The notes under the pieces: generated by a model
Told to the model about the DNA's origin: nothing
What the model saw: only the letters and a program-made list of their open reading frames with translations
The model's database searches: none
Made by a program: the position numbers and the translations under genes
Part shown: in pieces, positions 1 through 64,000 of the stretch
Layout of the letters: the number at the start of each line of letters is the position of its first letter
Position numbering within the stretch: position 1 is the stretch's first letter
Assembly: GCF_029360805.1 (NCBI RefSeq)
Contig: NZ_JARKNC010000010.1
Coordinates: 733,287-797,286 of the forward strand
DNA: 64,000 nucleotides
Direction of reading: 5' to 3'
From: Daejeonella sp. JGW-45
GTDB lineage: Bacteria; Bacteroidota; Bacteroidia; Sphingobacteriales; Sphingobacteriaceae

Positions 1-476
1 ACATCAATGGCTCCGCCCTCAAGGATCACCGGTTTACCTTTATACATCACCTGGGTTAATGGAACCTTCAGAAATTCGGCAACCTTAGCCGGTACATGCC
101 GGTCGAGCTGATAGTTTTTATATTTCGCCCAGCCATTGAAATTGAAGTTCAGTGCTTCCCTCTTACCGTCGTTATAAACTAAGATCGGACCAGAGTCTCT
201 CATCCAGCTCCGGTTGGTACGATGGACAATAAAGGAAACCTTCTTAAGATTAATATGCGCAGCTTCAAGTAGTGAGGTAACACCATTCTGCTGTTTTTGA
301 TCAGCAACAATGAGAAATACCTGTTCAAACAGGCTGACCTTTTTGATGAACTCAACAAAATCCCACTTGATAGCTTCGTATTTACCCGGCCAGTCTCTAC
401 CGCTGTGGGGAAAGCAAAGCAGGATGCCCTGCTGTTTCTCCCATTCGGCAGGAAATCTTCTATTCTGAGCGCTCAT
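1..476 (-). CDS. aguA: agmatine deiminase, N-terminal part (cut by window edge)
   Basis: Agmatine deiminase converts agmatine to N-carbamoylputrescine in the cytoplasm (arginine-decarboxylase route to putrescine). Reading the minus strand from the ATG at 476 gives about 158 residues beginning MSAQNRRFPAEWEKQ. It contains the guanidine-modifying-enzyme motifs FPHSGRDWPG, NRSWMRDSGP and, at the edge, GKPVILEGGAID. The catalytic Cys/His half lies beyond position 1. It starts 2 bp after the stop of aguB, so the two are co-transcribed and encode consecutive steps. A porphyromonas-type peptidyl-arginine deiminase is a related alternative, but the aguB neighbour favours agmatine. Confidence 0.9.
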   Translation of the reverse strand, partial: MSAQNRRFPAEWEKQQGILLCFPHSGRDWPGKYEAIKWDFVEFIKKVSLFEQVFLIVADQKQQNGVTSLLEAAHINLKKVSFIVHRTNRSWMRDSGPILVYNDGKREALNFNFNGWAKYKNYQLDRHVPAKVAEFLKVPLTQVMYKGKPVILEGGAID

Positions 477-478
477 AT

Positions 479-1363
479 TCAGCGTGCTCTCTTAGTTATG
501 TCTTCGTACGAGTCAATCCTGCGGTCTCTGAAGAACGGCCAGTTTTGGCGCACATTCTCCTGGACGTCGAGGTCAACTTCAGCGATCAGGATCTCTTCCT
601 TATCTTCCGATGCCTGTGCCAGGATCTCCCCCTGCGGTCCGCAGATGAATGAAGAACCCCAGAACTGGATGCCATCTGTTCCGGGAACATACTGTTCCAG
701 CCCAACGCGGTTGGCAGCCGCGACGTAAACGCCATTTGCAACCGCATGGCCTTTCATGACTGTCATCCACGCATTTTGCTGCTTCTCTCCGTATTCAGCC
801 TTTTCTTTGGGATGCCAGCCAATTGCCGTCGGGTAGAATAAGACATCTGCACCCTGCATCGCCGTAAGGCGTGCCGCCTCCGGATACCATTGGTCCCAGC
901 AGATCAGCGTGCCGATCTGGCCTTTATTGGTAGGGAATGTTTTGAAGCCGATATCACCCGGAGTAAAGTAGAATTTCTCGTAAAAATGAGGGTCGTCAGG
1001 AATATGCATTTTGCGGTATAATCCCGCTTCCGTGCCGTCGGTATTAATGATGTAAGCACTGTTATGATAAATGCCTGCCATTCGTTTTTCAAAGAAGGGA
1101 ACAATAATGACTACGCCCAGTTCTTTAGCCAGTGCGCTGAATGCGGTGAAAGATGTGCTGTACAATGGCTCAGCCAATGCGAACGCATCGGTATTCTCAT
1201 CCTGGCAGAAGTAGTGCCCGCTGTAAAGTTCAGGGATACAAATGACTTCAGCGCCCTGCGATGCGGCATCCCGAACCCATTTGAGACATTTTTTAAGATT
1301 GTTCTCAGGAATATCGTTCAGGCCAACCTGGACCACAGCAATTTTATATTTCTTATTCGGCAT
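479..1363 (-). CDS. aguB: N-carbamoylputrescine amidase
   Basis: A 294-residue nitrilase-superfamily amidase that hydrolyses N-carbamoylputrescine to putrescine, CO2 and ammonia. The catalytic triad is visible: Glu45 in ICIPELYSGHYF, Lys118 in YRKMHIPDD and Cys155 in LICWDQWYPE. The segment following the Cys (AARLTAMQGADVLFYPTAIG) is typical of the carbamoylputrescine/plant NLP1-type branch. The length is normal for the family. It is the promoter-proximal gene of an aguB-aguA pair, with aguA starting 2 bp downstream. The start at 1363 fits the family N-terminus (KYKIAVVQ). Confidence 0.94.
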   Translation of the reverse strand: MPNKKYKIAVVQVGLNDIPENNLKKCLKWVRDAASQGAEVICIPELYSGHYFCQDENTDAFALAEPLYSTSFTAFSALAKELGVVIIVPFFEKRMAGIYHNSAYIINTDGTEAGLYRKMHIPDDPHFYEKFYFTPGDIGFKTFPTNKGQIGTLICWDQWYPEAARLTAMQGADVLFYPTAIGWHPKEKAEYGEKQQNAWMTVMKGHAVANGVYVAAANRVGLEQYVPGTDGIQFWGSSFICGPQGEILAQASEDKEEILIAEVDLDVQENVRQNWPFFRDRRIDSYEDITKRAR

Positions 1364-1387
1364 AATGATCTGTACTTACAAAGAGTA

Positions 1388-1395
1388 CAAAATTA
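1388..1395 (-). promoter_or_regulatory. candidate -7 element for aguBA
   Basis: On the minus strand 1395-1388 reads TAATTTTG, an exact match to the Bacteroidota -7 consensus TAnnTTTG, about 25 nt upstream of the aguB ATG. No convincing -33 TTTG lies at the usual distance, so this is tentative. Confidence 0.35.
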
Positions 1396-1495
1396 CTCAA
1401 AATATTGTTTGGGGAAAGTCATATCAGAAGGAGCCAGGATTGAACGGCCGTAGACGATTTTTATAGGTTATAAAAATCATTTTTATTAAGCCCTG

Positions 1496-1882
1496 TTATT
1501 CCTCCTTCACTTCCTTAACCCCCTTCGCAAGACAATCTTTAATAACCTTCATGAACTCATCCAGCTCAAAGGGCTTGCTGATAAACGCATCGCTCTCATA
1601 CGTGCCAAGCGACTGGATGACCTTGGGGTACCCTGAGAAAATAATGACGGGCAAATGTGATGTAGAAGGCTCAGATTTGATCATATGGCAAAGCTCTCCG
1701 CCGTTAATACCGTAAAGGAGGTAATCTATAAGTATGAGATCAGGATTCTTTTCCCGGATCATTTCAAATATGTCTTCGACTATAGGGCTGGTCTCAACAG
1801 AATAGTTTTCCATTGTGAGCGCAGCCTCGACTGCTTCCAGGATATCCTGATCATTGTCAATGACAAGAATGCGTTTTTGCAT
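1496..1882 (-). CDS. single-domain response regulator (CheY-like receiver)
   Basis: A 128-residue protein that is entirely a receiver domain. The acidic pocket is Asp9/Asp11, the phospho-acceptor Asp53 (DLILIDYLL), the switch Ser83 and the conserved Lys103 (ISKPF). There is no output domain, so it must signal by binding a partner such as a hybrid kinase or a phosphorelay protein. No histidine kinase is adjacent. The C-terminal tail (KGVKEVKEE) is charged and non-conserved. Confidence 0.9.
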   Translation of the reverse strand: MQKRILVIDNDQDILEAVEAALTMENYSVETSPIVEDIFEMIREKNPDLILIDYLLYGINGGELCHMIKSEPSTSHLPVIIFSGYPKVIQSLGTYESDAFISKPFELDEFMKVIKDCLAKGVKEVKEE

Positions 1883-1965
1883 GGATGTGAATTTTATAGC
1901 TTAACAAAGCCTTTCGGTATTTGTTAGCATACACACAAAAAAGATACCCAGGTATGACAGAAGGG

Positions 1966-2505
1966 CTATTTGAAAGTGATACCCAACCCGATACGATAGG
2001 AGCCCAGGTTAAAGCTCTCCTGGAAAAAAGTGGACGGGAAATCGATCTGCTGGTAATTATACCCGGTTTGCAAGCCAAGGTTCATCCCTTTGTTCACCGC
2101 TACAGAATAGGAGAGCCCGGCACCTGCAGTAAGACCCCGGTTAAGGTTGCTAAATAGTTTTATTGCATAGCCCCCATAGACGTCCGCTTTTAAGCCGGTG
2201 AATTCGGGGTTGAAGTAATATGCTGCGGTTAAGGTCAAAGGAAGTGTATTGTAATTTCCGCCGCTGCTTTTTTTATAGTTATCTGTACCGAGGGCAAAGC
2301 CCAGGCCATAATGCTCCTGGATGATCCGGGTAATTCCCGTGCGTGTCCTGAAGCCGTTGAACTTAGAATTGTCGCCTATGGTATTGCTTTGATGGATCAG
2401 GCCGCCTATCTCTGTATAGTTGATAACTTTCCGTTGCGAAAAAGAGCTCAGTGCCGAAATGCATAAAAATGTAGTTAACAGGTATTTAACGAAAGGATAC
2501 TTCAT
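1966..2505 (-). CDS. secreted outer-membrane beta-barrel protein
   Basis: A 179-residue protein with a signal peptide (hydrophobic LLTTFLCISALSSFSQ, cleavage after SFSQ) followed by alternating aromatic/polar strands with Gly turns (GLGFALGTDNYKK, LTAAYYFNPEF, VYGGYAIKLFSN, GLSYSVAVNKG). It ends in a strand-like YRIGLGITFK, as expected for a small 8-strand barrel of the OmpA-like/porin superfamily. It has no periplasmic domain, and its substrate or role cannot be read from the sequence. It stands alone and is divergent from the YycJ-like gene. Confidence 0.75.
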   Translation of the reverse strand: MKYPFVKYLLTTFLCISALSSFSQRKVINYTEIGGLIHQSNTIGDNSKFNGFRTRTGITRIIQEHYGLGFALGTDNYKKSSGGNYNTLPLTLTAAYYFNPEFTGLKADVYGGYAIKLFSNLNRGLTAGAGLSYSVAVNKGMNLGLQTGYNYQQIDFPSTFFQESFNLGSYRIGLGITFK

Positions 2506-2617
2506 ACGGCGTTTGTGATAATTTTACGAATATAACACTGATGGCTAATTTATTTAGTAGTTTTTTCTATAATTTTATAGCGTCAGATAATATACGAAAT
2601 CCGCCGGCTGTTAATTT

Positions 2618-3562
2618 ATGGCATTATACATCACATCATTAAATTCGGGAAGCAATGGTAATTGTTATTATCTGGCTAATGAGGACGATGCTATCCTGGT
2701 AGATGCAGGATTGAACTGCCGTGAAACGGAAAAAAGGTTGGCCAGGCTGGGGCTGTCGATGACTAAGGTCAGGGCGATCTTTATCTCTCACGAACACTCA
2801 GATCATATTCACGGCCTTCCGGTCATAGCCCGTAAATACCAGTTGCCGGTGTATATTACACCCGGTACGATGCACGGCGGAAGATTAACTTTGCAGGAAG
2901 ATCTTGTCAGGACGTTCAAAGCCCACGAATATATTGCCATTGGCGAGCTCAGGATAACCGCATTCCCCAAACTTCACGACGCTTCAGAGCCTCATAGTTT
3001 TATAGTGAGCTGCAGGGAGGTTAATGTGGGAGTTTTTACCGATATCGGATTCCCTTGCGAGAACCTGATCCGTTACTTCAAACTGTGCCATGCAGCCTTC
3101 CTTGAAGCGAATTACGATGACGACATGCTTGAGAGAGGCAGGTATCCTTATTTTCTTAAGAACCGGATCAGGGGAGGAAAAGGTCACCTGTCCAATAAGC
3201 AAGCCCTTGGACTTTTTACCGGCTGCAAGCCATCATACATGAGCCATTTATTGCTGTCACACCTTTCCCGGGATAATAATTCCCCCGATCTGGTGCTTGA
3301 TTTATTTAAGCGATGTGCGGGCGACACCGAGGTCGTCGTTGCATCGAGAGATAGGGAAACTGAGGTTTACTATATTAAAGAAGTGGAAAGCGGGCTTAGA
3401 GCTGAAGATGGAAACCCGATAGTTATCGGGTTGAAAGTTGAAAGTGGACCGGACAATAAAGAGAGGACAGAAGCACCGGCGATGATCGTCCCGGCGCAGG
3501 AGCAGGTTCAGTATCGCTTTTTTAGAGAAGAAACTTATAGAGTTATAAGTTATACGTTGTAG
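2618..3562 (+). CDS. YycJ/WalJ-like metallo-beta-lactamase-fold hydrolase
   Basis: A 314-residue metallo-beta-lactamase-fold protein. It opens with the family signature SLNSGSNGNCYYL and has the metal-binding motif H58xH60xD62H63 (ISHEHSDHIHG). Further metal ligands are plausible in KLHDASEPHSF, VFTDIG and the LSHLSRDN stretch. This matches the YycJ group of predicted DNA-processing exonuclease-like hydrolases. The family is normally about 255-270 residues. The last roughly 45 residues here, after VYYIKE, are not family-like and coincide with repetitive DNA: a hairpin and heptad repeat at 3413-3447, and the array beginning at the stop codon. The C-terminus therefore appears to have been rewritten by repeat insertion. 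Confidence 0.85.
   Translation: MALYITSLNSGSNGNCYYLANEDDAILVDAGLNCRETEKRLARLGLSMTKVRAIFISHEHSDHIHGLPVIARKYQLPVYITPGTMHGGRLTLQEDLVRTFKAHEYIAIGELRITAFPKLHDASEPHSFIVSCREVNVGVFTDIGFPCENLIRYFKLCHAAFLEANYDDDMLERGRYPYFLKNRIRGGKGHLSNKQALGLFTGCKPSYMSHLLLSHLSRDNNSPDLVLDLFKRCAGDTEVVVASRDRETEVYYIKEVESGLRAEDGNPIVIGLKVESGPDNKERTEAPAMIVPAQEQVQYRFFREETYRVISYTL
3413..3447. repeat. hairpin plus GTTGAAA heptads inside the YycJ-like gene
   Basis: 3413-3432 is a perfect inverted repeat (AACCCGAT, 4-nt loop, ATCGGGTT). It runs directly into GTTGAAA GTTGAAA GTGG (3430-3447). The identical 18-mer recurs at 33736-33753 after the cytochrome c gene. This is inside the reading frame, in the part of the protein that exceeds the family's length. 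Confidence 0.75.
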
Positions 3563-3810
3563 GTTATAAGTTTTCCTAAACGCTGCTTAATGGAAGTTAT
3601 AGGTTGTACGTTTTACGTTATAAGTTTTCCTAAACGCGCTTAAGGAAGTTATACGTTGTACGTTTTACGTTATAAGTTTTCTAAACGCCGCTTAAAGGAA
3701 GTTATACGTGATACGTTTTAGGTGTAATAAGTTTTCTAAACGCTGCTTTATGTCGTAAGTATCGGTGTGTACGCCAGCAACTTATAACGTACAACGTATC
3801 ACGTAAAACT
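3542..3810. repeat. nested tandem array, 7-bp period within about 53-bp units
   Basis: Four imperfect tandem units of about 50-55 bp begin near 3542, 3592, 3644 and 3697. Each consists of heptads of the type GTTATAC / GTTGTAC / GTTTTAC / GTTATAA followed by a GTTTTC-TAAACG-CTTAA segment. An inverted copy of the heptad part lies at 3780-3810 and touches the stop codon of the convergent barrel gene, so RNA from either side could fold into a long hairpin. The hydrolase gene's stop codon is inside the first unit. Confidence 0.9.
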
Positions 3811-6236
3811 CACTTCTCTATTGCGTCATCATTCACAATACTCCTCTTATTCTTAGCGATCTGGCTTTTCAGTCTGCCGAAGCGATAGTTAAGCCCTGCC
3901 GCAAAGCCGCGGTAATAATTCCTGCTGTCATTTACCTGTGTAAATCCGGGGCCGAAACGCTCTTCGCTGTTCATGCGATATTTAGTAAAGGGGTTTGTGA
4001 TCAGTGTTGTAAAGGTCAGTTTGTCTTTTACTAACTCTTTGTTCAGGCTGAAGGAACTTGCCACATACCCGTTCTTACTATCCTGGATACCGACCGACCG
4101 GGTGTTTGCTGTTAAATTGGCGTTCACCCGCCAGCCCTTTTCAAACCGGTAGCCAGTGTTGATATTGAGATAGGCCATCGCACCATTGTTAGTAACATAC
4201 TCGCCGTCAACTAATGTTGCTGACCAAAGGTATCTGATGTCGGTATTAAATGTCAGGCTCATCCGTTTGCTGATTGGGTGGCTTATATAAATATTTGATC
4301 TTAAAACATTTGCTTTATTGATGTTCTCGAAACGGGTATTTGTAATCTTTTGTACAGGATCATATACCGATACCTGGCTCACCAGGTCGTCCATAAACAT
4401 GTACGCCGCAGCCAGGCTCAAGGTTGTTTTCTTAGACCGGTTGTAGCCCATGTAAACCATATTTGTGAAAGCAGGACTCAGGTCCGGATTGCCGGAAACA
4501 TAGAATTCAGGATTGGAGCGATCTGTAAAGGGGTTTAACTGGGCTATTCCAGGCCTCTGCATCCGGGTGGTAAACGTAAGGCTCATCACGCTCATGTCTT
4601 TGAATTTCCTGCTGACCGCTATGGCCGGGATCACATTCAGGTAGTTTTGTTTCACGATCGAAGCACCGGAAGCCAAATCGGCATTTACAAGCGTATTTTC
4701 TATTCTCGCGCCAATTTTAAAATTCAGTTTTCTTACAGCGAACTGGTAAGTATTATATACTGAGAAGATATTCTGGGTGTTCTCATAAAAATTGGAGAAC
4801 TCAGCCACCTCCTGGTATGAACCGCTTGCCGGATCGAGAGAGCTGTAAATAAAGGCGCTGTTATTTTTCCTCAAAACCGCTTTCAGTCCCGCCTCAACAC
4901 TTACTTTCTTTATGGGATGCACATAGTCTATCTGAACCGTTTGCTCCTGCGCCGATCCAGCATTCGCCTGCCTATAATCAGGTCTTGCATAGTTAACCCG
5001 CTTGGTGATTTCAAGCGTGTTGTCCTGCTTATTATCGTATTCAAGAAAACGATAGGAGAATGTCAGTAGCCTTAATTTGTCAGCCCTGAATCCCACCTGG
5101 TAATTCAGGGCAGCATCAGCGCTGCTCCCATTTTCTGCGATGTCATTGCTAAGGGTATAGCCCTGCAGAACGGCGGCAGTATTATTGAGGAGTGATTGCT
5201 GCATCCAGTCGCCGGTCAGCCTGCTCCTGCTGATATTGAACTGTCCGGATATCAGGTTAAGGCTATCGAGTTCATAGCTTAACTCGCTTCCGATGTAAGC
5301 GTTCTTTGCGTCCGACTTTCTGCTGCTGCTCTGGACCAGGGTTGTTTGGTTAATTCCTGTAGTGTTCCTGTTGTTATACGTGTCTGCCAATGGAGAAAGA
5401 TACTGGCTTGCGCCTCCCACCGCAGATAAACCAAATTTCCCCTGCTTGAAAGTGAATGATCCGCCGGCAGCTGGTCCTCCGAGAGGGAAGCGCTCGCTCA
5501 AATTTAACGAGCCGTTATATCCATTGTCAACCCTCTTATCGGTTATGATATTGATAATACCAGCTATCCCCTCGGCATCGTATTTTGATGACGGGCTGAA
5601 GATAACTTCTACGTTTTTAATGCTTGCGGCCGGCATGCTGCGAAGTATGTCCTTAGCATTTCTTTCCATCATGCCTGATGGTTTTCCGTTTACCAGTATT
5701 TTGTAGCTTCTGTTTCCGTTCATCAGCAGGTTATCATCAGCATCAACAGAAAGCAAAGGCACCTTGCGCATAATTTCCAGCACAGTACTTCCTTTGCTCT
5801 CAGGGTCGGCTTTCATGTCATAGCTAATGCGGTCGGTTTCCTGTTTAATGATAGATCTGTCGGCCGTGACGGTAACCTCCGATAGCTTGTAGCTCTGTGG
5901 ACTTATCGCCACTGAGCCCAGATCTTTATCAGTTCCGTGTAATTCAACCGAAATGATCCTCGAATTATAACCCACACTGATTAATGTAACCGTGTAACCC
6001 GCGTCAGGCAGCTTCTCAAAAGTAAACGAGCCGTCTGCTTTGCTTAAAGTAGTTTTAATAACCTCCTTAGCTTCATTTTTAAGACTTACCGTTACAAAAT
6101 CAAGAGTTTTATTTGTAGCTGAATCCGTAACGATACCAAAAATGCTGTGAAATGGGGCATTCGGCTGTGCTTTGGCGGCCATGCTGCCTGACACAATCAG
6201 TATAGTAAGAAAGATTAATTTTTGGAGAGGTTTCAT
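3810..6236 (-). CDS. TonB-dependent-receptor-like outer membrane beta-barrel protein
   Basis: An 808-residue outer-membrane protein. It has a signal peptide (IFLTILIVSGSMAAKAQ), then a carboxypeptidase-regulatory-like Ig domain at about 30-110 (SIFGIVTDSATNKTLDFVTVSL ... FTFEKLPDAGYTVTLISVGY). A plug-like domain follows (SEVTVTADRSIIKQETDRISYD, VLEIMRKVPLLSVDADDNLLMNG), then a barrel of about 600 residues with frequent aromatic strand ends. This is the outer membrane beta-barrel family common in Bacteroidetes. No SusD or sigma factor is adjacent, so it is not a polysaccharide-utilisation SusC. The ligand is unknown. It converges on the YycJ-like gene through the 3.5-3.8 kb repeat array. Confidence 0.87.
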   Translation of the reverse strand: MKPLQKLIFLTILIVSGSMAAKAQPNAPFHSIFGIVTDSATNKTLDFVTVSLKNEAKEVIKTTLSKADGSFTFEKLPDAGYTVTLISVGYNSRIISVELHGTDKDLGSVAISPQSYKLSEVTVTADRSIIKQETDRISYDMKADPESKGSTVLEIMRKVPLLSVDADDNLLMNGNRSYKILVNGKPSGMMERNAKDILRSMPAASIKNVEVIFSPSSKYDAEGIAGIINIITDKRVDNGYNGSLNLSERFPLGGPAAGGSFTFKQGKFGLSAVGGASQYLSPLADTYNNRNTTGINQTTLVQSSSRKSDAKNAYIGSELSYELDSLNLISGQFNISRSRLTGDWMQQSLLNNTAAVLQGYTLSNDIAENGSSADAALNYQVGFRADKLRLLTFSYRFLEYDNKQDNTLEITKRVNYARPDYRQANAGSAQEQTVQIDYVHPIKKVSVEAGLKAVLRKNNSAFIYSSLDPASGSYQEVAEFSNFYENTQNIFSVYNTYQFAVRKLNFKIGARIENTLVNADLASGASIVKQNYLNVIPAIAVSRKFKDMSVMSLTFTTRMQRPGIAQLNPFTDRSNPEFYVSGNPDLSPAFTNMVYMGYNRSKKTTLSLAAAYMFMDDLVSQVSVYDPVQKITNTRFENINKANVLRSNIYISHPISKRMSLTFNTDIRYLWSATLVDGEYVTNNGAMAYLNINTGYRFEKGWRVNANLTANTRSVGIQDSKNGYVASSFSLNKELVKDKLTFTTLITNPFTKYRMNSEERFGPGFTQVNDSRNYYRGFAAGLNYRFGRLKSQIAKNKRSIVNDDAIEK

Positions 6237-6390
6237 ATCTTAAGAGTTTCGTTTTGATTATCGAAACAAATGTATCCCGCAGTAAAAAGGCGATGAAATA
6301 TTAGGGGCAGACGTACACTAATGACTGATGAAAGGCCATATTCCAGGGATTAAAATGTTTATCATCCCGGATCGCGTTTCTGTCAGGCGT

Positions 6391-6422
6391 TTTGAGGTGT
6401 TTGTAATATATAATTAGCTTTA
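6391..6422 (+). promoter_or_regulatory. candidate promoter of the LytS-type kinase gene
   Basis: TTTG at 6391-6394 and TAGCTTTA at 6415-6422 are separated by 20 bp. This resembles the Bacteroidota -33 TTTG / -7 TAnnTTTG architecture with one mismatch in the -7 box. Transcription would begin near 6429, leaving only a short leader before the TTG start at 6441. Confidence 0.45.
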
Positions 6423-6440
6423 CCACAGAAAGCCGGATCT

Positions 6441-7457
6441 TTGAAGAAAAAACAGAAATTGACACCGACCAAACTTCATCTTCTAGTCTCTGCCATCGTC
6501 AGCATCCCTGTTTTCTGGGCGGCGGAAAGCTATGTGAATGTATTTCAACCACAGGAGCATGAAGCAGTAGCAACGGGAGTAACTATTTGTTTTTTTGGTC
6601 TGATCTTTACGGGACGGTACCTGGCTCTGAAATGGAAGGACAATATTCCATTTCCCCTGAAAGCTCAGTATTCGATCCTGAGTGGTATTGTCGCCTGGGC
6701 GGCACTCTTCCTGTTGATCTACCGTGACTTCAATACGATGCACAGCAGACCAGGGATTAACCTGCTGCTTTATCTGGTACCGTTTGTTATTCTCTCTCTG
6801 TCTCTTGGGATGCTTATTAAACTGGTACGTATCAATGACAGTGAGCTCAAAGATGCCCGCTTAACGGCAAACCAGAGTCAAAGCGAACTTAAGCTTCTTC
6901 AATCACAAATAAGCCCGCATTTTCTTTTTAATACGCTAAATAACCTTTACGGGATATCATTGACCCGGCATGAAAAGATCCCGCCGCTTTTGTTGAAATT
7001 GTCCGAATTGCTGCGATACTCTGTGTATGATGCTAAGGAATTATTCGTCCCGTTAAGTGATGAACTGGCGTACATCAATAATTACATAGAGTTCGAAAAG
7101 ATCCGGATTGGTGACCGGCTTGTAATTAATACGGAATTTGATGAGGCTGCTGAAGGTACCCGGATAGCGCCAATGATATTGATCATATTTGTAGAAAATG
7201 CGTTCAAGCACTCCAAAAATTCTACGGATCAGAATATTTACATAGATATCGAATTGAAGAGCTGGGCAAATTCCATCCTGTTCTCTATAAAGAATTCATA
7301 CCAGGAGAATCAGGAAAAGGGTTTTGATAAATACAGCGGTTTTGGCCTGGACAATGTAAAAAAGAGGCTTGAACTACTCTATCCCGGCAAGTACGACCTG
7401 AAAACCGAAGTAAAAGACGATTTCTATAAAGTGATGCTCCAGCTTAAGGTAAAATAG
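6441..7457 (+). CDS. LytS/YehU-family sensor histidine kinase
   Basis: A 338-residue kinase. Four predicted membrane helices fall in about the first 130 residues. A HisKA_2-type dimerisation domain carries the phospho-acceptor His160 in LLQSQISPHFLFNTLNNLYG, and a HATPase domain follows (FVENAFKHS N-box, GFGLDNVKKRLELLYP G-box). There is no extracellular sensor domain, so it probably senses within or near the membrane. The start is TTG at 6441, with no in-frame ATG giving the full first helix. Its stop abuts the ATG of the LytTR regulator at 7458, so the two form one operon and a cognate pair. Confidence 0.9.
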   Translation: MKKKQKLTPTKLHLLVSAIVSIPVFWAAESYVNVFQPQEHEAVATGVTICFFGLIFTGRYLALKWKDNIPFPLKAQYSILSGIVAWAALFLLIYRDFNTMHSRPGINLLLYLVPFVILSLSLGMLIKLVRINDSELKDARLTANQSQSELKLLQSQISPHFLFNTLNNLYGISLTRHEKIPPLLLKLSELLRYSVYDAKELFVPLSDELAYINNYIEFEKIRIGDRLVINTEFDEAAEGTRIAPMILIIFVENAFKHSKNSTDQNIYIDIELKSWANSILFSIKNSYQENQEKGFDKYSGFGLDNVKKRLELLYPGKYDLKTEVKDDFYKVMLQLKVK

Positions 7458-8090
7458 ATGAGTAAATACACCTGTCTTATAGTCGATGACGAACCTATTG
7501 CAAGGGAAATTGTACAAACCTATTGCAGCTATTTACCCTTGTTACAGGTTGCCGGCCTTTGCGGAAATGCCTTGGAAGCTAAGGCTATCTTACAGGAACG
7601 GAAAATAGATATTTTATTCCTGGACATTAATATGCCTGTTCTGGATGGGATTGCATTTCTAAAAACTTTAAAGAATCAGCCACAAGTGATTTTTACTACT
7701 GCCTATAAAGAATATGCAGCAGATGCTTTTGACCTGTCTGTTTGCGATTATCTGCTAAAGCCCTTTTCCCTCGAGCGCTTCATAGTGGCGGTTGATAAAG
7801 CCATTGATAGATTACTGGGCAGCTCACCATTGAAACCGGTATCACAAGATAAAAAGGAAGAGGATTTTATTTTTATCCGTGCCAACGGGAAGATATTTAA
7901 GGTGCTGTACAACGATCTTTTGTACGCGGAAGCCAGCGGGAACAATACGAAGATCATCACTTCAAACACCACCTTACTCCCCGCTATGACCCTGTCAAAC
8001 ATGGAAGAAATGCTGCCATCCTCTGTGTTTTTAAGAACCCACCGTTCATTTATAGTAAACAAATCAAAGATCACCCCATATAGAAGGTAA
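7458..8090 (+). CDS. LytTR-family response regulator, frameshifted near its C-terminus
   Basis: A receiver domain (Asp10/Asp11, phospho-acceptor Asp56 in LFLDINMP, Lys in LLKPF) followed by a LytTR DNA-binding domain (FIFIRANGKIFKVLYNDLLYAEASGN ... FLRTHRSFIVNKSKI). The frame stops after KITPYRR at 8090, short of the family end. Removing one C from the CCCC run at 8074-8077 restores THIEGNRVFIGSNEIPIGN and continues in frame to a TAA at 8167-8169, with the expected ending NNYRDAFLKDLGF. The intact protein would be about 236 residues. This is either a real frameshift losing the last LytTR strands or a homopolymer sequencing error. It partners the kinase immediately upstream. Confidence 0.9.
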   Translation: MSKYTCLIVDDEPIAREIVQTYCSYLPLLQVAGLCGNALEAKAILQERKIDILFLDINMPVLDGIAFLKTLKNQPQVIFTTAYKEYAADAFDLSVCDYLLKPFSLERFIVAVDKAIDRLLGSSPLKPVSQDKKEEDFIFIRANGKIFKVLYNDLLYAEASGNNTKIITSNTTLLPAMTLSNMEEMLPSSVFLRTHRSFIVNKSKITPYRR

Positions 8091-8169
8091 CAGGGTGTTC
8101 ATTGGCTCTAATGAGATCCCAATTGGAAATAACTACAGGGACGCATTTCTGAAAGACCTGGGATTTTAA
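8091..8169 (+). pseudogene. out-of-frame C-terminal remainder of the LytTR regulator
   Basis: In the +1-shifted frame this stretch encodes RVFIGSNEIPIGNNYRDAFL followed by KDLGF and a TAA at 8167-8169. That is the normal end of a LytTR regulator, now separated from the gene by the extra base in the C run at 8074-8077. Confidence 0.85.
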
Positions 8170-8742
8170 TCTGCATCGTAATTCGCCTGGCGACACTACA
8201 TTCCATAATATAAACTACCGATTCCCAGCACGCCGGAGCTCACACAGATAAATTTGGAATTTTCATAGTAATTTCCTAAATTCACATATCTCATTCATCC
8301 GGAAATGCAAGCCGGTTATCATAGCAGCCGGATCGGTTTTTAACTATTAGTAAAAAACACACCGGGCATTTCAGGATTCAAATCAGAGCAAATTTAGCTA
8401 AGAATTTTCACGAAAACGGAAGGAGACGGCTTCGAGACTGGTTCGACTTTCGTCCGTGACTCCTTCGTACAAGTTCCGGGACAGTTCCGAGACAGTTCCG
8501 GGAAGGCTTCGGGAAGGCTTCGGGAAATTCTCGAATGCGTCCCGGATCTGTACCGCATGCATCTCAAATCTTTTACGGATCTTTCTGCCTGTAAGACATA
8601 ACACATCATGAACAGGAGGCAAGCAGTTCCTTAGGTAACTTTGACAGGAAAAATGAATGGGGGTATCTTTGGAAGTTTCGTTAAACGAAAATAGTGAAAA
8701 GATTCTTTTTTGCCAAAATGAACCGGACGCGTTCCATGTTAA
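8170..8742. other. 573-bp gap without a convincing gene
   Basis: No supported coding region. Two overlapping minus-strand open frames of 71-74 codons near 8394-8622 are rejected because their central part is the translated 11-bp repeat at 8472-8526 and they show no family-like features. The gap separates the LytTR regulator from the convergent acidic-protein gene, so it holds both 3' ends. Confidence 0.6.
8472..8526. repeat. five tandem copies of an 11-bp unit
   Basis: AGTTCCGGGAC, AGTTCCGAGAC, AGTTCCGGGAA, GGCTTCGGGAA, GGCTTCGGGAA run without gaps from 8472 to 8526. The unit differs from the 7-bp arrays elsewhere in the window but shares the 11-bp period of the array at 36498-36541. Confidence 0.9.
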
Positions 8743-9138
8743 CTAGATCTTTCTGTTCTGTCCCGACATCATCCAGGTAGAGTTTACTTTTTCATCGTCA
8801 TCAGGTTTTAACTCGTCTGGATAAGGATTTAATTCATCTTCGTCTGCATTTTCAATATTGACGTCGTTATTAATTGCTTTTTTTTCAGGGTCTATTTCTC
8901 CCGGAAGCGGGTTAATACCATTGTCGGCCGACCGCTGATCATCTCCCGAGCCGCCGCCCTCGCGATATTCCTTTTCTTCCGTTTCCGGAAAATCCCTGTC
9001 GGGATCAAAATCCGAAACGCCCGCCCCGCTTACACTTCCCATACTCAGATCGTTTCCAATATCGAGCTCATCGTCCTGACGTTCTGCAGCTGAAGGATTT
9101 TTCTGATCCTTCGCCGGGTTATTCTTATTCTCACTCAT
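8743..9138 (-). CDS. acidic, probably disordered protein of unknown function
   Basis: About 131 residues starting at the ATG at 9138 (MSENKNNPAKDQKN). The upstream in-frame start at 9192 is less likely. The composition is dominated by Asp, Glu, Asn, Pro and Gly, with no hydrophobic core, signal peptide or membrane segment. Short motifs such as DFDPDRDFPETEEKEY, NGINPLPGEIDPEKK and DELNPYPDELKPDDDEK suggest an intrinsically disordered cytoplasmic protein of the kind seen as small stress-associated proteins in Sphingobacteriaceae. That role is inference only. I do not recognise the family. Confidence 0.6.
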   Translation of the reverse strand: MSENKNNPAKDQKNPSAAERQDDELDIGNDLSMGSVSGAGVSDFDPDRDFPETEEKEYREGGGSGDDQRSADNGINPLPGEIDPEKKAINNDVNIENADEDELNPYPDELKPDDDEKVNSTWMMSGQNRKI

Positions 9139-9270
9139 AATCCTGCGTGTTTTATATAGATAACAATCATGAGAAGAACTTGGTTTTAGCAAGAAGCACG
9201 TGTTTGTGAGGTATTTATACGTGTTTAGCTGGAACTCTGCGACCTACTATAGAACTTCCTGCAAACAGCA

Positions 9271-9393
9271 TATTTAAACGCAAAGGTCAAAAAGTACACG
9301 CGAAGGGCGCTAAGTTAAAAATACTGTTGGTATAAATTCAGCCTGCTTTGTGCCCTTTGCGAAAACCTTCGCGACCCTTGCGTTTAAAAATAT
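9271..9393. repeat. long imperfect inverted repeat in the gap before the FAD-Rieske gene
   Basis: In the 318-bp gap 9193-9510, the arm at about 9271-9310 (TATTTAAACGCAAAGGTC ... GCGAAGGGCGC) is imperfectly complementary to 9350-9393 (GTGCCCTTTGCG ... GACCCTTGCGTTTAAAAATA). A spacer of about 40 bp separates the arms. Nothing else is evident in this gap. It could be a mobile REP-like element or a bidirectional terminator between two minus-strand genes. Confidence 0.6.
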
Positions 9394-9510
9394 CCCGCCA
9401 AAGTTCTCTTTAATTATAACATAAGGCTTGCCCTATATCAGACTTCGCGCGTACTTCGCTTACTACTCTGCGTTAAATTTATCGTGATGATGTAAACTGA
9501 TTTCGTGCTA

Positions 9511-11055
9511 TCAGCCTTCAAATTCAATCTTCGGCAAATTCTTCTCAGCCGGCCCGTTCAAAACACTTCCATCCGTACCATACCGCGCGCCATGGCAAGG
9601 ACAGTCCCAGCTTCTCTCTTCCGCATTCCAGTTCACGATACAGGCCGCATGCGTGCAAACCGCATGAAGCGCATGAATCTCACCATTCTCATCCCGATAA
9701 GCTGCAACTGTTTTTCCGTCAAATTTTACAACCTTCCCGGTTCCTGGCTTTAATCTTTTCAGCGAATCTGTTTCGTGAACAGAGAGGCGGTCGGCAACGA
9801 AATGGTAAGCCACATCGGCGTTCTCTTTTACAAATTCGGTAAACCCATCAATTGGTTTTATCCTTGTTGAGCTCAAAAGCTCCGCGTAGGGATGCTTTTT
9901 CCCGGTCACAAGGGAGCAAAGGATCTGGGCTGAAATGCTTCCAAGCATCATGCCGTTGCCATTATAGCCGGTTGCACAGTAAATGCCCTCTGCGTAGAAC
10001 GGTATTTGCCCCACATAGGGAAGGCCATCAACGGGAACATAATATTGAGATGACCATTTATATTTTATGGCTGACACACTGAAATGCTCCCGGGCATATT
10101 TCCCCAGATCTGCAAATGCTTTTTCCGGATCAGCATGTCCGGTTTTATGATCGTTGCCGCCGATGAGCAGGAGTTTCTGCCCCTGTATCTCATGGGTCCG
10201 GAAGTAATGATATGGATCTTGCATATCGTAGATAAGTGCGTCAGGATAGGCATCTCCTTTCAGTTTTACAGCTATGACGTAGCTCCTGTAGGGAGCGCAG
10301 CGAAAACTGAACAGGTTAATTCCGGGAGGGGTGTGGGTAGCATAAATTATATGATTTGCTCTGAAGCTTTGATCTCCCGACATTGCGGTATGAATACCCT
10401 CACTGGTATCGATCTTATCGATCTTAGTGTTTTCGATCAAGGATCCCCCTGCGCTCAGATAAGCCTGAAGAATACCATGCAGATATTTCATAGGGTGAAA
10501 CTGGGCCTGGCCATCGAACATTAATGCTCTTTTAAAGGGAATGGGAATTGGTAAATTCTCCGTGTAGTGTACCTGTACACCCACCTTCACCGTTCCTTCG
10601 TACAGGTCGTTAAGCTGTTTTACCTGCTCGTCGTCTTCGGCATATACGTATCCCGGTTTTTCTTCGAAGTCGCATTCAATATTATAGGTTTTAATATTTT
10701 CCCTGATAATATCGAATCCCGCATTGACAGCGCCGGCGAATAGTTTCGCTCCTTCTTCGCCGAAGGCACTCTCTGCTTCCTTGTATGTCGTGTCTGCAAA
10801 AGTGTTAATGTGGGCACTGGTGCCTCCGGTTGTTCCAAAGCCTGCATTGTGGGCGTCAATAATCAGCACGCTCTTGCCGGCCTTCTGAAGCATCAGCCCA
10901 GCTGAAAGGCCGGTTATACCGGCTCCTACTATAATGCAATCATATAACTTTCCGGTGCCTGCAGCATTCGCCGAAGGGCTTTCTTCCAGATTTACTTGCC
11001 AGGGACTTACGTGTTCCCCGTCCCTCGCGATCGCTTTATTCTGCATACTTTTCAT
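9511..11055 (-). CDS. FAD-dependent oxidoreductase with C-terminal Rieske [2Fe-2S] domain
   Basis: 514 residues. The N-terminal DAO-type FAD domain has the dinucleotide-binding motif at about 39-55 (DCIIVGAGITGLSAGLML) and a GYNGNGMMLG segment near 370 that also contacts FAD. The C-terminal domain, from about 425, is Rieske-like with C467xH469 (CTHAAC) and C485xxH488 (CPCHG) for the 2Fe-2S cluster, ending GPAEKNLPKIEFEG. The layout matches the widespread bacterial FAD oxidoreductase-Rieske fusions thought to oxidise an amine or similar substrate and pass electrons to the cluster. The substrate is unknown. There is no signal peptide, so it is cytoplasmic. Confidence 0.9.
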   Translation of the reverse strand: MKSMQNKAIARDGEHVSPWQVNLEESPSANAAGTGKLYDCIIVGAGITGLSAGLMLQKAGKSVLIIDAHNAGFGTTGGTSAHINTFADTTYKEAESAFGEEGAKLFAGAVNAGFDIIRENIKTYNIECDFEEKPGYVYAEDDEQVKQLNDLYEGTVKVGVQVHYTENLPIPIPFKRALMFDGQAQFHPMKYLHGILQAYLSAGGSLIENTKIDKIDTSEGIHTAMSGDQSFRANHIIYATHTPPGINLFSFRCAPYRSYVIAVKLKGDAYPDALIYDMQDPYHYFRTHEIQGQKLLLIGGNDHKTGHADPEKAFADLGKYAREHFSVSAIKYKWSSQYYVPVDGLPYVGQIPFYAEGIYCATGYNGNGMMLGSISAQILCSLVTGKKHPYAELLSSTRIKPIDGFTEFVKENADVAYHFVADRLSVHETDSLKRLKPGTGKVVKFDGKTVAAYRDENGEIHALHAVCTHAACIVNWNAEERSWDCPCHGARYGTDGSVLNGPAEKNLPKIEFEG

Positions 11056-11118
11056 AACCAGGTCTTTAAAAAGTATACAAAGAAAGGACGGGGAAAGTTT
11101 TACATCTTACGCCTTACC

Positions 11119-11733
11119 TCAACCTCTGTTGTCCACAACATAGGTCCTGAAAGTCAGATTCACCCGCGGTGTCTTTACCTTTTTGGTCTTTGGTAAGCAA
11201 TGCAGCCAGTGCGTTTGAGTAGTTCCTTTCATCACGAGTAAACTGCCACTCTCCAGGATAATTGAGACGGTCTCTTTGCTTTCGCGATGTTTAAGCATAA
11301 ATTTTCGTTCAGCACCGAAGCTCATCGATGCAATGGCTGTATCTTTCCCGAGGGCCTTTTCATCATCGCTGTGCCAGGCCATTCCTTCGTCGCCATCATG
11401 GTATAAATTAAGGAGGCATGAGTTAAATGCAGCCCCTGTGAGTTTTTCTGTCAAAGACTTGAGTTCCAGGAGTTCTTTTGTCCAGGGCAATGAATGTCTG
11501 GTAGTATTAGAATAGGTATATGAGTAATGGCCATCACCATACCAGGCGACTTTTCTTTTCGTGATAATATGCCTGCCGAATATTTTAGCTTCATCATTCT
11601 TCCAGGAGATCGTATTAAGCAAAACATTCAAGTAGCGCTGGTTGTCAGCCAGGTCCACTATTTTCCCGAAATATTGGACTATGCCACTATGAGGCAACAG
11701 GTTTGCCTCTATGTCGGTATTAAAAAGATCCAT
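11119..11733 (-). CDS. AlkB-like 2-oxoglutarate/Fe(II) dioxygenase (DNA alkylation repair)
   Basis: 204 residues from the ATG at 11733. Iron and 2-oxoglutarate ligands are visible: H121xD123 (MAWHSDDEK), the distal His in THWLHCLP, and Arg190/Arg196 in PRVNLTFR. The N(x)Y(H)DG and SFGAERKFML segments are those of the ALKBH2/3-like branch that oxidatively removes 1-methyladenine and 3-methylcytosine. The start is fixed by the TAATG junction: the ada stop (11735-11733) shares one base with this ATG. The pair therefore forms a translationally coupled alkylation-repair operon. Confidence 0.92.
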   Translation of the reverse strand: MDLFNTDIEANLLPHSGIVQYFGKIVDLADNQRYLNVLLNTISWKNDEAKIFGRHIITKRKVAWYGDGHYSYTYSNTTRHSLPWTKELLELKSLTEKLTGAAFNSCLLNLYHDGDEGMAWHSDDEKALGKDTAIASMSFGAERKFMLKHRESKETVSIILESGSLLVMKGTTQTHWLHCLPKTKKVKTPRVNLTFRTYVVDNRG

Positions 11734-12581
11734 TATACCTCGGGATTGATACGTGCGGCTTCCCAGCCTATGATCGCGCTTTTCCGCGTTAAGCCCCACA
11801 TGTAGCCACCGGGAGCTCCCCCTGATTGAATAACACGGTGACAGGGGATCAAAAATGCAACGGGGTTATTCCCAATGGCTGTTCCCACGGCCCGCGATGC
11901 GTTAGGCCTTGCGATCTTACCGGCAATACTGCCATAGCTGGTCAGCTGTCCGAGGGGGATTTTTAATAATGTTTCCCATACTTTGAGCTGGAAGGAAGTC
12001 CCCTTGAGATGTAATTTGACATGGCTGAGCTTCGTCCAGTCGCGGGTGAAAATATAAAGGGCATTTTGTTGAATAGGATCAAGGACTTGTCTGTAAGAAG
12101 CATTTGGAAACTTACTTTGCAGATCATTAAACGAGGTGCTTTCATCATCCGTAAAAGCCATGTAGCAAATCCCCTTTGGTGTAGATGCCACAAGCAGGTT
12201 TCCGAAGGGGCTCGGAGCGAAACTATAATTTACGGAAAGCCCTGCGCCGCCGTTCTTATACTCTCCGGGTGTCATGCCCTCGATTTGTACGAACAGGTCG
12301 TGTAAACGTCCTGTGCCCGATAATCCCGACTGATACGCAGCATCAAAGAGGGTATTTTGCTGATCCTGGAGAAGAGTTTTCGCGTATTCTACGCTGATGT
12401 ATTGAAGAAACTTTTTGGGACTGACGCCAGCCCAGTCGGTGAACAGGCGCTGGAAATGGAACGGGCTCAGATGCACCCTTTCAGCGATTTCGTCCAGCGT
12501 TGGCTGCTCTCTGAAATTTGTCCTTATATAATCGATTGCATCAGCGACCCGTGTATAGTTTATATGGCTGGTGTCTGTCAT
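11733..12581 (-). CDS. AraC-type regulator fused to O6-methylguanine-DNA methyltransferase (Ada-like)
   Basis: 282 residues. An AraC-type double helix-turn-helix occupies about 10-110 (LDEIAERVHLSPFHFQRLFTDWAG ... AAYQSGLSGTGRLHDLF). A methyltransferase domain follows (LKVWETLLKIPLGQLTSYGSIA) with acceptor Cys247 in the PCHRV motif. It is Ada-like but lacks the N-terminal zinc-thiolate phosphotriester-sensing domain of E. coli Ada, so any activation must come from methylation of Cys247 or another cue. It is first in an overlapping pair with alkB and probably regulates it. Confidence 0.92.
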   Translation of the reverse strand: MTDTSHINYTRVADAIDYIRTNFREQPTLDEIAERVHLSPFHFQRLFTDWAGVSPKKFLQYISVEYAKTLLQDQQNTLFDAAYQSGLSGTGRLHDLFVQIEGMTPGEYKNGGAGLSVNYSFAPSPFGNLLVASTPKGICYMAFTDDESTSFNDLQSKFPNASYRQVLDPIQQNALYIFTRDWTKLSHVKLHLKGTSFQLKVWETLLKIPLGQLTSYGSIAGKIARPNASRAVGTAIGNNPVAFLIPCHRVIQSGGAPGGYMWGLTRKSAIIGWEAARINPEV

Positions 12582-12728
12582 GTTATTGCTTTTTATACTA
12601 CAAAGGTATGTCGGTTTCGTTTACGGAGAAACCCGAAACTTGCTCATTTTTCCCAGGCTTGTTTTTCATTAAAAAAGAAAACCCATTGTTACGTCAGGTT
12701 GTTCTTTAAAGAAAATCACATCATCAAT

Positions 12729-12905
12729 ATGGCAAAATATTCAGAGAAAGCCGGCGAGAAAGTTGAGCAGGCTATGCATGAAAAGAAAAAGGGAACTCTC
12801 AAAACCGGGAGCGGCAAAAAAGTAACGTCCAAAAAACAAGCAGTAGCGATCGGCCTGTCTGAGGCGCGCAAAGAAGGCGCCAAGGTTCCTAAAAAGAAGG
12901 ATTGA
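12729..12905 (+). CDS. small basic DUF6496-like protein
   Basis: 58 residues from the ATG at 12729 (MAKYSEKAGEKVEQAMHEKK). It is Lys-rich with Gly/Ser linkers, and the KVTSKKQAVAIGLSEARKEGAKVPKK core matches the small DUF6496 group found across proteobacteria and Bacteroidota. It is probably a soluble nucleic-acid-associated or stress-related protein; that role is inference. A longer open frame upstream is ada antisense and is ignored. A perfect palindrome 2 bp after the stop serves as its likely terminator. Confidence 0.8.
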   Translation: MAKYSEKAGEKVEQAMHEKKKGTLKTGSGKKVTSKKQAVAIGLSEARKEGAKVPKKKD

Positions 12906-12907
12906 AA

Positions 12908-12929
12908 AGCCAGGTTAATTAACCTGGCT
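12908..12929. terminator. 22-bp perfect palindrome between convergent genes
   Basis: The sequence AGCCAGGTTAA followed by its exact complement forms an uninterrupted palindrome just after the DUF6496 stop and 20 bp before the end of the convergent M56 gene. No long T-run follows, so termination is inferred from position and symmetry. Confidence 0.5.
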
Positions 12930-12949
12930 AACTACTGGAAATAAATGGG

Positions 12950-15001
12950 CTACTGACGCTTGCTATAGGTGAGATCGATCTTGTCATCAGCGCTTTTCAG
13001 CACTTTCTTTATAATATGATGGTGCTGGTCGATACTTTGCTTCACCCCATCAATTATAAGCTCATCATTATTGATCTTATAAGAAAAGTTGCGGGAATCC
13101 TTTACCAGGCCCTGCTTTACCAGCTCCTGGTTAAGTTCGCGGGTAAATTCGTTATGTTTAATCTCGATTGCGGGTTGTGTTTTTGGCGCTACGTTAATAG
13201 CGGGACTGACATCGGGAGTAACATGAACCTCGATTGCTGGTGCGACAGCCGGGCGCACTTTAATCGCAGGTGTGGATTTGAATACTTTTCCCTTGTTTTT
13301 AAGTGCAGGGGTGGCTTTCATATTTTCACCTCTTTTGGGAGGTGCTGGCGGCGCCGGTGCGTTTGGAGATACTGAAGGAGCTGAAATTTTAGGAGCCGGG
13401 GGAGCAGAAGGTGCTTTAGGCGGCTTTGGCAATATTGTATCCCGCAAAGACTTTAATGCCTCAAGCCTTGCTAAAGCTCTAAGAGAAGACATTTCTTTTT
13501 TTAATGCCATCGCCTGGGCGCGGATCTTATGATCGTCTTTTGCAAATTCCTTAAGTGCGATCATGTTCCCGGCCAGATCGAGGTCGCTGTTCATTGAACG
13601 CAAAGCTTCCAGGGCACTCTTCTCCTCGATAGCTGCGAATTTAAGTTCTTCAGCCTGTTTCTTTTGCTCCCCGGCTGCCGTTTTCATGGCATCAGAAAAC
13701 GTGAAGATCTCAACCATCGCTTCGGTATGATGGCCTATTTTGTCCTGAGGGATTTTCTGATTGTTGATATAGAGCTCGGTAACCTCGTCTTCTTTCATTA
13801 CAATGCGATAAGTTTTCCCCTGGTGAACGGTATTGAAGGTGGTTAAGCCTCCCTTTACCATGGAGATCTCGCGGATGCCGGACGCCGGTATGGTATCAGT
13901 TGGCGCAGCAAAAGATTTGCTTGTGACCGGTAAGTTTTGGCTGATTATTGAAACTACTGGTTTAAAGGTCTTGCTTATTTTTTCTTTGCCCTCATTGGTG
14001 AAAGCAAAGCTCAACAAGCCTGAAAGCACCAGGCCTGAGGTTAAAATGAATTTTTCCATGGAGTTTAAGGTGTTATTTTGGTTGTGAATGATGCGTCGTG
14101 TGCGTTTTAGTAATGTATTTTCAGAACCCGTTATTGCTATTACTATTTGTGGCCGCTGAATACGATATTCCTCAAATGAAATAAGCGCCCTTACATAGTT
14201 TATTTTGCTGCTGCTGTTTGCAATAGCAATATCATCGCAACAATTTTCGCGTTCAGCTCTGATCAGAGAGGAAAGCCACCAGATGGCAGGGTTGAAAAAG
14301 AACAGCAGCTCTACAATACTCTGGAAGATATTGATGAAATAGTCTTTCCGTTTTATGTGTGCCAGTTCATGCAGTAATATGGCCTCAACCTGATCTGCAG
14401 GTATTGCTGTCAGCATACCAAGAGGAACCAGTATCACCGGTTTTAAATAACCAACTGTAAGCGGGACCGAGGTTAACGCTGATTCCAGCAAAGCCACTTT
14501 CCTGCGGATACCAAGAGTTTCACAGAGCGAGTCAGCAAGCCCTGTCCATTTTGTTCCCGGATTGGAAACTTGTTTTGTTTTTAGATCGGATACATGCTGC
14601 AGGCCAAAATAAAACTGGAGGCTTTTCAAGCAAATGATTAAGAACCATAGCAATACGATACGACCGGAATACGCGCTTAAAAATGTGAACAGCTGGTCGG
14701 CTGGTGATATAAAAACCTTGCTTGTGTACAAGTTTACCGTAGCTGCCGAGGGTATAACCGGACCTCCGAGCGGGGGTAAGGACATGAACTTAATAAATGT
14801 CACGATGGTGCACAAAACAAAGAATCCCATGCTTATTGCGAGGAAATTGTACCGAGACACTGCCGACGATCTTTTACTCGCCAGAATAACTATTCCTGCC
14901 AGGCCCGCTATTGCCGCACCCTGCCAGAGTGAATGAAGCAGCGTAAGATAGATCGCTTTAACCAAATGTTCAGCTGCCATGATGTCCGTGATTACGCTCA
15001 T
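12950..15001 (-). CDS. BlaR1-like M56 family membrane metallopeptidase
   Basis: 683 residues. N-terminal membrane helices (about 15-75 and 110-130) frame a cytoplasmic zinc protease domain with H211ELAH215 and a downstream RAERENCCDD glutamate region. A further helix near 315 leads to a large C-terminal region. There is no penicillin-binding sensor domain like that of true BlaR1. Instead there is an Ala/Pro-rich linker with repeated PAIxV-type units (about 575-635) and a short folded tail. It starts 7 bp after the BlaI-type gene, the standard pairing in which the protease inactivates the repressor. The signal is unknown. Confidence 0.9.
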   Translation of the reverse strand: MSVITDIMAAEHLVKAIYLTLLHSLWQGAAIAGLAGIVILASKRSSAVSRYNFLAISMGFFVLCTIVTFIKFMSLPPLGGPVIPSAATVNLYTSKVFISPADQLFTFLSAYSGRIVLLWFLIICLKSLQFYFGLQHVSDLKTKQVSNPGTKWTGLADSLCETLGIRRKVALLESALTSVPLTVGYLKPVILVPLGMLTAIPADQVEAILLHELAHIKRKDYFINIFQSIVELLFFFNPAIWWLSSLIRAERENCCDDIAIANSSSKINYVRALISFEEYRIQRPQIVIAITGSENTLLKRTRRIIHNQNNTLNSMEKFILTSGLVLSGLLSFAFTNEGKEKISKTFKPVVSIISQNLPVTSKSFAAPTDTIPASGIREISMVKGGLTTFNTVHQGKTYRIVMKEDEVTELYINNQKIPQDKIGHHTEAMVEIFTFSDAMKTAAGEQKKQAEELKFAAIEEKSALEALRSMNSDLDLAGNMIALKEFAKDDHKIRAQAMALKKEMSSLRALARLEALKSLRDTILPKPPKAPSAPPAPKISAPSVSPNAPAPPAPPKRGENMKATPALKNKGKVFKSTPAIKVRPAVAPAIEVHVTPDVSPAINVAPKTQPAIEIKHNEFTRELNQELVKQGLVKDSRNFSYKINNDELIIDGVKQSIDQHHHIIKKVLKSADDKIDLTYSKRQ

Positions 15002-15008
15002 GATGAGG

Positions 15009-15404
15009 TTATTTATTGTCGAGGTCTTTTAATATTTTCTTCAATTCTTCCAGTTCCTCTTTGGAGGTTTTCTTACTGCCAAGGAGCTGCATCACCAGTT
15101 TGGAGGCAGAGCCGTTATACAGGGTGTTTACAAAACGGTCAAGCAGATGGCTTTTAGTTTTAGTCTCTTCTTCTGCCGGTCTGTAAATATGCTTCATGCT
15201 GCTTTCGTCACGCAGAACAAGATTCTTTTCAGTCATGATCTGCATAAGCTTTAATGTCGTCGTATAATTTACTTCGCGCTGTTCGTTCAATTTATCGTTC
15301 ACTACCCTTACCGTAGAAGGCCCGTTTTCCCAAAGAACCTGCAGAATTTCAAGTTCAGATTTGGTGGGTTCAGTTTTGAGGATTTTAGATCGTTTGTCTT
15401 CCAT
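15009..15404 (-). CDS. BlaI/MecI/CopY-family transcriptional repressor
   Basis: 131 residues. It has a winged-helix domain (TKSELEILQVLWENGPSTVRVVNDKL, then the wing NYTTTLKLMQIMTEKNLVLRD) and a C-terminal dimerisation part (LLDRFVNTLYNGSASKLVMQLL). It is first in a two-gene operon with the M56 protease that is expected to cleave it. A perfect 14-bp palindrome just upstream is a candidate self-regulatory operator. Confidence 0.93.
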   Translation of the reverse strand: MEDKRSKILKTEPTKSELEILQVLWENGPSTVRVVNDKLNEQREVNYTTTLKLMQIMTEKNLVLRDESSMKHIYRPAEEETKTKSHLLDRFVNTLYNGSASKLVMQLLGSKKTSKEELEELKKILKDLDNK

Positions 15405-15408
15405 AAAC

Positions 15409-15436
15409 TAAAGGTAGGAAACTTTTCGTACGAAAA
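15409..15436 (-). promoter_or_regulatory. candidate blaI-M56 promoter with operator palindrome
   Basis: 15423-15436 is the perfect palindrome TTTTCGTACGAAAA. On the minus strand it lies directly upstream of TACCTTTA (15416-15409), a near match to the -7 consensus, and 19 bp from the repressor's ATG. A repressor dimer here would block the promoter, consistent with BlaI-type autoregulation. The leader would be almost absent. Confidence 0.55.
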
Positions 15437-15597
15437 AATGCATAGCTCGATTTTTTTATGTTAAATAATGTTAAAATTGGGTTTTTGATAGCTTAATTGA
15501 TGTTTTTCGGATCCGGCCGGAACAATTAAATTCTTGCTGTTTCTTCCTTGTTCTCATTCCAGGAAGATCCTATATTAGCCTACTCAATCTGATCAGT

Positions 15598-15975
15598 ATG
15601 CTTATCATTGGCCTAAACATTATTTTCTGCCTGTCCTTCCTTCTTTTCGCCTGGTTCAATCTCAACGATAAGGACTCATGGTTGTGGGTTCCGATCTATC
15701 TGGCGGCGTCAGCGTGCTGTGCTCTGGCTGCATTCGGCTTATTTTATCCGCTGATATATCTTATTCTCATCGCATTCTACCTGATCTATGCCGTCATCCT
15801 TTTCTTTGCCATGGATGGTGTGCGCGATTGGATAGTTAAGTATAAGCAGCCCAGCATTACCGAAAGTATGCAGGCCACGAAGCCCTATATTGAAAAGACA
15901 AGGGAATTTTTTGGGTTACTGATCATAACAGCGGCGCTGGTAATCAACTATTTTATATCCGGGGGGCTTTCCTGA
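15598..15975 (+). CDS. TMEM220-like small integral membrane protein
   Basis: 125 residues with about four predicted membrane helices. The motif block FAWFNLNDKDSWLWVPIYLAAS near the N-terminus is characteristic of the transmembrane protein 220 family, in which the N..D(P/K)D..W loop is conserved. Its molecular function is unknown. It sits 112 bp upstream of eboA on the same strand, but the gap contains no overlap or coupling that would tie it to the ebo operon. Confidence 0.75.
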   Translation: MLIIGLNIIFCLSFLLFAWFNLNDKDSWLWVPIYLAASACCALAAFGLFYPLIYLILIAFYLIYAVILFFAMDGVRDWIVKYKQPSITESMQATKPYIEKTREFFGLLIITAALVINYFISGGLS

Positions 15976-16087
15976 CTATTATTTTCGTTACAATGCCGCT
16001 TTGCCTCTGCCACCTTCTGATTGTTAATAGTTTTTGCTAATTTTCGCAAGTTTAAGGCTCCTGTAAGGGATAATTCAATAAGCGGAT

Positions 16088-17017
16088 ATGTTTGATTACG
16101 ATGCAGAAAGAGTACGGGCCGTCCTACTGGAGATTACCCGTGCTAATATCTCTCCCGACGCCGGCGATTGGTTCGAAGCTAATTTGAAGGCGAAGGCTCT
16201 GCCGGCGATAAACTCAACCTTTTCGGTCATGCCCAGGAAGACAGGTAAGGGCGTGATTACGGTTCAAGAGCCGGATTTTGGAACGATATCCCAAATTAAA
16301 CCAGGCTTATCTTTGCAGGGTTGGAGTGCCGACCGGCTTGCCCGTGTTTGCTTCCTGATCCATCTAGACCCATCAGATAAGGATACCTATCTTAAAACTA
16401 TTGAAAGCCTGTTTATGGCGGCAGAGATGTCAGAATTGACGGCTCTTTATTCATCGCTTCCTCTGCTGGCTTACCCTGAGGACTGGAAGATGAGATGCGC
16501 CGAAGGGATCAGAAGCAATATTGCAGATGTTCTGGAGGCGGTCATGTATCACAATCCTTATCCCGCAAAGTACCTGGATGATAAAGCGTGGAACCAATTG
16601 GTTATGAAAGCTGTGTTTACGGACAAAGACATTAACCAGATATATGGTATCGATGAGAGGGCGAATGCGGAACTGGCGCTTATTCTTTCTGATTATGCTC
16701 ATGAGCGCTGGGCTGCTGGTCGAAGCGTTAATCCTTTACTGTGGAGGCCAACATCGAAATTTATTGATGCCAGGATATTGAATGACCTTCGGAAAGTACT
16801 TTCGGAGGGGGCGATGGAAGAGAAGGTGGCGGCGGCGCTTGCCATTTACAATTCTGATTCGGATGAAGCCAGGGCTCTTCTGTCAGATTATAAGCAACTA
16901 GTATCGATGATAGAGAACAGGGATTTAGCCTGGGACCGGTTATATGGGGTACGAGAAACGGGATACGAGATGCGAGATACGAGAAGCGAGATACGGGATA
17001 CGAGAAGTGAGATATGA
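16088..17017 (+). CDS. eboA: EboA domain protein
   Basis: 309 residues, mainly alpha-helical, with no catalytic motif that I can recognise. Identification rests on position: it opens an eboA-eboB-eboC-eboD-eboE-eboF series on one strand, the order known for the ebo cluster. The conserved-looking block is LYSSLPLLAYPEDWKMRCAEGIRSNIADVLEAVMYHNPYPAKYLDD. The last 22 residues (from VRETGYE, with two RDTRSEI units) are the translation of a heptad DNA repeat, so the genuine family part ends at about residue 287. Confidence 0.85.
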   Translation: MFDYDAERVRAVLLEITRANISPDAGDWFEANLKAKALPAINSTFSVMPRKTGKGVITVQEPDFGTISQIKPGLSLQGWSADRLARVCFLIHLDPSDKDTYLKTIESLFMAAEMSELTALYSSLPLLAYPEDWKMRCAEGIRSNIADVLEAVMYHNPYPAKYLDDKAWNQLVMKAVFTDKDINQIYGIDERANAELALILSDYAHERWAAGRSVNPLLWRPTSKFIDARILNDLRKVLSEGAMEEKVAAALAIYNSDSDEARALLSDYKQLVSMIENRDLAWDRLYGVRETGYEMRDTRSEIRDTRSEI

Positions 17018-17094
17018 GATACGAGAAGTGAGATACGAGATATGAGATGGGAAATGAGCTGCTTTCTCGCTTCTCGTATCTCGCTTCTCACATC
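16951..17094. repeat. heptad array with inverted copy, between eboA and eboB
   Basis: Fifteen consecutive 7-bp units (ACGAGAA, ACGGGAT, ACGAGAT, GCGAGAT and variants) run from 16951 to 17055. An inverted copy follows at about 17063-17094, so the transcript could fold into a long hairpin. The eboA stop (17015-17017) lies inside the array. Because 7 bp times 3 equals 21 bp, the translated part has a 7-residue period (RDTRSEI). Confidence 0.92.
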
Positions 17095-17169
17095 TTTTCC
17101 CAGCAATAAATATTATTATTATACCCAATAGTATTATTAAAATAATACGCCATTTTAGATATTACGACT

Positions 17170-18156
17170 ATGTGCTGTACTCATTCATTCGAAGATAGGA
17201 GACCAATAGACGCTGTAAGCGAAAAACTGGATCTTGAGAACATAAAGGGAATGAAGTTCTTTGACCCTCATGTTCACATGACTTCCCGTACAACTGATGA
17301 TTATCAGGCTATGGCTGATGCAGGTATCGTTGCGTTAATAGAGCCGGCATTCTGGCTCGGGCAGCCCCGCACCGGTATAGATAGTTTCCGCGATTATTAC
17401 AGCAGCCTGATCGGATGGGAGAGGTTCCGGTCGTCTCAATTTGGTATCAGGCATTACTGCACCATCGGACTTAATTCGAGGGAGGCAAATAACGAGAAGC
17501 TGGCCGAAGAGGTTATGGATATGCTGCCCCTGTTTATTTATAAGGAAGGAGTGGTAGGAATCGGGGAAATAGGTTTTGATGACCAGACTGCTGCCGAGGA
17601 AAAATATTACCGCGCACAGCTTGAGCTTGCTAAGGAGTCGGGCCTTCCGGTGCAAGTACATACCCCACATCGTGACAAGAAAAGAGGCACTCTAAGAAGT
17701 ATGGATATCGCTTTGGAACATGGACTTGAGCCGGGAAAAGTTATAATTGATCATAATAATGAAGAAACCGTAAAGGACGTTCTGGACCGCGGATTCTGGG
17801 CCGCATTTACTATTTACCCCTTTACTAAAATGGGTAATGAGCGGATGGTCGAAGTAGCTAAACAATATGGGCCTGAGCATATTATGATTAACTCTGCGGC
17901 CGATTGGGGGATTAGTGACCCTCTGGCTGTTCCGAAGACTGCTGCCCTGATGAAGATCAAGGGTATCAGTGATGAGGCTATTAAGCTAATAACCTATTCA
18001 AACGCTATCGCTGCCTTTGCGCAAAGCGGTCAGATCGATGAGAAAGACTTTAATGTAGCCGTTTCTGTAGATCAAAGTCAGAAGTTTGAAGGCAATACTA
18101 TACTTCGCGGCGGTCAGCAGCCAAGAACCGATAAATCTTCTATTATTATAAGTTAG
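17170..18156 (+). CDS. eboB: EboB, TatD-like metal-dependent hydrolase
   Basis: 328 residues with a TIM-barrel amidohydrolase fold. The HxH motif is in FFDPHVHMTSRTTDDYQAM, a Glu metal ligand in GVVGIGEIGFDD, His ligands in PVQVHTPHRDKK and VIIDHNNEE, and a terminal Asp in MINSAADWGISD. This is the TatD-related protein of the ebo cluster. An alternative ATG at 17251 would start at MKFFDPHVHM; I keep 17170 because LENIKG before it resembles the family's lead-in. It follows the heptad array, and eboC begins 2 bp after its stop. Confidence 0.9.
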   Translation: MCCTHSFEDRRPIDAVSEKLDLENIKGMKFFDPHVHMTSRTTDDYQAMADAGIVALIEPAFWLGQPRTGIDSFRDYYSSLIGWERFRSSQFGIRHYCTIGLNSREANNEKLAEEVMDMLPLFIYKEGVVGIGEIGFDDQTAAEEKYYRAQLELAKESGLPVQVHTPHRDKKRGTLRSMDIALEHGLEPGKVIIDHNNEETVKDVLDRGFWAAFTIYPFTKMGNERMVEVAKQYGPEHIMINSAADWGISDPLAVPKTAALMKIKGISDEAIKLITYSNAIAAFAQSGQIDEKDFNVAVSVDQSQKFEGNTILRGGQQPRTDKSSIIIS

Positions 18157-18157
18157 T

Positions 18158-19039
18158 TTGGCGAGCATCAATACCTATCTGCGTTTAGTACGCCCGGCGA
18201 ATGTAGTAACATCTGTGGCGGATGTGTTGGCTGGTATCGCGATATCCGGATATTTCCTGGGCGGGAACGTGAATTACTTCTCCGTTTTGCTGCTGTGTAT
18301 TTCTACTATTTGTCTTTATGCGGGCGGGATAGTATTCAACGATGTTTTTGACGCTGAGCTCGATAGATTCGAGCGTCCGGAGCGGGCAATCCCAAGCGGG
18401 GCGATCCGTATTGGCCAGGCTGGTTTGTTTGGGACGGTGCTTCTCCTCATTGGTATTGGATCGGCCTTTGCTTTCGGTATTCTCTCGGGGATCATTGCAC
18501 TGGGTATTGCTATCGCTGCACTGATGTATAATAAATTCAGCAAACATTATTCCCTTCTCGGGCCGTTTAATATGGGTGTATGCCGGGGTTTGAATTTGTG
18601 GCTGGGGCTGAGCATTCTTTCATACGGTTTTAATCAGTGGCAGATCCTGGGGATGATTCCCCTGATGTATATCTTTTCGATCACAATGATAAGCCAGGGG
18701 GAAGTACATGGCGGGAATATCCGTAACCTGTACATCGGCGGCATATTATACCTTTTGGTGATATGTTTTATCTTAACAGTATCTAAAATACAGGACAATG
18801 TAGTGCTAACATTGATTTTTTTACTGCCTTTCGCCTTTATGATACTCAAGCCCTTATTTGAGGCTATCCAGGAACCAGTGGGAAGAAATATAGGTAAGGC
18901 TGTAAAAGCCGGCGTAATTTCTTTGATCCTGATGGATGCAGCCTGGGCGGCCGCGTTTGGATCGATATACGCAGCAGTATTTATTGCATGCCTTTTACCT
19001 GTGTCGTTATGGCTGGCAAAGCGTTTTGCCGTTACTTAA
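18158..19039 (+). CDS. eboC: EboC, UbiA-family prenyltransferase-like membrane protein
   Basis: 293 residues with about nine membrane helices. The first Asp-rich motif is clear: N61DxxD65xxxD69 followed by PERAIPSG. The second UbiA Asp-rich motif is not canonical; the equivalent loop appears to read SQGEVHGGNIRN. The start is TTG at 18158, one base after the eboB stop codon, so it is translationally tied to eboB. In the ebo cluster this is the prenyltransferase-like component, and it would act in the inner membrane on an undetermined acceptor. Confidence 0.9.
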   Translation: MASINTYLRLVRPANVVTSVADVLAGIAISGYFLGGNVNYFSVLLLCISTICLYAGGIVFNDVFDAELDRFERPERAIPSGAIRIGQAGLFGTVLLLIGIGSAFAFGILSGIIALGIAIAALMYNKFSKHYSLLGPFNMGVCRGLNLWLGLSILSYGFNQWQILGMIPLMYIFSITMISQGEVHGGNIRNLYIGGILYLLVICFILTVSKIQDNVVLTLIFLLPFAFMILKPLFEAIQEPVGRNIGKAVKAGVISLILMDAAWAAAFGSIYAAVFIACLLPVSLWLAKRFAVT

Positions 19040-19098
19040 TTTATAAATAATTTACAGGATCATCCGGTTTACGTGCCCGGCCCTGACCCGCTCTTATT

Positions 19099-20244
19099 AT
19101 GGAACATCTTCAGCAGTCTTTTAATATCAGGTTTGAATACAAAGTTTATTTTACGTCGGGGCTTTTCGACACTTCAAATAAACTTTTCAGTGATTTTTTA
19201 AATAGTGCCGCGGTTGCGGGAATACCTAAAAAGATCCTGTTCGTTGTTGATCAGGGTGCATTTGATGTTGCGGCCGACCTTAAGGAGAAGCTAAAAAAAT
19301 ATTTCGACACCTATAAGGAAGTTCAGCTGGTACAGGATATTATAACCGTTCCGGGTGGGGAAGTGGTTAAAAACGAAACAAAGTATTTCGATGAGATACT
19401 GGAAGCTGTAAATGACCATAAAATAGACAGGCATTCATATATCGCTGCTATAGGCGGCGGTTCGGTGCTTGATTTGGTCGGGTATGCAGCTGCGGTTTCA
19501 CACAGAGGTATAAAACATATTCGTATTCCTACTACAGTTTTATCGCAAAATGATTCCGGCGTAGGAGTCAAAAACGGTATCAATTACTTCGGAAAGAAGA
19601 ATTTCCTGGGAACTTTCGCGCCTCCCGTCGCGGTATTTAATGACGAGCTTTACCTGACAACGCTTAGCGACCGGGATTGGCGATCTGGAATTTCGGAAGC
19701 CGTGAAGGTGGCTCTTATAAAAGATCCCGCATTTTTCACCTGGCTTGAAGAAAACGCCGGTGCCCTGGTAAGCCGCGACCTGAAAACTATGAATTATCTG
19801 GTGCGCCGCTGTGCTGAACTTCACATGCAACATATTGCTGGCCTTGACCCGTTTGAAACGGGTTCTTCCCGTCCCCTCGATTTCGGTCACTGGAGCGCTC
19901 ATAAATTGGAGCAGCTTTCTGCGTTTGAAGTTTTGCATGGAGAGGCCGTCGCTATGGGTATGGCTCTGGATACAGTTTATTCGAATTTGTCGGGCCGGCT
20001 TTCTGACGGTGAAACCGAGAGAATTATCGGTCTGCTGCAAAAGTTTGGTTTTGAGTTAACCCATCCCCTGATGGAAGTTGAGGATCCGGAAAGTGCCATT
20101 CTGCGTGGTCTTGAGGAGTTTCGCGAGCACCTGGGTGGGCGACTAACGATCATGTTATTAAACAGGATAGGATCCGGAACGGAAGTGCATGAGATTGATA
20201 CCGATATTTTAAGGCTGTCAGGTATAAAACTAAAGACTTATTAA
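19099..20244 (+). CDS. eboD: EboD, 3-dehydroquinate-synthase-like sugar phosphate cyclase
   Basis: 381 residues. The NAD-binding stretch is AAIGGGSVLDLVGYAAA (Gly119-121). Predicted metal ligands are Glu200 (GISEAVKVALIKD), His264 (DFGHWSAHKLE) and His280 (LHGEAVAMG), with His268 as the catalytic partner. The substrate-site segment SQNDSGVGVKNGINYFGKKN resembles C7-cyclitol synthases (2-epi-5-epi-valiolone synthase type) more than housekeeping AroB (VDSSVGGKTGVN). Its product has not been deduced. The TAATG junction with eboE indicates translational coupling. Confidence 0.9.
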   Translation: MEHLQQSFNIRFEYKVYFTSGLFDTSNKLFSDFLNSAAVAGIPKKILFVVDQGAFDVAADLKEKLKKYFDTYKEVQLVQDIITVPGGEVVKNETKYFDEILEAVNDHKIDRHSYIAAIGGGSVLDLVGYAAAVSHRGIKHIRIPTTVLSQNDSGVGVKNGINYFGKKNFLGTFAPPVAVFNDELYLTTLSDRDWRSGISEAVKVALIKDPAFFTWLEENAGALVSRDLKTMNYLVRRCAELHMQHIAGLDPFETGSSRPLDFGHWSAHKLEQLSAFEVLHGEAVAMGMALDTVYSNLSGRLSDGETERIIGLLQKFGFELTHPLMEVEDPESAILRGLEEFREHLGGRLTIMLLNRIGSGTEVHEIDTDILRLSGIKLKTY

Positions 20245-21455
20245 TGGAACTGAGTGCGGGACATTTAACTTACTGTACTAACATTCATGCAGGCGAATCG
20301 TGGGATGCCCACTTCGAATCGCTTAAGAAAAACTTCCCGCTCATAAAGGCCCATGTGTCTAAGGATATGCCTATGGGGATAGGTTTGAGATTGTCGAACA
20401 TCGCCAGCATTGATCTTCAGGACAGTAGTAAGCTGCAAGAATTTAAGTTGTGGCTGCAAGATCATAGCGCCTACGTTTTTACAATGAACGGATTTCCCTA
20501 CGGGGATTTTCACCATGCGGTTGTTAAAGACAAGGTTCATGCGCCAGATTGGTGCACGACCGAACGCCTGGATTATACCCTGCGATTATTTGATACCTTA
20601 AGCAAGTTACTTCCTGAAGGATTAAGCGGAGGTATCTCTACTTCTCCTCTTACCTACCGGCATTGGCATCCCTCAAAGGAGCAGTGGGAAAAAGCCATGA
20701 TCGCGTCGACCCTGAATATTGTTTCTGTACTCCGGGAACTCATCCTGATAAAGCGGAACAAAAATATTTCGATGCATCTGGACATTGAACCCGAACCAGA
20801 CGGTATGCTGGAAACCGGCCGTGAATTCATTGACTGGTACCAGGGAGTATTTCTCCCGATGGCCGTTGAAGATTTGAAAGTAAGCTTGAATATATCTGCC
20901 GAAAACGTAATCGCAGCTGCCAAAGAGCACATCTGCCTGTGTTATGACGTTTGTCATTTTGCAATAGGATATGAACCGCACCGGCAGGTTATAGATGAAC
21001 TCGTTGAAAGTGGAATAGCTGTTGGAAAGATTCAGATAAGTGCGGCTTTGAAGGCCCGCCTGCCTGATGATGTTGAGAGCCGAAATCTTATTGCCACAGA
21101 ATTTTCCAGGTTTAATGAGCCCACATATCTGCATCAGGTGGTTGCAAAAAAAGAAGATAACAGCGTAATTCGCTACCGGGATCTGCCCGCAGCGCTTGAG
21201 GATATACAAAATCCTGAAGTCGCAGAATGGCGGGCGCACTTTCACGTTCCTGTTTTCGTTAATGAAATGGGACTGTTAAATTCAACCCAGTCTGATATTG
21301 TAGAAGTGTTGAACATACAGAAGAGTTCCGCTTTCACATCGCATCTTGAAGTCGAAACCTATACCTGGGAGGTACTGCCTGAATCCTTGAAAGCTTCGAT
21401 AGACCAGTCGATAAGCAGGGAATTAAATTGGGTTAGAGGGGTGTTGGGGGATTAG
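20244..21455 (+). CDS. eboE: EboE, xylose-isomerase-like TIM-barrel protein
   Basis: 403 residues. It opens with the family signature LTYCTNIHAGESWDAHFESLK. Metal-site candidates are MHLDIEPEPDG, CYDVCHFAIGY and RAHFHVPVF, consistent with a divalent-metal TIM-barrel isomerase/epimerase of the AP-endonuclease-2 superfamily. It is called the metabolite traffic protein EboE in annotated genomes. Its ATG overlaps the eboD stop by one base. The heptad array starts right after its stop. Confidence 0.9.
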   Translation: MELSAGHLTYCTNIHAGESWDAHFESLKKNFPLIKAHVSKDMPMGIGLRLSNIASIDLQDSSKLQEFKLWLQDHSAYVFTMNGFPYGDFHHAVVKDKVHAPDWCTTERLDYTLRLFDTLSKLLPEGLSGGISTSPLTYRHWHPSKEQWEKAMIASTLNIVSVLRELILIKRNKNISMHLDIEPEPDGMLETGREFIDWYQGVFLPMAVEDLKVSLNISAENVIAAAKEHICLCYDVCHFAIGYEPHRQVIDELVESGIAVGKIQISAALKARLPDDVESRNLIATEFSRFNEPTYLHQVVAKKEDNSVIRYRDLPAALEDIQNPEVAEWRAHFHVPVFVNEMGLLNSTQSDIVEVLNIQKSSAFTSHLEVETYTWEVLPESLKASIDQSISRELNWVRGVLGD

Positions 21456-21456
21456 G

Positions 21457-21596
21457 AACCAAGAACCAGGAACCAGGAACCAAGAATCAAGAACAAAGAA
21501 TCAAGAACAAAGACCAGGAACCAGGAAAAAAGCCGGCGGCAAGAAGCTGATAGCTGATAGCTGATAGCCCATAGCCCATAGCCCCCATAACCCATA
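21457..21596. repeat. two adjacent heptad arrays between eboE and eboF
   Basis: 21457-21532 consists of AACCAAG, AACCAGG, AATCAAG, AACAAAG and similar 7-bp units (one unit is 6 bp). After 13 bp, 21546-21596 carries GCTGATA three times, then GCCCATA-type units. Both share the 7-bp period of other arrays in the window but have unrelated consensus sequences. They fill the 150-bp gap between eboE and eboF. Confidence 0.92.
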
Positions 21597-21605
21597 TCTC
21601 AAACC

Positions 21606-22967
21606 ATGAAAAAGACTGTCGTAATAGATGTTGTAGGATTATCAACTTCGGTGATTGGAGAAAATACGCCTTTTCTCAAAGAATATATCTCCCGTAAACA
21701 CCTGGTTAATATCGAGCCAGTCCTGCCGGCTGTCACCACTTCTGCTCAATCCACATACATTACCGGTAAGTGGCCCTCGGAAACAGGGATAGTTGGAAAT
21801 GGATGGTATGATCACACGGATTCTGAGATAAAGTTCTGGAAGCAATCCAATAAGCTTGTAGGGGGTGAAAAGATATGGGAAAGGGCAAAAAAAGAAGATC
21901 CTTCCTTTACCTGTTCAAAGATGTTCTGGTGGTATAATATGTATTCATCTGCAGATTATGCTGTAACACCGCGTCCTAACTATCTTGCCGATGGAAGGAA
22001 GATGCCCGATTGCTATTCTCATCCTGCAGAATTAAGGGATATCTTGCAGGAGAAACTCGGTCAATTTCCACTGTTCCAGTTCTGGGGACCGGGTGCTAAT
22101 ATTAAATCTACTAAATGGATCGCGGATGCCTCAATGCTGACCGATGATCTGTATGATCCGACGTTAACCTTAATTTATCTTCCCCACCTCGACTATTGCC
22201 TTCAGAAATTTGGGCCCGACCTTTCGAAAGTGGGACAAGAGCTGAGTGAGGTGGATGAGGTGATCAGGCAGCTCGTCACGTTTTATGAAAAGAAGGGCGC
22301 TGAAATAATAATATTGTCTGAATATGGGATATCGCCGGTAAGCAGGCCTATTCATATAAACCGGATCCTGCGGAAAAATGATCTGCTCAACATCCGTGTT
22401 GAAAGAGGACTGGAACTTCTGGATGCGGGCGCATCGAAGGCCTTTGCAGTTGCGGATCATCAGATAGCGCATATTTATGTTAATGATGGTTCAACTTCAA
22501 GCCAGGTCAGGTCATTGTTGGAAGGTATCCCGGGTATCGAATTGATATTAGATAAAGAGCAGCAAAAGGCATATCATATCGATCACGAGCGCTCGGGTGA
22601 TTTCGTCATAATGGCGGACAAGGACAGCTGGTTTACCTATTATTTCTGGCTCGACGATGCTAAAGCACCTGATTACGCCCGCTGTGTGGATATTCATAAA
22701 AAGCCGGGCTATGATCCCGTCGAAATGTTTATGAGCTCCAAGCTTCGCGCAGGCTATAAATTACTGAGAAAAAAAGTGGGATTTCGTTATGTGATGGACG
22801 TAATACCACTCGATGCAGAATTAATAAGAGGCTCTCATGGACGGACAGGGGTTGAGTCTAAATACCAGCCGGTGTTGATATCCGACAAAAAAAATCATGG
22901 GCAAGCGCTCCCGGCTACGGAAGTTTATAAGCTGATTTGGGAGATATTAAGCCGCAATAAATTCTAG
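21606..22967 (+). CDS. eboF: EboF, alkaline phosphatase/nucleotide pyrophosphatase family protein
   Basis: 453 residues with the alkaline-phosphatase-superfamily metal core: N-terminal Asp in KKTVVIDVVG, a nucleophile Thr/Ser region AVTTSAQSTYITGKWP, LIYLPHLDYCLQKFG, LSEYGISPV and RGSHGRTGVES. It resembles type I phosphodiesterase/nucleotide pyrophosphatase enzymes. There is no signal peptide, so it is predicted to be cytoplasmic. It is the last ebo gene, separated from eboE only by the repeat arrays, and a new regulatory unit (sigma factor) begins 62 bp later. Confidence 0.88.
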   Translation: MKKTVVIDVVGLSTSVIGENTPFLKEYISRKHLVNIEPVLPAVTTSAQSTYITGKWPSETGIVGNGWYDHTDSEIKFWKQSNKLVGGEKIWERAKKEDPSFTCSKMFWWYNMYSSADYAVTPRPNYLADGRKMPDCYSHPAELRDILQEKLGQFPLFQFWGPGANIKSTKWIADASMLTDDLYDPTLTLIYLPHLDYCLQKFGPDLSKVGQELSEVDEVIRQLVTFYEKKGAEIIILSEYGISPVSRPIHINRILRKNDLLNIRVERGLELLDAGASKAFAVADHQIAHIYVNDGSTSSQVRSLLEGIPGIELILDKEQQKAYHIDHERSGDFVIMADKDSWFTYYFWLDDAKAPDYARCVDIHKKPGYDPVEMFMSSKLRAGYKLLRKKVGFRYVMDVIPLDAELIRGSHGRTGVESKYQPVLISDKKNHGQALPATEVYKLIWEILSRNKF

Positions 22968-23029
22968 ATCTCTTTGATTTATTTATTGTAAAATTTCTGC
23001 TATCTTACACTTGGTTATATCCAATTTAA

Positions 23030-23596
23030 GTGAAACAGCGATTTGAAAATCTTCCGGATATTGTAACAAGGCTTGCCATTTCAGGTAGTGAGCAGGCGTA
23101 CAGGGAATTGTTTGACCTCTTGTATATACCTGTGAAAGAGTTTGCTTTTTGTATCCTGCGTTCAAATGAAGAGGCTGAGGAAATATCTGAGGATGTATTG
23201 ATCTCCCTGTGGAATAACCGGAAGAAATTACCTGAAATAGAAAATGTTCATGTTTATGCGCTTGTAATTGCAAAAAATCTTTCACTGAATCTTTTAAAGA
23301 AAAATTCAAAAACTAAGACAAGCTCTATCGACGAAGTTGACATGAATTTTTTCTTCGACGGATCAAGCCCTGAACAGATCATCATTGATGAGGAACTGAA
23401 GAAGAGGCTTGAAAATGCGATACAATCCTTACCTCCCAAATGCCAGTTCGTTTTTAAGCTGGCCAAAGAAAATAATCTTAGTTATAAAGAGATAGGTCAG
23501 ATCTTGTCGATCTCGGCTAAAACTGTTGATGCCCATCTGGTAGCGGCTACACAAAAGTTGGCCAAAATCTTTAAGTCCGAGTTTCAAATTAAATAG
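23030..23596 (+). CDS. ECF RNA polymerase sigma factor
   Basis: 188 residues. Sigma region 2 spans about 25-85 (EAEEISEDVLISLWNNRKKLPEIENVHVYALVIAKN) and region 4 about 120-180 (ALQSLPPKCQFVFKL-type helix, LSYKEIGQILSISAKTVDAHLVAATQKL). The start is GTG at 23030. FecR and SusC/SusD follow on the same strand, so this is the trans-envelope-controlled sigma factor of the locus. It would be released when the STN domain of the receptor signals to FecR. Confidence 0.92.
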   Translation: MKQRFENLPDIVTRLAISGSEQAYRELFDLLYIPVKEFAFCILRSNEEAEEISEDVLISLWNNRKKLPEIENVHVYALVIAKNLSLNLLKKNSKTKTSSIDEVDMNFFFDGSSPEQIIIDEELKKRLENAIQSLPPKCQFVFKLAKENNLSYKEIGQILSISAKTVDAHLVAATQKLAKIFKSEFQIK

Positions 23597-23688
23597 CGTT
23601 GAAAATATATTTCAATGCAGGCTAGGGAATTCCTCTTTTTTTATTGTCCTTAAGTAAATATGGATCGGCAGAGTCTGAGACTGATATG

Positions 23689-24720
23689 GACGAACAACGC
23701 ATTGTTGAATTAATAACCCGTAAGATAGCAAAGGAAGCCACGGCCGAAGAGCTTGGTGAACTGTCATATCTTTTGACAAAATATCCTGATTCGGTTTATT
23801 ACGAAGCATTGCTTGAGCAGGTTTGGGAACTCGGTCAACCTCAGGCAGAACCCAATCTTGATGAAACCTTTGAGAAGCATAAGCTTAAGTATAAAACGGA
23901 TCTTAATTTCAAACGGGATATCGCCTTTTATAAACGACCCGCAGTACTTTTGACAGTTCTTGCCAGTACTTTAATTCTTATTGCGACTCAGTTCATCAAG
24001 AATGACATTCTCCGACCAAAGGAAGAGCGGGTTGAGATTATTGCTAAAAAGGGTATCCGGAAAGAATTTAAACTCCCTGATGGAACAATCGTAGTGCTGA
24101 ACAGCGGGAGTACAATATTGTACGATCCGGATATGACGAAACGCGAATACCGGGAAGTGGGTCTGATCGGTGAGGCTTATTTTAAGGTTGCTCATGATAA
24201 ATTACACCCTTTTATTGTCAAGGCCGGTAAGGTTGCAGTAAAGGTCTTAGGGACCGAATTTAATCTGAGAGCTTATCCGGATGAATTGGAATCAGAAACC
24301 ACGTTGATTAAAGGAGCTGTTGAGTTGACAGTTAATGACCAGCCAGATCAAAAATTTATTCTAAAGCCTTCGGAAAAAATTGTCCTTCTGGAAAAGGCAA
24401 AAAAAGAAGGAAGCGTAAAAGTCAGTTTTGTTGCGTCAATTGAGACTGTTTCTCCTGTCAGAGTTGGTGAGAACAAGTATATCGAAGAGATATCATGGAC
24501 AGAAAACAAGTTTGTCTTTCAAAACGAATCATTTGAAGAACTTATCCCAAAACTGGAACGCTGGTATAACGTGCGGATAGTATTGGAAGATCCCAGAATC
24601 AAATCTTACCGGTTTACCGGAGTTTTTATTAATGAGAATATAATACAGGCTTTACAAGCCATGCAATTAATCAAATCATTTAACTATAAACTCAATGAAA
24701 ATGAAATAAAGATCTACTAA
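23689..24720 (+). CDS. FecR-family anti-sigma factor
   Basis: 343 residues from the ATG at 23689 (MDEQRIVELITRK). A cytoplasmic sigma-binding N-terminus (ATAEELGELSYLLTKYPDS) is followed by one membrane helix (AVLLTVLASTLILIATQFI). The periplasmic FecR domain comes next (EFKLPDGTIVVLNSGSTILY, VREVGLIGEAYFKVAHD), then a DUF4974 C-terminal domain (FVFQNESFEELIPKLERWYNV). An upstream in-frame TTG at 23644 is possible but would add only a non-conserved tail. It links the receptor to the ECF sigma factor encoded upstream. Confidence 0.92.
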   Translation, partial: DEQRIVELITRKIAKEATAEELGELSYLLTKYPDSVYYEALLEQVWELGQPQAEPNLDETFEKHKLKYKTDLNFKRDIAFYKRPAVLLTVLASTLILIATQFIKNDILRPKEERVEIIAKKGIRKEFKLPDGTIVVLNSGSTILYDPDMTKREYREVGLIGEAYFKVAHDKLHPFIVKAGKVAVKVLGTEFNLRAYPDELESETTLIKGAVELTVNDQPDQKFILKPSEKIVLLEKAKKEGSVKVSFVASIETVSPVRVGENKYIEEISWTENKFVFQNESFEELIPKLERWYNVRIVLEDPRIKSYRFTGVFINENIIQALQAMQLIKSFNYKLNENEIKIY

Positions 24721-24728
24721 ATAAAAAA

Positions 24729-24754
24729 GCAGGAAATGCGCCAACATTCCCTGC
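24729..24754. terminator. hairpin between fecR and susC
   Basis: GCAGGAAATG (24729-24738) and CATTCCCTGC (24745-24754) pair with one mismatch around a 6-nt loop. There is no downstream T-run on the plus strand, so it is more likely an attenuator or processing site that lowers anti-sigma versus receptor coupling than a full terminator. It supports placing the susC start downstream, at 24817. Confidence 0.45.
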
Positions 24755-24816
24755 CTTCAAAATCCAATCGTAGTCCAACTACATATCAGATTATTAACCT
24801 TGTAATTCACAAAAGT

Positions 24817-27800
24817 ATGAAAAAACGAGAACTAAACAATAAAGTTCTGTTGCCTGATTTTACGACCCAAAAACTCTTATTAATGCTAAACTGGACAATA
24901 ATATTAACGTTCCTTCTTGTCCTGGAAGTATCAGCGAACAGTTATTCTCAAAATGTCAAAGTAGATCTGGATTTCCAAAACGTGAAATTTAAGAGAGCCT
25001 TTTCCATTTTAGAACAAAAGGGGAATATCAGATTATTATACAGCGAAGAAAGCCTGCCCGCCGACAGATCTATTACCCTTGCTGTGAAAAACACTCCCGT
25101 AATGGATGTCCTGGGGATGATATTGAAAGATACGGAACTCAAGTTCCGGGTATTAGAAAATGGCTTAGTAGTGATCTCCCCCCAGGACAATGAAATAAAG
25201 GACATTGTTGTAAAGGGTGTGGTTACAGACAGCAGGGGCGAAACATTGCCGGGAGTCAGTATCAAACTTAAAGGAACGTCGGTTGGGGCAACTACTGATG
25301 TAAACGGAAAGTATTCAATTAATGTGCCTGATAATGTCACCGTACTTGTGTTCACCTATATCGGTTTTAATACGCAGGAAGTTGCAATTAATGGTCGCAA
25401 TACACTAAATGTGCAGCTTGAAGTTTCCAATAGTTCATTGAACGAAGTTGTTGTAACGGCTTTAGGCATGTCTAAAGAAAAAAAGAGCCTCGGGTTTTCA
25501 GTTACTGAAGTAAAGGGCAGTGATCTGGCTGCTACTCAACAGTTAAATCCGGTGAATTCATTGATGGGAAAAGTTGCAGGCGTGCAAATTGATCAGAGCG
25601 CATCAGGACCTTTTGGAAATTCAAGAATTGTGATCCGTGGAAATTCAACTTTAAGCCAGAATAATCAACCAATATTCGTTATTGACGGAGTGATTGTTGA
25701 CAACGAGTCTGTTGCTGGTGGCCGCGATTTTGCAAATGACCTGTCGAATCTAAACAGCGAGAACTTTGAAAGTGTTTCGATATTGAAAGGGTCTTCTGCC
25801 GCAGCTTTATACGGCTCAAGAGCAATTAACGGAGTTGTTCTTATCACTACAAAGAAAGGTAGTAAAGCCAATGGAATTGGTGTTGATGTTTCGCAAAATT
25901 TTATGGTATATGATCCATACAAAGGTCCCGAATTTCAGAATGAATTTGGTGGCGGTAGCGTTGGTGCGTTCTTTACAGATGCCCGCGATAGAAACTATCA
26001 GTCAAATCAAATGTGGACTACAAAGGTGTTTCCGATAAATCCTATTACCAAGGAACCTTATATAGATCCGGCAATTAATCGTGAGAATGAAAACTGGGGA
26101 CCGAGATTTGCCAACCAGAAAGTACGTAATTATGATGGTACCTGGACCGAGTATAAAGCTGTGCCCAGTAACTACCTTGATGCTTTTCAAAATGGCACGT
26201 TAAGTACTACCAGTGTTGCTTTTTCCGGAGCAGGCGATAAAACCACCTATAGGTTCTCCGCGACGCATGACGATCAGGAAGGGATCACTGTGGCGAATGA
26301 GATGAAGAGAGATAATTTCAATTTAAGGATCACCCATAAGCTGGCTGATTGGTTGAGTACCGATGTAAGCGGAGGATATACAGCAAGTAATAATACCAAT
26401 CCTCAGAACCTCATATGGGCTGATTATGGTGATACATTTGCAGGAAATAACTGGGGAATTGCCTATATGTGGATGTTCCCGCGTAATTACGATACAAAAT
26501 ACTGGAATCAACCATCGAGATATACAAGTCAATTATTCGGAGGGTCACCAAGAGGAACAAACCCACTTGAGACCAACAAGGTGATGGCCCCGGAATTTTG
26601 GTTTAACATGAATAATACTGTTGCCACCATGGATAGCAGAAACTTCATGGGGCGATTCGCAGTAAATGCGAAGCTGACCAAGTGGGCTAATTTTACCGTT
26701 GAGGGTAATATGAATAATAATTATGACAAATATGAGAATAAGGCACTGGGTCAGTTTACCGACTTTAGCGGAGGTTCTTATACCTTAAATCAGTCAAAGA
26801 AAGAGAGCAATTTTGTAAAAGGAATACTTTCATTCAATAATATCAAAGTAGTAAAGAATGTAGGATTTACTGGTTTTGCCGGAGGTGAAATGTACAATTC
26901 AATTAGTTCATTTACACAGGGAATTACTTCAGGCGGGCTAATGGTTCCGGGTAATTATTTTATTACCAATTCAGTAAATTCGCCAATTGTCAGCGGCGGC
27001 GTAAACTATAATAAGAAGATCAATTCTGTTTATGCAAGTGCCGATTTTGATTATAAAAATCAGATCTATCTGGCTACAACATGGCGTGGTGACTGGTCGT
27101 CAGCTTTAACATATAAAGATGGAACCGGGAATAATTTTTACAATTATCCTTCAGCCAGTCTTTCATGGATCGCATCAGAAACATTCAAACTCCCGAGTGT
27201 GATAACCTTTGCAAAGTTGAGAACTAACATTGCGGCCCTGGGTAAAGACACAGACCCGTTTGTGATCAATCCCGGATACAGATTTGCGGGAAAGGTGATT
27301 GGACTACCGGGTGAACCTACCCGGGCGGGATTTAGTTCAAACAGCACTTTATCATCAAATTTAAAGCCTGAAAGAAAGATCTCCAAGGAAGTTGGGATGG
27401 AAATGCGTTTTCTAAAAAACCGCCTCGGTTTTGACATTACTTTGTATCAGGATAATACTTACGATCAGATCGTTGATATTTCGACACCTATTGAATCCGG
27501 AGTTTCCGGGGTTAAGATTAATGCCGGTAATATTCAGAACAAAGGTATTGAGATATCATTAGATGGAACCCCGGTGCAGACAGAAAACTTTCTTTGGAAT
27601 TCCCGTTTAACTTTCTCAAGGAATAAGAATCTGATCGTTTCTCTTGCGGAAGGAAGGTCAGATTACTCACTTGGCGGGGCAGCTTTTGACGCTAGTTCAT
27701 GGGCGGTTGTGGGAGGGTCTTATGGCACTATCCGGTCTACTACTCAGTCTTTAAAGTATGTCAATCCTGCGAATGCGGCCGATCCGAAAAACGGGATGAC

Positions 27801-28530
27801 TGTACTTGCCTGGAGGAATGATGCCCGTGCTGCTTTCCCTCAGAGAAGTAATAAATATCAGGATATCGGTGATATCAATGCTAAATTCAGAGGTGGTTTC
27901 TCCAATGATTTATCTTATAAGAACTGGTCACTGAATGTGTTGTTTGATGCAAAAGTTGGAGGCGATATGGCTATGTCCTCTATCAGGTCGGGGACTCATA
28001 CCGGGGTACTTCCTAATACATTGTTTGGTAGAGATGCTGAACACGGTGGAATTACATGGACCAGTAAATATGACGGAATCACCTATGATGACGGGATGAT
28101 TATTGACGGCGTATTTCCGATAGGACAAAAGGTTACCTTACCTAACGGTACTACTGCTGATGTTGGAGGTATGACCTTTAAAGAGGCTTATACAGCTGGA
28201 TTGGTTGAGCCAACACATGCTCCGCAGTTCTATTACCGTTATGCTTCTTCTTCTACAGGAGTGTCTGATTTCTGGATCAAAGAAAGTACCTGGGTTGCAC
28301 TTCGTCAGATAGCAATATCGTACAACCTTCCAAAAAGTATCGCTACCAAGCTGAAGGTTAATGGGATTTCTGTAAGTGTTATAGGCAGGGATCTGGGCTA
28401 TCTGTACAACTCTTTGCCTTATGATCTTAATCCTGCATCGTTAAACTCCAATTTGACGTCAGCAGTAGGTGAAGAAGGCTTCTTACCGATGATCCGCTCA
28501 ATTGGCGGTTCAGTAAAGATCCGTTTCTAG
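24817..28530 (+). CDS. SusC/RagA-family TonB-linked receptor with N-terminal STN domain
   Basis: 1,237 residues from the ATG at 24817 (MKKRELNNKVLLPDF). It has a long signal peptide ending near SANSYSQ and an STN (secretin/TonB N-terminal) domain (VDLDFQNVKFKRAFSILEQK ... FRVLENGLVVISP). A carboxypeptidase-regulatory-like domain follows (VKGVVTDSRGETLPGVSIKL), then a TonB-box-like NEVVVTALG, a plug (VIRGNSTLSQNNQPIFVIDG) and the barrel ending in GGSVKIRF. The STN domain marks it as a transducing receptor that signals to FecR. It is the outer-membrane importer of the locus and partners SusD 41 bp downstream. Confidence 0.94.
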   Translation: MKKRELNNKVLLPDFTTQKLLLMLNWTIILTFLLVLEVSANSYSQNVKVDLDFQNVKFKRAFSILEQKGNIRLLYSEESLPADRSITLAVKNTPVMDVLGMILKDTELKFRVLENGLVVISPQDNEIKDIVVKGVVTDSRGETLPGVSIKLKGTSVGATTDVNGKYSINVPDNVTVLVFTYIGFNTQEVAINGRNTLNVQLEVSNSSLNEVVVTALGMSKEKKSLGFSVTEVKGSDLAATQQLNPVNSLMGKVAGVQIDQSASGPFGNSRIVIRGNSTLSQNNQPIFVIDGVIVDNESVAGGRDFANDLSNLNSENFESVSILKGSSAAALYGSRAINGVVLITTKKGSKANGIGVDVSQNFMVYDPYKGPEFQNEFGGGSVGAFFTDARDRNYQSNQMWTTKVFPINPITKEPYIDPAINRENENWGPRFANQKVRNYDGTWTEYKAVPSNYLDAFQNGTLSTTSVAFSGAGDKTTYRFSATHDDQEGITVANEMKRDNFNLRITHKLADWLSTDVSGGYTASNNTNPQNLIWADYGDTFAGNNWGIAYMWMFPRNYDTKYWNQPSRYTSQLFGGSPRGTNPLETNKVMAPEFWFNMNNTVATMDSRNFMGRFAVNAKLTKWANFTVEGNMNNNYDKYENKALGQFTDFSGGSYTLNQSKKESNFVKGILSFNNIKVVKNVGFTGFAGGEMYNSISSFTQGITSGGLMVPGNYFITNSVNSPIVSGGVNYNKKINSVYASADFDYKNQIYLATTWRGDWSSALTYKDGTGNNFYNYPSASLSWIASETFKLPSVITFAKLRTNIAALGKDTDPFVINPGYRFAGKVIGLPGEPTRAGFSSNSTLSSNLKPERKISKEVGMEMRFLKNRLGFDITLYQDNTYDQIVDISTPIESGVSGVKINAGNIQNKGIEISLDGTPVQTENFLWNSRLTFSRNKNLIVSLAEGRSDYSLGGAAFDASSWAVVGGSYGTIRSTTQSLKYVNPANAADPKNGMTVLAWRNDARAAFPQRSNKYQDIGDINAKFRGGFSNDLSYKNWSLNVLFDAKVGGDMAMSSIRSGTHTGVLPNTLFGRDAEHGGITWTSKYDGITYDDGMIIDGVFPIGQKVTLPNGTTADVGGMTFKEAYTAGLVEPTHAPQFYYRYASSSTGVSDFWIKESTWVALRQIAISYNLPKSIATKLKVNGISVSVIGRDLGYLYNSLPYDLNPASLNSNLTSAVGEEGFLPMIRSIGGSVKIRF

Positions 28531-28571
28531 TAATCTTTATTGGTTATAATACATATTTAAAAAGAACAGAA

Positions 28572-30257
28572 ATGAAAAGGAATTTTTTATATATCATAAT
28601 AGCAGCGTTCACCAGCTTGTTTATTAGCTCTTGTACTAAAGATTTTGAGACGGTAAATGTTAATCCCAATGTTGTTACTGATGTTGATGTAAGGTTACTC
28701 TTTACATCATCACTGGTGCCAATGCAAACTTCCCGCGGAGGTGAATATTGGAATGAAGGTTTTACGCATTTTTTGTCGGCATGTCAATTAGTAACCGGCC
28801 AAAGTTATGCTGTGTCAACCACTGGCGTGAACAGTCGTTATAATCTTTTTTACGGTAGTGTGCTTCCTAATTTAGTGGAAATGCGAAGGATCATTGCACT
28901 TAAAGCCGATAAGGAGAAGTATGAGCAGATCAATGCTATTACCTATATTCCTCAAGTCATGATGGCTTTAAAGGTAAGCGATATGAATGGGTCTATGCCA
29001 TATACCGAAGCTAACAAAGGAAGGGACGAAGCTAAATACAGCCCTAAGTATGATAACCAGGAGGCTTTATATACGGTATGGCTGAAAGAATTGTCTGATG
29101 CGATCACTACTCTTCAAAAGAATTCGGGCAACCAGGTTTCATTTGGAAATAATGACGTCTTTTATAGAGGTGACGTTACAAAATGGATCAAACTTGCTAA
29201 TTCTCTGAAGTTAAGGATTGCCGCCCGGTATCAGAATCAGGATCCTGCAAAGACAACTCAAATATTCAAAGAGGTGATGGCAGATGCTGTGGGCCCGTTC
29301 AGCTCGACAGCTGATCAGTTGGTTCATGCAAATCCGACTTATTATCCTTTCGGAATTGATGGTTACAATATAGATATTTATAGCCGTCATTTTGCAGTTG
29401 GAACTGCTGTAGAGTTCCTGAAGTCGTCCGGCGATCCGCGTCTCGGGATTTATTATGACAAAAACTCTTTGACAGGAAACTTTAAAGATACGCTGGCAAA
29501 ATACAATAAGGTATTACCATCATGGATAAATACCAGTGATCCAAATATTATGTATCAGGGTGGGCCGGCTGATTTTCAGTCAAATCCGCCTGTAAGTTCC
29601 TTTTTCGTAAATCCATTTAATGGTGGTGGCGCCAACAGGTATCAGCTGATCTCAACTGTTAACCGTAAATTCTTTGCACCAACAGTGGATAGAGGAAGCG
29701 GTACAGTTATCGATGTGTTGTTTTCGTATGCAGAGGTTTCTTTGCAGATAGCAGAATTTATTCAAAAAGGTTACGGTGCCGGAGTTAATACCAGGGGGAC
29801 TGCAGCCGAATGGTACAATAAAGGAGTTCGTGCCTCGGTAAAGACTATGAATGAAATTGCTGTTGCTGCCGGTTCAACATCCTATGCAAATATCGATGCA
29901 ATGATTGATGCTCACCTGGCCAACGCAAAAGTAAAATTTGATGGGACAGCCAGCGACCTGGAGAAGATTTATATTCAATCACTATTGAATTTTTATCGTG
30001 ATCCTAACGAGGCGTTTACACTGGCACGCCGTACAGGTTATCCAAAGTTTAATTCAACTTTACTTGCTCGTGAAGTTATAAGCGATGTGTTGCCAAGAAG
30101 ATGGTGGACGCTGGACCCGGGACAGGTGAACAGCGCCAATTGGAATGCGGCCATGACAGAACAGGGCTTTACGCCAAACGATTTTACTGTTTCAAAACTG
30201 AATACTGAAAGGATCTGGTTTGATAAGAAATCTCCGGATTATGGTAAAGGGAATTGA
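28572..30257 (+). CDS. SusD/RagB-family surface lipoprotein
   Basis: 561 residues. It has a lipoprotein signal peptide (LYIIIAAFTSLFISSC) with the lipid-bearing Cys followed by TKDFETVNVNPN, typical of the SusD/RagB-like (SusD_2) branch. A helical TPR-like region and the C-terminal YKGKDPNEAF-like element (NFYRDPNEAFTLARRTGYP) fit the family. It caps the SusC barrel and captures substrate at the surface. A strong terminator follows, so sigma-fecR-susC-susD appears to be one transcription unit. Confidence 0.93.
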   Translation: MKRNFLYIIIAAFTSLFISSCTKDFETVNVNPNVVTDVDVRLLFTSSLVPMQTSRGGEYWNEGFTHFLSACQLVTGQSYAVSTTGVNSRYNLFYGSVLPNLVEMRRIIALKADKEKYEQINAITYIPQVMMALKVSDMNGSMPYTEANKGRDEAKYSPKYDNQEALYTVWLKELSDAITTLQKNSGNQVSFGNNDVFYRGDVTKWIKLANSLKLRIAARYQNQDPAKTTQIFKEVMADAVGPFSSTADQLVHANPTYYPFGIDGYNIDIYSRHFAVGTAVEFLKSSGDPRLGIYYDKNSLTGNFKDTLAKYNKVLPSWINTSDPNIMYQGGPADFQSNPPVSSFFVNPFNGGGANRYQLISTVNRKFFAPTVDRGSGTVIDVLFSYAEVSLQIAEFIQKGYGAGVNTRGTAAEWYNKGVRASVKTMNEIAVAAGSTSYANIDAMIDAHLANAKVKFDGTASDLEKIYIQSLLNFYRDPNEAFTLARRTGYPKFNSTLLAREVISDVLPRRWWTLDPGQVNSANWNAAMTEQGFTPNDFTVSKLNTERIWFDKKSPDYGKGN

Positions 30258-30286
30258 TGTATAAATCAACTCAATAAAATCTAACT

Positions 30287-30332
30287 AGTGGTTTGAAAGA
30301 TGGATTGTTTATTCATCTCTCAAACCACTTTT
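30287..30332 (+). terminator. intrinsic terminator after susD
   Basis: A 16-bp stem with one mismatch (AGTGGTTTGAAAGATG at 30287-30302; CATCTCTCAAACCACT at 30314-30329) is followed by TTTT. It separates the sigma/fecR/susCD operon from the aminotransferase gene. Confidence 0.8.
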
Positions 30333-30360
30333 CGCACTTACAAATTCTATTCTAAATACA

Positions 30361-31656
30361 ATGTCAGGACGTAAACAATTCTTACAACAGTTGGGCTTAA
30401 TGGCCGGAGCATTCTCCGCAAATAGTTTGTTCAATCAATTGCATGCTGAGGAGATATCTTTCGCTAATAATAAGATCAAGCATCTTTCACCGGTCCAACT
30501 GGCTGCAGATGAAGACTACTGGAGTGTTATTCAGCAGGCGTATACTGTAAGCCCTAATTTGATTAATTTAAATAATGGCGGCGTTAGTCCTTCACCACGG
30601 GTTGTTCAGGAAGCAGTTGAGCGTTATAATAAATTAACCAACGAAGGCCCTTCTTACTTTATGTGGGAGATACTGGATCAGGGGAGAGAACCCTTACGTG
30701 AAAAACTAGCGGAACTTGCCGGATGCAATAAAGAAGAAGTTGTGATTAATCGTAATGCTACTGAATCTTTGAATACGGTGATCCTGGGTCTTGATCTTAA
30801 AGCCGGAGATGAAGTTATTGGTTGTAAACTCGATTATCCGAATCACATGAATGCATGGAAGCAAAGAGCCATGCGGGATGGGATCATTTATAAGCAGCTT
30901 AGCTTTAACTTCCCAATCGAGAATGATGAGGAAATTGTTGCAGCATTTGAAAATGCGATCACTCCAAAGACTAAAATAATCCACGTAACTCATGTGATTA
31001 ATTGGGTGGGGCAGATCCTGCCGGTAAGAAAGATCAGTGATATGGCACATCGTCATGGTTTAGAGGTAGTATGTGATGGTGCACATTCTTTCGCATTACT
31101 TGATTTTAAAATTCCTGATCTGGGCTGTGATTATTTCGCTACTTCGCTTCATAAGTTCCTGAGTGCTCCTATCGGCAGCGGTATGATGTGGATCAGGCAG
31201 GATAAGATTTCTAAGATCTGGCCATTACTGGCAAATGGGGATCCTCGTGGCACAAATATTAGAAAATTTGAGACACTGGGTACCCGCAGTTTTCCTATCG
31301 AACAGGGAATCGGCGAAGCGATTAATTTCCAATTGGCCATAGGGAATAAGCGAAAAGAGGAACGTGTAAGATATCTTAAAAACTATTGGGCAGAACGGGT
31401 GAGTAATATTCCCAAAGTTAAGATCAAGACATCTCTCAAATCGGCATACTCGTGCGCTATTTGTGGCGTGAGCATCGATGGAATAACTCCAAGAGAGCTG
31501 GAGCGGATTCTTTTTAACAAGTATAAGATCCATACTGTGCCTATTGAATATGAGAATGTTAGCTGTGTGCGCGTAACTCCTCATGTATATACACGTTTGC
31601 CTGAGCTCGATAAATTTGTCAGGGCGATCACAGAAATATCCGTCAAGGGTAAATAA
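30361..31656 (+). CDS. class V aminotransferase, isopenicillin-N-epimerase-like, probably exported
   Basis: 431 residues. The N-terminus GRKQFLQQLGLMAGAFSANSL resembles a Tat signal with an Arg-Lys pair in place of Arg-Arg. The PLP domain has LNNGGVSPSP, VINRNATESLNTV, VCDGAHSFALLDF and the PLP-lysine segment TSLHKFLSAPIGSGM. This is the fold-type I class V group that includes isopenicillin N epimerase and cysteine-desulfurase-like racemases. Placed after a SusCD uptake system and before a secreted amidohydrolase, it may racemise or deaminate an imported amino-acid-type substrate in the periplasm; the substrate is inference. Confidence 0.88.
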   Translation: MSGRKQFLQQLGLMAGAFSANSLFNQLHAEEISFANNKIKHLSPVQLAADEDYWSVIQQAYTVSPNLINLNNGGVSPSPRVVQEAVERYNKLTNEGPSYFMWEILDQGREPLREKLAELAGCNKEEVVINRNATESLNTVILGLDLKAGDEVIGCKLDYPNHMNAWKQRAMRDGIIYKQLSFNFPIENDEEIVAAFENAITPKTKIIHVTHVINWVGQILPVRKISDMAHRHGLEVVCDGAHSFALLDFKIPDLGCDYFATSLHKFLSAPIGSGMMWIRQDKISKIWPLLANGDPRGTNIRKFETLGTRSFPIEQGIGEAINFQLAIGNKRKEERVRYLKNYWAERVSNIPKVKIKTSLKSAYSCAICGVSIDGITPRELERILFNKYKIHTVPIEYENVSCVRVTPHVYTRLPELDKFVRAITEISVKGK

Positions 31657-31687
31657 AGAGAACTCTCAACGTATTGAATTGGAATGC

Positions 31688-31708
31688 GGGGCAAGTTCGC
31701 TTTGCCCC
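31688..31708. terminator. candidate hairpin after the aminotransferase gene
   Basis: GGGGCAA and TTGCCCC form a 7-bp GC-rich stem around a 7-nt loop (31688-31708), 32 bp after the stop. There is no clear T-run, so it may only weaken read-through into the amidohydrolase. Confidence 0.45.
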
Positions 31709-31821
31709 TATTACATTGAAAAAATTACAGACCCAATCTGTCTTTTTTCAATTATTTTGATAACATTTAGACCTGATTATATTAAGTCTAATTGATATTT
31801 AACATTCTTTAAATCAATACA

Positions 31822-33093
31822 ATGCAAAAGCTCTTATTCTTTTTTTTTACCTTATTAAGCCTTAGTGCGGCCGCTCAGAACGTCCAGCCGGCCTACGCGA
31901 TCATTATAAAAGGCGGTCATGTCATGGACCCTAAAAATAGTATCGATGGCGTTATGGATGTGGCCATTAACAAAGACGGCAAGATTGCAGCAGTTGCTAA
32001 AAACCTGGATGCCAAGTCGGCGGTAAGGGTTGTAGATGCCAAAGGCCTTCTGGTGATCCCGGGAATAATAGACATGCACACCCACAACTTCGCTGGCGTT
32101 GAACCTGACAGATATTTAAGAAATAGTTATTATGCGAACATGCCTGACGGCTTCACGTTCCGTGTTGGTGTGACCACTGTTGTGGATGCAGGTAGTGCAG
32201 GCTGGAAGAACTTTGAGAAATTTAAAGATCAAACTATCGACAGGTCCCGAACCCGGGTTCTTTCCTTTCTTAATATTGTTGGAGAGGGCATGCCCGGCGG
32301 CAAGTTTGAGCAGGACAACAATGACATGGACGCACGTAAGTCGGCGGAAATGGCTACCAAGTACCGTGATCTGATCGTGGGGTTTAAAGTGGCTCATTAT
32401 AACAAGCCTGACTGGGTGCCTATTGACCGTGCTATTGAAGCCGGTAAAATGGCCGGTAACCTTCCTGTGATCGTTGACTTCGGTGGCGGCGGTCTATCGC
32501 TTGAAGAGTTGGTTATGAAGAAGTTCAGGCCTGGCGACATATATACGCATACTTATGGTGGCGGCGGCTCCGGCCGTGAGGCAATTACAGATCCGGTCAC
32601 CAAACAACTTCGGCCGTTTGTTTTTGAGGCACAAAAGAGAGGTGTGATCTGGGATGTGGGTCATGGCGCAGCCAGCTTTTCTTTTGCTCACGCTATACCG
32701 GCAAGCAAAGCAGGATTCTGGCCTGATGTGATCAGTACCGATCATCATGGTGGTAGCATGAACTCAGCAATGAAGGACATCCTGAATGTGATGACCAAGA
32801 TGAGGGCTTTGGGCATGAGCGTGCCAGCTATTGTTAATTCCGTTACCTGGAAGCCTGCACAGGTTATCAATCACGAGGAGCTTGGCAACCTGTCTGTTGG
32901 CTCGGAGGGTGATGTAACCTTGCTTCGTCTTCGTAAAGGTAAATTTGGTGTGTTTGACCAGATGGGACAGAAAGTTTCTGCCAGGCAAAAGTTTGAGTGC
33001 GAAGTCACCATCAAGGGCGGCCGCGTGTTTTATGATCTGAACGGCTTAACTACTCCAATACCGCGTGTTGCCGGAGGGTTGCCTGCTCTCTAA
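31822..33093 (+). CDS. secreted amidohydrolase/deacetylase-family metallohydrolase
   Basis: 423 residues with a signal peptide (LLFFFFTLLSLSAAAQ). The metal-dependent hydrolase core includes DAKGLLVIPGIIDMHTHNF (HxH), a putative carbamylated Lys in VGFKVAHYN, DIYTHTYGG, WDVGHGAASF and STDHHGGS (terminal Asp). The C-terminal beta-sandwich segment LSVGSEGDVTLLRLRKG is typical of cyclic amidohydrolases. It matches the amidohydrolase/deacetylase group annotated for N-acyl or cyclic amide hydrolysis and would act in the periplasm on material imported by the upstream SusCD. Confidence 0.88.
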   Translation: MQKLLFFFFTLLSLSAAAQNVQPAYAIIIKGGHVMDPKNSIDGVMDVAINKDGKIAAVAKNLDAKSAVRVVDAKGLLVIPGIIDMHTHNFAGVEPDRYLRNSYYANMPDGFTFRVGVTTVVDAGSAGWKNFEKFKDQTIDRSRTRVLSFLNIVGEGMPGGKFEQDNNDMDARKSAEMATKYRDLIVGFKVAHYNKPDWVPIDRAIEAGKMAGNLPVIVDFGGGGLSLEELVMKKFRPGDIYTHTYGGGGSGREAITDPVTKQLRPFVFEAQKRGVIWDVGHGAASFSFAHAIPASKAGFWPDVISTDHHGGSMNSAMKDILNVMTKMRALGMSVPAIVNSVTWKPAQVINHEELGNLSVGSEGDVTLLRLRKGKFGVFDQMGQKVSARQKFECEVTIKGGRVFYDLNGLTTPIPRVAGGLPAL

Positions 33094-33141
33094 GTTTGAC
33101 GGCTTTGAATTACCAGGGTCGGCTTAAAAATGTGGACTTTT

Positions 33142-33252
33142 CGACCCCGAAGGCGGTCGTATGTAAGAATTTAAGATACATGCGACCGCCTTCGGGGTCG
33201 GGGATTACGGTCGTATGATTTTCCTATAAATATGTGACCACCTTCGGGGTCA
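33142..33252. repeat. REP-like palindromic repeats
   Basis: Arms at 33142-33165 and 33177-33200 (core GACCCCGAAGGCGGTCG) pair over 24 bp with one mismatch around an 11-nt loop. A partial third copy lies at 33235-33252 (TGACCACCTTCGGGGTCA). This looks like a repetitive extragenic palindrome cluster. It fills the gap between the amidohydrolase and cytochrome genes and could also terminate transcription. Confidence 0.8.
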
Positions 33253-33286
33253 AAACTTATTTGTGTTCTGGCGGGGAGATATTATC

Positions 33287-33733
33287 ATGTTTAAATTAAA
33301 ATATATCGTTTTCATTATTTGTGCCGGCTTTTTCGCCCTTTCGTTCAATACCAGGTACGTCAGGCTGCAGGAGCGCTGGGAAGCCCCGGCTTCTGCGGAC
33401 TCACTGTTCAACCCCTATCTCATTGAGCCGCTGACCCTGCCCCAGGCGCAGGAGGTGTATACGATCTATTGTGCTTCCTGTCACGGGCAACAGGGAAAGG
33501 CTGATGGAATAGCAACAAAGAACCTCGATGTAAAGCCTCTGCCTTTTCAGGATAAACGGGTTAAAGGTCAAACACCGGGCGCTTTGTACTGGAAGATCCG
33601 TGAAGGAAGGGGTGAAATGCCGTCCTTTAGAGACCTGATATCCGAGGAACAGAAATGGCAATTGGTAGAATATGTGAAAGACCTGTCAAAGCCATACGAG
33701 CAGCAGATGAATCCTTTTAAAGTTGAAAATTGA
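33287..33733 (+). CDS. c-type cytochrome
   Basis: 148 residues from the ATG at 33287 (MFKLKYIVFIICAGFF), with an N-terminal export signal or anchor. The haem-binding motif is CASCH in YTIYCASCHGQQG, and the axial Met is probably in GRGEMPSFRDLI. It is a mono-haem class I cytochrome such as those serving periplasmic dehydrogenases. The position after the aminotransferase and amidohydrolase suggests an electron acceptor for periplasmic oxidation in the same pathway; this is inference. Its last codons (KVEN, stop) lie inside a GTTGAAA heptad array. Confidence 0.88.
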   Translation: MFKLKYIVFIICAGFFALSFNTRYVRLQERWEAPASADSLFNPYLIEPLTLPQAQEVYTIYCASCHGQQGKADGIATKNLDVKPLPFQDKRVKGQTPGALYWKIREGRGEMPSFRDLISEEQKWQLVEYVKDLSKPYEQQMNPFKVEN

Positions 33734-33753
33734 AGGTTGAAAGTTGAAAGTGG
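33722..33753. repeat. GTTGAAA heptad array overlapping the cytochrome stop codon
   Basis: GTTGAAA, ATTGAAG, GTTGAAA, GTTGAAA, GTGG run in register from 33722. The TGA stop of the cytochrome gene (33731-33733) is within the second unit. An 18-bp stretch (33736-33753) is identical to 3430-3447 inside the YycJ-like gene. Confidence 0.8.
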
Positions 33754-33779
33754 AGATCGGGTGTAGAAACGAAGTTTGT

Positions 33780-34931
33780 TTAAAGCCGGATATTCATCGT
33801 AGAAGCCAGCTTCACGGATTTCTCGCCGAAGCGGTCCCTGATATTATCCAACGCCTGGTATAATTTATAGCGTTCTTCGGATGAACTAAAAAGACCGATC
33901 TGTTCATGGCCGCTTATCAGCCCGGATAGTCTTACTCCAACAAGCCTGAGCGGTTCTTTAGGCTGGTAAACTTTGTCGAACAGTTCTTTCGCCCGATCGA
34001 TGAGCAATGAATCGAGGGATGTATAAGGAATCTTAAGCTGTTGCGTATGCGTCTCGAAGCCTGAATACCGGATAGTCACGGTTATGCACGACGTTAGTTT
34101 CTTTTGTGAGCGCAGCTGGTAGGTAAGCTCCATAACCATGGACGTCAGGAGCTCCTTTACGCCCTTAGTATCGAAGCTATCGGTATGAAAGGTGCTCTGT
34201 GTGCCGATTGATTTCCGTTCCCGGTAAGGAGCAAAGGGTGAGTCATATATTCCGTTGGCTTTCTTCCAGAGATCGATGCCATTCTGCCCGAAGAACCCGA
34301 GGAGTTCATCCGGGGATATCTTAGCCAGCTGCCCTATTAACACTATCCCGCGTTCGCTGAGCCTTGCATATGCGGATTTTCCAAGCCCGGGAATCTTCTG
34401 AATAGAAAGCGGGTTTAAAAAAGCCTGCGCTTCGCTTCTCCTGATCTGCAGCTCCCCGCTGGGTTTGCACTCATTCGTAGCCATCTTAGCCAGTGTTTTA
34501 TTAACAGACAGCCCGAAAGACAGCGGGAGCCCCGTTTCTTTCATTACGTGCCGCCGCAGTTCGCTGGCAAACTTCATCGTGTTGTGGAAACGGTCCATGC
34601 CCGTCAGGTCGATGTAGTGCTCGTCGATAGATGCTTTCTCCAGGGCCGGAACTCTTTCGCGGAGAATATCAGTGACCATGTGAGAGTACTTGCTGTAGTC
34701 GGCCATATTACCGCGGACAAATATGGCGTGGGGACACAGCCGGGCTGCCAGTTTGGAAGGCATGGCAGAGCGAACACCGAATTTCCTTGCTTCATAGCTG
34801 CAGGAAGTAACAACTCCTCGTTCAGCGCTTCCGCCTACTATCACCGCCTTGCCTATAAGGGCCGGGTTCTTCAGAAGCTCGACCGACACGAAGAAGGCGT
34901 CCTGGTCGATGTGAACTATCTGTCTATCCAT
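33780..34931 (-). CDS. dinB: DNA polymerase IV (Y-family translesion polymerase)
   Basis: 383 residues from the ATG at 34931 (MDRQIVHIDQDAFFVSVE). The catalytic Asp pair is in HIDQDAFF and KASIDEHYIDLTG; the fingers/palm motif is SCSYEARKFGVRSAMP; the helix-hairpin-helix thumb is NPLSIQKIPGLGKSAYARL; a little-finger domain follows (SIGTQSTFHTDSFDTK). The length is normal. It bypasses lesions in the cytoplasm. It is convergent with the cytochrome gene and not obviously SOS-boxed. A longer open frame to 34991 is less likely. Confidence 0.94.
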   Translation of the reverse strand: MDRQIVHIDQDAFFVSVELLKNPALIGKAVIVGGSAERGVVTSCSYEARKFGVRSAMPSKLAARLCPHAIFVRGNMADYSKYSHMVTDILRERVPALEKASIDEHYIDLTGMDRFHNTMKFASELRRHVMKETGLPLSFGLSVNKTLAKMATNECKPSGELQIRRSEAQAFLNPLSIQKIPGLGKSAYARLSERGIVLIGQLAKISPDELLGFFGQNGIDLWKKANGIYDSPFAPYRERKSIGTQSTFHTDSFDTKGVKELLTSMVMELTYQLRSQKKLTSCITVTIRYSGFETHTQQLKIPYTSLDSLLIDRAKELFDKVYQPKEPLRLVGVRLSGLISGHEQIGLFSSSEERYKLYQALDNIRDRFGEKSVKLASTMNIRL

Positions 34932-35154
34932 TTCTCTTTTATGATCAGGACAAATATATGCTAAAGTAATTAGTAAACAATGTGGAGTCAATGCTCTTTA
35001 CCTGCCGGCCTCCCCGGCACTACAGAAGAGTGTAATCTGGCACTGCATGCAGCCTTCCAACGATGTTTTTTAAAATAAATTAACCCTTAACGGAAAATCT
35101 TTTCTATCATTGTCGACAAATTCCATAGAGATTGTATCTGTGGTATCCTGATTA

Positions 35155-36093
35155 ATGCAAGCACCAGAGAACGTAGCCAGTACTAAAAAGCACTCCGACA
35201 GGTTCCAGGAGAAGAAGTGGAAGAAGATAGCCTATTTGTCGCTGTTTGTGCTTGCTGTATTGTTCATTGGCTATGCAATATATGCGTACGTATCTTATCC
35301 TTCGCTGATAACTATCGGCAAAGACCTGTATTCGCAGATAGACGATAAGTTTATTTGGATGCTTGTGGTAGGTTTTTGTGCCCAGATGGTAGACGGTGCC
35401 TTAGGGATGGGATACGGAGTGATCTCCACTACACTGCTGCTTTCCGGAGGTCTGAATCCTGCGGTCATCTCAGGGAGTATACATACAGCAGAAATGTTCT
35501 CGAGCGGTGCTTCGGGCTTTAGCCACTACCGTTTCGGGAACGTAAATATGAAGCTTTTCAAGACACTGCTCTTTCCAGGGGTTGCCGGGGCGATTGTGGG
35601 TGCATTGCTTCTTGGCTACGCAGGTGATAATTCGGCATGGATCCGGCCTGTGATATCGGTTTACACACTGCTTTTGGGGATCAAGATCCTCATCAATGCA
35701 TTTAAGGAAAAGCGTAAGCCCCAAAAGGTGAAACGGGCAGGCTGGCTTGCAGGTGCCGGCGGCTTCCTTGATTCATTTGGCGGTGGCGGCTGGGGGCCGC
35801 TGGTAACCAGTACGTTAATCTCGAAGGGCCGTACACCTAAATACGTGATCGGCTCGGTCAGCCTGACGGAGTTCTTCGTTACGATGGCAAGCGCGCTGAC
35901 ATTCTTCATTATCCTGGGCGTAAGCCATTGGCAGTCCATACTAGGCCTTATCATAGGCGGGATCATTGCGGCGCCCTTTGCGGCCAGGTTAGTCGGAAAA
36001 CTTCCCCTCAAAAAGATGTTTATCGGTGTAGGCACTATCGTAATTATCTCGAGTGTAAGGATAATCTGGAACTCTATCGATAAGCTGTTCTAA
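35155..36093 (+). CDS. TauE/SafE-family sulfite/organosulfonate exporter-like permease
   Basis: 312 residues, about eight membrane helices in two halves. The family signature appears in both halves: LVVGFCAQMVDGALGMGYGVISTTLL and GWLAGAGGFLDSFGGGGWGPLVTSTLI. It is a transporter of the TSUP/TauE family, whose members export sulfite, sulfoacetate or other small anions across the inner membrane. No sulfur gene is adjacent, so the substrate is open. It is monocistronic and convergent with the small gene at 36111. Confidence 0.9.
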   Translation: MQAPENVASTKKHSDRFQEKKWKKIAYLSLFVLAVLFIGYAIYAYVSYPSLITIGKDLYSQIDDKFIWMLVVGFCAQMVDGALGMGYGVISTTLLLSGGLNPAVISGSIHTAEMFSSGASGFSHYRFGNVNMKLFKTLLFPGVAGAIVGALLLGYAGDNSAWIRPVISVYTLLLGIKILINAFKEKRKPQKVKRAGWLAGAGGFLDSFGGGGWGPLVTSTLISKGRTPKYVIGSVSLTEFFVTMASALTFFIILGVSHWQSILGLIIGGIIAAPFAARLVGKLPLKKMFIGVGTIVIISSVRIIWNSIDKLF

Positions 36094-36110
36094 GCTGAGC
36101 CTGTTAAGTA

Positions 36111-36443
36111 TCAGGCTTGAGAAAGCCCACCTTCAGAACCTTCTTCCCCTTTCGCATTTTTAGCAAAATAATCCGCTATAGCGGCATGATAGACAGTTTT
36201 ACCCTCGGGTAGCACCGACCGGTATGCTGCACATTTAGCCGGATCTTTTAATACCTGCTGTGCATACTTAACAGCTTTCCGGAATGCACCATTGCTGTTT
36301 TTTTGTTTCTCGCTGAGGGTAACCTTACTGCGGTCAGGTAGTTTGGATACCACGGTTCCATAGCTATACTGCTTAAAAATAAGCATGCCGGCCAGCTTAC
36401 CGGTTACCCCTTTCATAACTACGTTAGTTTTTTGTCGTGCCAT
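36111..36443 (-). CDS. small conserved protein of unknown function
   Basis: 110 residues, basic, with no signal peptide or membrane helix. The N-terminal block MARQKTNVVMKGVTGKLAGM and TVVSKLPDRSKVTLSEKQK resemble small hypothetical proteins found in Bacteroidetes. The C-terminal part is helical (GAFRKAVKYAQQVLKDPAKCAAYRS). I do not recognise a function. A short inverted repeat (AGCCTG at 36098 and CAGGCT at 36112) lies between its stop and the permease stop. Confidence 0.7.
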   Translation of the reverse strand: MARQKTNVVMKGVTGKLAGMLIFKQYSYGTVVSKLPDRSKVTLSEKQKNSNGAFRKAVKYAQQVLKDPAKCAAYRSVLPEGKTVYHAAIADYFAKNAKGEEGSEGGLSQA

Positions 36444-36497
36444 GATGTTTGCAACTTAAGACTTCAGGTAATACGAAACCCGCTTTAAGAAAGTTAC

Positions 36498-36541
36498 ATT
36501 TACCGTTTATTTGCCGTTCATTTGCCGTTCATTTGCCGTTG
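36498..36541. repeat. four tandem copies of an 11-bp unit
   Basis: ATTTACCGTTT, ATTTGCCGTTC, ATTTGCCGTTC, ATTTGCCGTTG run without gaps. They lie in the 291-bp divergent gap between the small unknown gene (36443) and the lipocalin-like gene (36735). The remainder of that gap shows nothing recognisable. Confidence 0.9.
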
Positions 36542-36734
36542 ATCACTTAACGGTGATGGTTCAGGGAGAGCAAAATGTATTTTGTATTTCATTATTCTGA
36601 TCGCTAACTTTAAATAAGAAGGAGGCGATGAAGCCGTTTTGATTTTGCCGAACCCGCAGGGTTACGACTATTGATGATTTGCCTGCCTGGTTTCGGTCTG
36701 GTGCATTCCTATTTGACAACAAAAAAATAAGCAG

Positions 36735-37472
36735 ATGAAAAAGTATTTTAAGATTGCGTGCTATGCTCTTCCGGCTGTTGTGCTGGTATGTCTGATGAGC
36801 TTTTCATTTAAGGCTTTGCAAAATAACAGTATCATTAACGGGGCATACAAATTACAGAACGGACCTTTGGAACAGGTACTGATCTTTAATGACGGCTATT
36901 TTATGCACACTACTTTCGACAGGTCGAAGAAGCAGCTGATCCAGACAAGGGGCGGGGCATATAAATATGCAAACAACCAGATCGATGCGACCATTGAGTT
37001 CAGCCCGAAGAATAAAGAGGAAATAGGCCTTACAAAGAAATATTCCTTTGCGATCAACAAAGACCGCCTGGCCTCAGATATTAATGGCAGGAAGGAAGTC
37101 TGGACTGTACTCGATAATGGTAAAGGCCCTATGGTTGGAACCTGGAGAAGCTCAGGCCGGATGCAGGACGGAAAGGTAGTGCTTAGTCCGCCGCGTGCAC
37201 GCAAGACCTTTAAGATACTTAGCGGTACCCGTTACCAGTGGGCGGCAATCAATGCCGAGACGAAAGAGTTTTTCGGAACAGGCGGGGGAAGCTATACCTT
37301 CAAAGATGGCAAATACACCGAGACCCTTGATTTTTTTACCAAAGACAGCACTAAGGTTGGCGTGTCGCTTACGTTTGACGGTAAAGTAGAAGGTGACCTC
37401 TGGCACCATTCGGGCTTAAGCTCGCAGGGCGCTAAAATGTATGAGATCTGGAAGTTGGAGCCGAAGCAGTAG
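36735..37472 (+). CDS. secreted protein with an internal duplication, unknown function
   Basis: 245 residues with an N-terminal signal or anchor (IACYALPAVVLVCLMSFSF). The mature part is two copies of a roughly 100-residue beta-rich module. Copy A has GAYKLQNG ... LIFNDGYFMHTTF ... TRGGAYKYANNQIDATIEF, and copy B has GTWRSSG ... FKILSGTRYQWAAI ... GTGGGSYTFKDGKYTETLDFF. The GxW/Y start and GGxY-plus-strand pattern resembles small lipocalin-like domains. The ligand is unknown. Confidence 0.7.
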   Translation: MKKYFKIACYALPAVVLVCLMSFSFKALQNNSIINGAYKLQNGPLEQVLIFNDGYFMHTTFDRSKKQLIQTRGGAYKYANNQIDATIEFSPKNKEEIGLTKKYSFAINKDRLASDINGRKEVWTVLDNGKGPMVGTWRSSGRMQDGKVVLSPPRARKTFKILSGTRYQWAAINAETKEFFGTGGGSYTFKDGKYTETLDFFTKDSTKVGVSLTFDGKVEGDLWHHSGLSSQGAKMYEIWKLEPKQ

Positions 37473-37487
37473 TGCTACGCCTGCGGA

Positions 37488-38666
37488 TCAGGAGCCTGCC
37501 GTTTTTCTCACTGCCTTTTCCCAGATTGCGCTTTGCCTGCTGGTAAAATAGCGGATCATCCCGCTTATAACGGCATAATTCATCACGCAGAAATAATAAG
37601 GGATAAAAAATACTTTTATGCGGATCCTCCGGTTTGTTAAAAAGAGGCCGGCAAGTGCAAGGCTATAAAACAATAGCTGAGCCAGCAGCATCAGGGTATA
37701 TACAGGGGAGTTTGTCTCCAGAACGATCAGGATATTCATCAGCAGCACAGCAACCAGTAAGAAAGGTGCGATCGTCCATCGCAGTACACGGTGGCTTATA
37801 TACTGAAAGCTCAACAGGCCGTAGCGGAATAGGTTGAGAAGCGGCAGAAGCCTCAGGATAGACTGAATGCCACCGGCAGCGATTCGGATCTTGCGTTTCA
37901 GTTCTTCGTTGATATTATCTGATGCGTATTCCATGGCATAAGCTTCAGGTTCGTATACTACCCGTTTGTTCCTGGCGGCAATCAGCATGGAGATCATAAA
38001 ATCATCAAGGATGCTATCGTTAGGGACGGGTTCATACAACTCGCGGCGTACGCTGAACAGTTCGCCGGCAGCTCCCACAACGGTATTCAGTTCAGAATCC
38101 CATCGCTTTAAAAGCGACTCATATTTCCAGTAGAAACCTTCACCTGCCGTACCCGCATCCGCTGCACCGGCCACCCTTATCCTCTTTTCTCCGGCTACGG
38201 CACCAACTTCCGGATCGGCATAATGGCGGGCCATATTTACCAGAGCCTTGCTATTCAGGATGGTGTTAGCATCGGTAAAAACAATGATCTCTGAGGTAAT
38301 GGTTTCGGCCGCTCTGTGCATGGCTGATATTTTGCCCTTCCGTTCAGGACTATGCATCAGTCTGATCTGCCTGAACCCGGATATAATACCGGGCGTGTTA
38401 TCGTCTGAGCCGTCGGTCACAAAGACAACTTCCAGTTTACCTGTCTCATATTCCAGCTCAAGGGTATTGGCTATTTTTTCCCTGATGAAACTTTCCTCAT
38501 TATAGGCGGCTATCACCAGTGAGCAGGAGGGGAGACTATCTGGCGATAGAAATGCACGGCGCCCCTTTATAAACCGGCGGATACACACCATAATAAACAG
38601 TACCAGGCCATATCCCAGAAAGGTATAGACTATTATTGCAAGAGCGATCCAGAAAGTAACGATCAT
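37488..38666 (-). CDS. membrane-associated family 2 glycosyltransferase
   Basis: 392 residues. An N-terminal membrane helix is followed by a GT-A domain (SCSLVIAAYNEESFIREKI, EVVFVTDGSDDNT, DAN metal motif in IIVFTDANTILNS, acceptor region GAAGELFSVRREL, DDFMIS base). Three or four C-terminal membrane helices follow. This architecture fits processive or lipid-linked-sugar GT2 enzymes of exopolysaccharide or glycolipid synthesis. Its ATG overlaps the stop of the GT2 gene upstream in transcription by 4 bp. Confidence 0.9.
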   Translation of the reverse strand: MIVTFWIALAIIVYTFLGYGLVLFIMVCIRRFIKGRRAFLSPDSLPSCSLVIAAYNEESFIREKIANTLELEYETGKLEVVFVTDGSDDNTPGIISGFRQIRLMHSPERKGKISAMHRAAETITSEIIVFTDANTILNSKALVNMARHYADPEVGAVAGEKRIRVAGAADAGTAGEGFYWKYESLLKRWDSELNTVVGAAGELFSVRRELYEPVPNDSILDDFMISMLIAARNKRVVYEPEAYAMEYASDNINEELKRKIRIAAGGIQSILRLLPLLNLFRYGLLSFQYISHRVLRWTIAPFLLVAVLLMNILIVLETNSPVYTLMLLAQLLFYSLALAGLFLTNRRIRIKVFFIPYYFCVMNYAVISGMIRYFTSRQSAIWEKAVRKTAGS

Positions 38667-39577
38667 GTATGCCGGTTTGGACGATCAAAGCTATCTTTTT
38701 TATGCGTAAGGTTCCACCAGACGGCTCTGAAAAATGAGCTGGCCAAGTCCCGGCGTTGAGTCGCTACATACTTCGCTATATTTCGCGGTGATACCACAAA
38801 TGCAAAATAGAGATAGAATACCAGGGCCGAGATCGCGGGCGCATTTCTCCGGATGAATACTACCCGGTTACGGATCATATAATATTCCTTAAGCGGACTT
38901 GCAGCTCCAACCGACCGGGATTCTTTATGACGGATCACCGCGCGGGGCTCCAGCCATACGAAATATCCGGTGCGCCTGATCATTTCGCACCAGTCGAGTT
39001 CTTCATAATATAGAAAGTAGTTTTCCGGCATCGGCCCGGCCGCCAGGATCGCTGCTTTTCTGACCATCATTGCCGCGCCATGGGCGTAAGCTGTAGGGCC
39101 CGGGCAAGTATCATACTGGCCGCGGTCCACCTCAAATTGCCCGATACACTTATTCCGTGCGGTATTGTAATTCATGGGTGTGAAGCCTGCATACTGGATA
39201 ATTTCGGGGCGGTCATAATAAACGATCTTAGGGCTGACAATTCCGACGGAGGCATCATTGTCGAGCACCGCTGCAAGCGGGCTGATCACATCATCAACAA
39301 ACTCCGTATCGTTGTTAACGAAAAACAGGTAATCGCCGGTAGATTCTTCAATCCCAAGATTATTGCCCCCTGCAAAGCCCAGGTTCCTTTCTGAGCGGAT
39401 ATATTTTGCTTCGGGGTACCGCTGCGACAGCCATAGCGCCTGGTCGGTCAGGCTCCCGTTATCCACCACTATAATTTCTACATCCGGAAAGCGTGTAAAC
39501 CTCGCGACCGAACGAAGAAATTCCAGCGTCGTGTCTGGCTGGTTGTAGTTAACGGTAATAACAGAGACTTTTTTCAA
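38663..39577 (-). CDS. family 2 glycosyltransferase (rhamnosyltransferase-like)
   Basis: 304 residues if started at the TTG at 39577, which gives the classic N-terminus KKVSVITVNYNQPDTTLEFL. The upstream ATG at 39727 would add a 50-residue non-conserved stretch and overlap the -7 element of the divergent gene. GT-A features are IIVVDNGSLTD, GFAGGNNLGIEE, FFVNNDTEF (DxD-like) and YYEELDWCEMIRRTG. This is the WcaA/rhamnosyltransferase-like class. It forms a two-gene unit with the membrane GT2. Confidence 0.88.
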   Translation of the reverse strand: MKKVSVITVNYNQPDTTLEFLRSVARFTRFPDVEIIVVDNGSLTDQALWLSQRYPEAKYIRSERNLGFAGGNNLGIEESTGDYLFFVNNDTEFVDDVISPLAAVLDNDASVGIVSPKIVYYDRPEIIQYAGFTPMNYNTARNKCIGQFEVDRGQYDTCPGPTAYAHGAAMMVRKAAILAAGPMPENYFLYYEELDWCEMIRRTGYFVWLEPRAVIRHKESRSVGAASPLKEYYMIRNRVVFIRRNAPAISALVFYLYFAFVVSPRNIAKYVATQRRDLASSFFRAVWWNLTHKKDSFDRPNRHT

Positions 39578-39705
39578 GTTTGACCGGGAATAAGGGGAGT
39601 AAAATAAAGAAATTACCCGGAAGTTGAAACGGGGTGGGCCGCAGCGCTGCAAGGATGCTTGCCGATTAAGCCGTACAATTGATCTTAGCGAATATGTAAT
39701 ATCAT

Positions 39706-39713
39706 TATATTTG
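39706..39713 (+). promoter_or_regulatory. candidate -7 element of the gene at 39785
   Basis: TATATTTG matches the Bacteroidota -7 consensus TAnnTTTG exactly, 72 bp upstream of the predicted start. A TTG at 39679-39681 is 24 bp away, slightly long for a -33 box. Confidence 0.4.
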
Positions 39714-39784
39714 CGGGGACTTGTCATAGCAGCTGCGAATATTCCCCGCGGTTAGCAGGTGGAGGCTTATAAAACGTTAATAAT

Positions 39785-40261
39785 TTGGAAAACTTCGGAC
39801 AAAAAGGTTCACACGCAGGTGATATGGCAGATCATTCTAAGGAGGCTGTTGAGAAACGCCTGAACGAACTGATCAGTATTTTATCAAAGACCAGGCTGGA
39901 TGAACATGCGGTGAGTCAGCTGCAGGAGAAGTTAAATATCGCCAATGAGCTTCTTACGCGTGACGCAAGTCATACAGCATTTCCAAACCTTAAACTCAAG
40001 AGCCCGAAGGCCAGAAGATACACTTTTGCGCGCAAGCTTTCGCGGGTGCTCAAACTGCTCGTTTCCCTGCTTTTAATATTATTGGGATTCGGGATGATCA
40101 TTATGCCGGCTCCTGAATATTTTGAAATGTTCACCCTCTTTTATCTGAATCCCAACGATGGGGTAACCATCATGGATGTGATTTCCCTGATCGTTGCTTT
40201 TACGGGGGTATCCCTGCTGATAACTGGCTTGATCAGGTTCAATAACGATCCCCTGAAATGA
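39785..40261 (+). CDS. small two-helix membrane protein of unknown function
   Basis: 158 residues from a TTG start (an ATG at residue 14, position 39824, is possible). The first 70 residues are a charged helical region (EAVEKRLNELISILSKTRL ... LQEKLNIANELL), probably coiled coil. Two membrane helices follow (LKLLVSLLLILLGFGMIIM and VISLIVAFTGVSLLITGLI). Orientation is probably cytoplasmic coil with a short external loop. I do not recognise the family. Confidence 0.6.
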   Translation: MENFGQKGSHAGDMADHSKEAVEKRLNELISILSKTRLDEHAVSQLQEKLNIANELLTRDASHTAFPNLKLKSPKARRYTFARKLSRVLKLLVSLLLILLGFGMIIMPAPEYFEMFTLFYLNPNDGVTIMDVISLIVAFTGVSLLITGLIRFNNDPLK

Positions 40262-40501
40262 GGAACTTGCTCCCCCTTTTGGGGCGTCGATTCCACAGAA
40301 AATACGCTCTTTCTAACACCCTTTCACAAAAATAAAGCTGTTGCCCTTCCCAGCGGGGGACATCAGGTAATATCATGCCATGGCCTAATATTTGACTATT
40401 CACACGCGAAATAAGCAGGCAGGTTATTAAATCCTGTCAGTGCGACAGCAAGGGGCATAAGTTTAACTTCTGCCGGGGACAGTTAGGAGGCGAAATTTTT
40501 A

Positions 40502-43500
40502 ATGAGGTTTATAATTAATTTTCTGTTATTCTTTGTGCTGGCCTGTGGCAGCAGTGCCTACGCGCAATTTCCGTATTTTGACAGCTTTAAAAACTCAACT
40601 GCGCCTACTGCCCGGTTTGGAGGGAGCCCGTCTCCTGCAAAGCTTACTGCTGGTAGTATAGATCCTGAGGGTGGAGGCTACCTGCGTTTAACTGATTCTG
40701 CCCTGGTAGGGTCGGGAGAGTCTGCTTTCGCCAGGAACATTACTAAATTTAATTCGGATAGAGGGCTGCTGGTTACTTTCGAATACTACAGCTGGGGGGG
40801 CAAGCCGTTAAATAACGAGGGTGACGGAATTGCTTTTTTTCTGTTTGATGCGTCTGTTGTGAATGACCTGGCTGATGGTACCTACTCTACAGATGGATTC
40901 GTAATTGGCGGTGTAGGCGGCGCACTTGGCTATGCTAATTTTGACGGTACACCGGGTCTTAGGAAAGGGTATCTGGGAATAGGCTTTGATGAGTTTGGGA
41001 ACTTCGCTACAAAAGATCACTCCAAGCAGACCGGTATCGAGATCATTGAGGCCGGTGTTCCAGGCCGAAGAAGAGAAAATGTCACTTTGCGTGGTGATGG
41101 AAACGGGCTTGGTAACCCGCCCACCAATTATGAGTTTATAGAACGCGTAATCACCACGGAGCTTTCTCCGGGATTTACGGTGCAGGGTAAGGTTGACGGT
41201 CGCACCAAGGGACCCGGTGGCTTGACACCTACTGATCTTGGTTATCGAAAAGCCACTATAGAGCTCGTTCCCAATACCGGGCTTACCGGTTATATAATAA
41301 ACGTCTGGATTACAGAAGGAGCGCCGGGCGGAGCGAAAGTCCATCATGTGATCAAGAACCGGGAATATATATCGGACAGCCCGAAGCCGGCGCAGTTAAG
41401 CTATGGTTTTGCAGCGTCTACGGGAGGTTCAACAAACTTCCACGAGATCCGCAGTATCGATATCGTTATCCCGCCGAGCCAGAGAGCTGATCCGGTGGCA
41501 GTTAACGATACTGTAACAACTGCTGAAGAGACCGTTAAGGCATTTAACATCATACAGAACGACTACGATCCAAATGGCAATCGTACCCTGGACTATGCAA
41601 GTATCGATCTTGATCCCTCAACTCCCGCGATAGATAAGACCAGGGAAGTTTCAGGGCATAAATATGCTGTTGATGATCAGGGTGTCGTAACTTTTACTCC
41701 AGCCGCTGATTTTACAGGTACTCTTAATACACTTAAATATACTATACGGGATACAAGTATTTTTCGGGGGGTGAGTAATGAAGGCACCCTTGTTATAACT
41801 GTCACCCCCGTTAACGACCCGCCTATAACCGGGGTCATCGACAAGAGCGGTCCCGAGGATGTAGTGCTTAACTTCACATCCGCAGACTTCACCGGTAAAT
41901 TCATTGATGTCGACAACGATGCGCTCAACAAAATCAAAATAGAAAGCCTGCCCGCTAACGGTACCCTGCAAAAAGGCGGAGTTACTATCACAGCTGGCCA
42001 GGAGATTCCCTTCTCAGAACTTGCCACTATCACCTTTACACCAACGTTAAATTTCTTCGGAGCAACCAGTTTTCTTTGGAGCGGCTCAGACGGAACGGTT
42101 TATTCCGCTGCTAAAGGAACTGTCAATATTACCATTACGCCGGTAGATAATGATCCGCCGGTTGCCGTTGACGACCTGGCCAATACCGAAACCAATACAC
42201 CGGTTACCTTCAGTATTATAGCGAACGATAGCGACCCGGACGGAAACGCGACCCTCGCCCTGGCCACCGTCGACTTTGATACCGCTCCCGGGATCCTGAC
42301 AACAATTACGGTACCCGGGCAGGGTACCTTTGTCAGCAATAATAATGGTACCGTTACATTTACCCCGGTTAACGGCTATGATAGCGGCCTGTTTACCACT
42401 GCTCCTGTTTCCTACACCATTAAAGATAATACGGGGCTGACCAGCAACACAGCTACGATCGCTGTCAAGGTGAACCCGAAAACCCCTCCCATAACCAATC
42501 CGGATGAAGTAACAACCCCGGAAGATACCAACGTCACTTTGAACGTAATCGCTAATGATACAGATATTAACGGTAATAACACCATTAATGCTGCGAGTGT
42601 AGACCTTGATCCAAACACTGGCGCACGGCAGAATTCTTTTACGGTTGCCGGACAAGGAACTTATACTGTCAGCAATGCGGGGGTGGTTACATTCGTGCCA
42701 GTCCCTAATTACAACAGCGGGGCAGGCACAGCTACGCCAATATCGTATACCATAACTGACAGGGATGGTATGCAGAGTAATGTCTCATCCATCACGATAA
42801 CGGTTACACCTGTAGCCGATGCGCCGGTTGCAGTGGCAGATGCCGCTACAACCAATGAAGATAATGCAGTAACATTTAATGTCATAGCCAATGATACCGA
42901 TGGAGACGGCAATAACACGATAGACCCGGCAAGTATAGATTTTGATCCTGGAGCGGGAGTTAAAACCGTTTTGACGGTTGCTAACGAAGGCACTTATACT
43001 GCCTTGCCAAACGGAACGGTCAGGTTTGTTCCGCTGGCAGATTACAACAGCGGGCAGGGAACGGCTACACCTGTTACTTATACCATAAAGGACAATTCCG
43101 GCTTAACAAGTAATCCGGCGGTGATTACCGTCACCGTTATGCCGGTAAACGACCTGCCTTTAGTTTCGAATATTTCCAAAAGCGGTAACCAGGGGCAAAT
43201 AATAACTTTTACGGATGCTGATTTCAAAACGAAGTTCACCGACCCGGAAGGTTCTACGCTAACGCGCATTAAAGTTGTTACCGTTCCCCTTAACGGGGCA
43301 CTGAAAGTTTATGGCCTGGCGGTAACTGCCGGCCAGGAAATCCTGGTGGGAGACCTGGAGGGAATCACATTTGTACCTTTTACCGGCTGGAGCGGCACAA
43401 CCAGTTTCTCCTGGAACGGATCGGATGGCAATGCCTATGCTGTTTCAAATGCAACAGTAGTTATTAACCTGACCGGGGTAAACAAACCGCCTGTAGTATC

Positions 43501-44890
43501 GGCGGTATTTAAAAATCAAACGGGTACCCAGCCGGTCGCTTTTACAGCTGCCGACTTTACCGGTCAGTTCAGTGACCCGGACAATAACGCATTAACCAAG
43601 ATCCAGATTGTCAGTCTTCCTGCGGCAGGTACCCTGAAGCTATTTGGAGCAGACATGACAGCCGGTCAGGAAGTAGCTTTAGGTGAGATTCCCGGGATCA
43701 CATTCGTGCCTCCTGCCGGCACCGGCGGCACCTACAGCTTTAAATGGAATGGCTATGACGGCACCGAGTACGCCGCAGCGTCGTCCACCGTTGCGGTCAC
43801 CATCACCTTGCTTACCCTGCCACCTGTAGTGAGCGATATCAATAAAAGCGGTACAGGCTTTATTCCGGTTGCATTTACAGCGGCTGATTTTACATCAAAG
43901 TTCAATAACACCCTGGTGAGGGTAAAAGTAGTAACCCTGCCGGCTAACGGGACTCTCCGGCTAAATGGCGCAGCCATCCTCGCAGGCCAGGAAATTGCCG
44001 TGGCAGATTTAGGCCAGCTTACCTTTCAACCGGCGCTTAACTGGGGCGGGACAACTTCGTTTTCCTGGAATGGTTACGACGGGAAAGAGTATGCGGTGAA
44101 CAATGCCAATGTGAACATCAGTATTTTGCTGCCCACCGATCCTAACGCAAAGATTGGCCTTGCTAAGAAACTTTCATCTGTTACCGACGGGATCAATGGG
44201 AGCTATATCTTAAAGTTTGTTTTCACCGTGGTCAACTATGGTCCCAACAGTATAGAAAGTATAAGCCTTAAAGATAATTTAGCGCTGGCATTTGCTGGCA
44301 CGACGTTTACCGTGAAGTCGTTGGCAGCTTCCGGAAATCTTAAAAGCAACACCTCATTCAATGGGAACTCCGATACCGAACTCCTGCTTCTTTCAAGCAA
44401 GTTAAATGGAAATGAGGAAGCCCGGGTTGAACTGGAGATAGAGGTTCGCCTGGTCACCAATTCAGGGAAGTTTTACAATTATGCCTTTGTTGAAGGCAGT
44501 TCGGCGATAACCGGAGCAAGGATACAGGACAGGTCTACAGACGGCCTTAAACCAGACCCGCTTGTTAATGGCGACGTGAGCTTGACAGAAACAACAGAGA
44601 TTGAGCTTGCTCCAAGGCCTACTTTTGTTCCCCAGGGCTTTACCCCTAACAACGACGGAATAAACGATTTCCTGGTGATTCAGAACACTATGAACCAAAA
44701 GGTTGCCATCGAGGTGTTTAACAGGTGGGGAAACAGGGTCTATAAGTCGGTCGATTACAAGAACAATTGGTCGGGACAATGCACTGAAGGGGTATTCATC
44801 GGACAGGATATTCCTGACGGGACTTATTTCTACGTTGTGGTGATCGCAGATAAGGATAAATATATTGGTAGTTTAACGGTGCAGCGATAA
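40502..44890 (+). CDS. giant T9SS-secreted adhesin: lectin, cadherin-like modules, CHU_C sorting domain
   Basis: 1,462 residues with a signal peptide (LLFFVLACGSSAYAQ). An L-type-lectin-like domain covers about 25-320 (FPYFDSFKNS, GDGIAFFLFDAS, GYLGIGFDEFGN). Eight Ig/cadherin-like modules follow in two types: four of the PVAVxD...NDxDxxGN type and four of the KSG...FTxADFxxKF...NGTLxxxG type. A DUF11-like domain (about 1215-1340) and a gliding-motility-type C-terminal domain (PQGFTPNNDGINDFLVIQN ... VEVFNRWGNRVYKS) complete it, the latter marking type B T9SS sorting. It is preceded by AGGAGG at 40485-40490, a strong Shine-Dalgarno rare in this phylum. Confidence 0.93.
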   Translation: MRFIINFLLFFVLACGSSAYAQFPYFDSFKNSTAPTARFGGSPSPAKLTAGSIDPEGGGYLRLTDSALVGSGESAFARNITKFNSDRGLLVTFEYYSWGGKPLNNEGDGIAFFLFDASVVNDLADGTYSTDGFVIGGVGGALGYANFDGTPGLRKGYLGIGFDEFGNFATKDHSKQTGIEIIEAGVPGRRRENVTLRGDGNGLGNPPTNYEFIERVITTELSPGFTVQGKVDGRTKGPGGLTPTDLGYRKATIELVPNTGLTGYIINVWITEGAPGGAKVHHVIKNREYISDSPKPAQLSYGFAASTGGSTNFHEIRSIDIVIPPSQRADPVAVNDTVTTAEETVKAFNIIQNDYDPNGNRTLDYASIDLDPSTPAIDKTREVSGHKYAVDDQGVVTFTPAADFTGTLNTLKYTIRDTSIFRGVSNEGTLVITVTPVNDPPITGVIDKSGPEDVVLNFTSADFTGKFIDVDNDALNKIKIESLPANGTLQKGGVTITAGQEIPFSELATITFTPTLNFFGATSFLWSGSDGTVYSAAKGTVNITITPVDNDPPVAVDDLANTETNTPVTFSIIANDSDPDGNATLALATVDFDTAPGILTTITVPGQGTFVSNNNGTVTFTPVNGYDSGLFTTAPVSYTIKDNTGLTSNTATIAVKVNPKTPPITNPDEVTTPEDTNVTLNVIANDTDINGNNTINAASVDLDPNTGARQNSFTVAGQGTYTVSNAGVVTFVPVPNYNSGAGTATPISYTITDRDGMQSNVSSITITVTPVADAPVAVADAATTNEDNAVTFNVIANDTDGDGNNTIDPASIDFDPGAGVKTVLTVANEGTYTALPNGTVRFVPLADYNSGQGTATPVTYTIKDNSGLTSNPAVITVTVMPVNDLPLVSNISKSGNQGQIITFTDADFKTKFTDPEGSTLTRIKVVTVPLNGALKVYGLAVTAGQEILVGDLEGITFVPFTGWSGTTSFSWNGSDGNAYAVSNATVVINLTGVNKPPVVSAVFKNQTGTQPVAFTAADFTGQFSDPDNNALTKIQIVSLPAAGTLKLFGADMTAGQEVALGEIPGITFVPPAGTGGTYSFKWNGYDGTEYAAASSTVAVTITLLTLPPVVSDINKSGTGFIPVAFTAADFTSKFNNTLVRVKVVTLPANGTLRLNGAAILAGQEIAVADLGQLTFQPALNWGGTTSFSWNGYDGKEYAVNNANVNISILLPTDPNAKIGLAKKLSSVTDGINGSYILKFVFTVVNYGPNSIESISLKDNLALAFAGTTFTVKSLAASGNLKSNTSFNGNSDTELLLLSSKLNGNEEARVELEIEVRLVTNSGKFYNYAFVEGSSAITGARIQDRSTDGLKPDPLVNGDVSLTETTEIELAPRPTFVPQGFTPNNDGINDFLVIQNTMNQKVAIEVFNRWGNRVYKSVDYKNNWSGQCTEGVFIGQDIPDGTYFYVVVIADKDKYIGSLTVQR

Positions 44891-45823
44891 ATGGGGAGAA
44901 ATGTAAGAGCGGTATTTTTTTGCCTTTGTTTGTTATTTTTAGGCTCCGGCTATGTCAATGCCCAACAGAATGCTATGTATTCGCAATATGTTTTTAATAC
45001 CCTGGCCTACAACCCGGCCTATGCCGGCAGCAGGAATGCGGTATCAGTCAGCGCTTTATACCGGAACCAATGGGTTGGGATCGAAGGTGCGCCGAAAACT
45101 GCGACACTCACTGCTGATGCTCCATTCAATCGCGAGCGGATAGGTTTGGGGATTCAGATCATCAGCGACGAGTTGGGCATTACTAAAACTACCGGCGCTT
45201 CGTTAAGCGGGGCGTATAAGATCACGTTTAACAATGAGGGAAGGCTGTCTTTCGGCTTGCAGGGAAGTGTAAGTAAGTTCCGGGCGAACTTTAGTTCGCT
45301 GGATCTGGATAATGGCGCCGGGGGAAGTGACCCTGTTTATATGCAGGACGTTAATAAGATCCTTTATAATTTTGGTTCCGGAGTGTATTATTCAACAGAG
45401 CGTTTTTATGTGGGGCTATCGGCTTTGGACATGTTAAATAATCGCCTTGGAGCGGATACCACGTCTGCAGCCAGGCAGGTAGCCCATGGTTATTTTGCGA
45501 CAGGTTATGTGTTTCCTCTGGGAGATGACTTCAACCTGAAAACCGCGGTTCTTCTGAAAGGAGCAAAAGGCGCGCCTGTTCAGGCCGACCTTAATTTAAC
45601 GCTATGGATCAAGGATGTGCTGGCACTGGGAGGAGAGTACAGGACAAGTGCTGACATATCTGCTTCGATGGAAATGAAAGTTACACCGAATGTTCGTTTA
45701 GGCTACGCGTATGATCGCAGCACTACCAGTTTAAAAAGTTTTAATAAGGGCAGCCATGAGTTTATGCTCAGATATACATTTTCATTTGATCAAAATAGTG
45801 CTTTATCACCCAGATTTTTCTAA
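44891..45823 (+). CDS. PorP/SprF-family type IX secretion membrane protein
   Basis: 310 residues with a signal peptide (FFCLCLLFLGSGYVNAQ). The conserved start QQNAMYSQYVFNTLAYNPAYAGSR and the SALYRNQWVGIEGAPKT block are diagnostic of PorP/SprF. It ends in barrel strands (HEFMLRYTFSF). The ATG abuts the adhesin's stop codon, so it is the dedicated partner barrel that anchors or exports the adhesin carrying a CHU_C domain. Confidence 0.95.
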   Translation: MGRNVRAVFFCLCLLFLGSGYVNAQQNAMYSQYVFNTLAYNPAYAGSRNAVSVSALYRNQWVGIEGAPKTATLTADAPFNRERIGLGIQIISDELGITKTTGASLSGAYKITFNNEGRLSFGLQGSVSKFRANFSSLDLDNGAGGSDPVYMQDVNKILYNFGSGVYYSTERFYVGLSALDMLNNRLGADTTSAARQVAHGYFATGYVFPLGDDFNLKTAVLLKGAKGAPVQADLNLTLWIKDVLALGGEYRTSADISASMEMKVTPNVRLGYAYDRSTTSLKSFNKGSHEFMLRYTFSFDQNSALSPRFF

Positions 45824-45829
45824 GCAGCA

Positions 45830-47896
45830 ATGAAGAAAATTAGCGTATTACTCTTAGTCGTCCTGATTCATCTTACTTCGGTAAGATGCTTTGCTTTTTT
45901 TCAGGAAGAGGATAGCCCTTTGCTGCAAAAGGCAATCAAAGAATATAATGCGCTTCGTTACGTGGCGGCTATACAGGAACTAAAGCGTGTCATAAAAAAG
46001 GAACCTCTTAATGTGAAAGCGCAGGAGATGCTCGCCTCCAGTTATCGTAAAACCAAGGTATATGATGAAGCGCTGTTTTGGTACGGCGAACTTACCAATC
46101 AAAAGAATATTAAGCCTGAGTGGGCTTTATATTATGCTGAAGCGCTGGCTAACAACGAAAGGTACGAGGAGTCGGAAAAGTGGTATCGCAAGTATCTGGC
46201 ATTAAAACCCGGCGACCGCCGGGCAGAGGCATTCAGTAAAGCAAACATAGAGGAGCTCAGCAGGGATGAAAATGTCTGGAAGATCGAGTTCCTGAACATA
46301 AATTCAGATGCGTCAGAATACTCCCCGATGTTCTACAAAGATGGCCTGCTTTTTATTAGTAACCGGCAGGAGAAGTCGCGTTACATGTTCGCCTGGGATC
46401 AGACGCCATATACGGATATGTTTGTGGTAGATCATCTGGAAGATATTCACGAAAGTGATGAGTCATCTGTAGAGCGGCGCCTGAAGGGACAGAATGATAA
46501 ACCTAATTCGTTGTTGACCCTGCTATTCAGGAGTAAAAAGGCAGACAGTGTGGGCGCCGGTGAGATAGCCAGGCTGCTGACCGGCAAGATCAGAACAAGC
46601 TATCATGAAGGACCGGCTGTAAAACTTCCTGAGGGCTCGCTGATGTTCACGAGGAATAATTACAATAATAAAAAGGCAGGAAGCAGCAGTTCTGGTATCA
46701 ATAAGTTAAAGATGTATACTGCGATGGGCGAGAACTGGGAAGAAATAGTCGAGTTCCCCTATAATAATGACGAATATTCAACCGGACATCCGGCAATCAG
46801 CGCCGATGGTAAGGTGTTGATATTTGCTTCCGATACACCACGTGGTTATGGGGGTACCGACCTTTACTATAGCGTCCGGACGTCCGAGCGCGGTAACTGG
46901 GGGAGGCCTGTTAACTTAGGCCCGCGAATAAACACAGAAGGGAACGAGCAGTTCCCGTATATCGATAAAAACGGAAAGTTATACTTCGCATCTACCGGCT
47001 ATCCTGGCCTGGGCGGGCTTGATATCTTCGAAGTGACGCTTAAGGATCTTAAGCCTGTTGGTAAGCCGCGTAACCTGGGTGCAGGTATTAACTCCCCGGC
47101 AGACGATTTCGGGCTGATTAAGGAAGATGGTACCGAGGCTGGTTATTTCAGTTCTAACCGCCGGGGGAACGATGATATATACCGCTTTACCAAGCAGGCA
47201 TTTGTCGCCAAAGTGCAGGGGCTTATTCTTGATTCGAGAAACAATACGCCGGTGGCAGGAAGTAAGGTTTTAGTTAAGCGACGGGGTAAAGTAGACACTA
47301 TACAGGCAAACCCTTTTGGTGAATTTATAATTCCCTTCTCAACGCCGGATGATTACGAGTTGAGCGCAAGGTCGCTTGGATACGTCAGCAGGGGGGAGTT
47401 CATCAGCACAAAAGATCTCGATAAGGATACTACCCTCCGGGTGATATTTAAATTGAGTAAGGCGGAAAATATGCAAAAGTGGGTGATGGATAACTGTGAT
47501 TCCCTGGCAAGGACATTCGCGTTTGAAAACGTATACTATGGCCTCGATAACGCGGAACTGAGGATCGAAGATCTGCCGGTACTTGACAGGATAGCAGCCG
47601 TAATGAAGAGCAATCCTCAGATCAATATTATAACCTCCAGCCATTGCGATAGCCGCGCATCAGAGGCTTATAATAAAGCATTGTCGCTAAAAAGGGGGCA
47701 GGCGGTCAGAAGTTACCTTGCTGCGCGGGGTGTCAGCGCCGATCGTATCGAAGTTAAGTATTACGGTAAAAGCCGCTTGTTAAATGCGTGCGTTGAGGGG
47801 ATGAATTGTTCAGAATCAGACCAGGCATTAAATAGAAGAACCGAGTTTGAAGTTGTGATAAACGGCGTTAACCTGGCACAATTGGAGTGCAAATGA
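45830..47896 (+). CDS. OmpA-family protein with TPR and PD40 propeller (PorE-like)
   Basis: 688 residues. Signal peptide, then a TPR-like region (about 30-140: AIKEYNALRYVAAIQELKR ...), then PD40/WD40-like repeats (YSPMFYKDGLLFISNRQEKSR, GHPAISADGKVLIFASDTPRG, EQFPYIDKNGKLYFASTGYP). A carboxypeptidase-regulatory-like domain follows, and a C-terminal OmpA domain (about 560-688, NIITSSHCDSRASEAYNKALSLKR) that binds peptidoglycan. This is the T9SS-associated PorE/Flavo-OmpA layout, which anchors secretion components or cargo to the cell wall. It is co-directional and 6 bp after SprF. Confidence 0.92.
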   Translation: MKKISVLLLVVLIHLTSVRCFAFFQEEDSPLLQKAIKEYNALRYVAAIQELKRVIKKEPLNVKAQEMLASSYRKTKVYDEALFWYGELTNQKNIKPEWALYYAEALANNERYEESEKWYRKYLALKPGDRRAEAFSKANIEELSRDENVWKIEFLNINSDASEYSPMFYKDGLLFISNRQEKSRYMFAWDQTPYTDMFVVDHLEDIHESDESSVERRLKGQNDKPNSLLTLLFRSKKADSVGAGEIARLLTGKIRTSYHEGPAVKLPEGSLMFTRNNYNNKKAGSSSSGINKLKMYTAMGENWEEIVEFPYNNDEYSTGHPAISADGKVLIFASDTPRGYGGTDLYYSVRTSERGNWGRPVNLGPRINTEGNEQFPYIDKNGKLYFASTGYPGLGGLDIFEVTLKDLKPVGKPRNLGAGINSPADDFGLIKEDGTEAGYFSSNRRGNDDIYRFTKQAFVAKVQGLILDSRNNTPVAGSKVLVKRRGKVDTIQANPFGEFIIPFSTPDDYELSARSLGYVSRGEFISTKDLDKDTTLRVIFKLSKAENMQKWVMDNCDSLARTFAFENVYYGLDNAELRIEDLPVLDRIAAVMKSNPQINIITSSHCDSRASEAYNKALSLKRGQAVRSYLAARGVSADRIEVKYYGKSRLLNACVEGMNCSESDQALNRRTEFEVVINGVNLAQLECK

Positions 47897-47952
47897 AGAT
47901 AAACACCATTGAAAAATACAATACTATTAAATTAACATTAACCCTCAAAGAA

Positions 47953-50121
47953 ATGGTAAACAAACGACTTGTTCTAATGACGATTTTAGGACTCTTCTTG
48001 TTCTCGTGTAAAAAGACCGGGCAGGAAACCAGCGACCTGGATAGTATTGATAAGCTGGTAGTTCCCGCCGGTTTTAACTGGGAAAACTCACGGGATGTAA
48101 GTTTTGAAATCAGTGTTACTGATACGCGCTTTCAGAGCGCGGTGCATGTGATCTCTATCTACGATGGCGATCCCATGTTAGGTGGAAAGCTGCTTTCCAA
48201 AGGTTCTGCGTCAATAGGTAATTCATTCGCTACGAAAATTTACCTGACGAATGGAGTGAAGGAGGTCTACGTAGTTAAAACTGCGCCCGACAGTTCGACC
48301 AGCACGCAGAAGATAGAAGTAACGGATAAGGCAAAGATCAGCCTTTCTCTAAGTGCGCTGAGTCCGAAAAATACAAAGGCAGAGCTTGGTGATGTTAAAA
48401 TTTCAGGCCTGGATGATAGCCCTGATTGTAATACCGGCTGCACCCAGACTGTTACCACATCCAATACCAATCTGAATCTGAATAATGGTGACGTGGTGTG
48501 TGTAACGGGTAACAATATTACCGTTGGATTCAACGGTAACGGCGGCACCATCCGGATTTGCGGTACAAACGTTACCGTCCAAAATGCCTCGTTAAATAAC
48601 AGTGCGAAGCTTATTATTACTAAAACAGCAAGCGTAACGTTCAGCAATCTAAACGCTAACGGAACGTCTTCTGAATTTTTGAACTATGGCACGGTTACTA
48701 TTAATGGGTCTTTTGCTCCAAAAGGAACCTTTACCAATGAGGGTATATTGACTACTACGGGTGATCTGGACCTGAACTCGCAAACCCTCTTCAAGAATTT
48801 TGGAGTGATCAACGTAGGGGCTACCATGAACGTAAATACGAATAGCGTGGCTACGAACAATGGTAAGATAACCACCAATCAGCACTTTCAGTTGAATAGC
48901 CAGAGCGACTTTATTAACAATTGTTTTTTATGGGTTAAGGGAAACTACAACCATAACAGTGATATGTTCAATTATGGTCTTATAAAAGTTAATAATACCA
49001 CAACGGTGAACGGCAATGATATTATTACCATGTATAACGGAGCTATGCTGTCTACCAATGAACTGAAATTAAATGGACAGATTATTGGAGTCGGTTCTAC
49101 TTCATTGGTGAAGGTTAGTGCAGGGTCAGTTCTCAATGGTGGTAGCGGTATAAAAAATGCACTTCAGTTTTGCGATCTGAATGGAATTGAGACAAATAAC
49201 ACCACATTCAGCGGCGGTGCATCCCTGGGCTGTGATTTATATGTGCCGGTAACGAACTGTAACACTGAAGGTAACGGCGCTGCTCCACCGGTTGATACTG
49301 ACGGAGACGGGGTGGTAGACCCGCAGGATGAATATCCTGCTGATCCCACTAAGGCTTATAATAACTATTACCCCTCTTCGAGCCCGGCAAGTGGCGCTAC
49401 CCTGGCTTTTGAAGATCAATGGCCAAAGAAAGGTGACTATGACATGAATGACCTGGTGATGTCTTACCGGTATAAGATCGTGACAAACGCACTGAACAAA
49501 GTTGTTCAGGTGGTCGGCGATTATAACCTGGTGGCAATAGGAGGGAATTTCAAGAATGGGTTTGGAATTGAGTTTCCGGTAAGCCGTGGAAGTGTTAGCG
49601 GCGTGACAGGAGGGACACTGGAAACTGGTCAGACAAACGCGGTAGTGGTATTGTTCAATGATATGCATACGCAATTGGCAAACCTGAATACCCGGCCGGG
49701 TGACCCTGTATCTGCGCCAAAGAGTTATACCGTGAGTTTTGATATAAGCAACGGGCCTCTTCTCAGTGTATTCGGACTTGGGTCCTATAATCCCTTTATC
49801 TGGAACAGCGCGATCCCGAACGGACGTGGGTATGAGATCCACCTTCCGGGGAAGACTCCTACCAGTTTAGCTAACACATCGTTATTTGGTACGAGCGATG
49901 ATAGTACAAATCCTTCATTGTCTAAATACTATGTTACGTCCACAGGTTTGCCCTGGGCTATAAGCATCCCGGTAAAGCCTTTGAAATATCCTGTTGAAGG
50001 TGCAGAGATTGGAACTGCCTATCTTAAATTTTATAGCTGGGCTCAATCAGGAGGAACACAATTTGTTGACTGGTATTCAAACACTACCACAGGTTACCGG
50101 AATAACAGCAACCTGTACTAA
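47953..50121 (+). CDS. LruC-domain lipoprotein
   Basis: 722 residues from the ATG at 47953 (MVNKRLVLMTILGLFLFSC), which gives a proper lipobox with Cys19. Starts further upstream would overlap the OmpA gene. The central part is Asn/Thr/Gly-rich and repetitive (VTVQNASLNNSAKLIITK, FKNFGVINVGATMNV), consistent with a beta-helix. A calcium-type DTDGDGVVDPQDEYP repeat precedes the C-terminal LruC domain (LAFEDQWPKKGDYDMNDLVMSYRY). LruC domains occur in surface proteins including a Leptospira lipoprotein. It is last in the T9SS cargo cassette. Confidence 0.85.
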   Translation: MVNKRLVLMTILGLFLFSCKKTGQETSDLDSIDKLVVPAGFNWENSRDVSFEISVTDTRFQSAVHVISIYDGDPMLGGKLLSKGSASIGNSFATKIYLTNGVKEVYVVKTAPDSSTSTQKIEVTDKAKISLSLSALSPKNTKAELGDVKISGLDDSPDCNTGCTQTVTTSNTNLNLNNGDVVCVTGNNITVGFNGNGGTIRICGTNVTVQNASLNNSAKLIITKTASVTFSNLNANGTSSEFLNYGTVTINGSFAPKGTFTNEGILTTTGDLDLNSQTLFKNFGVINVGATMNVNTNSVATNNGKITTNQHFQLNSQSDFINNCFLWVKGNYNHNSDMFNYGLIKVNNTTTVNGNDIITMYNGAMLSTNELKLNGQIIGVGSTSLVKVSAGSVLNGGSGIKNALQFCDLNGIETNNTTFSGGASLGCDLYVPVTNCNTEGNGAAPPVDTDGDGVVDPQDEYPADPTKAYNNYYPSSSPASGATLAFEDQWPKKGDYDMNDLVMSYRYKIVTNALNKVVQVVGDYNLVAIGGNFKNGFGIEFPVSRGSVSGVTGGTLETGQTNAVVVLFNDMHTQLANLNTRPGDPVSAPKSYTVSFDISNGPLLSVFGLGSYNPFIWNSAIPNGRGYEIHLPGKTPTSLANTSLFGTSDDSTNPSLSKYYVTSTGLPWAISIPVKPLKYPVEGAEIGTAYLKFYSWAQSGGTQFVDWYSNTTTGYRNNSNLY

Positions 50122-50142
50122 GTTCCGGCAATTTGCCAGATA

Positions 50143-50187
50143 AACAGATATGTCAGGCCTTCAGAAACGAGGCCTGACATATCTGTT
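50143..50187. terminator. perfect 18-bp stem terminator shared by convergent genes
   Basis: The arm AACAGATATGTCAGGCCT (50143-50160) and its exact complement (50170-50187) enclose a 9-nt loop that contains the flippase stop codon. The last residues of the flippase (RYVRPR) are encoded by one arm. As a hairpin it can form on both transcripts, so it is probably bidirectional. Confidence 0.7.
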
Positions 50188-51489
50188 ATAAAACTCCGGA
50201 TAGAACGCCAAGGCATACTTCAGGGTGTTTGCTGTCTGAACATTTAATTCTCTTTTCAGTATATACTGGCTGATGACAAAGCCGATGACACTGGAGCAAA
50301 GTGTGGCGTATGCTGCTCCCATCACACCAAGGCTGCTAATGAACATGTAGTTCATTGCGATATTAATGATTGCCGTTGTTAGTACGATATAAAAATTAAG
50401 CTTTGGCTTACCGATTGAATCCAGGATATTTCCGAATTGCCTCGCATACGGCATCAGAAGACAATAAAGCAGAACTACTTTCAACAAAGGTACGGCGTCT
50501 TGATATCTTTCCCCGGCAATAAGTTCCACTACCAGATCCGCAAAAATAAATAGCACCACGACAGCAGGTATGAGGATTGCCATCAGTACACCGACAGACT
50601 TTTCATAGAGGTATTTGACTGCTGGTTTACCGTCCGTTTCAATCCGTTTTGCGCTTTGGGGGAATACAATTACAGCTATTGCATTAGTTGGAATATCGAT
50701 CAGGTTGGTAATTCTGACTGCAATATTGAATGCGCCTGATGCCACTGGCGATAAGATGGCGCCCAGCATCATTTGATCAATGGTTGATGACAGGATAGAA
50801 CTTAGGGAAGTGCCAAAAGCATATTTTCCGTAATTAAAGAGCTTCCGTATCCACTGTCTGTCGACTCTAAAGTCTAACTTGTAATACCTGCTGGAATAGA
50901 GATAGGCAATAATTGCACTTATAAAGAAGGAAGCGAACTGTGCGTAGACGAGATTGGTTAATATGATTTCTTTGCCAAGACCAAAGCATACAAGAATATA
51001 AAGAAAGAATATCCCTTGTCTTGCAAATGCTCCGGCGAATACCCCTTTAAATTCCAGGTTGGCCTGCTCAATAGAATTAAATACTGTAAGAAATCCCGAT
51101 ATGACGAACACCAGGCTGTAAAGGTGGAAGATCTGTAATAGTTCAGGTGCCTGCCATAATTGTGTCAGAAGGCTTGCCATCCCAAAGTTAAGGGCTATGC
51201 AAACTGCGGTAAGTGCGCCGTTAATGATAAGGGATGACGAAATGATCCTGGAATGTTCTTCCGGAGTCTCAAACGAAAGATATTTTATCAGGGCGTTCTG
51301 GATCAGTCCCCCTCTCATGAATTCTAAAATGGTAACGGTGGACATAAACAGGGCCCACACCCCAAACTGATGTTTATCTAACATCCGGACAAGGAGGTAG
51401 AAGCCGCCAAATGTAAAGGCAACGCCTGTTACGTTCTGGAGGATGGTGTAAAACGCTGAACTCATCCAGTAGCCGGCTTTTGCACTCAT
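50161..51489 (-). CDS. Wzx-type polysaccharide flippase (MATE/MVF-like)
   Basis: 442 residues with about 12-14 membrane helices, opening with ILQNVTGVAFTFGGFYLLVRMLDKHQFGVWAL. This is the oligosaccharide flippase family, which moves undecaprenyl-linked repeat units across the inner membrane. Its C-terminal codons form part of the terminator stem. It is distal in the exopolysaccharide region. A polymerase (57456) and chain-length protein (60276) on the same strand support a Wzx/Wzy pathway. Confidence 0.9.
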   Translation of the reverse strand: MSAKAGYWMSSAFYTILQNVTGVAFTFGGFYLLVRMLDKHQFGVWALFMSTVTILEFMRGGLIQNALIKYLSFETPEEHSRIISSSLIINGALTAVCIALNFGMASLLTQLWQAPELLQIFHLYSLVFVISGFLTVFNSIEQANLEFKGVFAGAFARQGIFFLYILVCFGLGKEIILTNLVYAQFASFFISAIIAYLYSSRYYKLDFRVDRQWIRKLFNYGKYAFGTSLSSILSSTIDQMMLGAILSPVASGAFNIAVRITNLIDIPTNAIAVIVFPQSAKRIETDGKPAVKYLYEKSVGVLMAILIPAVVVLFIFADLVVELIAGERYQDAVPLLKVVLLYCLLMPYARQFGNILDSIGKPKLNFYIVLTTAIINIAMNYMFISSLGVMGAAYATLCSSVIGFVISQYILKRELNVQTANTLKYALAFYPEFYNRYVRPRF

Positions 51490-51516
51490 AACCTAAAGAG
51501 CATTATGCGTTTGATC

Positions 51517-52395
51517 TTACGGGATCCTGAAAAAATGAATGTCATAATTATATTTTAACTGCCTGTATATATACCTTGTAACCCGGACAAGGAGGTTTTG
51601 ACTATTTGTCCAGCTGCGGCGGCTCATCGTACTTGGCTCAGTTTCCGAATTACGTTGTGTAAAAAGAGATTTATAATCATCAAAGAACAACCCTTTGCCT
51701 TTCTTTTGAATGAAGGATAAACACATCCTGTATTCCGCACGGTCTCCCTTGATACCTTCCTGGTATTTGCCGAATTTTTGCAGAAAGGTTGACCTCCGCA
51801 AATGCGGGTGATCACTGTAAAAGTGAACTTTGTAGTAGTTCAGGTGCCACGGCTTTATGATCATTTCTGAAAAGCCTTTCTTGTAAGGGATTAAATAAGG
51901 ATATCTGCGGTAAGCGTAAAACCTGATAATATCCAGATCAGCCTTTTCCCTTATCAGGTTCACGGCATCTGTAAGGTGTTGAGCAAATGTATCAGAAGGG
52001 ACAAAATCTTCCTGGATATATAGCGTGAAAAGTGTGTTCACTGCGTTCTGGCCTTTGTTAAGGTTGTGTGCCAGTCCCTTGTTTGTTGGACTGGAGATCA
52101 ACCTGAACCCGAAATCTGCCTGCAGTTTTAAGATTGAGTTCAAATGCTGATCGCTGCTTCCATCATCTGATACAACGATGTCTTCGAATGTACACTGGCT
52201 GTCTTTAAACGATTGTAATAGTCTGTATAAGGAGTCGCTTCTGTTATAATGAGTGACCAGTAAGGTCAAGTCTTTGAAATAATTGATAGATGGCATGTCC
52301 GTTACAATAGCGAAGGACCTTAATCGTCTTCCAGCCAGTGAATATAACCATTTCTTTAATTTAACATGAGCCGGTAAAGGCAGTTTGACGAACAA
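51517..52395 (-). CDS. family 2 glycosyltransferase
   Basis: 292 residues. The GT-A core begins at TLLVTHYNRSDSLYRLLQSF, with IVVSDDGSSDQHL and a LFTLYIQEDFVPS metal-binding segment. A short N-terminal extension (first 33 residues) may be an artefact; an internal Met at residue 34 (52296) gives MPSINYFKDLTLLV. It lies 27 bp upstream of the flippase start on the same strand. The sugar donor and acceptor cannot be told. Confidence 0.85.
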   Translation of the reverse strand: MFVKLPLPAHVKLKKWLYSLAGRRLRSFAIVTDMPSINYFKDLTLLVTHYNRSDSLYRLLQSFKDSQCTFEDIVVSDDGSSDQHLNSILKLQADFGFRLISSPTNKGLAHNLNKGQNAVNTLFTLYIQEDFVPSDTFAQHLTDAVNLIREKADLDIIRFYAYRRYPYLIPYKKGFSEMIIKPWHLNYYKVHFYSDHPHLRRSTFLQKFGKYQEGIKGDRAEYRMCLSFIQKKGKGLFFDDYKSLFTQRNSETEPSTMSRRSWTNSQNLLVRVTRYIYRQLKYNYDIHFFRIP

Positions 52396-52483
52396 AAGTA
52401 CCCGGATTATTAATATCTTAGAAGCTTCCAGCTAGGAAGACCATGCAGCTATTGGAGCCTTTCCAGATTTCAGGCTTTCATAT

Positions 52484-53641
52484 ATGAATGAACGATTAAC
52501 AATTTACATTGTAGGTGATTTCAGATCGGGTGCAGCCGACGGGCTCGCGGAATTTAATTATCAGAATGTGAAACTGCTGGAAGACACTTTTCTGTTTGAG
52601 TTTATTGAATTTAATAGGGCGAATAGCACCGATTATTATCGTAAGGAAACCCGGGAGGGTATAGAAGTGCACTGTTTCGGAATACAAGGTCTGCACGTGT
52701 ATAAACTTTCATCTCTGTTCCGTGATTGGCTGGCGGGCCTGAGTGCAAATAATATGATATTTCATTTAAGTCATATTTGGAATATTAACAACTATCTCAT
52801 AGCCAGACAACTTGTTAAGTTGAACATCCGTTATCTGATCACGCCGCATGATTCTTATGTGTATGGAAGGCTATATAGCAAAAGCAAACCTTTCCTTAAA
52901 CGCCTGTACAGGAAAGCCTTCGTTCGTATTTTTGATAAATATGTATTAGATCACGCCCAAATTGTACATGCGCTGACCGCTCAATGTGTGCCATCGTTGC
53001 GATCAATAACATCTTCGAAAATTTCGGTTGTGGAAAATCAAGTTAAGGATGTCGGGATCTCGCCGACGTTTTCTCAAATTAAGCCTCAGGTGTGTTATAT
53101 TGGAAGGCTGAGTATATTTCAAAAGGGGATTGACCTGGCACTGGCGGCCTTTGCGCACTTTAAAAGTACTTATGGATCTGCCGCATCTTATATACTGGTC
53201 GGACCGGCAGAGAAAGAGGCATCAGAAGCCTGCGGTCTTATTTGTGAAAATTCAGGCCTTACGCTTGATGCAGATGTAGTTCTTACAGGAAAGCTGCCTG
53301 AAAAAGAGAGGAATACAGTTTTGGCTGAATCTAAAGTTTATTTGCAATTGTCCAGATATGAAGGCTTCGGACTGAGCGTTGTCCAGGCATTGTCTGCTTT
53401 TAAACCAGTAGTTGTCTCGACCGGTATACCCATTGGCGGAGTGATTTTGAGTTATAAGGCAGGCTTTGTCGTTCATAATACGCAAGAGGCGTCAGAAGCT
53501 CTCAAAAAGTTATTTTCGATGCCTGCTGACGCGTACGAAGAAATGGCGAAGAATGCCCGGCAATGTTACGAGAAAGAATTTCACCCGGACGTAATTAAAC
53601 CGGAGTTAATAGAGCTTTATGAATCTGTTGTCTCCAAATGA
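52484..53641 (+). CDS. family 4-type glycosyltransferase
   Basis: 385 residues with a GT-B fold. The C-terminal Rossmann part has VCYIGRLSIFQKGIDLALAAF and the donor-binding LAESKVYLQLSRYEGFGLSVVQALSAFKPVV, with the E-x7-E-like element. This is the retaining GT4 pattern. It is on the opposite strand to the rest of the exopolysaccharide genes and overlaps the acyltransferase gene by 4 bp (ATGA), forming a two-gene operon. Confidence 0.88.
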   Translation: MNERLTIYIVGDFRSGAADGLAEFNYQNVKLLEDTFLFEFIEFNRANSTDYYRKETREGIEVHCFGIQGLHVYKLSSLFRDWLAGLSANNMIFHLSHIWNINNYLIARQLVKLNIRYLITPHDSYVYGRLYSKSKPFLKRLYRKAFVRIFDKYVLDHAQIVHALTAQCVPSLRSITSSKISVVENQVKDVGISPTFSQIKPQVCYIGRLSIFQKGIDLALAAFAHFKSTYGSAASYILVGPAEKEASEACGLICENSGLTLDADVVLTGKLPEKERNTVLAESKVYLQLSRYEGFGLSVVQALSAFKPVVVSTGIPIGGVILSYKAGFVVHNTQEASEALKKLFSMPADAYEEMAKNARQCYEKEFHPDVIKPELIELYESVVSK

Positions 53642-54753
53642 ACGAATCAATGGTTGTTCCTAAATATGGCTATTTAAATGCGTTAAGAGGCATTGCAATT
53701 ATCCTTGTCGTTATTCTCCATGTGTCGCAGACTGTAGAGGCTCTTCCACCGGCGGTATTTAAATTGTTGGAAAGAGGTAGCTACGGTGTGCAGTTATTTT
53801 TCATCGCAAGTGCCTATACGATTTTTTTATCCTATGCGCGGAGGAGTCAAATTGAAGGAGAATATCTCATAAAGAACTTTTTTATACGGCGGTTTTTCAG
53901 AATCGCTCCATTATACTATCTCGCTGCAATTTTCTATACAATTTTCTATTATTATCACCCGGATGGTTTTCAGGAGCCTGTAAACGTACTTAAGGTTATC
54001 CCGAGTGTCCTTTTTATAAATGGATTCTTTCCGGGTGCGATTAATTATATCCCGCCGGGAGGATGGTCGGTTGGCGTTGAAATGGCGTTTTATTGCACTG
54101 TTCCTTTTCTTTTTCAAAAGGTCGACTCACTTAAACGCGCTATCCGTTTATTTGCTTTACTTTTCCTGGCCACCATGGTCATTAAGTTCGCGCTCAGGTT
54201 TTTAATGATCTATTTTTTAGATATGAATTACCTCTCAATGGAGGGGTGGACACTTTATTTCTGGTTCCCCAATCAGATCGTGATCTTTTCCTTTGGCATA
54301 ATCCTGTATTTTCTTGTACCGAAGTTTACCTTGAAAAAGCAGTGGCTTGGAGGGATATATCTTTTATTTCTTTTCGCACTGCTTATCCTGTTGTTTATTC
54401 TTAAAGATAAATACGATAGTTACCACGTCATTCCTGAACACGTATTAGCTGCTGCTATTTTTTCAGTTGTATTCCTGATCATGTCTAAAGCAAAAGTGAA
54501 ACTGCTTAATAATCAGGTAACCCGATTTCTGGGTGAAATAAGCTTTAGCCTGTATCTGGTTCATTTTGTGATTGTCTACTTTACGGATAAACTCCTCCTG
54601 GGTTTTACGAATCCGTACGTGGAACTGATGACAAAATTAGTCATCGTGCTATTCTGTGGTGCGATGATATGTTATCTTACCTATACAGGTATTGAAAAAA
54701 GAGGAATTGCGCTTGGCAATCGAATAATTAACAGAAGGATGAATGAACAGTAA
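53638..54753 (+). CDS. membrane acyltransferase (family 3, OafA/NodX-like)
   Basis: 371 residues with about ten membrane helices. Family motifs are present: YLNALRGIAIILVVILHVSQ with the catalytic His region, FFIRRFFRIAPLYYLA and the SFSLYLVHFVIVY segment near the C-terminus. It probably O-acetylates a surface polysaccharide or its lipid-linked intermediate in the inner membrane. It is coupled to the GT4 gene by a 4-bp overlap and converges on the GT2 gene at 54767. Confidence 0.9.
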   Translation: MNESMVVPKYGYLNALRGIAIILVVILHVSQTVEALPPAVFKLLERGSYGVQLFFIASAYTIFLSYARRSQIEGEYLIKNFFIRRFFRIAPLYYLAAIFYTIFYYYHPDGFQEPVNVLKVIPSVLFINGFFPGAINYIPPGGWSVGVEMAFYCTVPFLFQKVDSLKRAIRLFALLFLATMVIKFALRFLMIYFLDMNYLSMEGWTLYFWFPNQIVIFSFGIILYFLVPKFTLKKQWLGGIYLLFLFALLILLFILKDKYDSYHVIPEHVLAAAIFSVVFLIMSKAKVKLLNNQVTRFLGEISFSLYLVHFVIVYFTDKLLLGFTNPYVELMTKLVIVLFCGAMICYLTYTGIEKRGIALGNRIINRRMNEQ

Positions 54754-54766
54754 TAAAGTAAAGTCG

Positions 54767-55660
54767 CTAATGCCCTGAAATATACTCTCGTAATCTTGTG
54801 CTGTGTAGTTTTCCCCGGCTTATAAACGCTTCCAGGATTCCGCCGTCAGCATCTAACCTGCGGGTGGATGTAAAAACCCTGGCCTTCCTGTCAGTAACGA
54901 GTTTCAATTTCCCCGTCTTCATCAGGTTTAGTGCCATCGTCCCATCTTCAGACTCGTCAACAAATGATGATCCCGGTGCATTGTCGAATTTTCTAATGTC
55001 CTTTACCTGAAACCCGCCATTGTTTCTCCCAATTTCGGTGATAAAGCCCATATTGAAACCAAGCACATTTACAAATTCACGTTTTAGTCTTCGCAGCCGG
55101 ATCAGCAATCCTGTGATCTTTTCGTAGAAAAAAAGTATTGGAAGGTCTTCGGTGTTGCGCGGCAGAAAAGAATATCGCCCGTAAACGCCTACAATGTTTG
55201 GGTCTTTACGCATTGGTTTGACCATAAGTTCTATCCAATCCGGCGGGTACAATGTGTCTGAGTCAGCACACAGATGATACTGGCCCCGAGCTTTCGTAAG
55301 ACCCAGTTGTCGGGCAAACGCAATACCCTGCTGCGATTCCGAAAAGTTCCTCACGCCGAGACGTTCAAGTATCTCCTGTGTTTTGTCTGTCGAGTTATTG
55401 TTTACTACGATGATCTCTACCTTATTGGGTATTTGATTTGAAGCGAGCGATGAAAGTGTCCTGAATAAAGTGTCTTCTTCATTCCATGCAGGAATTACCA
55501 CCGATATATCGGGCTCTTCAGTCGTAAAACGGGCCAGGCGGTTCTTAAGTTCCTCTATCAAATTATCGCTCAATTCCTCAAATTTCTTGTGAGAATAAAG
55601 GTGCGGCTTTATCCAGACCGGGAGATTAAAGAAAAATGACATTAGCCTTCCCGCTCCCAT
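54767..55660 (-). CDS. family 2 glycosyltransferase
   Basis: 297 residues. GT-A motifs are DISVVIPAWNEEDTLFRTLSSL, IIVVNNNSTDKTQEIL, HLCADSDTLYPPDWIE (DxD) and DESEDGTMALNLMKTGKL. A start at the internal Met at residue 7 is also possible. It overlaps the acetyltransferase gene by 19 bp and is the last gene of the minus-strand exopolysaccharide operon that begins with the sugar transferase at the right edge. Confidence 0.88.
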   Translation of the reverse strand: MGAGRLMSFFFNLPVWIKPHLYSHKKFEELSDNLIEELKNRLARFTTEEPDISVVIPAWNEEDTLFRTLSSLASNQIPNKVEIIVVNNNSTDKTQEILERLGVRNFSESQQGIAFARQLGLTKARGQYHLCADSDTLYPPDWIELMVKPMRKDPNIVGVYGRYSFLPRNTEDLPILFFYEKITGLLIRLRRLKREFVNVLGFNMGFITEIGRNNGGFQVKDIRKFDNAPGSSFVDESEDGTMALNLMKTGKLKLVTDRKARVFTSTRRLDADGGILEAFISRGKLHSTRLREYISGH

Positions 55661-56259
55661 TTTTTATGTTCAAAATTGTATCTTTTGATAACCCTCGCAG
55701 GATTCCCTGCCGCAACCGAATACTCAGGGATGCTTTTAGTTACCACACTGCCGGCACCTATTACAGAGTGCTTGCCTATGGTGACTCCAGCTGTAATGCA
55801 TGAGTTTGCGCCGATCCAGACGTTGTCTCCCACATCAATCTGTTTGGTTGAGACAGGCTGTTTTACAGGCGGGACCGCCGGGTCTTCGTATCCGTGATTC
55901 ATTCCGGACAGCACCACGTTCTGGGCCAGTATGGTGTTTGAACCAATACTTACGGGTCCGATGATAACATTTCCTACACCGATAAATGTATTATTCCCTA
56001 TGATAATATCACCTACAGCATTGTTTAGCGTCGAAAAGCTTTCGACCACAGAATTAGCCCCTAATTCGAAGTTCCTGAAGGGGAACAGATCGGTTTTGGA
56101 AGGCCTGCGTATAACAGACCCGGATCTGCGTGTATGCTTAAAAGGGTTCAGGAAGACTTTCACCCACCAGCGCGGGCGATATTCGTTGGCTGGGATCAGC
56201 GTCCACAAAGCGAGCTTCTTTAAAGCCGGGTCTGATTTAATTCTCGAAATTACTGACAT
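55642..56259 (-). CDS. left-handed beta-helix O-acetyltransferase
   Basis: 205 residues with hexapeptide repeats (IIIGNNTFIGVGNVIIGPVSIGSNTILAQNVVLSG, then VGDNVWIGANSCITAGVTIGKHSVIGAGSVVT) and the catalytic-type His in MNHGYED. It ends SVAAGNPARVIKRY, as in CatB/sugar O-acetyltransferases. It probably acetylates a sugar nucleotide or glycan in the cytoplasm. It overlaps both neighbours (19 and 23 bp), so it is translationally embedded in the operon. Confidence 0.9.
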   Translation of the reverse strand: MSVISRIKSDPALKKLALWTLIPANEYRPRWWVKVFLNPFKHTRRSGSVIRRPSKTDLFPFRNFELGANSVVESFSTLNNAVGDIIIGNNTFIGVGNVIIGPVSIGSNTILAQNVVLSGMNHGYEDPAVPPVKQPVSTKQIDVGDNVWIGANSCITAGVTIGKHSVIGAGSVVTKSIPEYSVAAGNPARVIKRYNFEHKKWEREG

Positions 56260-57469
56260 CTTTGTTCTGCTGGATATCTAAAATTGCCCCGTAAATTTCA
56301 GCAACACTATTCTCCCATGTATGGGTTGAGGCAAATTCCCTGCGGACCCTTTTAAGTTCCGGGTTATCTTCTCTCAGTGCTTTTTCTATTAATTCTACGT
56401 AATCGTGCGTATTAATAGCAAGATAGCAGTAATTGGCGAAAATTTGCATTGCTTCGGTTTGCGTGGCGACCACGGGTTTTCCCATCGCCAGGTATTCGTC
56501 TATTTTTCTTGGATAATTTCCTTCGGTAACGGCGTTTAATGATTGAGGATTTAAGCATACATCGAAGGCTTCGATGTATAGAGGCAGTTCATCAAGTTCT
56601 TTTGGCCCTGTAAAGAATATGTTTTTGTAGGTATGCAGTCCCGAATTTTTAAAAACATCGTCTTCCGGACCAACAAGCACGACGGACCACTCCGGCCGGC
56701 TGAGTGCAATGTGTTCGATGATCTTAATATTTATACGTATGCTTTGCAGGGCCCCGACATAGCCTATAACAGGCCCGGTCACATTTTTAAGGTCTGAAGG
56801 TGTTTGCTTAGAATCTGACGGAATAAAAATGCTTAGATCACATCCTTGTCCGACATTATATGACCGTTCATTATATTGCTTGCAATACCTGGCAAGGAAA
56901 CTGGAATTTGCTACACAAACGTCACTCCCTGCAATAAGTTTAGGCTCGAGCCTTCGTCCGTGCCTCGACCAATAATCAACTCCGAGCAGGAAGTCTCTCG
57001 AGTAATATATGCTTACAGTTGATTTGAGAAGCTCCCTGAGATGGAAGCTTCGAAATATATCGTTATCATTAAACAGAATTATATTATTAAACTGCAATTT
57101 GTGGAGAGCGCGCTCAATGCATCCTGCAAAGGTTTTATTGTTACGACGGTTAAGTTTGTCAAAAAGCCAGGGCAGGCGGATCCAGTTTATAGACTCAATT
57201 ATTTTTTCCGGATAAAGCTCCCATATATTGTGCGCTACTTTTCTCAATCCATCTTCTTGCCCGCGGACAATTTTTATACGCTTACGCACTTTTTCATCAG
57301 TACCTTGCGTAAGATAAGTTTTCCTATCCAGGGGTGAGTTTACATAGAGAACCCGGTTTGATTTTGAAAACACAAGTGCGATGTTCTTGCAATTACTGCC
57401 CAGGTCGACATCCCACGGCTGTAATCCTACGATAACAATATCTCTTTTCTGAAGGCTAGGCTTGTTCAT
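56237..57469 (-). CDS. GT-B glycosyltransferase (family 1/4-like)
   Basis: 410 residues. The N-terminal half resembles WsaF/TagB-like GT-B enzymes (DIVIVGLQPWDVDLGSNCKNIALVFSKSN). The C-terminal half has GYVGALQSIRINIKIIEHIA, SVVLVGPEDDVFK and LNAVTEGNYPRKIDEYLAMGKPVVATQTE as the nucleotide-sugar site. It overlaps the polymerase gene by 14 bp and the acetyltransferase gene by 23 bp. Confidence 0.87.
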   Translation of the reverse strand: MNKPSLQKRDIVIVGLQPWDVDLGSNCKNIALVFSKSNRVLYVNSPLDRKTYLTQGTDEKVRKRIKIVRGQEDGLRKVAHNIWELYPEKIIESINWIRLPWLFDKLNRRNNKTFAGCIERALHKLQFNNIILFNDNDIFRSFHLRELLKSTVSIYYSRDFLLGVDYWSRHGRRLEPKLIAGSDVCVANSSFLARYCKQYNERSYNVGQGCDLSIFIPSDSKQTPSDLKNVTGPVIGYVGALQSIRINIKIIEHIALSRPEWSVVLVGPEDDVFKNSGLHTYKNIFFTGPKELDELPLYIEAFDVCLNPQSLNAVTEGNYPRKIDEYLAMGKPVVATQTEAMQIFANYCYLAINTHDYVELIEKALREDNPELKRVRREFASTHTWENSVAEIYGAILDIQQNKDVSNFEN

Positions 57470-58886
57470 TCGTTTGCTTCCTCTTTTCCAAATCCAGGCG
57501 GAGTGTAATGTTGATCAGTGCCACGACCAAATAAAAATATACGTTAGTTGGGAACTGCACCAGGGCTTCCTGGGGGTAGTTGCCGATATTCAATGCAAAA
57601 ACTATAAGCGTCATCGCTAAGCAATAGCTTTTGAGTTCAAGGTCTTTGATTAAGTAATAATTGTTGATTCCCGTTTTAAGTATTATGAACATCAATGTGC
57701 AGAATAGAAGCAGGCCTACCCATCCAAGCTCAACGGCAACCCTTACGTATCCACTGTCGGGAGGAAACGACGCCAGGAATGAACCAGGAGAAAATTTAGC
57801 TCCCCACACCCCCGTCGACCCAAGACCTCCGCCCATAGGATGGCTTTGAATATAGGGCTGTATCATTTTCTGGTTATTGGCCCTCACACTAAAGGACGCA
57901 TCTTCTGAGGGTTTGAAGGCAGACTGGAACCTGTAGAGGGTTTGATTGCTGGTGGGAATACTGATCAGAACAAAAATCACGATTGCCCCAAGTGCAGTAA
58001 GTATAAGAACCTTCTTGTTGAAGATGAGCACAGCAAGTAATACCATTGCAGCGGGAAATAGAACATAAGCTCCCCGCGTGCCTGAGTATATCATGTTAAG
58101 GAGAAAAAAGCCAGCCATGATTGCAAGCAGCCATTTTTTTTTAACAGACAAGGGGCCGAATATTAGCCCTATACATAGTAATGCGCTTATAACCATGTTA
58201 TATGAGAAGGCAACCGGGTCGGAGAAGATGGAAAACTTCCTCCACACGCCTCCAATAAATAATAAGTTTGCGATCAGGGGGTCTGAATTAAGGTAGTTCT
58301 CTTCAAAACTAAAAAAGCCAAAGTGCTGTTGTTTGAAACCATACATTGCGGCGAAGACGCTCAGCCCCAGCCATACCTTTATGATAAGCCGCAGGAACTC
58401 GCGGGTGCGAATATGATAACTAAATATGAAATAGGTTAGCATGATGATCGCGACGCTGCGGATAGTGTACATCCATGCCATGCGCGAGCCACCGCTTGGA
58501 TTGATTATCTGTAGAAAATTATAAAGAATCCATAATATAATTACGGTGCTTATCGGTCCTCTGAGAATTGTCCAGTCCGGCTTATATTTTTGTTGAATGA
58601 ACATGCCCAGAATTAGCAGCGCGAGAAGTCCATCCATCAGTGTGCCCAATGGAAATGCAGTAAGATTCATGCGCATAATCCACATGATCAGGTATGCGGC
58701 GACAAGTAAGACAATGGTACCGAATCTGGGATGAGCAATAACGCCGTAAAGCACCGGGAGCCCTATAGCACCTGTCAGAATAAGTGCGCCAGCCTTTATA
58801 CCACCCTGGTAAATCAGCAGCGCTGAGCCGACAGAAAAAATCAGCAACAGAATGGCTATGAAGGCTTTGGTATAATTGTTTTTCAT
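57456..58886 (-). CDS. O-antigen ligase/polymerase-family (Wzy-like) membrane protein
   Basis: 476 residues with about 12 membrane helices. The large periplasmic loop between about 310 and 370 carries FSVRANNQKMIQPYIQSHPM followed by GGGLGSTGVW, which is the Wzy_C/O-antigen-ligase signature. In a gene set with flippase and chain-length protein it is most likely the Wzy polymerase of the exopolysaccharide. It is separated from the GT2 gene at 59089 by a small membrane-protein ORF. Confidence 0.9.
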   Translation of the reverse strand: MKNNYTKAFIAILLLIFSVGSALLIYQGGIKAGALILTGAIGLPVLYGVIAHPRFGTIVLLVAAYLIMWIMRMNLTAFPLGTLMDGLLALLILGMFIQQKYKPDWTILRGPISTVIILWILYNFLQIINPSGGSRMAWMYTIRSVAIIMLTYFIFSYHIRTREFLRLIIKVWLGLSVFAAMYGFKQQHFGFFSFEENYLNSDPLIANLLFIGGVWRKFSIFSDPVAFSYNMVISALLCIGLIFGPLSVKKKWLLAIMAGFFLLNMIYSGTRGAYVLFPAAMVLLAVLIFNKKVLILTALGAIVIFVLISIPTSNQTLYRFQSAFKPSEDASFSVRANNQKMIQPYIQSHPMGGGLGSTGVWGAKFSPGSFLASFPPDSGYVRVAVELGWVGLLLFCTLMFIILKTGINNYYLIKDLELKSYCLAMTLIVFALNIGNYPQEALVQFPTNVYFYLVVALINITLRLDLEKRKQTNEQA

Positions 58887-58903
58887 CCCCCGGATTGTTG
58901 TCT

Positions 58904-59032
58904 TTATAGAAAAACGATTTTAACAAAGAAGAAAAAAACACTGATAAACGAGATAATAATCGCGATGATCCGGGTCAGATTCTGAACCTGCTCTTGCTTC
59001 GTTTTTCTAATCTTTAGATCGACTGTTTTCAC
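58904..59032 (-). CDS. 42-residue single-helix membrane protein
   Basis: A short reading frame missed by length cut-offs: GTG at 59032 to TAA at 58904-58906. It begins MKTVDLKIRKTKQEQVQNLT, continues into one hydrophobic helix (RIIAIIISFISVFFFFVKIV) and ends FL. A basic N-terminus with one helix suggests an N-in membrane microprotein. It lies between the polymerase and GT2 genes on the same strand, with 17 and 56 bp gaps, so it may be a small accessory component of the exopolysaccharide machine. Confidence 0.6.
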   Translation of the reverse strand: MKTVDLKIRKTKQEQVQNLTRIIAIIISFISVFFFFVKIVFL

Positions 59033-59088
59033 GGATAATAGATTTTATAAGTGTTGATGGCAAATACTGGATAATCACAAATTCTTAT

Positions 59089-60276
59089 CTAGCGAGTGTT
59101 TTCCAGCTTTGATGTATAGGTATGGTGGGTGCTCGGGGGCCGCTTGCTCACGGTTTTGATTTTAAATAGTGATACTATCTGGTAAAAGATAAACTTTGGG
59201 ATGCTGGTCAGCGATCGATAGATTTTGCGGTCAACCGCAGTGTTAGCCATTGCTATTGCGAAACCAATTATAAAGGATGCTAAAGCGAAAAGCCAAAGCA
59301 CCGCCGCCAGGCCAGATCCTAAAAGCAGGTTGATCAGCATGAACGTAAAAGAAAGAATCAGGAAGATAAACAGCGGTGGTCTCAGTAAAACAATTCCGAA
59401 TAGAAACTGGTTCCATTGCAGGGATTTCAGACCAGAATAAATGAGCGTAAAGCCAAACGAGAAATATCTGAACCAGGTTTGGATCCACCGCGAGCGCTGA
59501 TTTACTAATTGAGCGCGTTCGGCAGTTTTTTCATCGTAAACGATAGCTTCCGGGATAAATGCAATCCTAAGCCCCTTTTTTACAAGTGCAAATTGTAAAA
59601 CCTTATCGAAACCTGCTCCGGTAATATTATGATCATCCAAAAATGATTTATAAATATCTGTCGTAAACGCCATTCCTGATCCGGAAAGGGTGGCAGACGA
59701 CCCCAGTCTGAACAGGATTTTCCCGTCATAGAAATGATAATATATGTCTCTTGCTGCATCCAGGCAGGCGTAAGTGGTATTTAGATTTTTCGCCAGTCTT
59801 CTTCCCTGGACGGCATCAAACCCTTGCTTGAATCCTTTTTCCATTTCGTTAAGAAACTCTGGATGGACGATATTATCGCTGTCAATTATTGTGATCCTGT
59901 TATGTTCACGTTTAAAGTGTTGAATTGCATATAAATGAGATTTTGTATTGCTTGCAAGAATTTGCTCCGGGTGTAAGACGATAACACGGGTATCGGTGAT
60001 GCCCAGACCGGAAATGTCACAATTGTCTGCAACAACATATACCAGATAGCGTTCGTAATTAACCTTAAGAATTGAACTAATGACATCGGGCAATTGCCCG
60101 GTATATTTAAATGCTGTTACGATAACAGCGTAGTCGCCATTTTTATGGACCGTGCTATTCAGCCGGATTGGTTTTACAAGGCAATAAGCAAGGAACAGCA
60201 GCAGTGGTACTACAAGATTATATCCAACAGTCAGCTGGACAAAAATCCATAGGTAGTCTGTTAATTCTTCTAACAT
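59089..60276 (-). CDS. membrane family 2 glycosyltransferase
   Basis: 395 residues. An N-terminal membrane helix (LTVGYNLVVPLLLFLAYCL), then a GT-A domain with NGDYAVIVTAFKYTGQLPDVI, RITIIDSDNIVHPEFLNEM (DxD) and QRSRWIQTWFRYFSF, the QxxRW-type acceptor element of processive GT2 enzymes. C-terminal membrane helices follow. Its ATG shares one base with the stop of the chain-length gene (TAATG). Confidence 0.9.
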   Translation of the reverse strand: MLEELTDYLWIFVQLTVGYNLVVPLLLFLAYCLVKPIRLNSTVHKNGDYAVIVTAFKYTGQLPDVISSILKVNYERYLVYVVADNCDISGLGITDTRVIVLHPEQILASNTKSHLYAIQHFKREHNRITIIDSDNIVHPEFLNEMEKGFKQGFDAVQGRRLAKNLNTTYACLDAARDIYYHFYDGKILFRLGSSATLSGSGMAFTTDIYKSFLDDHNITGAGFDKVLQFALVKKGLRIAFIPEAIVYDEKTAERAQLVNQRSRWIQTWFRYFSFGFTLIYSGLKSLQWNQFLFGIVLLRPPLFIFLILSFTFMLINLLLGSGLAAVLWLFALASFIIGFAIAMANTAVDRKIYRSLTSIPKFIFYQIVSLFKIKTVSKRPPSTHHTYTSKLENTR

Positions 60277-62471
60277 TATTCCACGACAGTGGCTATTTCG
60301 ATATGCTCGGTGGGTCTTCCTTCAGGTTTTACTTTATTTAGCACCCAACCGATGAATTTGCCATTAATAGTTGATAAGTAATGTATGTGCTGTTTCTTAG
60401 TAGGAGTTAGCGACTGATCAGCCTGAAAGACACTCAAAGTTTTGTCTGAGTAAGAGATCCACTCTTTTGCTTTATTAAGGGATTCCAATGAGGGGGTTTC
60501 TACTATGATAACATCAAAAATAGACTTTAAATGTTCCAATCTTTCCTTTATTGTGTGTTCATCTGTAAGCTCGTACAAGGATTTGTCGCCCCCGCGGTTT
60601 CCCATGACCATAATTCCTGTAGTAAAATCAGAGTTGGGTATCTCACCAGTTTTAAAATAGTCTTCAATGAACAGGTTTGTGACCGAATTTTGAGTTATTG
60701 AGGGATGATCAAAATTGCCGTCGATCAATAAAACTTTTTTGCTCACCATTACATACGTGTAGGCTATGCAAGCTGCTATTAATGTTTTTCCTTCGCCCTC
60801 GCTTATACTTGTTATATTAAGGATGTTCCCCCGATTGCCGGAAACGGACAGTTCCCGGTTAACCTCAAATCGTGTGGACCTTAATTGCTTCTTGAATTCG
60901 CGCATTTCCGCTGTGCCATGAAGGTTCTTCCAAATTCCTTTCAGATCCAGTGTGGAATTACCAACCAGATGCAAAAAACCAAGTACTGGTGTCTTTGTGG
61001 CCACAGCAAGTTCCATTGGTCGTCTTATGCGGTCGTCAAGATAGAATATAACAAAGAAAACAATTAAGCAGAAGGCTGCACTTAAAATTCCGCTTAATAA
61101 CACAAGCAACATCTTCTTTGAAGGCTCTGGCAGTCCGGGCATCGCAACCAGGATCTGCCGAAGTTTAACCGGGAATTCAGACTCCATTTTTATCTGGTTG
61201 TACTGAGTCAGGAGATCCTGGTATTCCTTACTTACCGTTTCAATGTCCCGGTCAAACGATTGAATGACTGCCTCATGCGGCACAAGGTTGTCGAACTTAC
61301 TGCCTATATAGTTTAGGTGCCGCTTTAAGGAATTCAGGCCATAGGTGGCCAGGTCTAATTGCAGCTGTAGATTCAATTTTTGTTGAATCAGATCCTGCTT
61401 AGTGTTTAGCGGATTGGTAATGTACTTATCCGACTGGCTGTTAATTTGTGATGAGAGAATTCTCTGCAGTGAGTCAATAGATTTTTTATAAGCATCGTCA
61501 AAATCATTTTGTATGTACTTATCATACAATGAGTGGATCTCAGAGCGGGTTGATAATATGCTTTGATTAATATCTGTCAGCGTCGACTCAAAATACTGTC
61601 GGTCGAGAGGATTAAATCTCTTGTCGATATTCGATATAGCGCCGCGATAAGAGATTATATCTTTTTCTGCCTGCTGTATACGTAATTCATAATCTGCACT
61701 TTGACCCATTATTTGAGACGATTGTTCGTCCAGGTTAAGAATCCGATTCTGGATCTTATATGAGCGAAGCCGGGAAATCCGATTCTGAAGTGTGTCTGCT
61801 TTCTGCTTTAGAAGGTTTTCAAGGAAATTAACCGACGAACGCTGATTGGCCTTTACCAGTGTTGTGTAATAGCTAGTAAACTCATCGCTCAAAGTATTTA
61901 CAACAAATGCCGACAGGTTGGGACTTTCTGACGTATAATCTAAATTGATAAAATCTGTGGCGCCCAGCCGATATACGGAAAGTGCTGACTTTAAAGACTG
62001 GTCATCATACTCCATTGATCTTAAAACAGCGTAGAGACCATTTTGATCCGGGTCACGTAAGTTTAAACCTTCTTTATTTTTATACTTTTCACGAAATACC
62101 TCTATAGCATGCTTTATGGCATCACTGTTCAACTCCTTAAGGAGAGGGCTTTTTTCTTTGAATGGCTTAGATGTTAAATCATGTAATATTATTTTGTAAG
62201 AAACAAGATTAAGCATGCTCTTGGATCGCATAACTTCCGTCATGTTCACAAACTTCTGGTTAATCCGGGAATCCTGTAGCATTGCATCGTCTGAAAAAGA
62301 CATTTGCTGCGTCTCGTCAACAATTCCCGTTGCGATCTGAGCTTCAGCCCTGTAAGAATCGGGTAGATTCCGTACGATAAAGAAGGTGATCATGATTGTT
62401 ATCAGTGGTACGATAACAAGTATGAGTCTGTACTTCCATACTAAAAGAATAAATTTCTTTAATTCGTCCAT
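60276..62471 (-). CDS. Wzc-like polysaccharide co-polymerase with atypical ATPase domain
   Basis: 731 residues. Wzz-type architecture: membrane helix near residue 15-30, a long coiled-coil periplasmic region (about 60-430), and a second helix near 450 with DDRIRRP. The cytoplasmic ATPase domain has a Walker A of BY-kinase type (SISEGEGKT, 555-563) and a Walker A' LLIDGNFDHPS. The Walker B position reads VIIVETP, with Glu where Asp is usual. The C-terminus (GRPTEHIEIATVVE) has no Tyr cluster, so the usual autophosphorylation tail is absent. Confidence 0.9.
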   Translation of the reverse strand: MDELKKFILLVWKYRLILVIVPLITIMITFFIVRNLPDSYRAEAQIATGIVDETQQMSFSDDAMLQDSRINQKFVNMTEVMRSKSMLNLVSYKIILHDLTSKPFKEKSPLLKELNSDAIKHAIEVFREKYKNKEGLNLRDPDQNGLYAVLRSMEYDDQSLKSALSVYRLGATDFINLDYTSESPNLSAFVVNTLSDEFTSYYTTLVKANQRSSVNFLENLLKQKADTLQNRISRLRSYKIQNRILNLDEQSSQIMGQSADYELRIQQAEKDIISYRGAISNIDKRFNPLDRQYFESTLTDINQSILSTRSEIHSLYDKYIQNDFDDAYKKSIDSLQRILSSQINSQSDKYITNPLNTKQDLIQQKLNLQLQLDLATYGLNSLKRHLNYIGSKFDNLVPHEAVIQSFDRDIETVSKEYQDLLTQYNQIKMESEFPVKLRQILVAMPGLPEPSKKMLLVLLSGILSAAFCLIVFFVIFYLDDRIRRPMELAVATKTPVLGFLHLVGNSTLDLKGIWKNLHGTAEMREFKKQLRSTRFEVNRELSVSGNRGNILNITSISEGEGKTLIAACIAYTYVMVSKKVLLIDGNFDHPSITQNSVTNLFIEDYFKTGEIPNSDFTTGIMVMGNRGGDKSLYELTDEHTIKERLEHLKSIFDVIIVETPSLESLNKAKEWISYSDKTLSVFQADQSLTPTKKQHIHYLSTINGKFIGWVLNKVKPEGRPTEHIEIATVVE

Positions 62472-62472
62472 A

Positions 62473-63150
62473 CTAAAGAACTTCTTCTATCTTTTTTGTC
62501 AGGAGCTCTTCCAGTAACGCTTTAGCGGAAAGGAAATTAGATTCTATCGCGATCTTATTTTGAATAGCTGCGGAAAGAGAGCTTTGGCTTTGACTATACA
62601 ATTCAAAACTGATTTCACTTTTTTCATATTTTGACCTGATATCGCGGCTCATATTCTGGATATCAGATACGAGTTTTGATTGCAATTTAAGGGCGTTTAA
62701 TTGCTGCAGATATGAAAAATAACGTCGTTTAACTTCACTTTCAATAGTAAGATTGTATTCCTGCTGGTCGTATTCAGCTATTCTATGTTCCAGTTTAGCT
62801 TGTTTGACATTTGCAGGTTTTTGGAAGAGGGAGCTAAGATTGAATGAAACTGCAGCCTGATATCCATTGAAGATGATAGGATTCTGAAGATCTACAGTGT
62901 TCTCCGGTTTATAAACATATGTAAAGCTGAAAGCATCAAGCCATGAAAGCTGTTCTTTGGAAATATTACTTTTTGCAATGTCGGTGCGGGCCTTAAAAAC
63001 GTCTAGTCTCGGGTAGTTATCCTTTGCTGTAGCAATTAGTTTTTCCAGAAAAACATACGAAACTTCAGGCATCATTGATTCCTGAGCCGAGGCTGAACGG
63101 ATGTGAAGGAAACATCCCAGGAAAAATAAGAGAGCGTATTTTTTGTTCAT
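62473..63150 (-). CDS. half-size TolC-family outer membrane protein
   Basis: 225 residues with a signal peptide (LLFFLGCFLHIRSASAQ). The mature part is one TolC-like helical hairpin module with strands (FLEKLIATAKDNYPRLDVFKARTDIAKS ... GYQAAVSFNLSSLFQKPANVKQAKLEHRIAEYDQQEYNLTIESEVKRRYFSYLQQLNALK). It is about half the usual TolC length, and there is no sign of a frameshift or lost second repeat. It lies 1 bp upstream of the Wzc-like gene, so it may form the outer-membrane channel in place of Wza. Confidence 0.8.
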   Translation of the reverse strand: MNKKYALLFFLGCFLHIRSASAQESMMPEVSYVFLEKLIATAKDNYPRLDVFKARTDIAKSNISKEQLSWLDAFSFTYVYKPENTVDLQNPIIFNGYQAAVSFNLSSLFQKPANVKQAKLEHRIAEYDQQEYNLTIESEVKRRYFSYLQQLNALKLQSKLVSDIQNMSRDIRSKYEKSEISFELYSQSQSSLSAAIQNKIAIESNFLSAKALLEELLTKKIEEVL

Positions 63151-63151
63151 A

Positions 63152-64000
63152 TTAAATTTTTTCCTTGTAAAAGATCACAGGCAAGGTTTTAATTAATATC
63201 TCAACATCAAACCAGAACGAATATTTCGAAGCGTAAAAGTTATCAAATTTTTTCCGTTCGCGGGCAGATACATTATTTTTTCCCCTGCTTTTTATTTGCC
63301 ACAAGCCGGTAACGCCGGCCGGGCCCAGAAACCGCTGCGACCATTCGTTGGATGTGAGCATCTCGGCTTCATAAAGTGGTAAAGGCCGGTTTCCAACCAG
63401 CGACATTTCACCTTTAAGTACATTAAATAGCTGCGGCAGCTCATCTATGCTTGTCTTTCGCAGGAGTGCCCCTAACCGGGTGATTCTTGGATCATTTTTT
63501 AATTTAACAAATGCCGGTTCTGTTTCGTTATTTTCATTCGGCATGCGGTATCTGTTTAATTCTGCAAAATTCTCTAACTCGGTGTCAGCGTCCTTTCGCA
63601 TAGATCGAAATTTGTAGAAGTCAAAGATGTTGTATCCAGTTCCAACTCTTTTACTTTTATAAATAACTGGTCCTTTGGAATCCAGCTTTATTAATAATGC
63701 TGTCAGGAGCATAACTGGCGACAACAGCACTATGCCCAAAGAAGAAAAAACAAGGTCAAATAATTTTTTCCCCAAAGGAAGTTTATAAGTAACATCGGCA
63801 TTTTCAAGCCATGAAAGTTGAGGTTTAACCAACTTGAACTTAACAAGGAAATTAAGCCTCTCCAATAGGTGATCAATAGGAAAAGGCACTATGTAATAGT
63901 CATGGATTTTAAGCTGAAGAGCCCTAAGCTTCCAATCACGATTCTTTTGATTTGCAATAACTACGATAATAAGATCACGCCAAAGGGGATTGGTCTTTAT
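63152..64000 (-). CDS. receiver-fused initiating sugar transferase, N-terminus off the window
   Basis: The frame is open to the right edge, so a start at the GTG at 63889 is wrong and the gene begins beyond 64000. The edge-proximal part (LIIVVIANQKNRDWK ... HDYYIVPFPIDHLLERLNFL) looks like the last third of a receiver domain, with Val where the receiver Lys is usual. Then comes the membrane hairpin (LVFSSLGIVLLSPVMLLTALLI) and the bacterial sugar transferase domain (KSKRVGTGYNIFDFYKFRSM, TSIDELPQLFNVLKGEMSLVGNRPLP, GVTGLWQIKSRG). It transfers a sugar phosphate to undecaprenyl phosphate, the first committed step of the exopolysaccharide. Confidence 0.9.
   Translation of the reverse strand: MKTNPLWRDLIIVVIANQKNRDWKLRALQLKIHDYYIVPFPIDHLLERLNFLVKFKLVKPQLSWLENADVTYKLPLGKKLFDLVFSSLGIVLLSPVMLLTALLIKLDSKGPVIYKSKRVGTGYNIFDFYKFRSMRKDADTELENFAELNRYRMPNENNETEPAFVKLKNDPRITRLGALLRKTSIDELPQLFNVLKGEMSLVGNRPLPLYEAEMLTSNEWSQRFLGPAGVTGLWQIKSRGKNNVSARERKKFDNFYASKYSFWFDVEILIKTLPVIFYKEKI

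Follow-up and report, generated by a model that had tools for sequence, protein, structure and literature searches.

The six consecutive genes at positions 16088–22967 of the window, the 64,000-nucleotide stretch of Daejeonella sp. JGW-45 DNA that was analysed, are a complete and unexceptional copy of a widespread bacterial gene set, the ABCDEF-type ebo operon, of a kind already described for Bacteroidetes in PMC5133447. Ebo genes are spread over many phyla and also occur in algal plastids and symbionts. The reading that we prefer, and to which we give an even chance of being right, is that the cluster encodes the cytoplasmic and inner-membrane synthesis of a prenylated cyclitol membrane lipid, that is, an ether lipid whose head is a carbocyclic polyol. 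The gene list needs two amendments: an upstream TMEM220-family gene belongs with the cluster, and the 3′ end of eboA is a repeat tract.

The original prediction of eboA to eboF in order was confirmed. The six ORFs are adjacent on the forward strand, and the EboA domain, EboC and EboE models were all matched above their cut-offs. eboA (16088–17017, +) encodes an all-helical, solenoid-like protein that reaches 175 bits with the EboA_domain model NF035938 (cut-off 50) and aligns with 31 other EboA proteins; with the narrower EboA_family model NF035937 it scores 222 bits, below the cut-off of 320. The final ~20 codons of this ORF are a heptanucleotide-repeat tract. Residues 1–285 were modelled by AlphaFold with a pLDDT of 96.1, and the PDB search returned no fold relatives at E ≤ 0.001 (842 matches at E ≤ 10). 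eboB (17170–18156, +) encodes a TatD-like, metal-dependent TIM-barrel hydrolase (TatD PF01026, 63 bits), whose predicted metal ligands H34, H36, E133, H164, H195 and D245 are intact and each conserved in at least 95% of 79 aligned rows. eboC (18158–19039, +, putative TTG start) and eboE (20244–21455, +) encode a UbiA-family membrane prenyltransferase (NF035940, 380 bits) and a xylose-isomerase-like TIM barrel (NF035939, 479 bits), both models having a cut-off of 250. EboB and EboF were assigned from family, position and shared motifs, because the NCBIfam matches include no EboB or EboF model. In the same GTDB family, eboA–E occur in order in all 20 fetched neighbourhoods, and eboF is present in 19 of them. 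The downstream ECF, FecR and SusC-SusD genes were rejected as a core part on neighbourhood counts: homologues of ECF and FecR lie downstream of ebo in two of the three further neighbourhoods from the same genus and in none of the 17 from outside it; among these 17, L149 has an ECF match upstream at 33% identity.

The seventh, ebo-linked gene (15598–15975, +) encodes a small integral membrane protein of the TMEM220 family (PF15071, 90.2 bits, cut-off 27). A gene of this family lies 5′ of eboA in 14 of the 20 same-family neighbourhoods, and 51 of the 66 ebo-bearing genomes of the order have one no more than 8 kb upstream of EboE. Across phyla it is linked to ebo in 12 of 80 loci, a count taken from 28 matches of which 12 were kept besides the window itself and 15 were dropped: a 525-residue antisense frame over eboD in L066, at 17 bits and lifted solely by iteration, 13 weaker matches over eboD or eboE, and one lying 4.5 kb from eboF (L121). 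TMEM220 has no mention in the main text of PMC5133447, and no paper linking it with ebo was among the matches listed in a non-exhaustive search of the open-licence literature. Relative to the excerpts of the ebo literature, the linkage appears to be new.

The linkage of a TMEM220 membrane protein in many genomes speaks for a different explanation, in which the Ebo proteins themselves would be a small-molecule translocation module that carries an aromatic precursor over the inner membrane, as has been deduced for the scytonemin monomer of Nostoc punctiforme. In its favour too, this monomer stays trapped in the cytoplasm of N. punctiforme when eboA, eboB, eboC, eboE or eboF is deleted (PMC6282210), and a ScyE-family gene (NF033206, 253 bits) is located directly upstream of the MIPS-type cluster, described below, of Streptomyces NBC_00663. 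On the other hand, every product except EboA can be placed in an enzyme family (five of six), and by these family assignments the cluster encodes no transporter. That ebo genes help a metabolite to reach the periplasm was shown for one organism and one cargo, and the authors of that study suggest a lipid carrier (PMC6282210). In the window genome, profile searches found no ScyE-family protein over cut-off, and a scytonemin-like cargo was rejected on this ground. The cut-off was reached in few genomes of the order (11 of 201), and among the 8 listed of these 11 genomes, 7 qualify only through summed stretches in one frame. We consider translocation by the Ebo proteins themselves unlikely. An export role for the cluster is possible, and if other metabolites are exported, this would follow from the presence of the lipid rather than from a pump activity of the cluster.

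The nearest solved structure to EboC is digeranylgeranylglyceryl-phosphate (DGGGP) synthase 6m31 (E = 8.7e-25), compared with 4e-11 for chlorophyll a synthase and 1.7e-5 for UbiA. The first UbiA Asp motif, NDxxDxxxD, is present, with N61, D62, D65 and D69 in at least 95% of 80 rows. In contrast, the second Asp-rich motif is missing, and only E182 is conserved opposite DFEDMEGD of 6m31. This combination of closest likeness to DGGGP synthase with loss of the second Asp motif appears to be new relative to the excerpted ebo literature. EboC might also prenylate an aromatic, quinoline-type acceptor whose precursor is supplied by EboD, so that the product would be a meroterpenoid. In line with this, heterologous EboC homologues of Maribacter, Zobellia and Algoriphagus farnesylated quinoline acids in vitro, among them 8-hydroxyquinoline-2-carboxylate; however, all of the 14 acceptors offered were aromatic, and the R145A mutation left the activity unreduced (PMC9235831, excerpts). 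Together with the DGGGP synthase relationship, the absence of the dehydroquinate synthase (DHQS) Lys and Asn from EboD and the inositol-phosphate synthase in the EboD slot of three annotated Streptomyces MIPS-type clusters that were fetched make a meroterpenoid quite improbable.

eboD (19099–20244, +) encodes a sugar phosphate cyclase of the DHQ_synthase fold that belongs to the EboD clade and not to AroB. It scores 222 bits with the aroB model TIGR01357, below the cut-off of 305, and a bona fide AroB is encoded elsewhere in the genome (G000:C9:483852-484823, 349 bits with the same model). A bona fide AroB is present in all 201 genomes of the order sample, which rules out EboD as the AroB of this organism. 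A second AroB-family match was found in 66 of 66 ebo-positive genomes versus 6 of 135 ebo-negative ones. In the tree, 26 EboD rows formed one clade (99/97) apart from DHQS and an S7P cyclase, with three non-EboD rows as the only outgroups, all long-branched. EboD carries LDFGHWxAH where DHQS has LNxGHTxGH, and His replaces the DHQS Lys. The EEVS-type mark is DFGH with Pro at the second His position; EboD shares the Asp but keeps the His and has Trp. A 14-residue EEVS fingerprint is mentioned in the excerpts of PMC4426668. That EboD is a cyclase other than AroB, as had been anticipated, is thus borne out, and it is highly improbable that it is a second DHQS supporting the shikimate pathway as database names have it: NF004852, named 3-dehydroquinate synthase, is matched at 558 bits (cut-off 333), but the TIGR01357 cut-off is not reached, every sampled genome of the order has a true AroB, and the active-site motifs differ.

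A cyclitol building block is favoured by an exchange of cyclases. Among 48 plasmid records with EboE, 15 have EboD, 29 have an inositol-3-phosphate synthase (MIPS) within about 5 kb, and 4 have neither nearby. In the MIPS-type records, 28 of 29 being actinobacterial and 19 of these 28 near-identical, MIPS stands beside the cluster and takes the EboD slot. In the window EboD holds this slot, and the cluster contains no MIPS. EboD was present in 62 of 65 multi-gene genome loci and MIPS in none; the full set of 80 genome loci consists of those most similar, among 583 confirmed matches, to an Azospirillum EboE of the EboD type, which biases it against MIPS-type clusters. MIPS could also serve a neighbouring pathway. 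MIPS retains the phosphate. Sugar phosphate cyclases release it (PMC5133447), and the head groups made by the two types of cluster may therefore differ. No relevant paper joining ebo or SCO3242 with inositol-phosphate synthase was found in a non-exhaustive search of the open-licence literature, and the swap appears to be new with respect to the excerpted ebo papers.

The AlphaFold model of EboE (pLDDT 94.6) has sugar isomerases and IolI as its nearest folds, and no sequence relatives were found in the PDB at E ≤ 0.01. eboF (21606–22967, +) encodes an alkaline-phosphatase-superfamily protein (PF01663, 207 bits) with the motifs VVGL, LDYxLQ, SEYG and GSHG. Compared with the residues of 2gsn/2gso that we take to be the metal ligands, Asp is replaced by Val10, His by Gln200, Asp by Glu239 and His by Tyr240, and Thr44, Asp196 and His411 are kept, so EboF does not have the seven-ligand bimetal site of a nucleotide pyrophosphatase/phosphodiesterase. 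Because the replacements are invariant, the phosphodiesterase role in the original prediction appears doubtful and is not supported as it was worded. The replacements seem to be new relative to the excerpted ebo literature, and the database names phosphodiesterase for EboF and dehydroquinate synthase for EboD are not to be trusted.

In the prenylated-cyclitol pathway, EboD would form the cyclitol by ring closure of a ketose phosphate, which may be sedoheptulose 7-phosphate. DGGGP synthase makes an ether on a polyol phosphate, and EboC may in the same fashion move an isoprenoid from a prenyl diphosphate to a cyclitol hydroxyl. EboB and the IolI-like EboE would modify the head group, and EboF, an alkaline-phosphatase fold without the canonical metal site, may perform a non-standard step. 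More speculatively, EboA could be a helical scaffold and the TMEM220 protein a membrane partner that places or moves the lipid. The idea of a lipid-linked cyclitol had been put forward for this locus, and gains support from the common slot of EboD and MIPS; it is not new, having been proposed in the excerpted text of PMC5133447 and PMC6282210. The EboD clade, the second AroB-family match, the EboC likeness to DGGGP synthase, the EboE folds and the TMEM220 linkage also argue for it. Against it stand the quinoline farnesylation (PMC9235831), the missing second Asp-rich motif of EboC, the Nostoc mutants, in which no lipid-conjugated monomer was seen (PMC6282210, in part), and the near-identical MIPS records, EboE-ranked loci and three-outgroup EboD tree. 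It is conceivable, though rather doubtful, that many bacterial phyla and haloarchaea share in ebo a single pathway logic that yields a new class of membrane lipids, the prenyl-ether cyclitols. Two unrelated cyclases would then feed different ring heads into one common machinery of EboC, EboB, EboE and EboF, TMEM220 would be an overlooked seventh part, and in EboF an alkaline-phosphatase fold would have been repurposed and given a new catalytic site. If so, human TMEM220 would be a relative of a protein handling such a lipid. With the cyclase swap, what was a loose guess becomes a prediction that can be tested, a single lipid class with two ring heads, and an EboD-type Bacteroidota strain and a MIPS-type Streptomyces offer a tractable comparison.

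Among related systems, the haloarchaeal UbiA–TatD–TIM-barrel–EboF–MIPS cluster resembles ebo in having TatD, EboF with EYG in 4 of 4 loci, and an EboC-like UbiA, which in L126, the sole locus scored, reaches 197 bits with NF035940 (cut-off 250). It differs in that MIPS is present in 3 of 4 loci, no EboA was found, and one TIM barrel of L126 is only weakly EboE-like (28 bits versus 250). The MIPS-type cluster of the SCO3242 family (Streptomyces, Embleya, Nonomuraea, Gemmatirosa) has the UbiA, TatD, EboE and EboF families together as in the window, with EboA in three annotated Streptomyces loci and none detected in L133 and L125, but has inositol-3-phosphate synthase for EboD and an extra xylose-isomerase-like protein. 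The scytonemin-associated cluster of Nostoc punctiforme (PMC6282210, excerpts) contains the same Ebo families, but eboD is placed outside that cluster proper, and the cluster is accompanied by scytonemin genes, whereas in the window genome no ScyE-family protein exceeds the cut-off. The ABCDEF-type operon known from Bacteroidetes, Cyanobacteria, Leptospira and eustigmatophyte plastids (PMC5133447) has the same six families, order and strand; the window differs in having no scytonemin context and in adding a TMEM220-family gene directly upstream.

Six plus-strand genes of the window had been predicted as a complete eboA-F cluster, and this identification was borne out by family models and gene order. 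EboA (16088-17017) matches EboA_domain NF035938 with 175 bits (cut-off 50), and scores 222 bits with the narrower NF035937, below its cut-off of 320. It is followed by EboB (17170-18156; TatD, PF01026), EboC (18158-19039; NF035940, 380 bits, cut-off 250), EboD (19099-20244; DHQ_synthase fold, over the cut-off of NCBIfam NF004852), EboE (20244-21455; NF035939, 479 bits, cut-off 250) and EboF (21606-22967; PF01663). The cluster is an ABCDEF-type operon, a type already known from PMC5133447. Imperfect heptanucleotide repeat tracts were observed in the eboA-eboB gap (16936-17095) and the eboE-eboF gap (21446-21600). The former has inverted-repeat arms and adds some 20 residues to the C-terminal end of EboA; a 19-base unit of it has three matches in the genome (at most one mismatch), all at the ebo locus. 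Downstream (23030-33093) lie an ECF sigma factor, FecR, a SusC/SusD pair, a class V aminotransferase and an amidohydrolase. The SusC/SusD genes and the closest named relatives of EboD point to a Bacteroidota host. In 2 of the 3 neighbourhoods from other genomes of the genus, ebo is followed by ECF and FecR homologues; in the wider family it is not.

Of 201 genomes sampled from the order, 66 had EboE, and the genus gave 4 out of 8 (own genome counted), so ebo is an optional trait; across the phylum the count was 24 of 296. eboA-E stood in order in all 20 family neighbourhoods, with eboF also in 19. A scan of a genome collection with an EboE alignment gave at least 583 confirmed matches, and the best 80 were kept; since an Azospirillum EboE set the ranking, this sample leans to the Azospirillum-like kind. 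These 80 named loci come from many phyla. With our own profiles, three or more of eboA, B, C, E and F were recognised in 65 of them; 62 of the 65 held eboD, and the commonest order was ABCDEF (16 loci). An Acetobacteraceae locus (L060) carries eboE, C, A, B and F, with no eboD found in the 9.7 kb upstream. In four other loci (L129:8989-10167, L074, L097 and L122) no ebo genes were detected next to the EboE homologue in the stretch examined; the one at L129 adjoins a type II polyketide cluster. A protein of about 590-660 residues followed by a ferritin-like protein adjoins ebo in Aureibacter (L134:2046-5106), Mycetohabitans (L039:6054-9072) and Gloeothece (L165:9888-13169), and PF12902 was found at L134 and L165, the two loci tested.

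The possibility that EboD is the AroB of this genome was ruled out by a separate AroB, a lower score and differing motifs. The bona fide AroB (483852-484823 of contig C9 of the same genome) scores 349 bits with TIGR01357 (cut-off 305), and EboD about 221 bits. AroB over the cut-off was present in 201 of 201 order genomes. When two lists were compared, a second AroB-family match was found in 66 of 66 ebo-positive versus 6 of 135 ebo-negative genomes; its position beside eboE was checked in the fetched neighbourhoods. The proposed phylogeny placed all 26 EboD rows of a 29-protein tree in one clade (99/97), apart from a small, long-branched outgroup of two DHQS and one S. clavuligerus sedoheptulose 7-phosphate cyclase. 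The motif LN(L/F)GHTxGH of DHQS and VDFGHTFSP of the S7P cyclase correspond to LDFGHWxAH in EboD, and the DHQS lysine of the E-I-K/Q-I-K stretch is replaced by His. We take the motif Asn and this Lys to be DAHP carboxylate contacts in DHQS. Judged from these sequences, EboD is not AroB. NF004852 names it 3-dehydroquinate synthase, likely a misnaming.

In the cluster of Streptomyces plasmids, EboD is absent and the order is inositol-3-phosphate synthase (MIPS), SCO3242-family UbiA, sugar-phosphate isomerase, EboA, TatD, EboE and EboF. Tblastn with a Streptomyces EboE gave 48 plasmid records, as did the window EboE. These were sorted by comparing the positions of EboE, EboD and MIPS; the two other searches used for this covered the top 60 out of 121 records and the top 40 out of 115. 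Among the matches listed, EboD was present in 15 of the 48, MIPS lay within about 5 kb of EboE in 29 (25 Streptomyces, 2 Embleya, 1 Nonomuraea and 1 Gemmatirosa), and neither was nearby in 4: NBC_01562, NBC_01340 and NBC_01244 (9 kb examined on either side), and Streptomyces fungicidicus, with a partial EboE match at the record's start. Independent MIPS cases are fewer, because, among the 28 records from actinobacteria, 19 hardly differ from one another (EboE at least 93%). EboD was not seen in the five MIPS-type loci fetched out of the 29 (L041, L042, L125, L132 and L133). Of four haloarchaeal plasmid loci found via UbiA, three carry UbiA, TatD, two TIM barrels, EboF and MIPS; MIPS was not found within 8 kb in the fourth. 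Both MIPS domains, PF07994 and PF01658, are present in the enzyme of Streptomyces (L042) and in that of Natronococcus (L126), and the Streptomyces enzyme matches Archaeoglobus Ino1 with 230 bits. Its identity as the mycothiol Ino1 was ruled out (43.6 versus 638 bits). Other ring products are possible, because a five-membered-cyclitol-phosphate synthase is among its weaker matches. Thus, in the sampled records two unrelated sugar-phosphate ring-closing enzymes occupy one slot, and no other observation argues as strongly for a cyclitol intermediate. PMC5133447 nowhere uses the word "inositol" in its main text, and a non-exhaustive search of open-licence literature found no paper linking ebo to inositol-phosphate synthase.

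The closest solved structure to EboC is digeranylgeranylglyceryl-phosphate synthase (6m31, E 8.7e-25), followed by chlorophyll a synthase (4e-11) and UbiA (4od4, 1.7e-5). The first Asp motif of EboC is conserved and the second is reduced to a single Glu. EboB keeps six positions that are presumably the TatD metal ligands. Fold relatives of the EboE model (pLDDT 94.6) are xylose isomerases, IolI and similar TIM barrels, with 64 matches at E<=0.001 and TM-scores of 0.36-0.65 among the 50 matches listed. The EboA model is all-helical (pLDDT 96.1) and has no PDB fold match at E<=0.001; many of its weak matches are HEAT/armadillo-type solenoids. A solenoid-like EboA agrees with the role in protein assembly that PMC6282210 suggests.

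A seventh gene, TMEM220 (PF15071, 15598-15975, plus strand), lies 112 bp upstream of eboA. TMEM220 was found in 59 of 66 ebo-positive versus 23 of 135 ebo-negative order genomes (Fisher p 7e-24, an overstatement because the genomes are related to one another); in 51 of the 66 it lies upstream of EboE at a distance of no more than 8 kb. In other groups too it flanks ebo genes, at 12 of the 80 loci, 10 by Pfam over the cut-off and 2 (L101 and L065) by our own profile only. In eight proteobacterial loci it is upstream of eboD on the opposite strand, and two loci from Flavobacteriia have it after eboF. It was not seen in most of the 80 loci, nor in either of the two cyanobacterial ones, and TMEM220 has no occurrence in the main text of PMC5133447.

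EboF, originally labelled a phosphodiesterase, was aligned with Xanthomonas NPP (2gsn/2gso) and phosphonoacetate hydrolase. The NPP motifs IDGL, VDEAGH and SDHG become VVGL, LDYxLQ and SEYG, and GSHG stays GSHG in a part of the alignment scored insignificant by HMMER. At what we take to be the seven canonical NPP metal ligands, Asp is replaced by Val10, His by Gln200, Asp by Glu239 and His by Tyr240, and Thr44, Asp196 and His411 are kept. In 81 rows from EboD-type, MIPS-type and haloarchaeal clusters, this Tyr occurs in all 80 rows with letters and the preceding Glu in 79. Since the replacements themselves are nearly invariant, a new function rather than decay is suggested, and the phosphodiesterase label is doubtful. 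The main text of PMC5133447 contains none of "active site", "ligand" and "motif".

The originally predicted lipid-linked cyclitol gains extra support from the EboD/MIPS swap; the idea is not new and was published previously. EboD or MIPS would form the ring, EboC would attach an isoprenoid to a hydroxyl, and EboB, EboE and EboF would carry out tailoring steps, with EboA as a putative scaffold and TMEM220 perhaps active in the membrane. Against a cyclitol acceptor for EboC counts that EboC homologues farnesylated quinoline acids (PMC9235831). For the predicted export role, the direct evidence comes from N. punctiforme, in which, according to PMC6282210, each of five ebo deletions keeps the scytonemin monomer from leaving the cytoplasm; the mutants are also sensitive to UVA, not necessarily through sunscreen loss. 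Such a role is possible in the window organism. In Streptomyces NBC_00663, a protein of the scytonemin-associated ScyE family (L132:2963-4162; NF033206, 253 bits) is encoded directly upstream of a MIPS-type ebo cluster, which echoes the scyE-ebo pairing of scytonemin makers.
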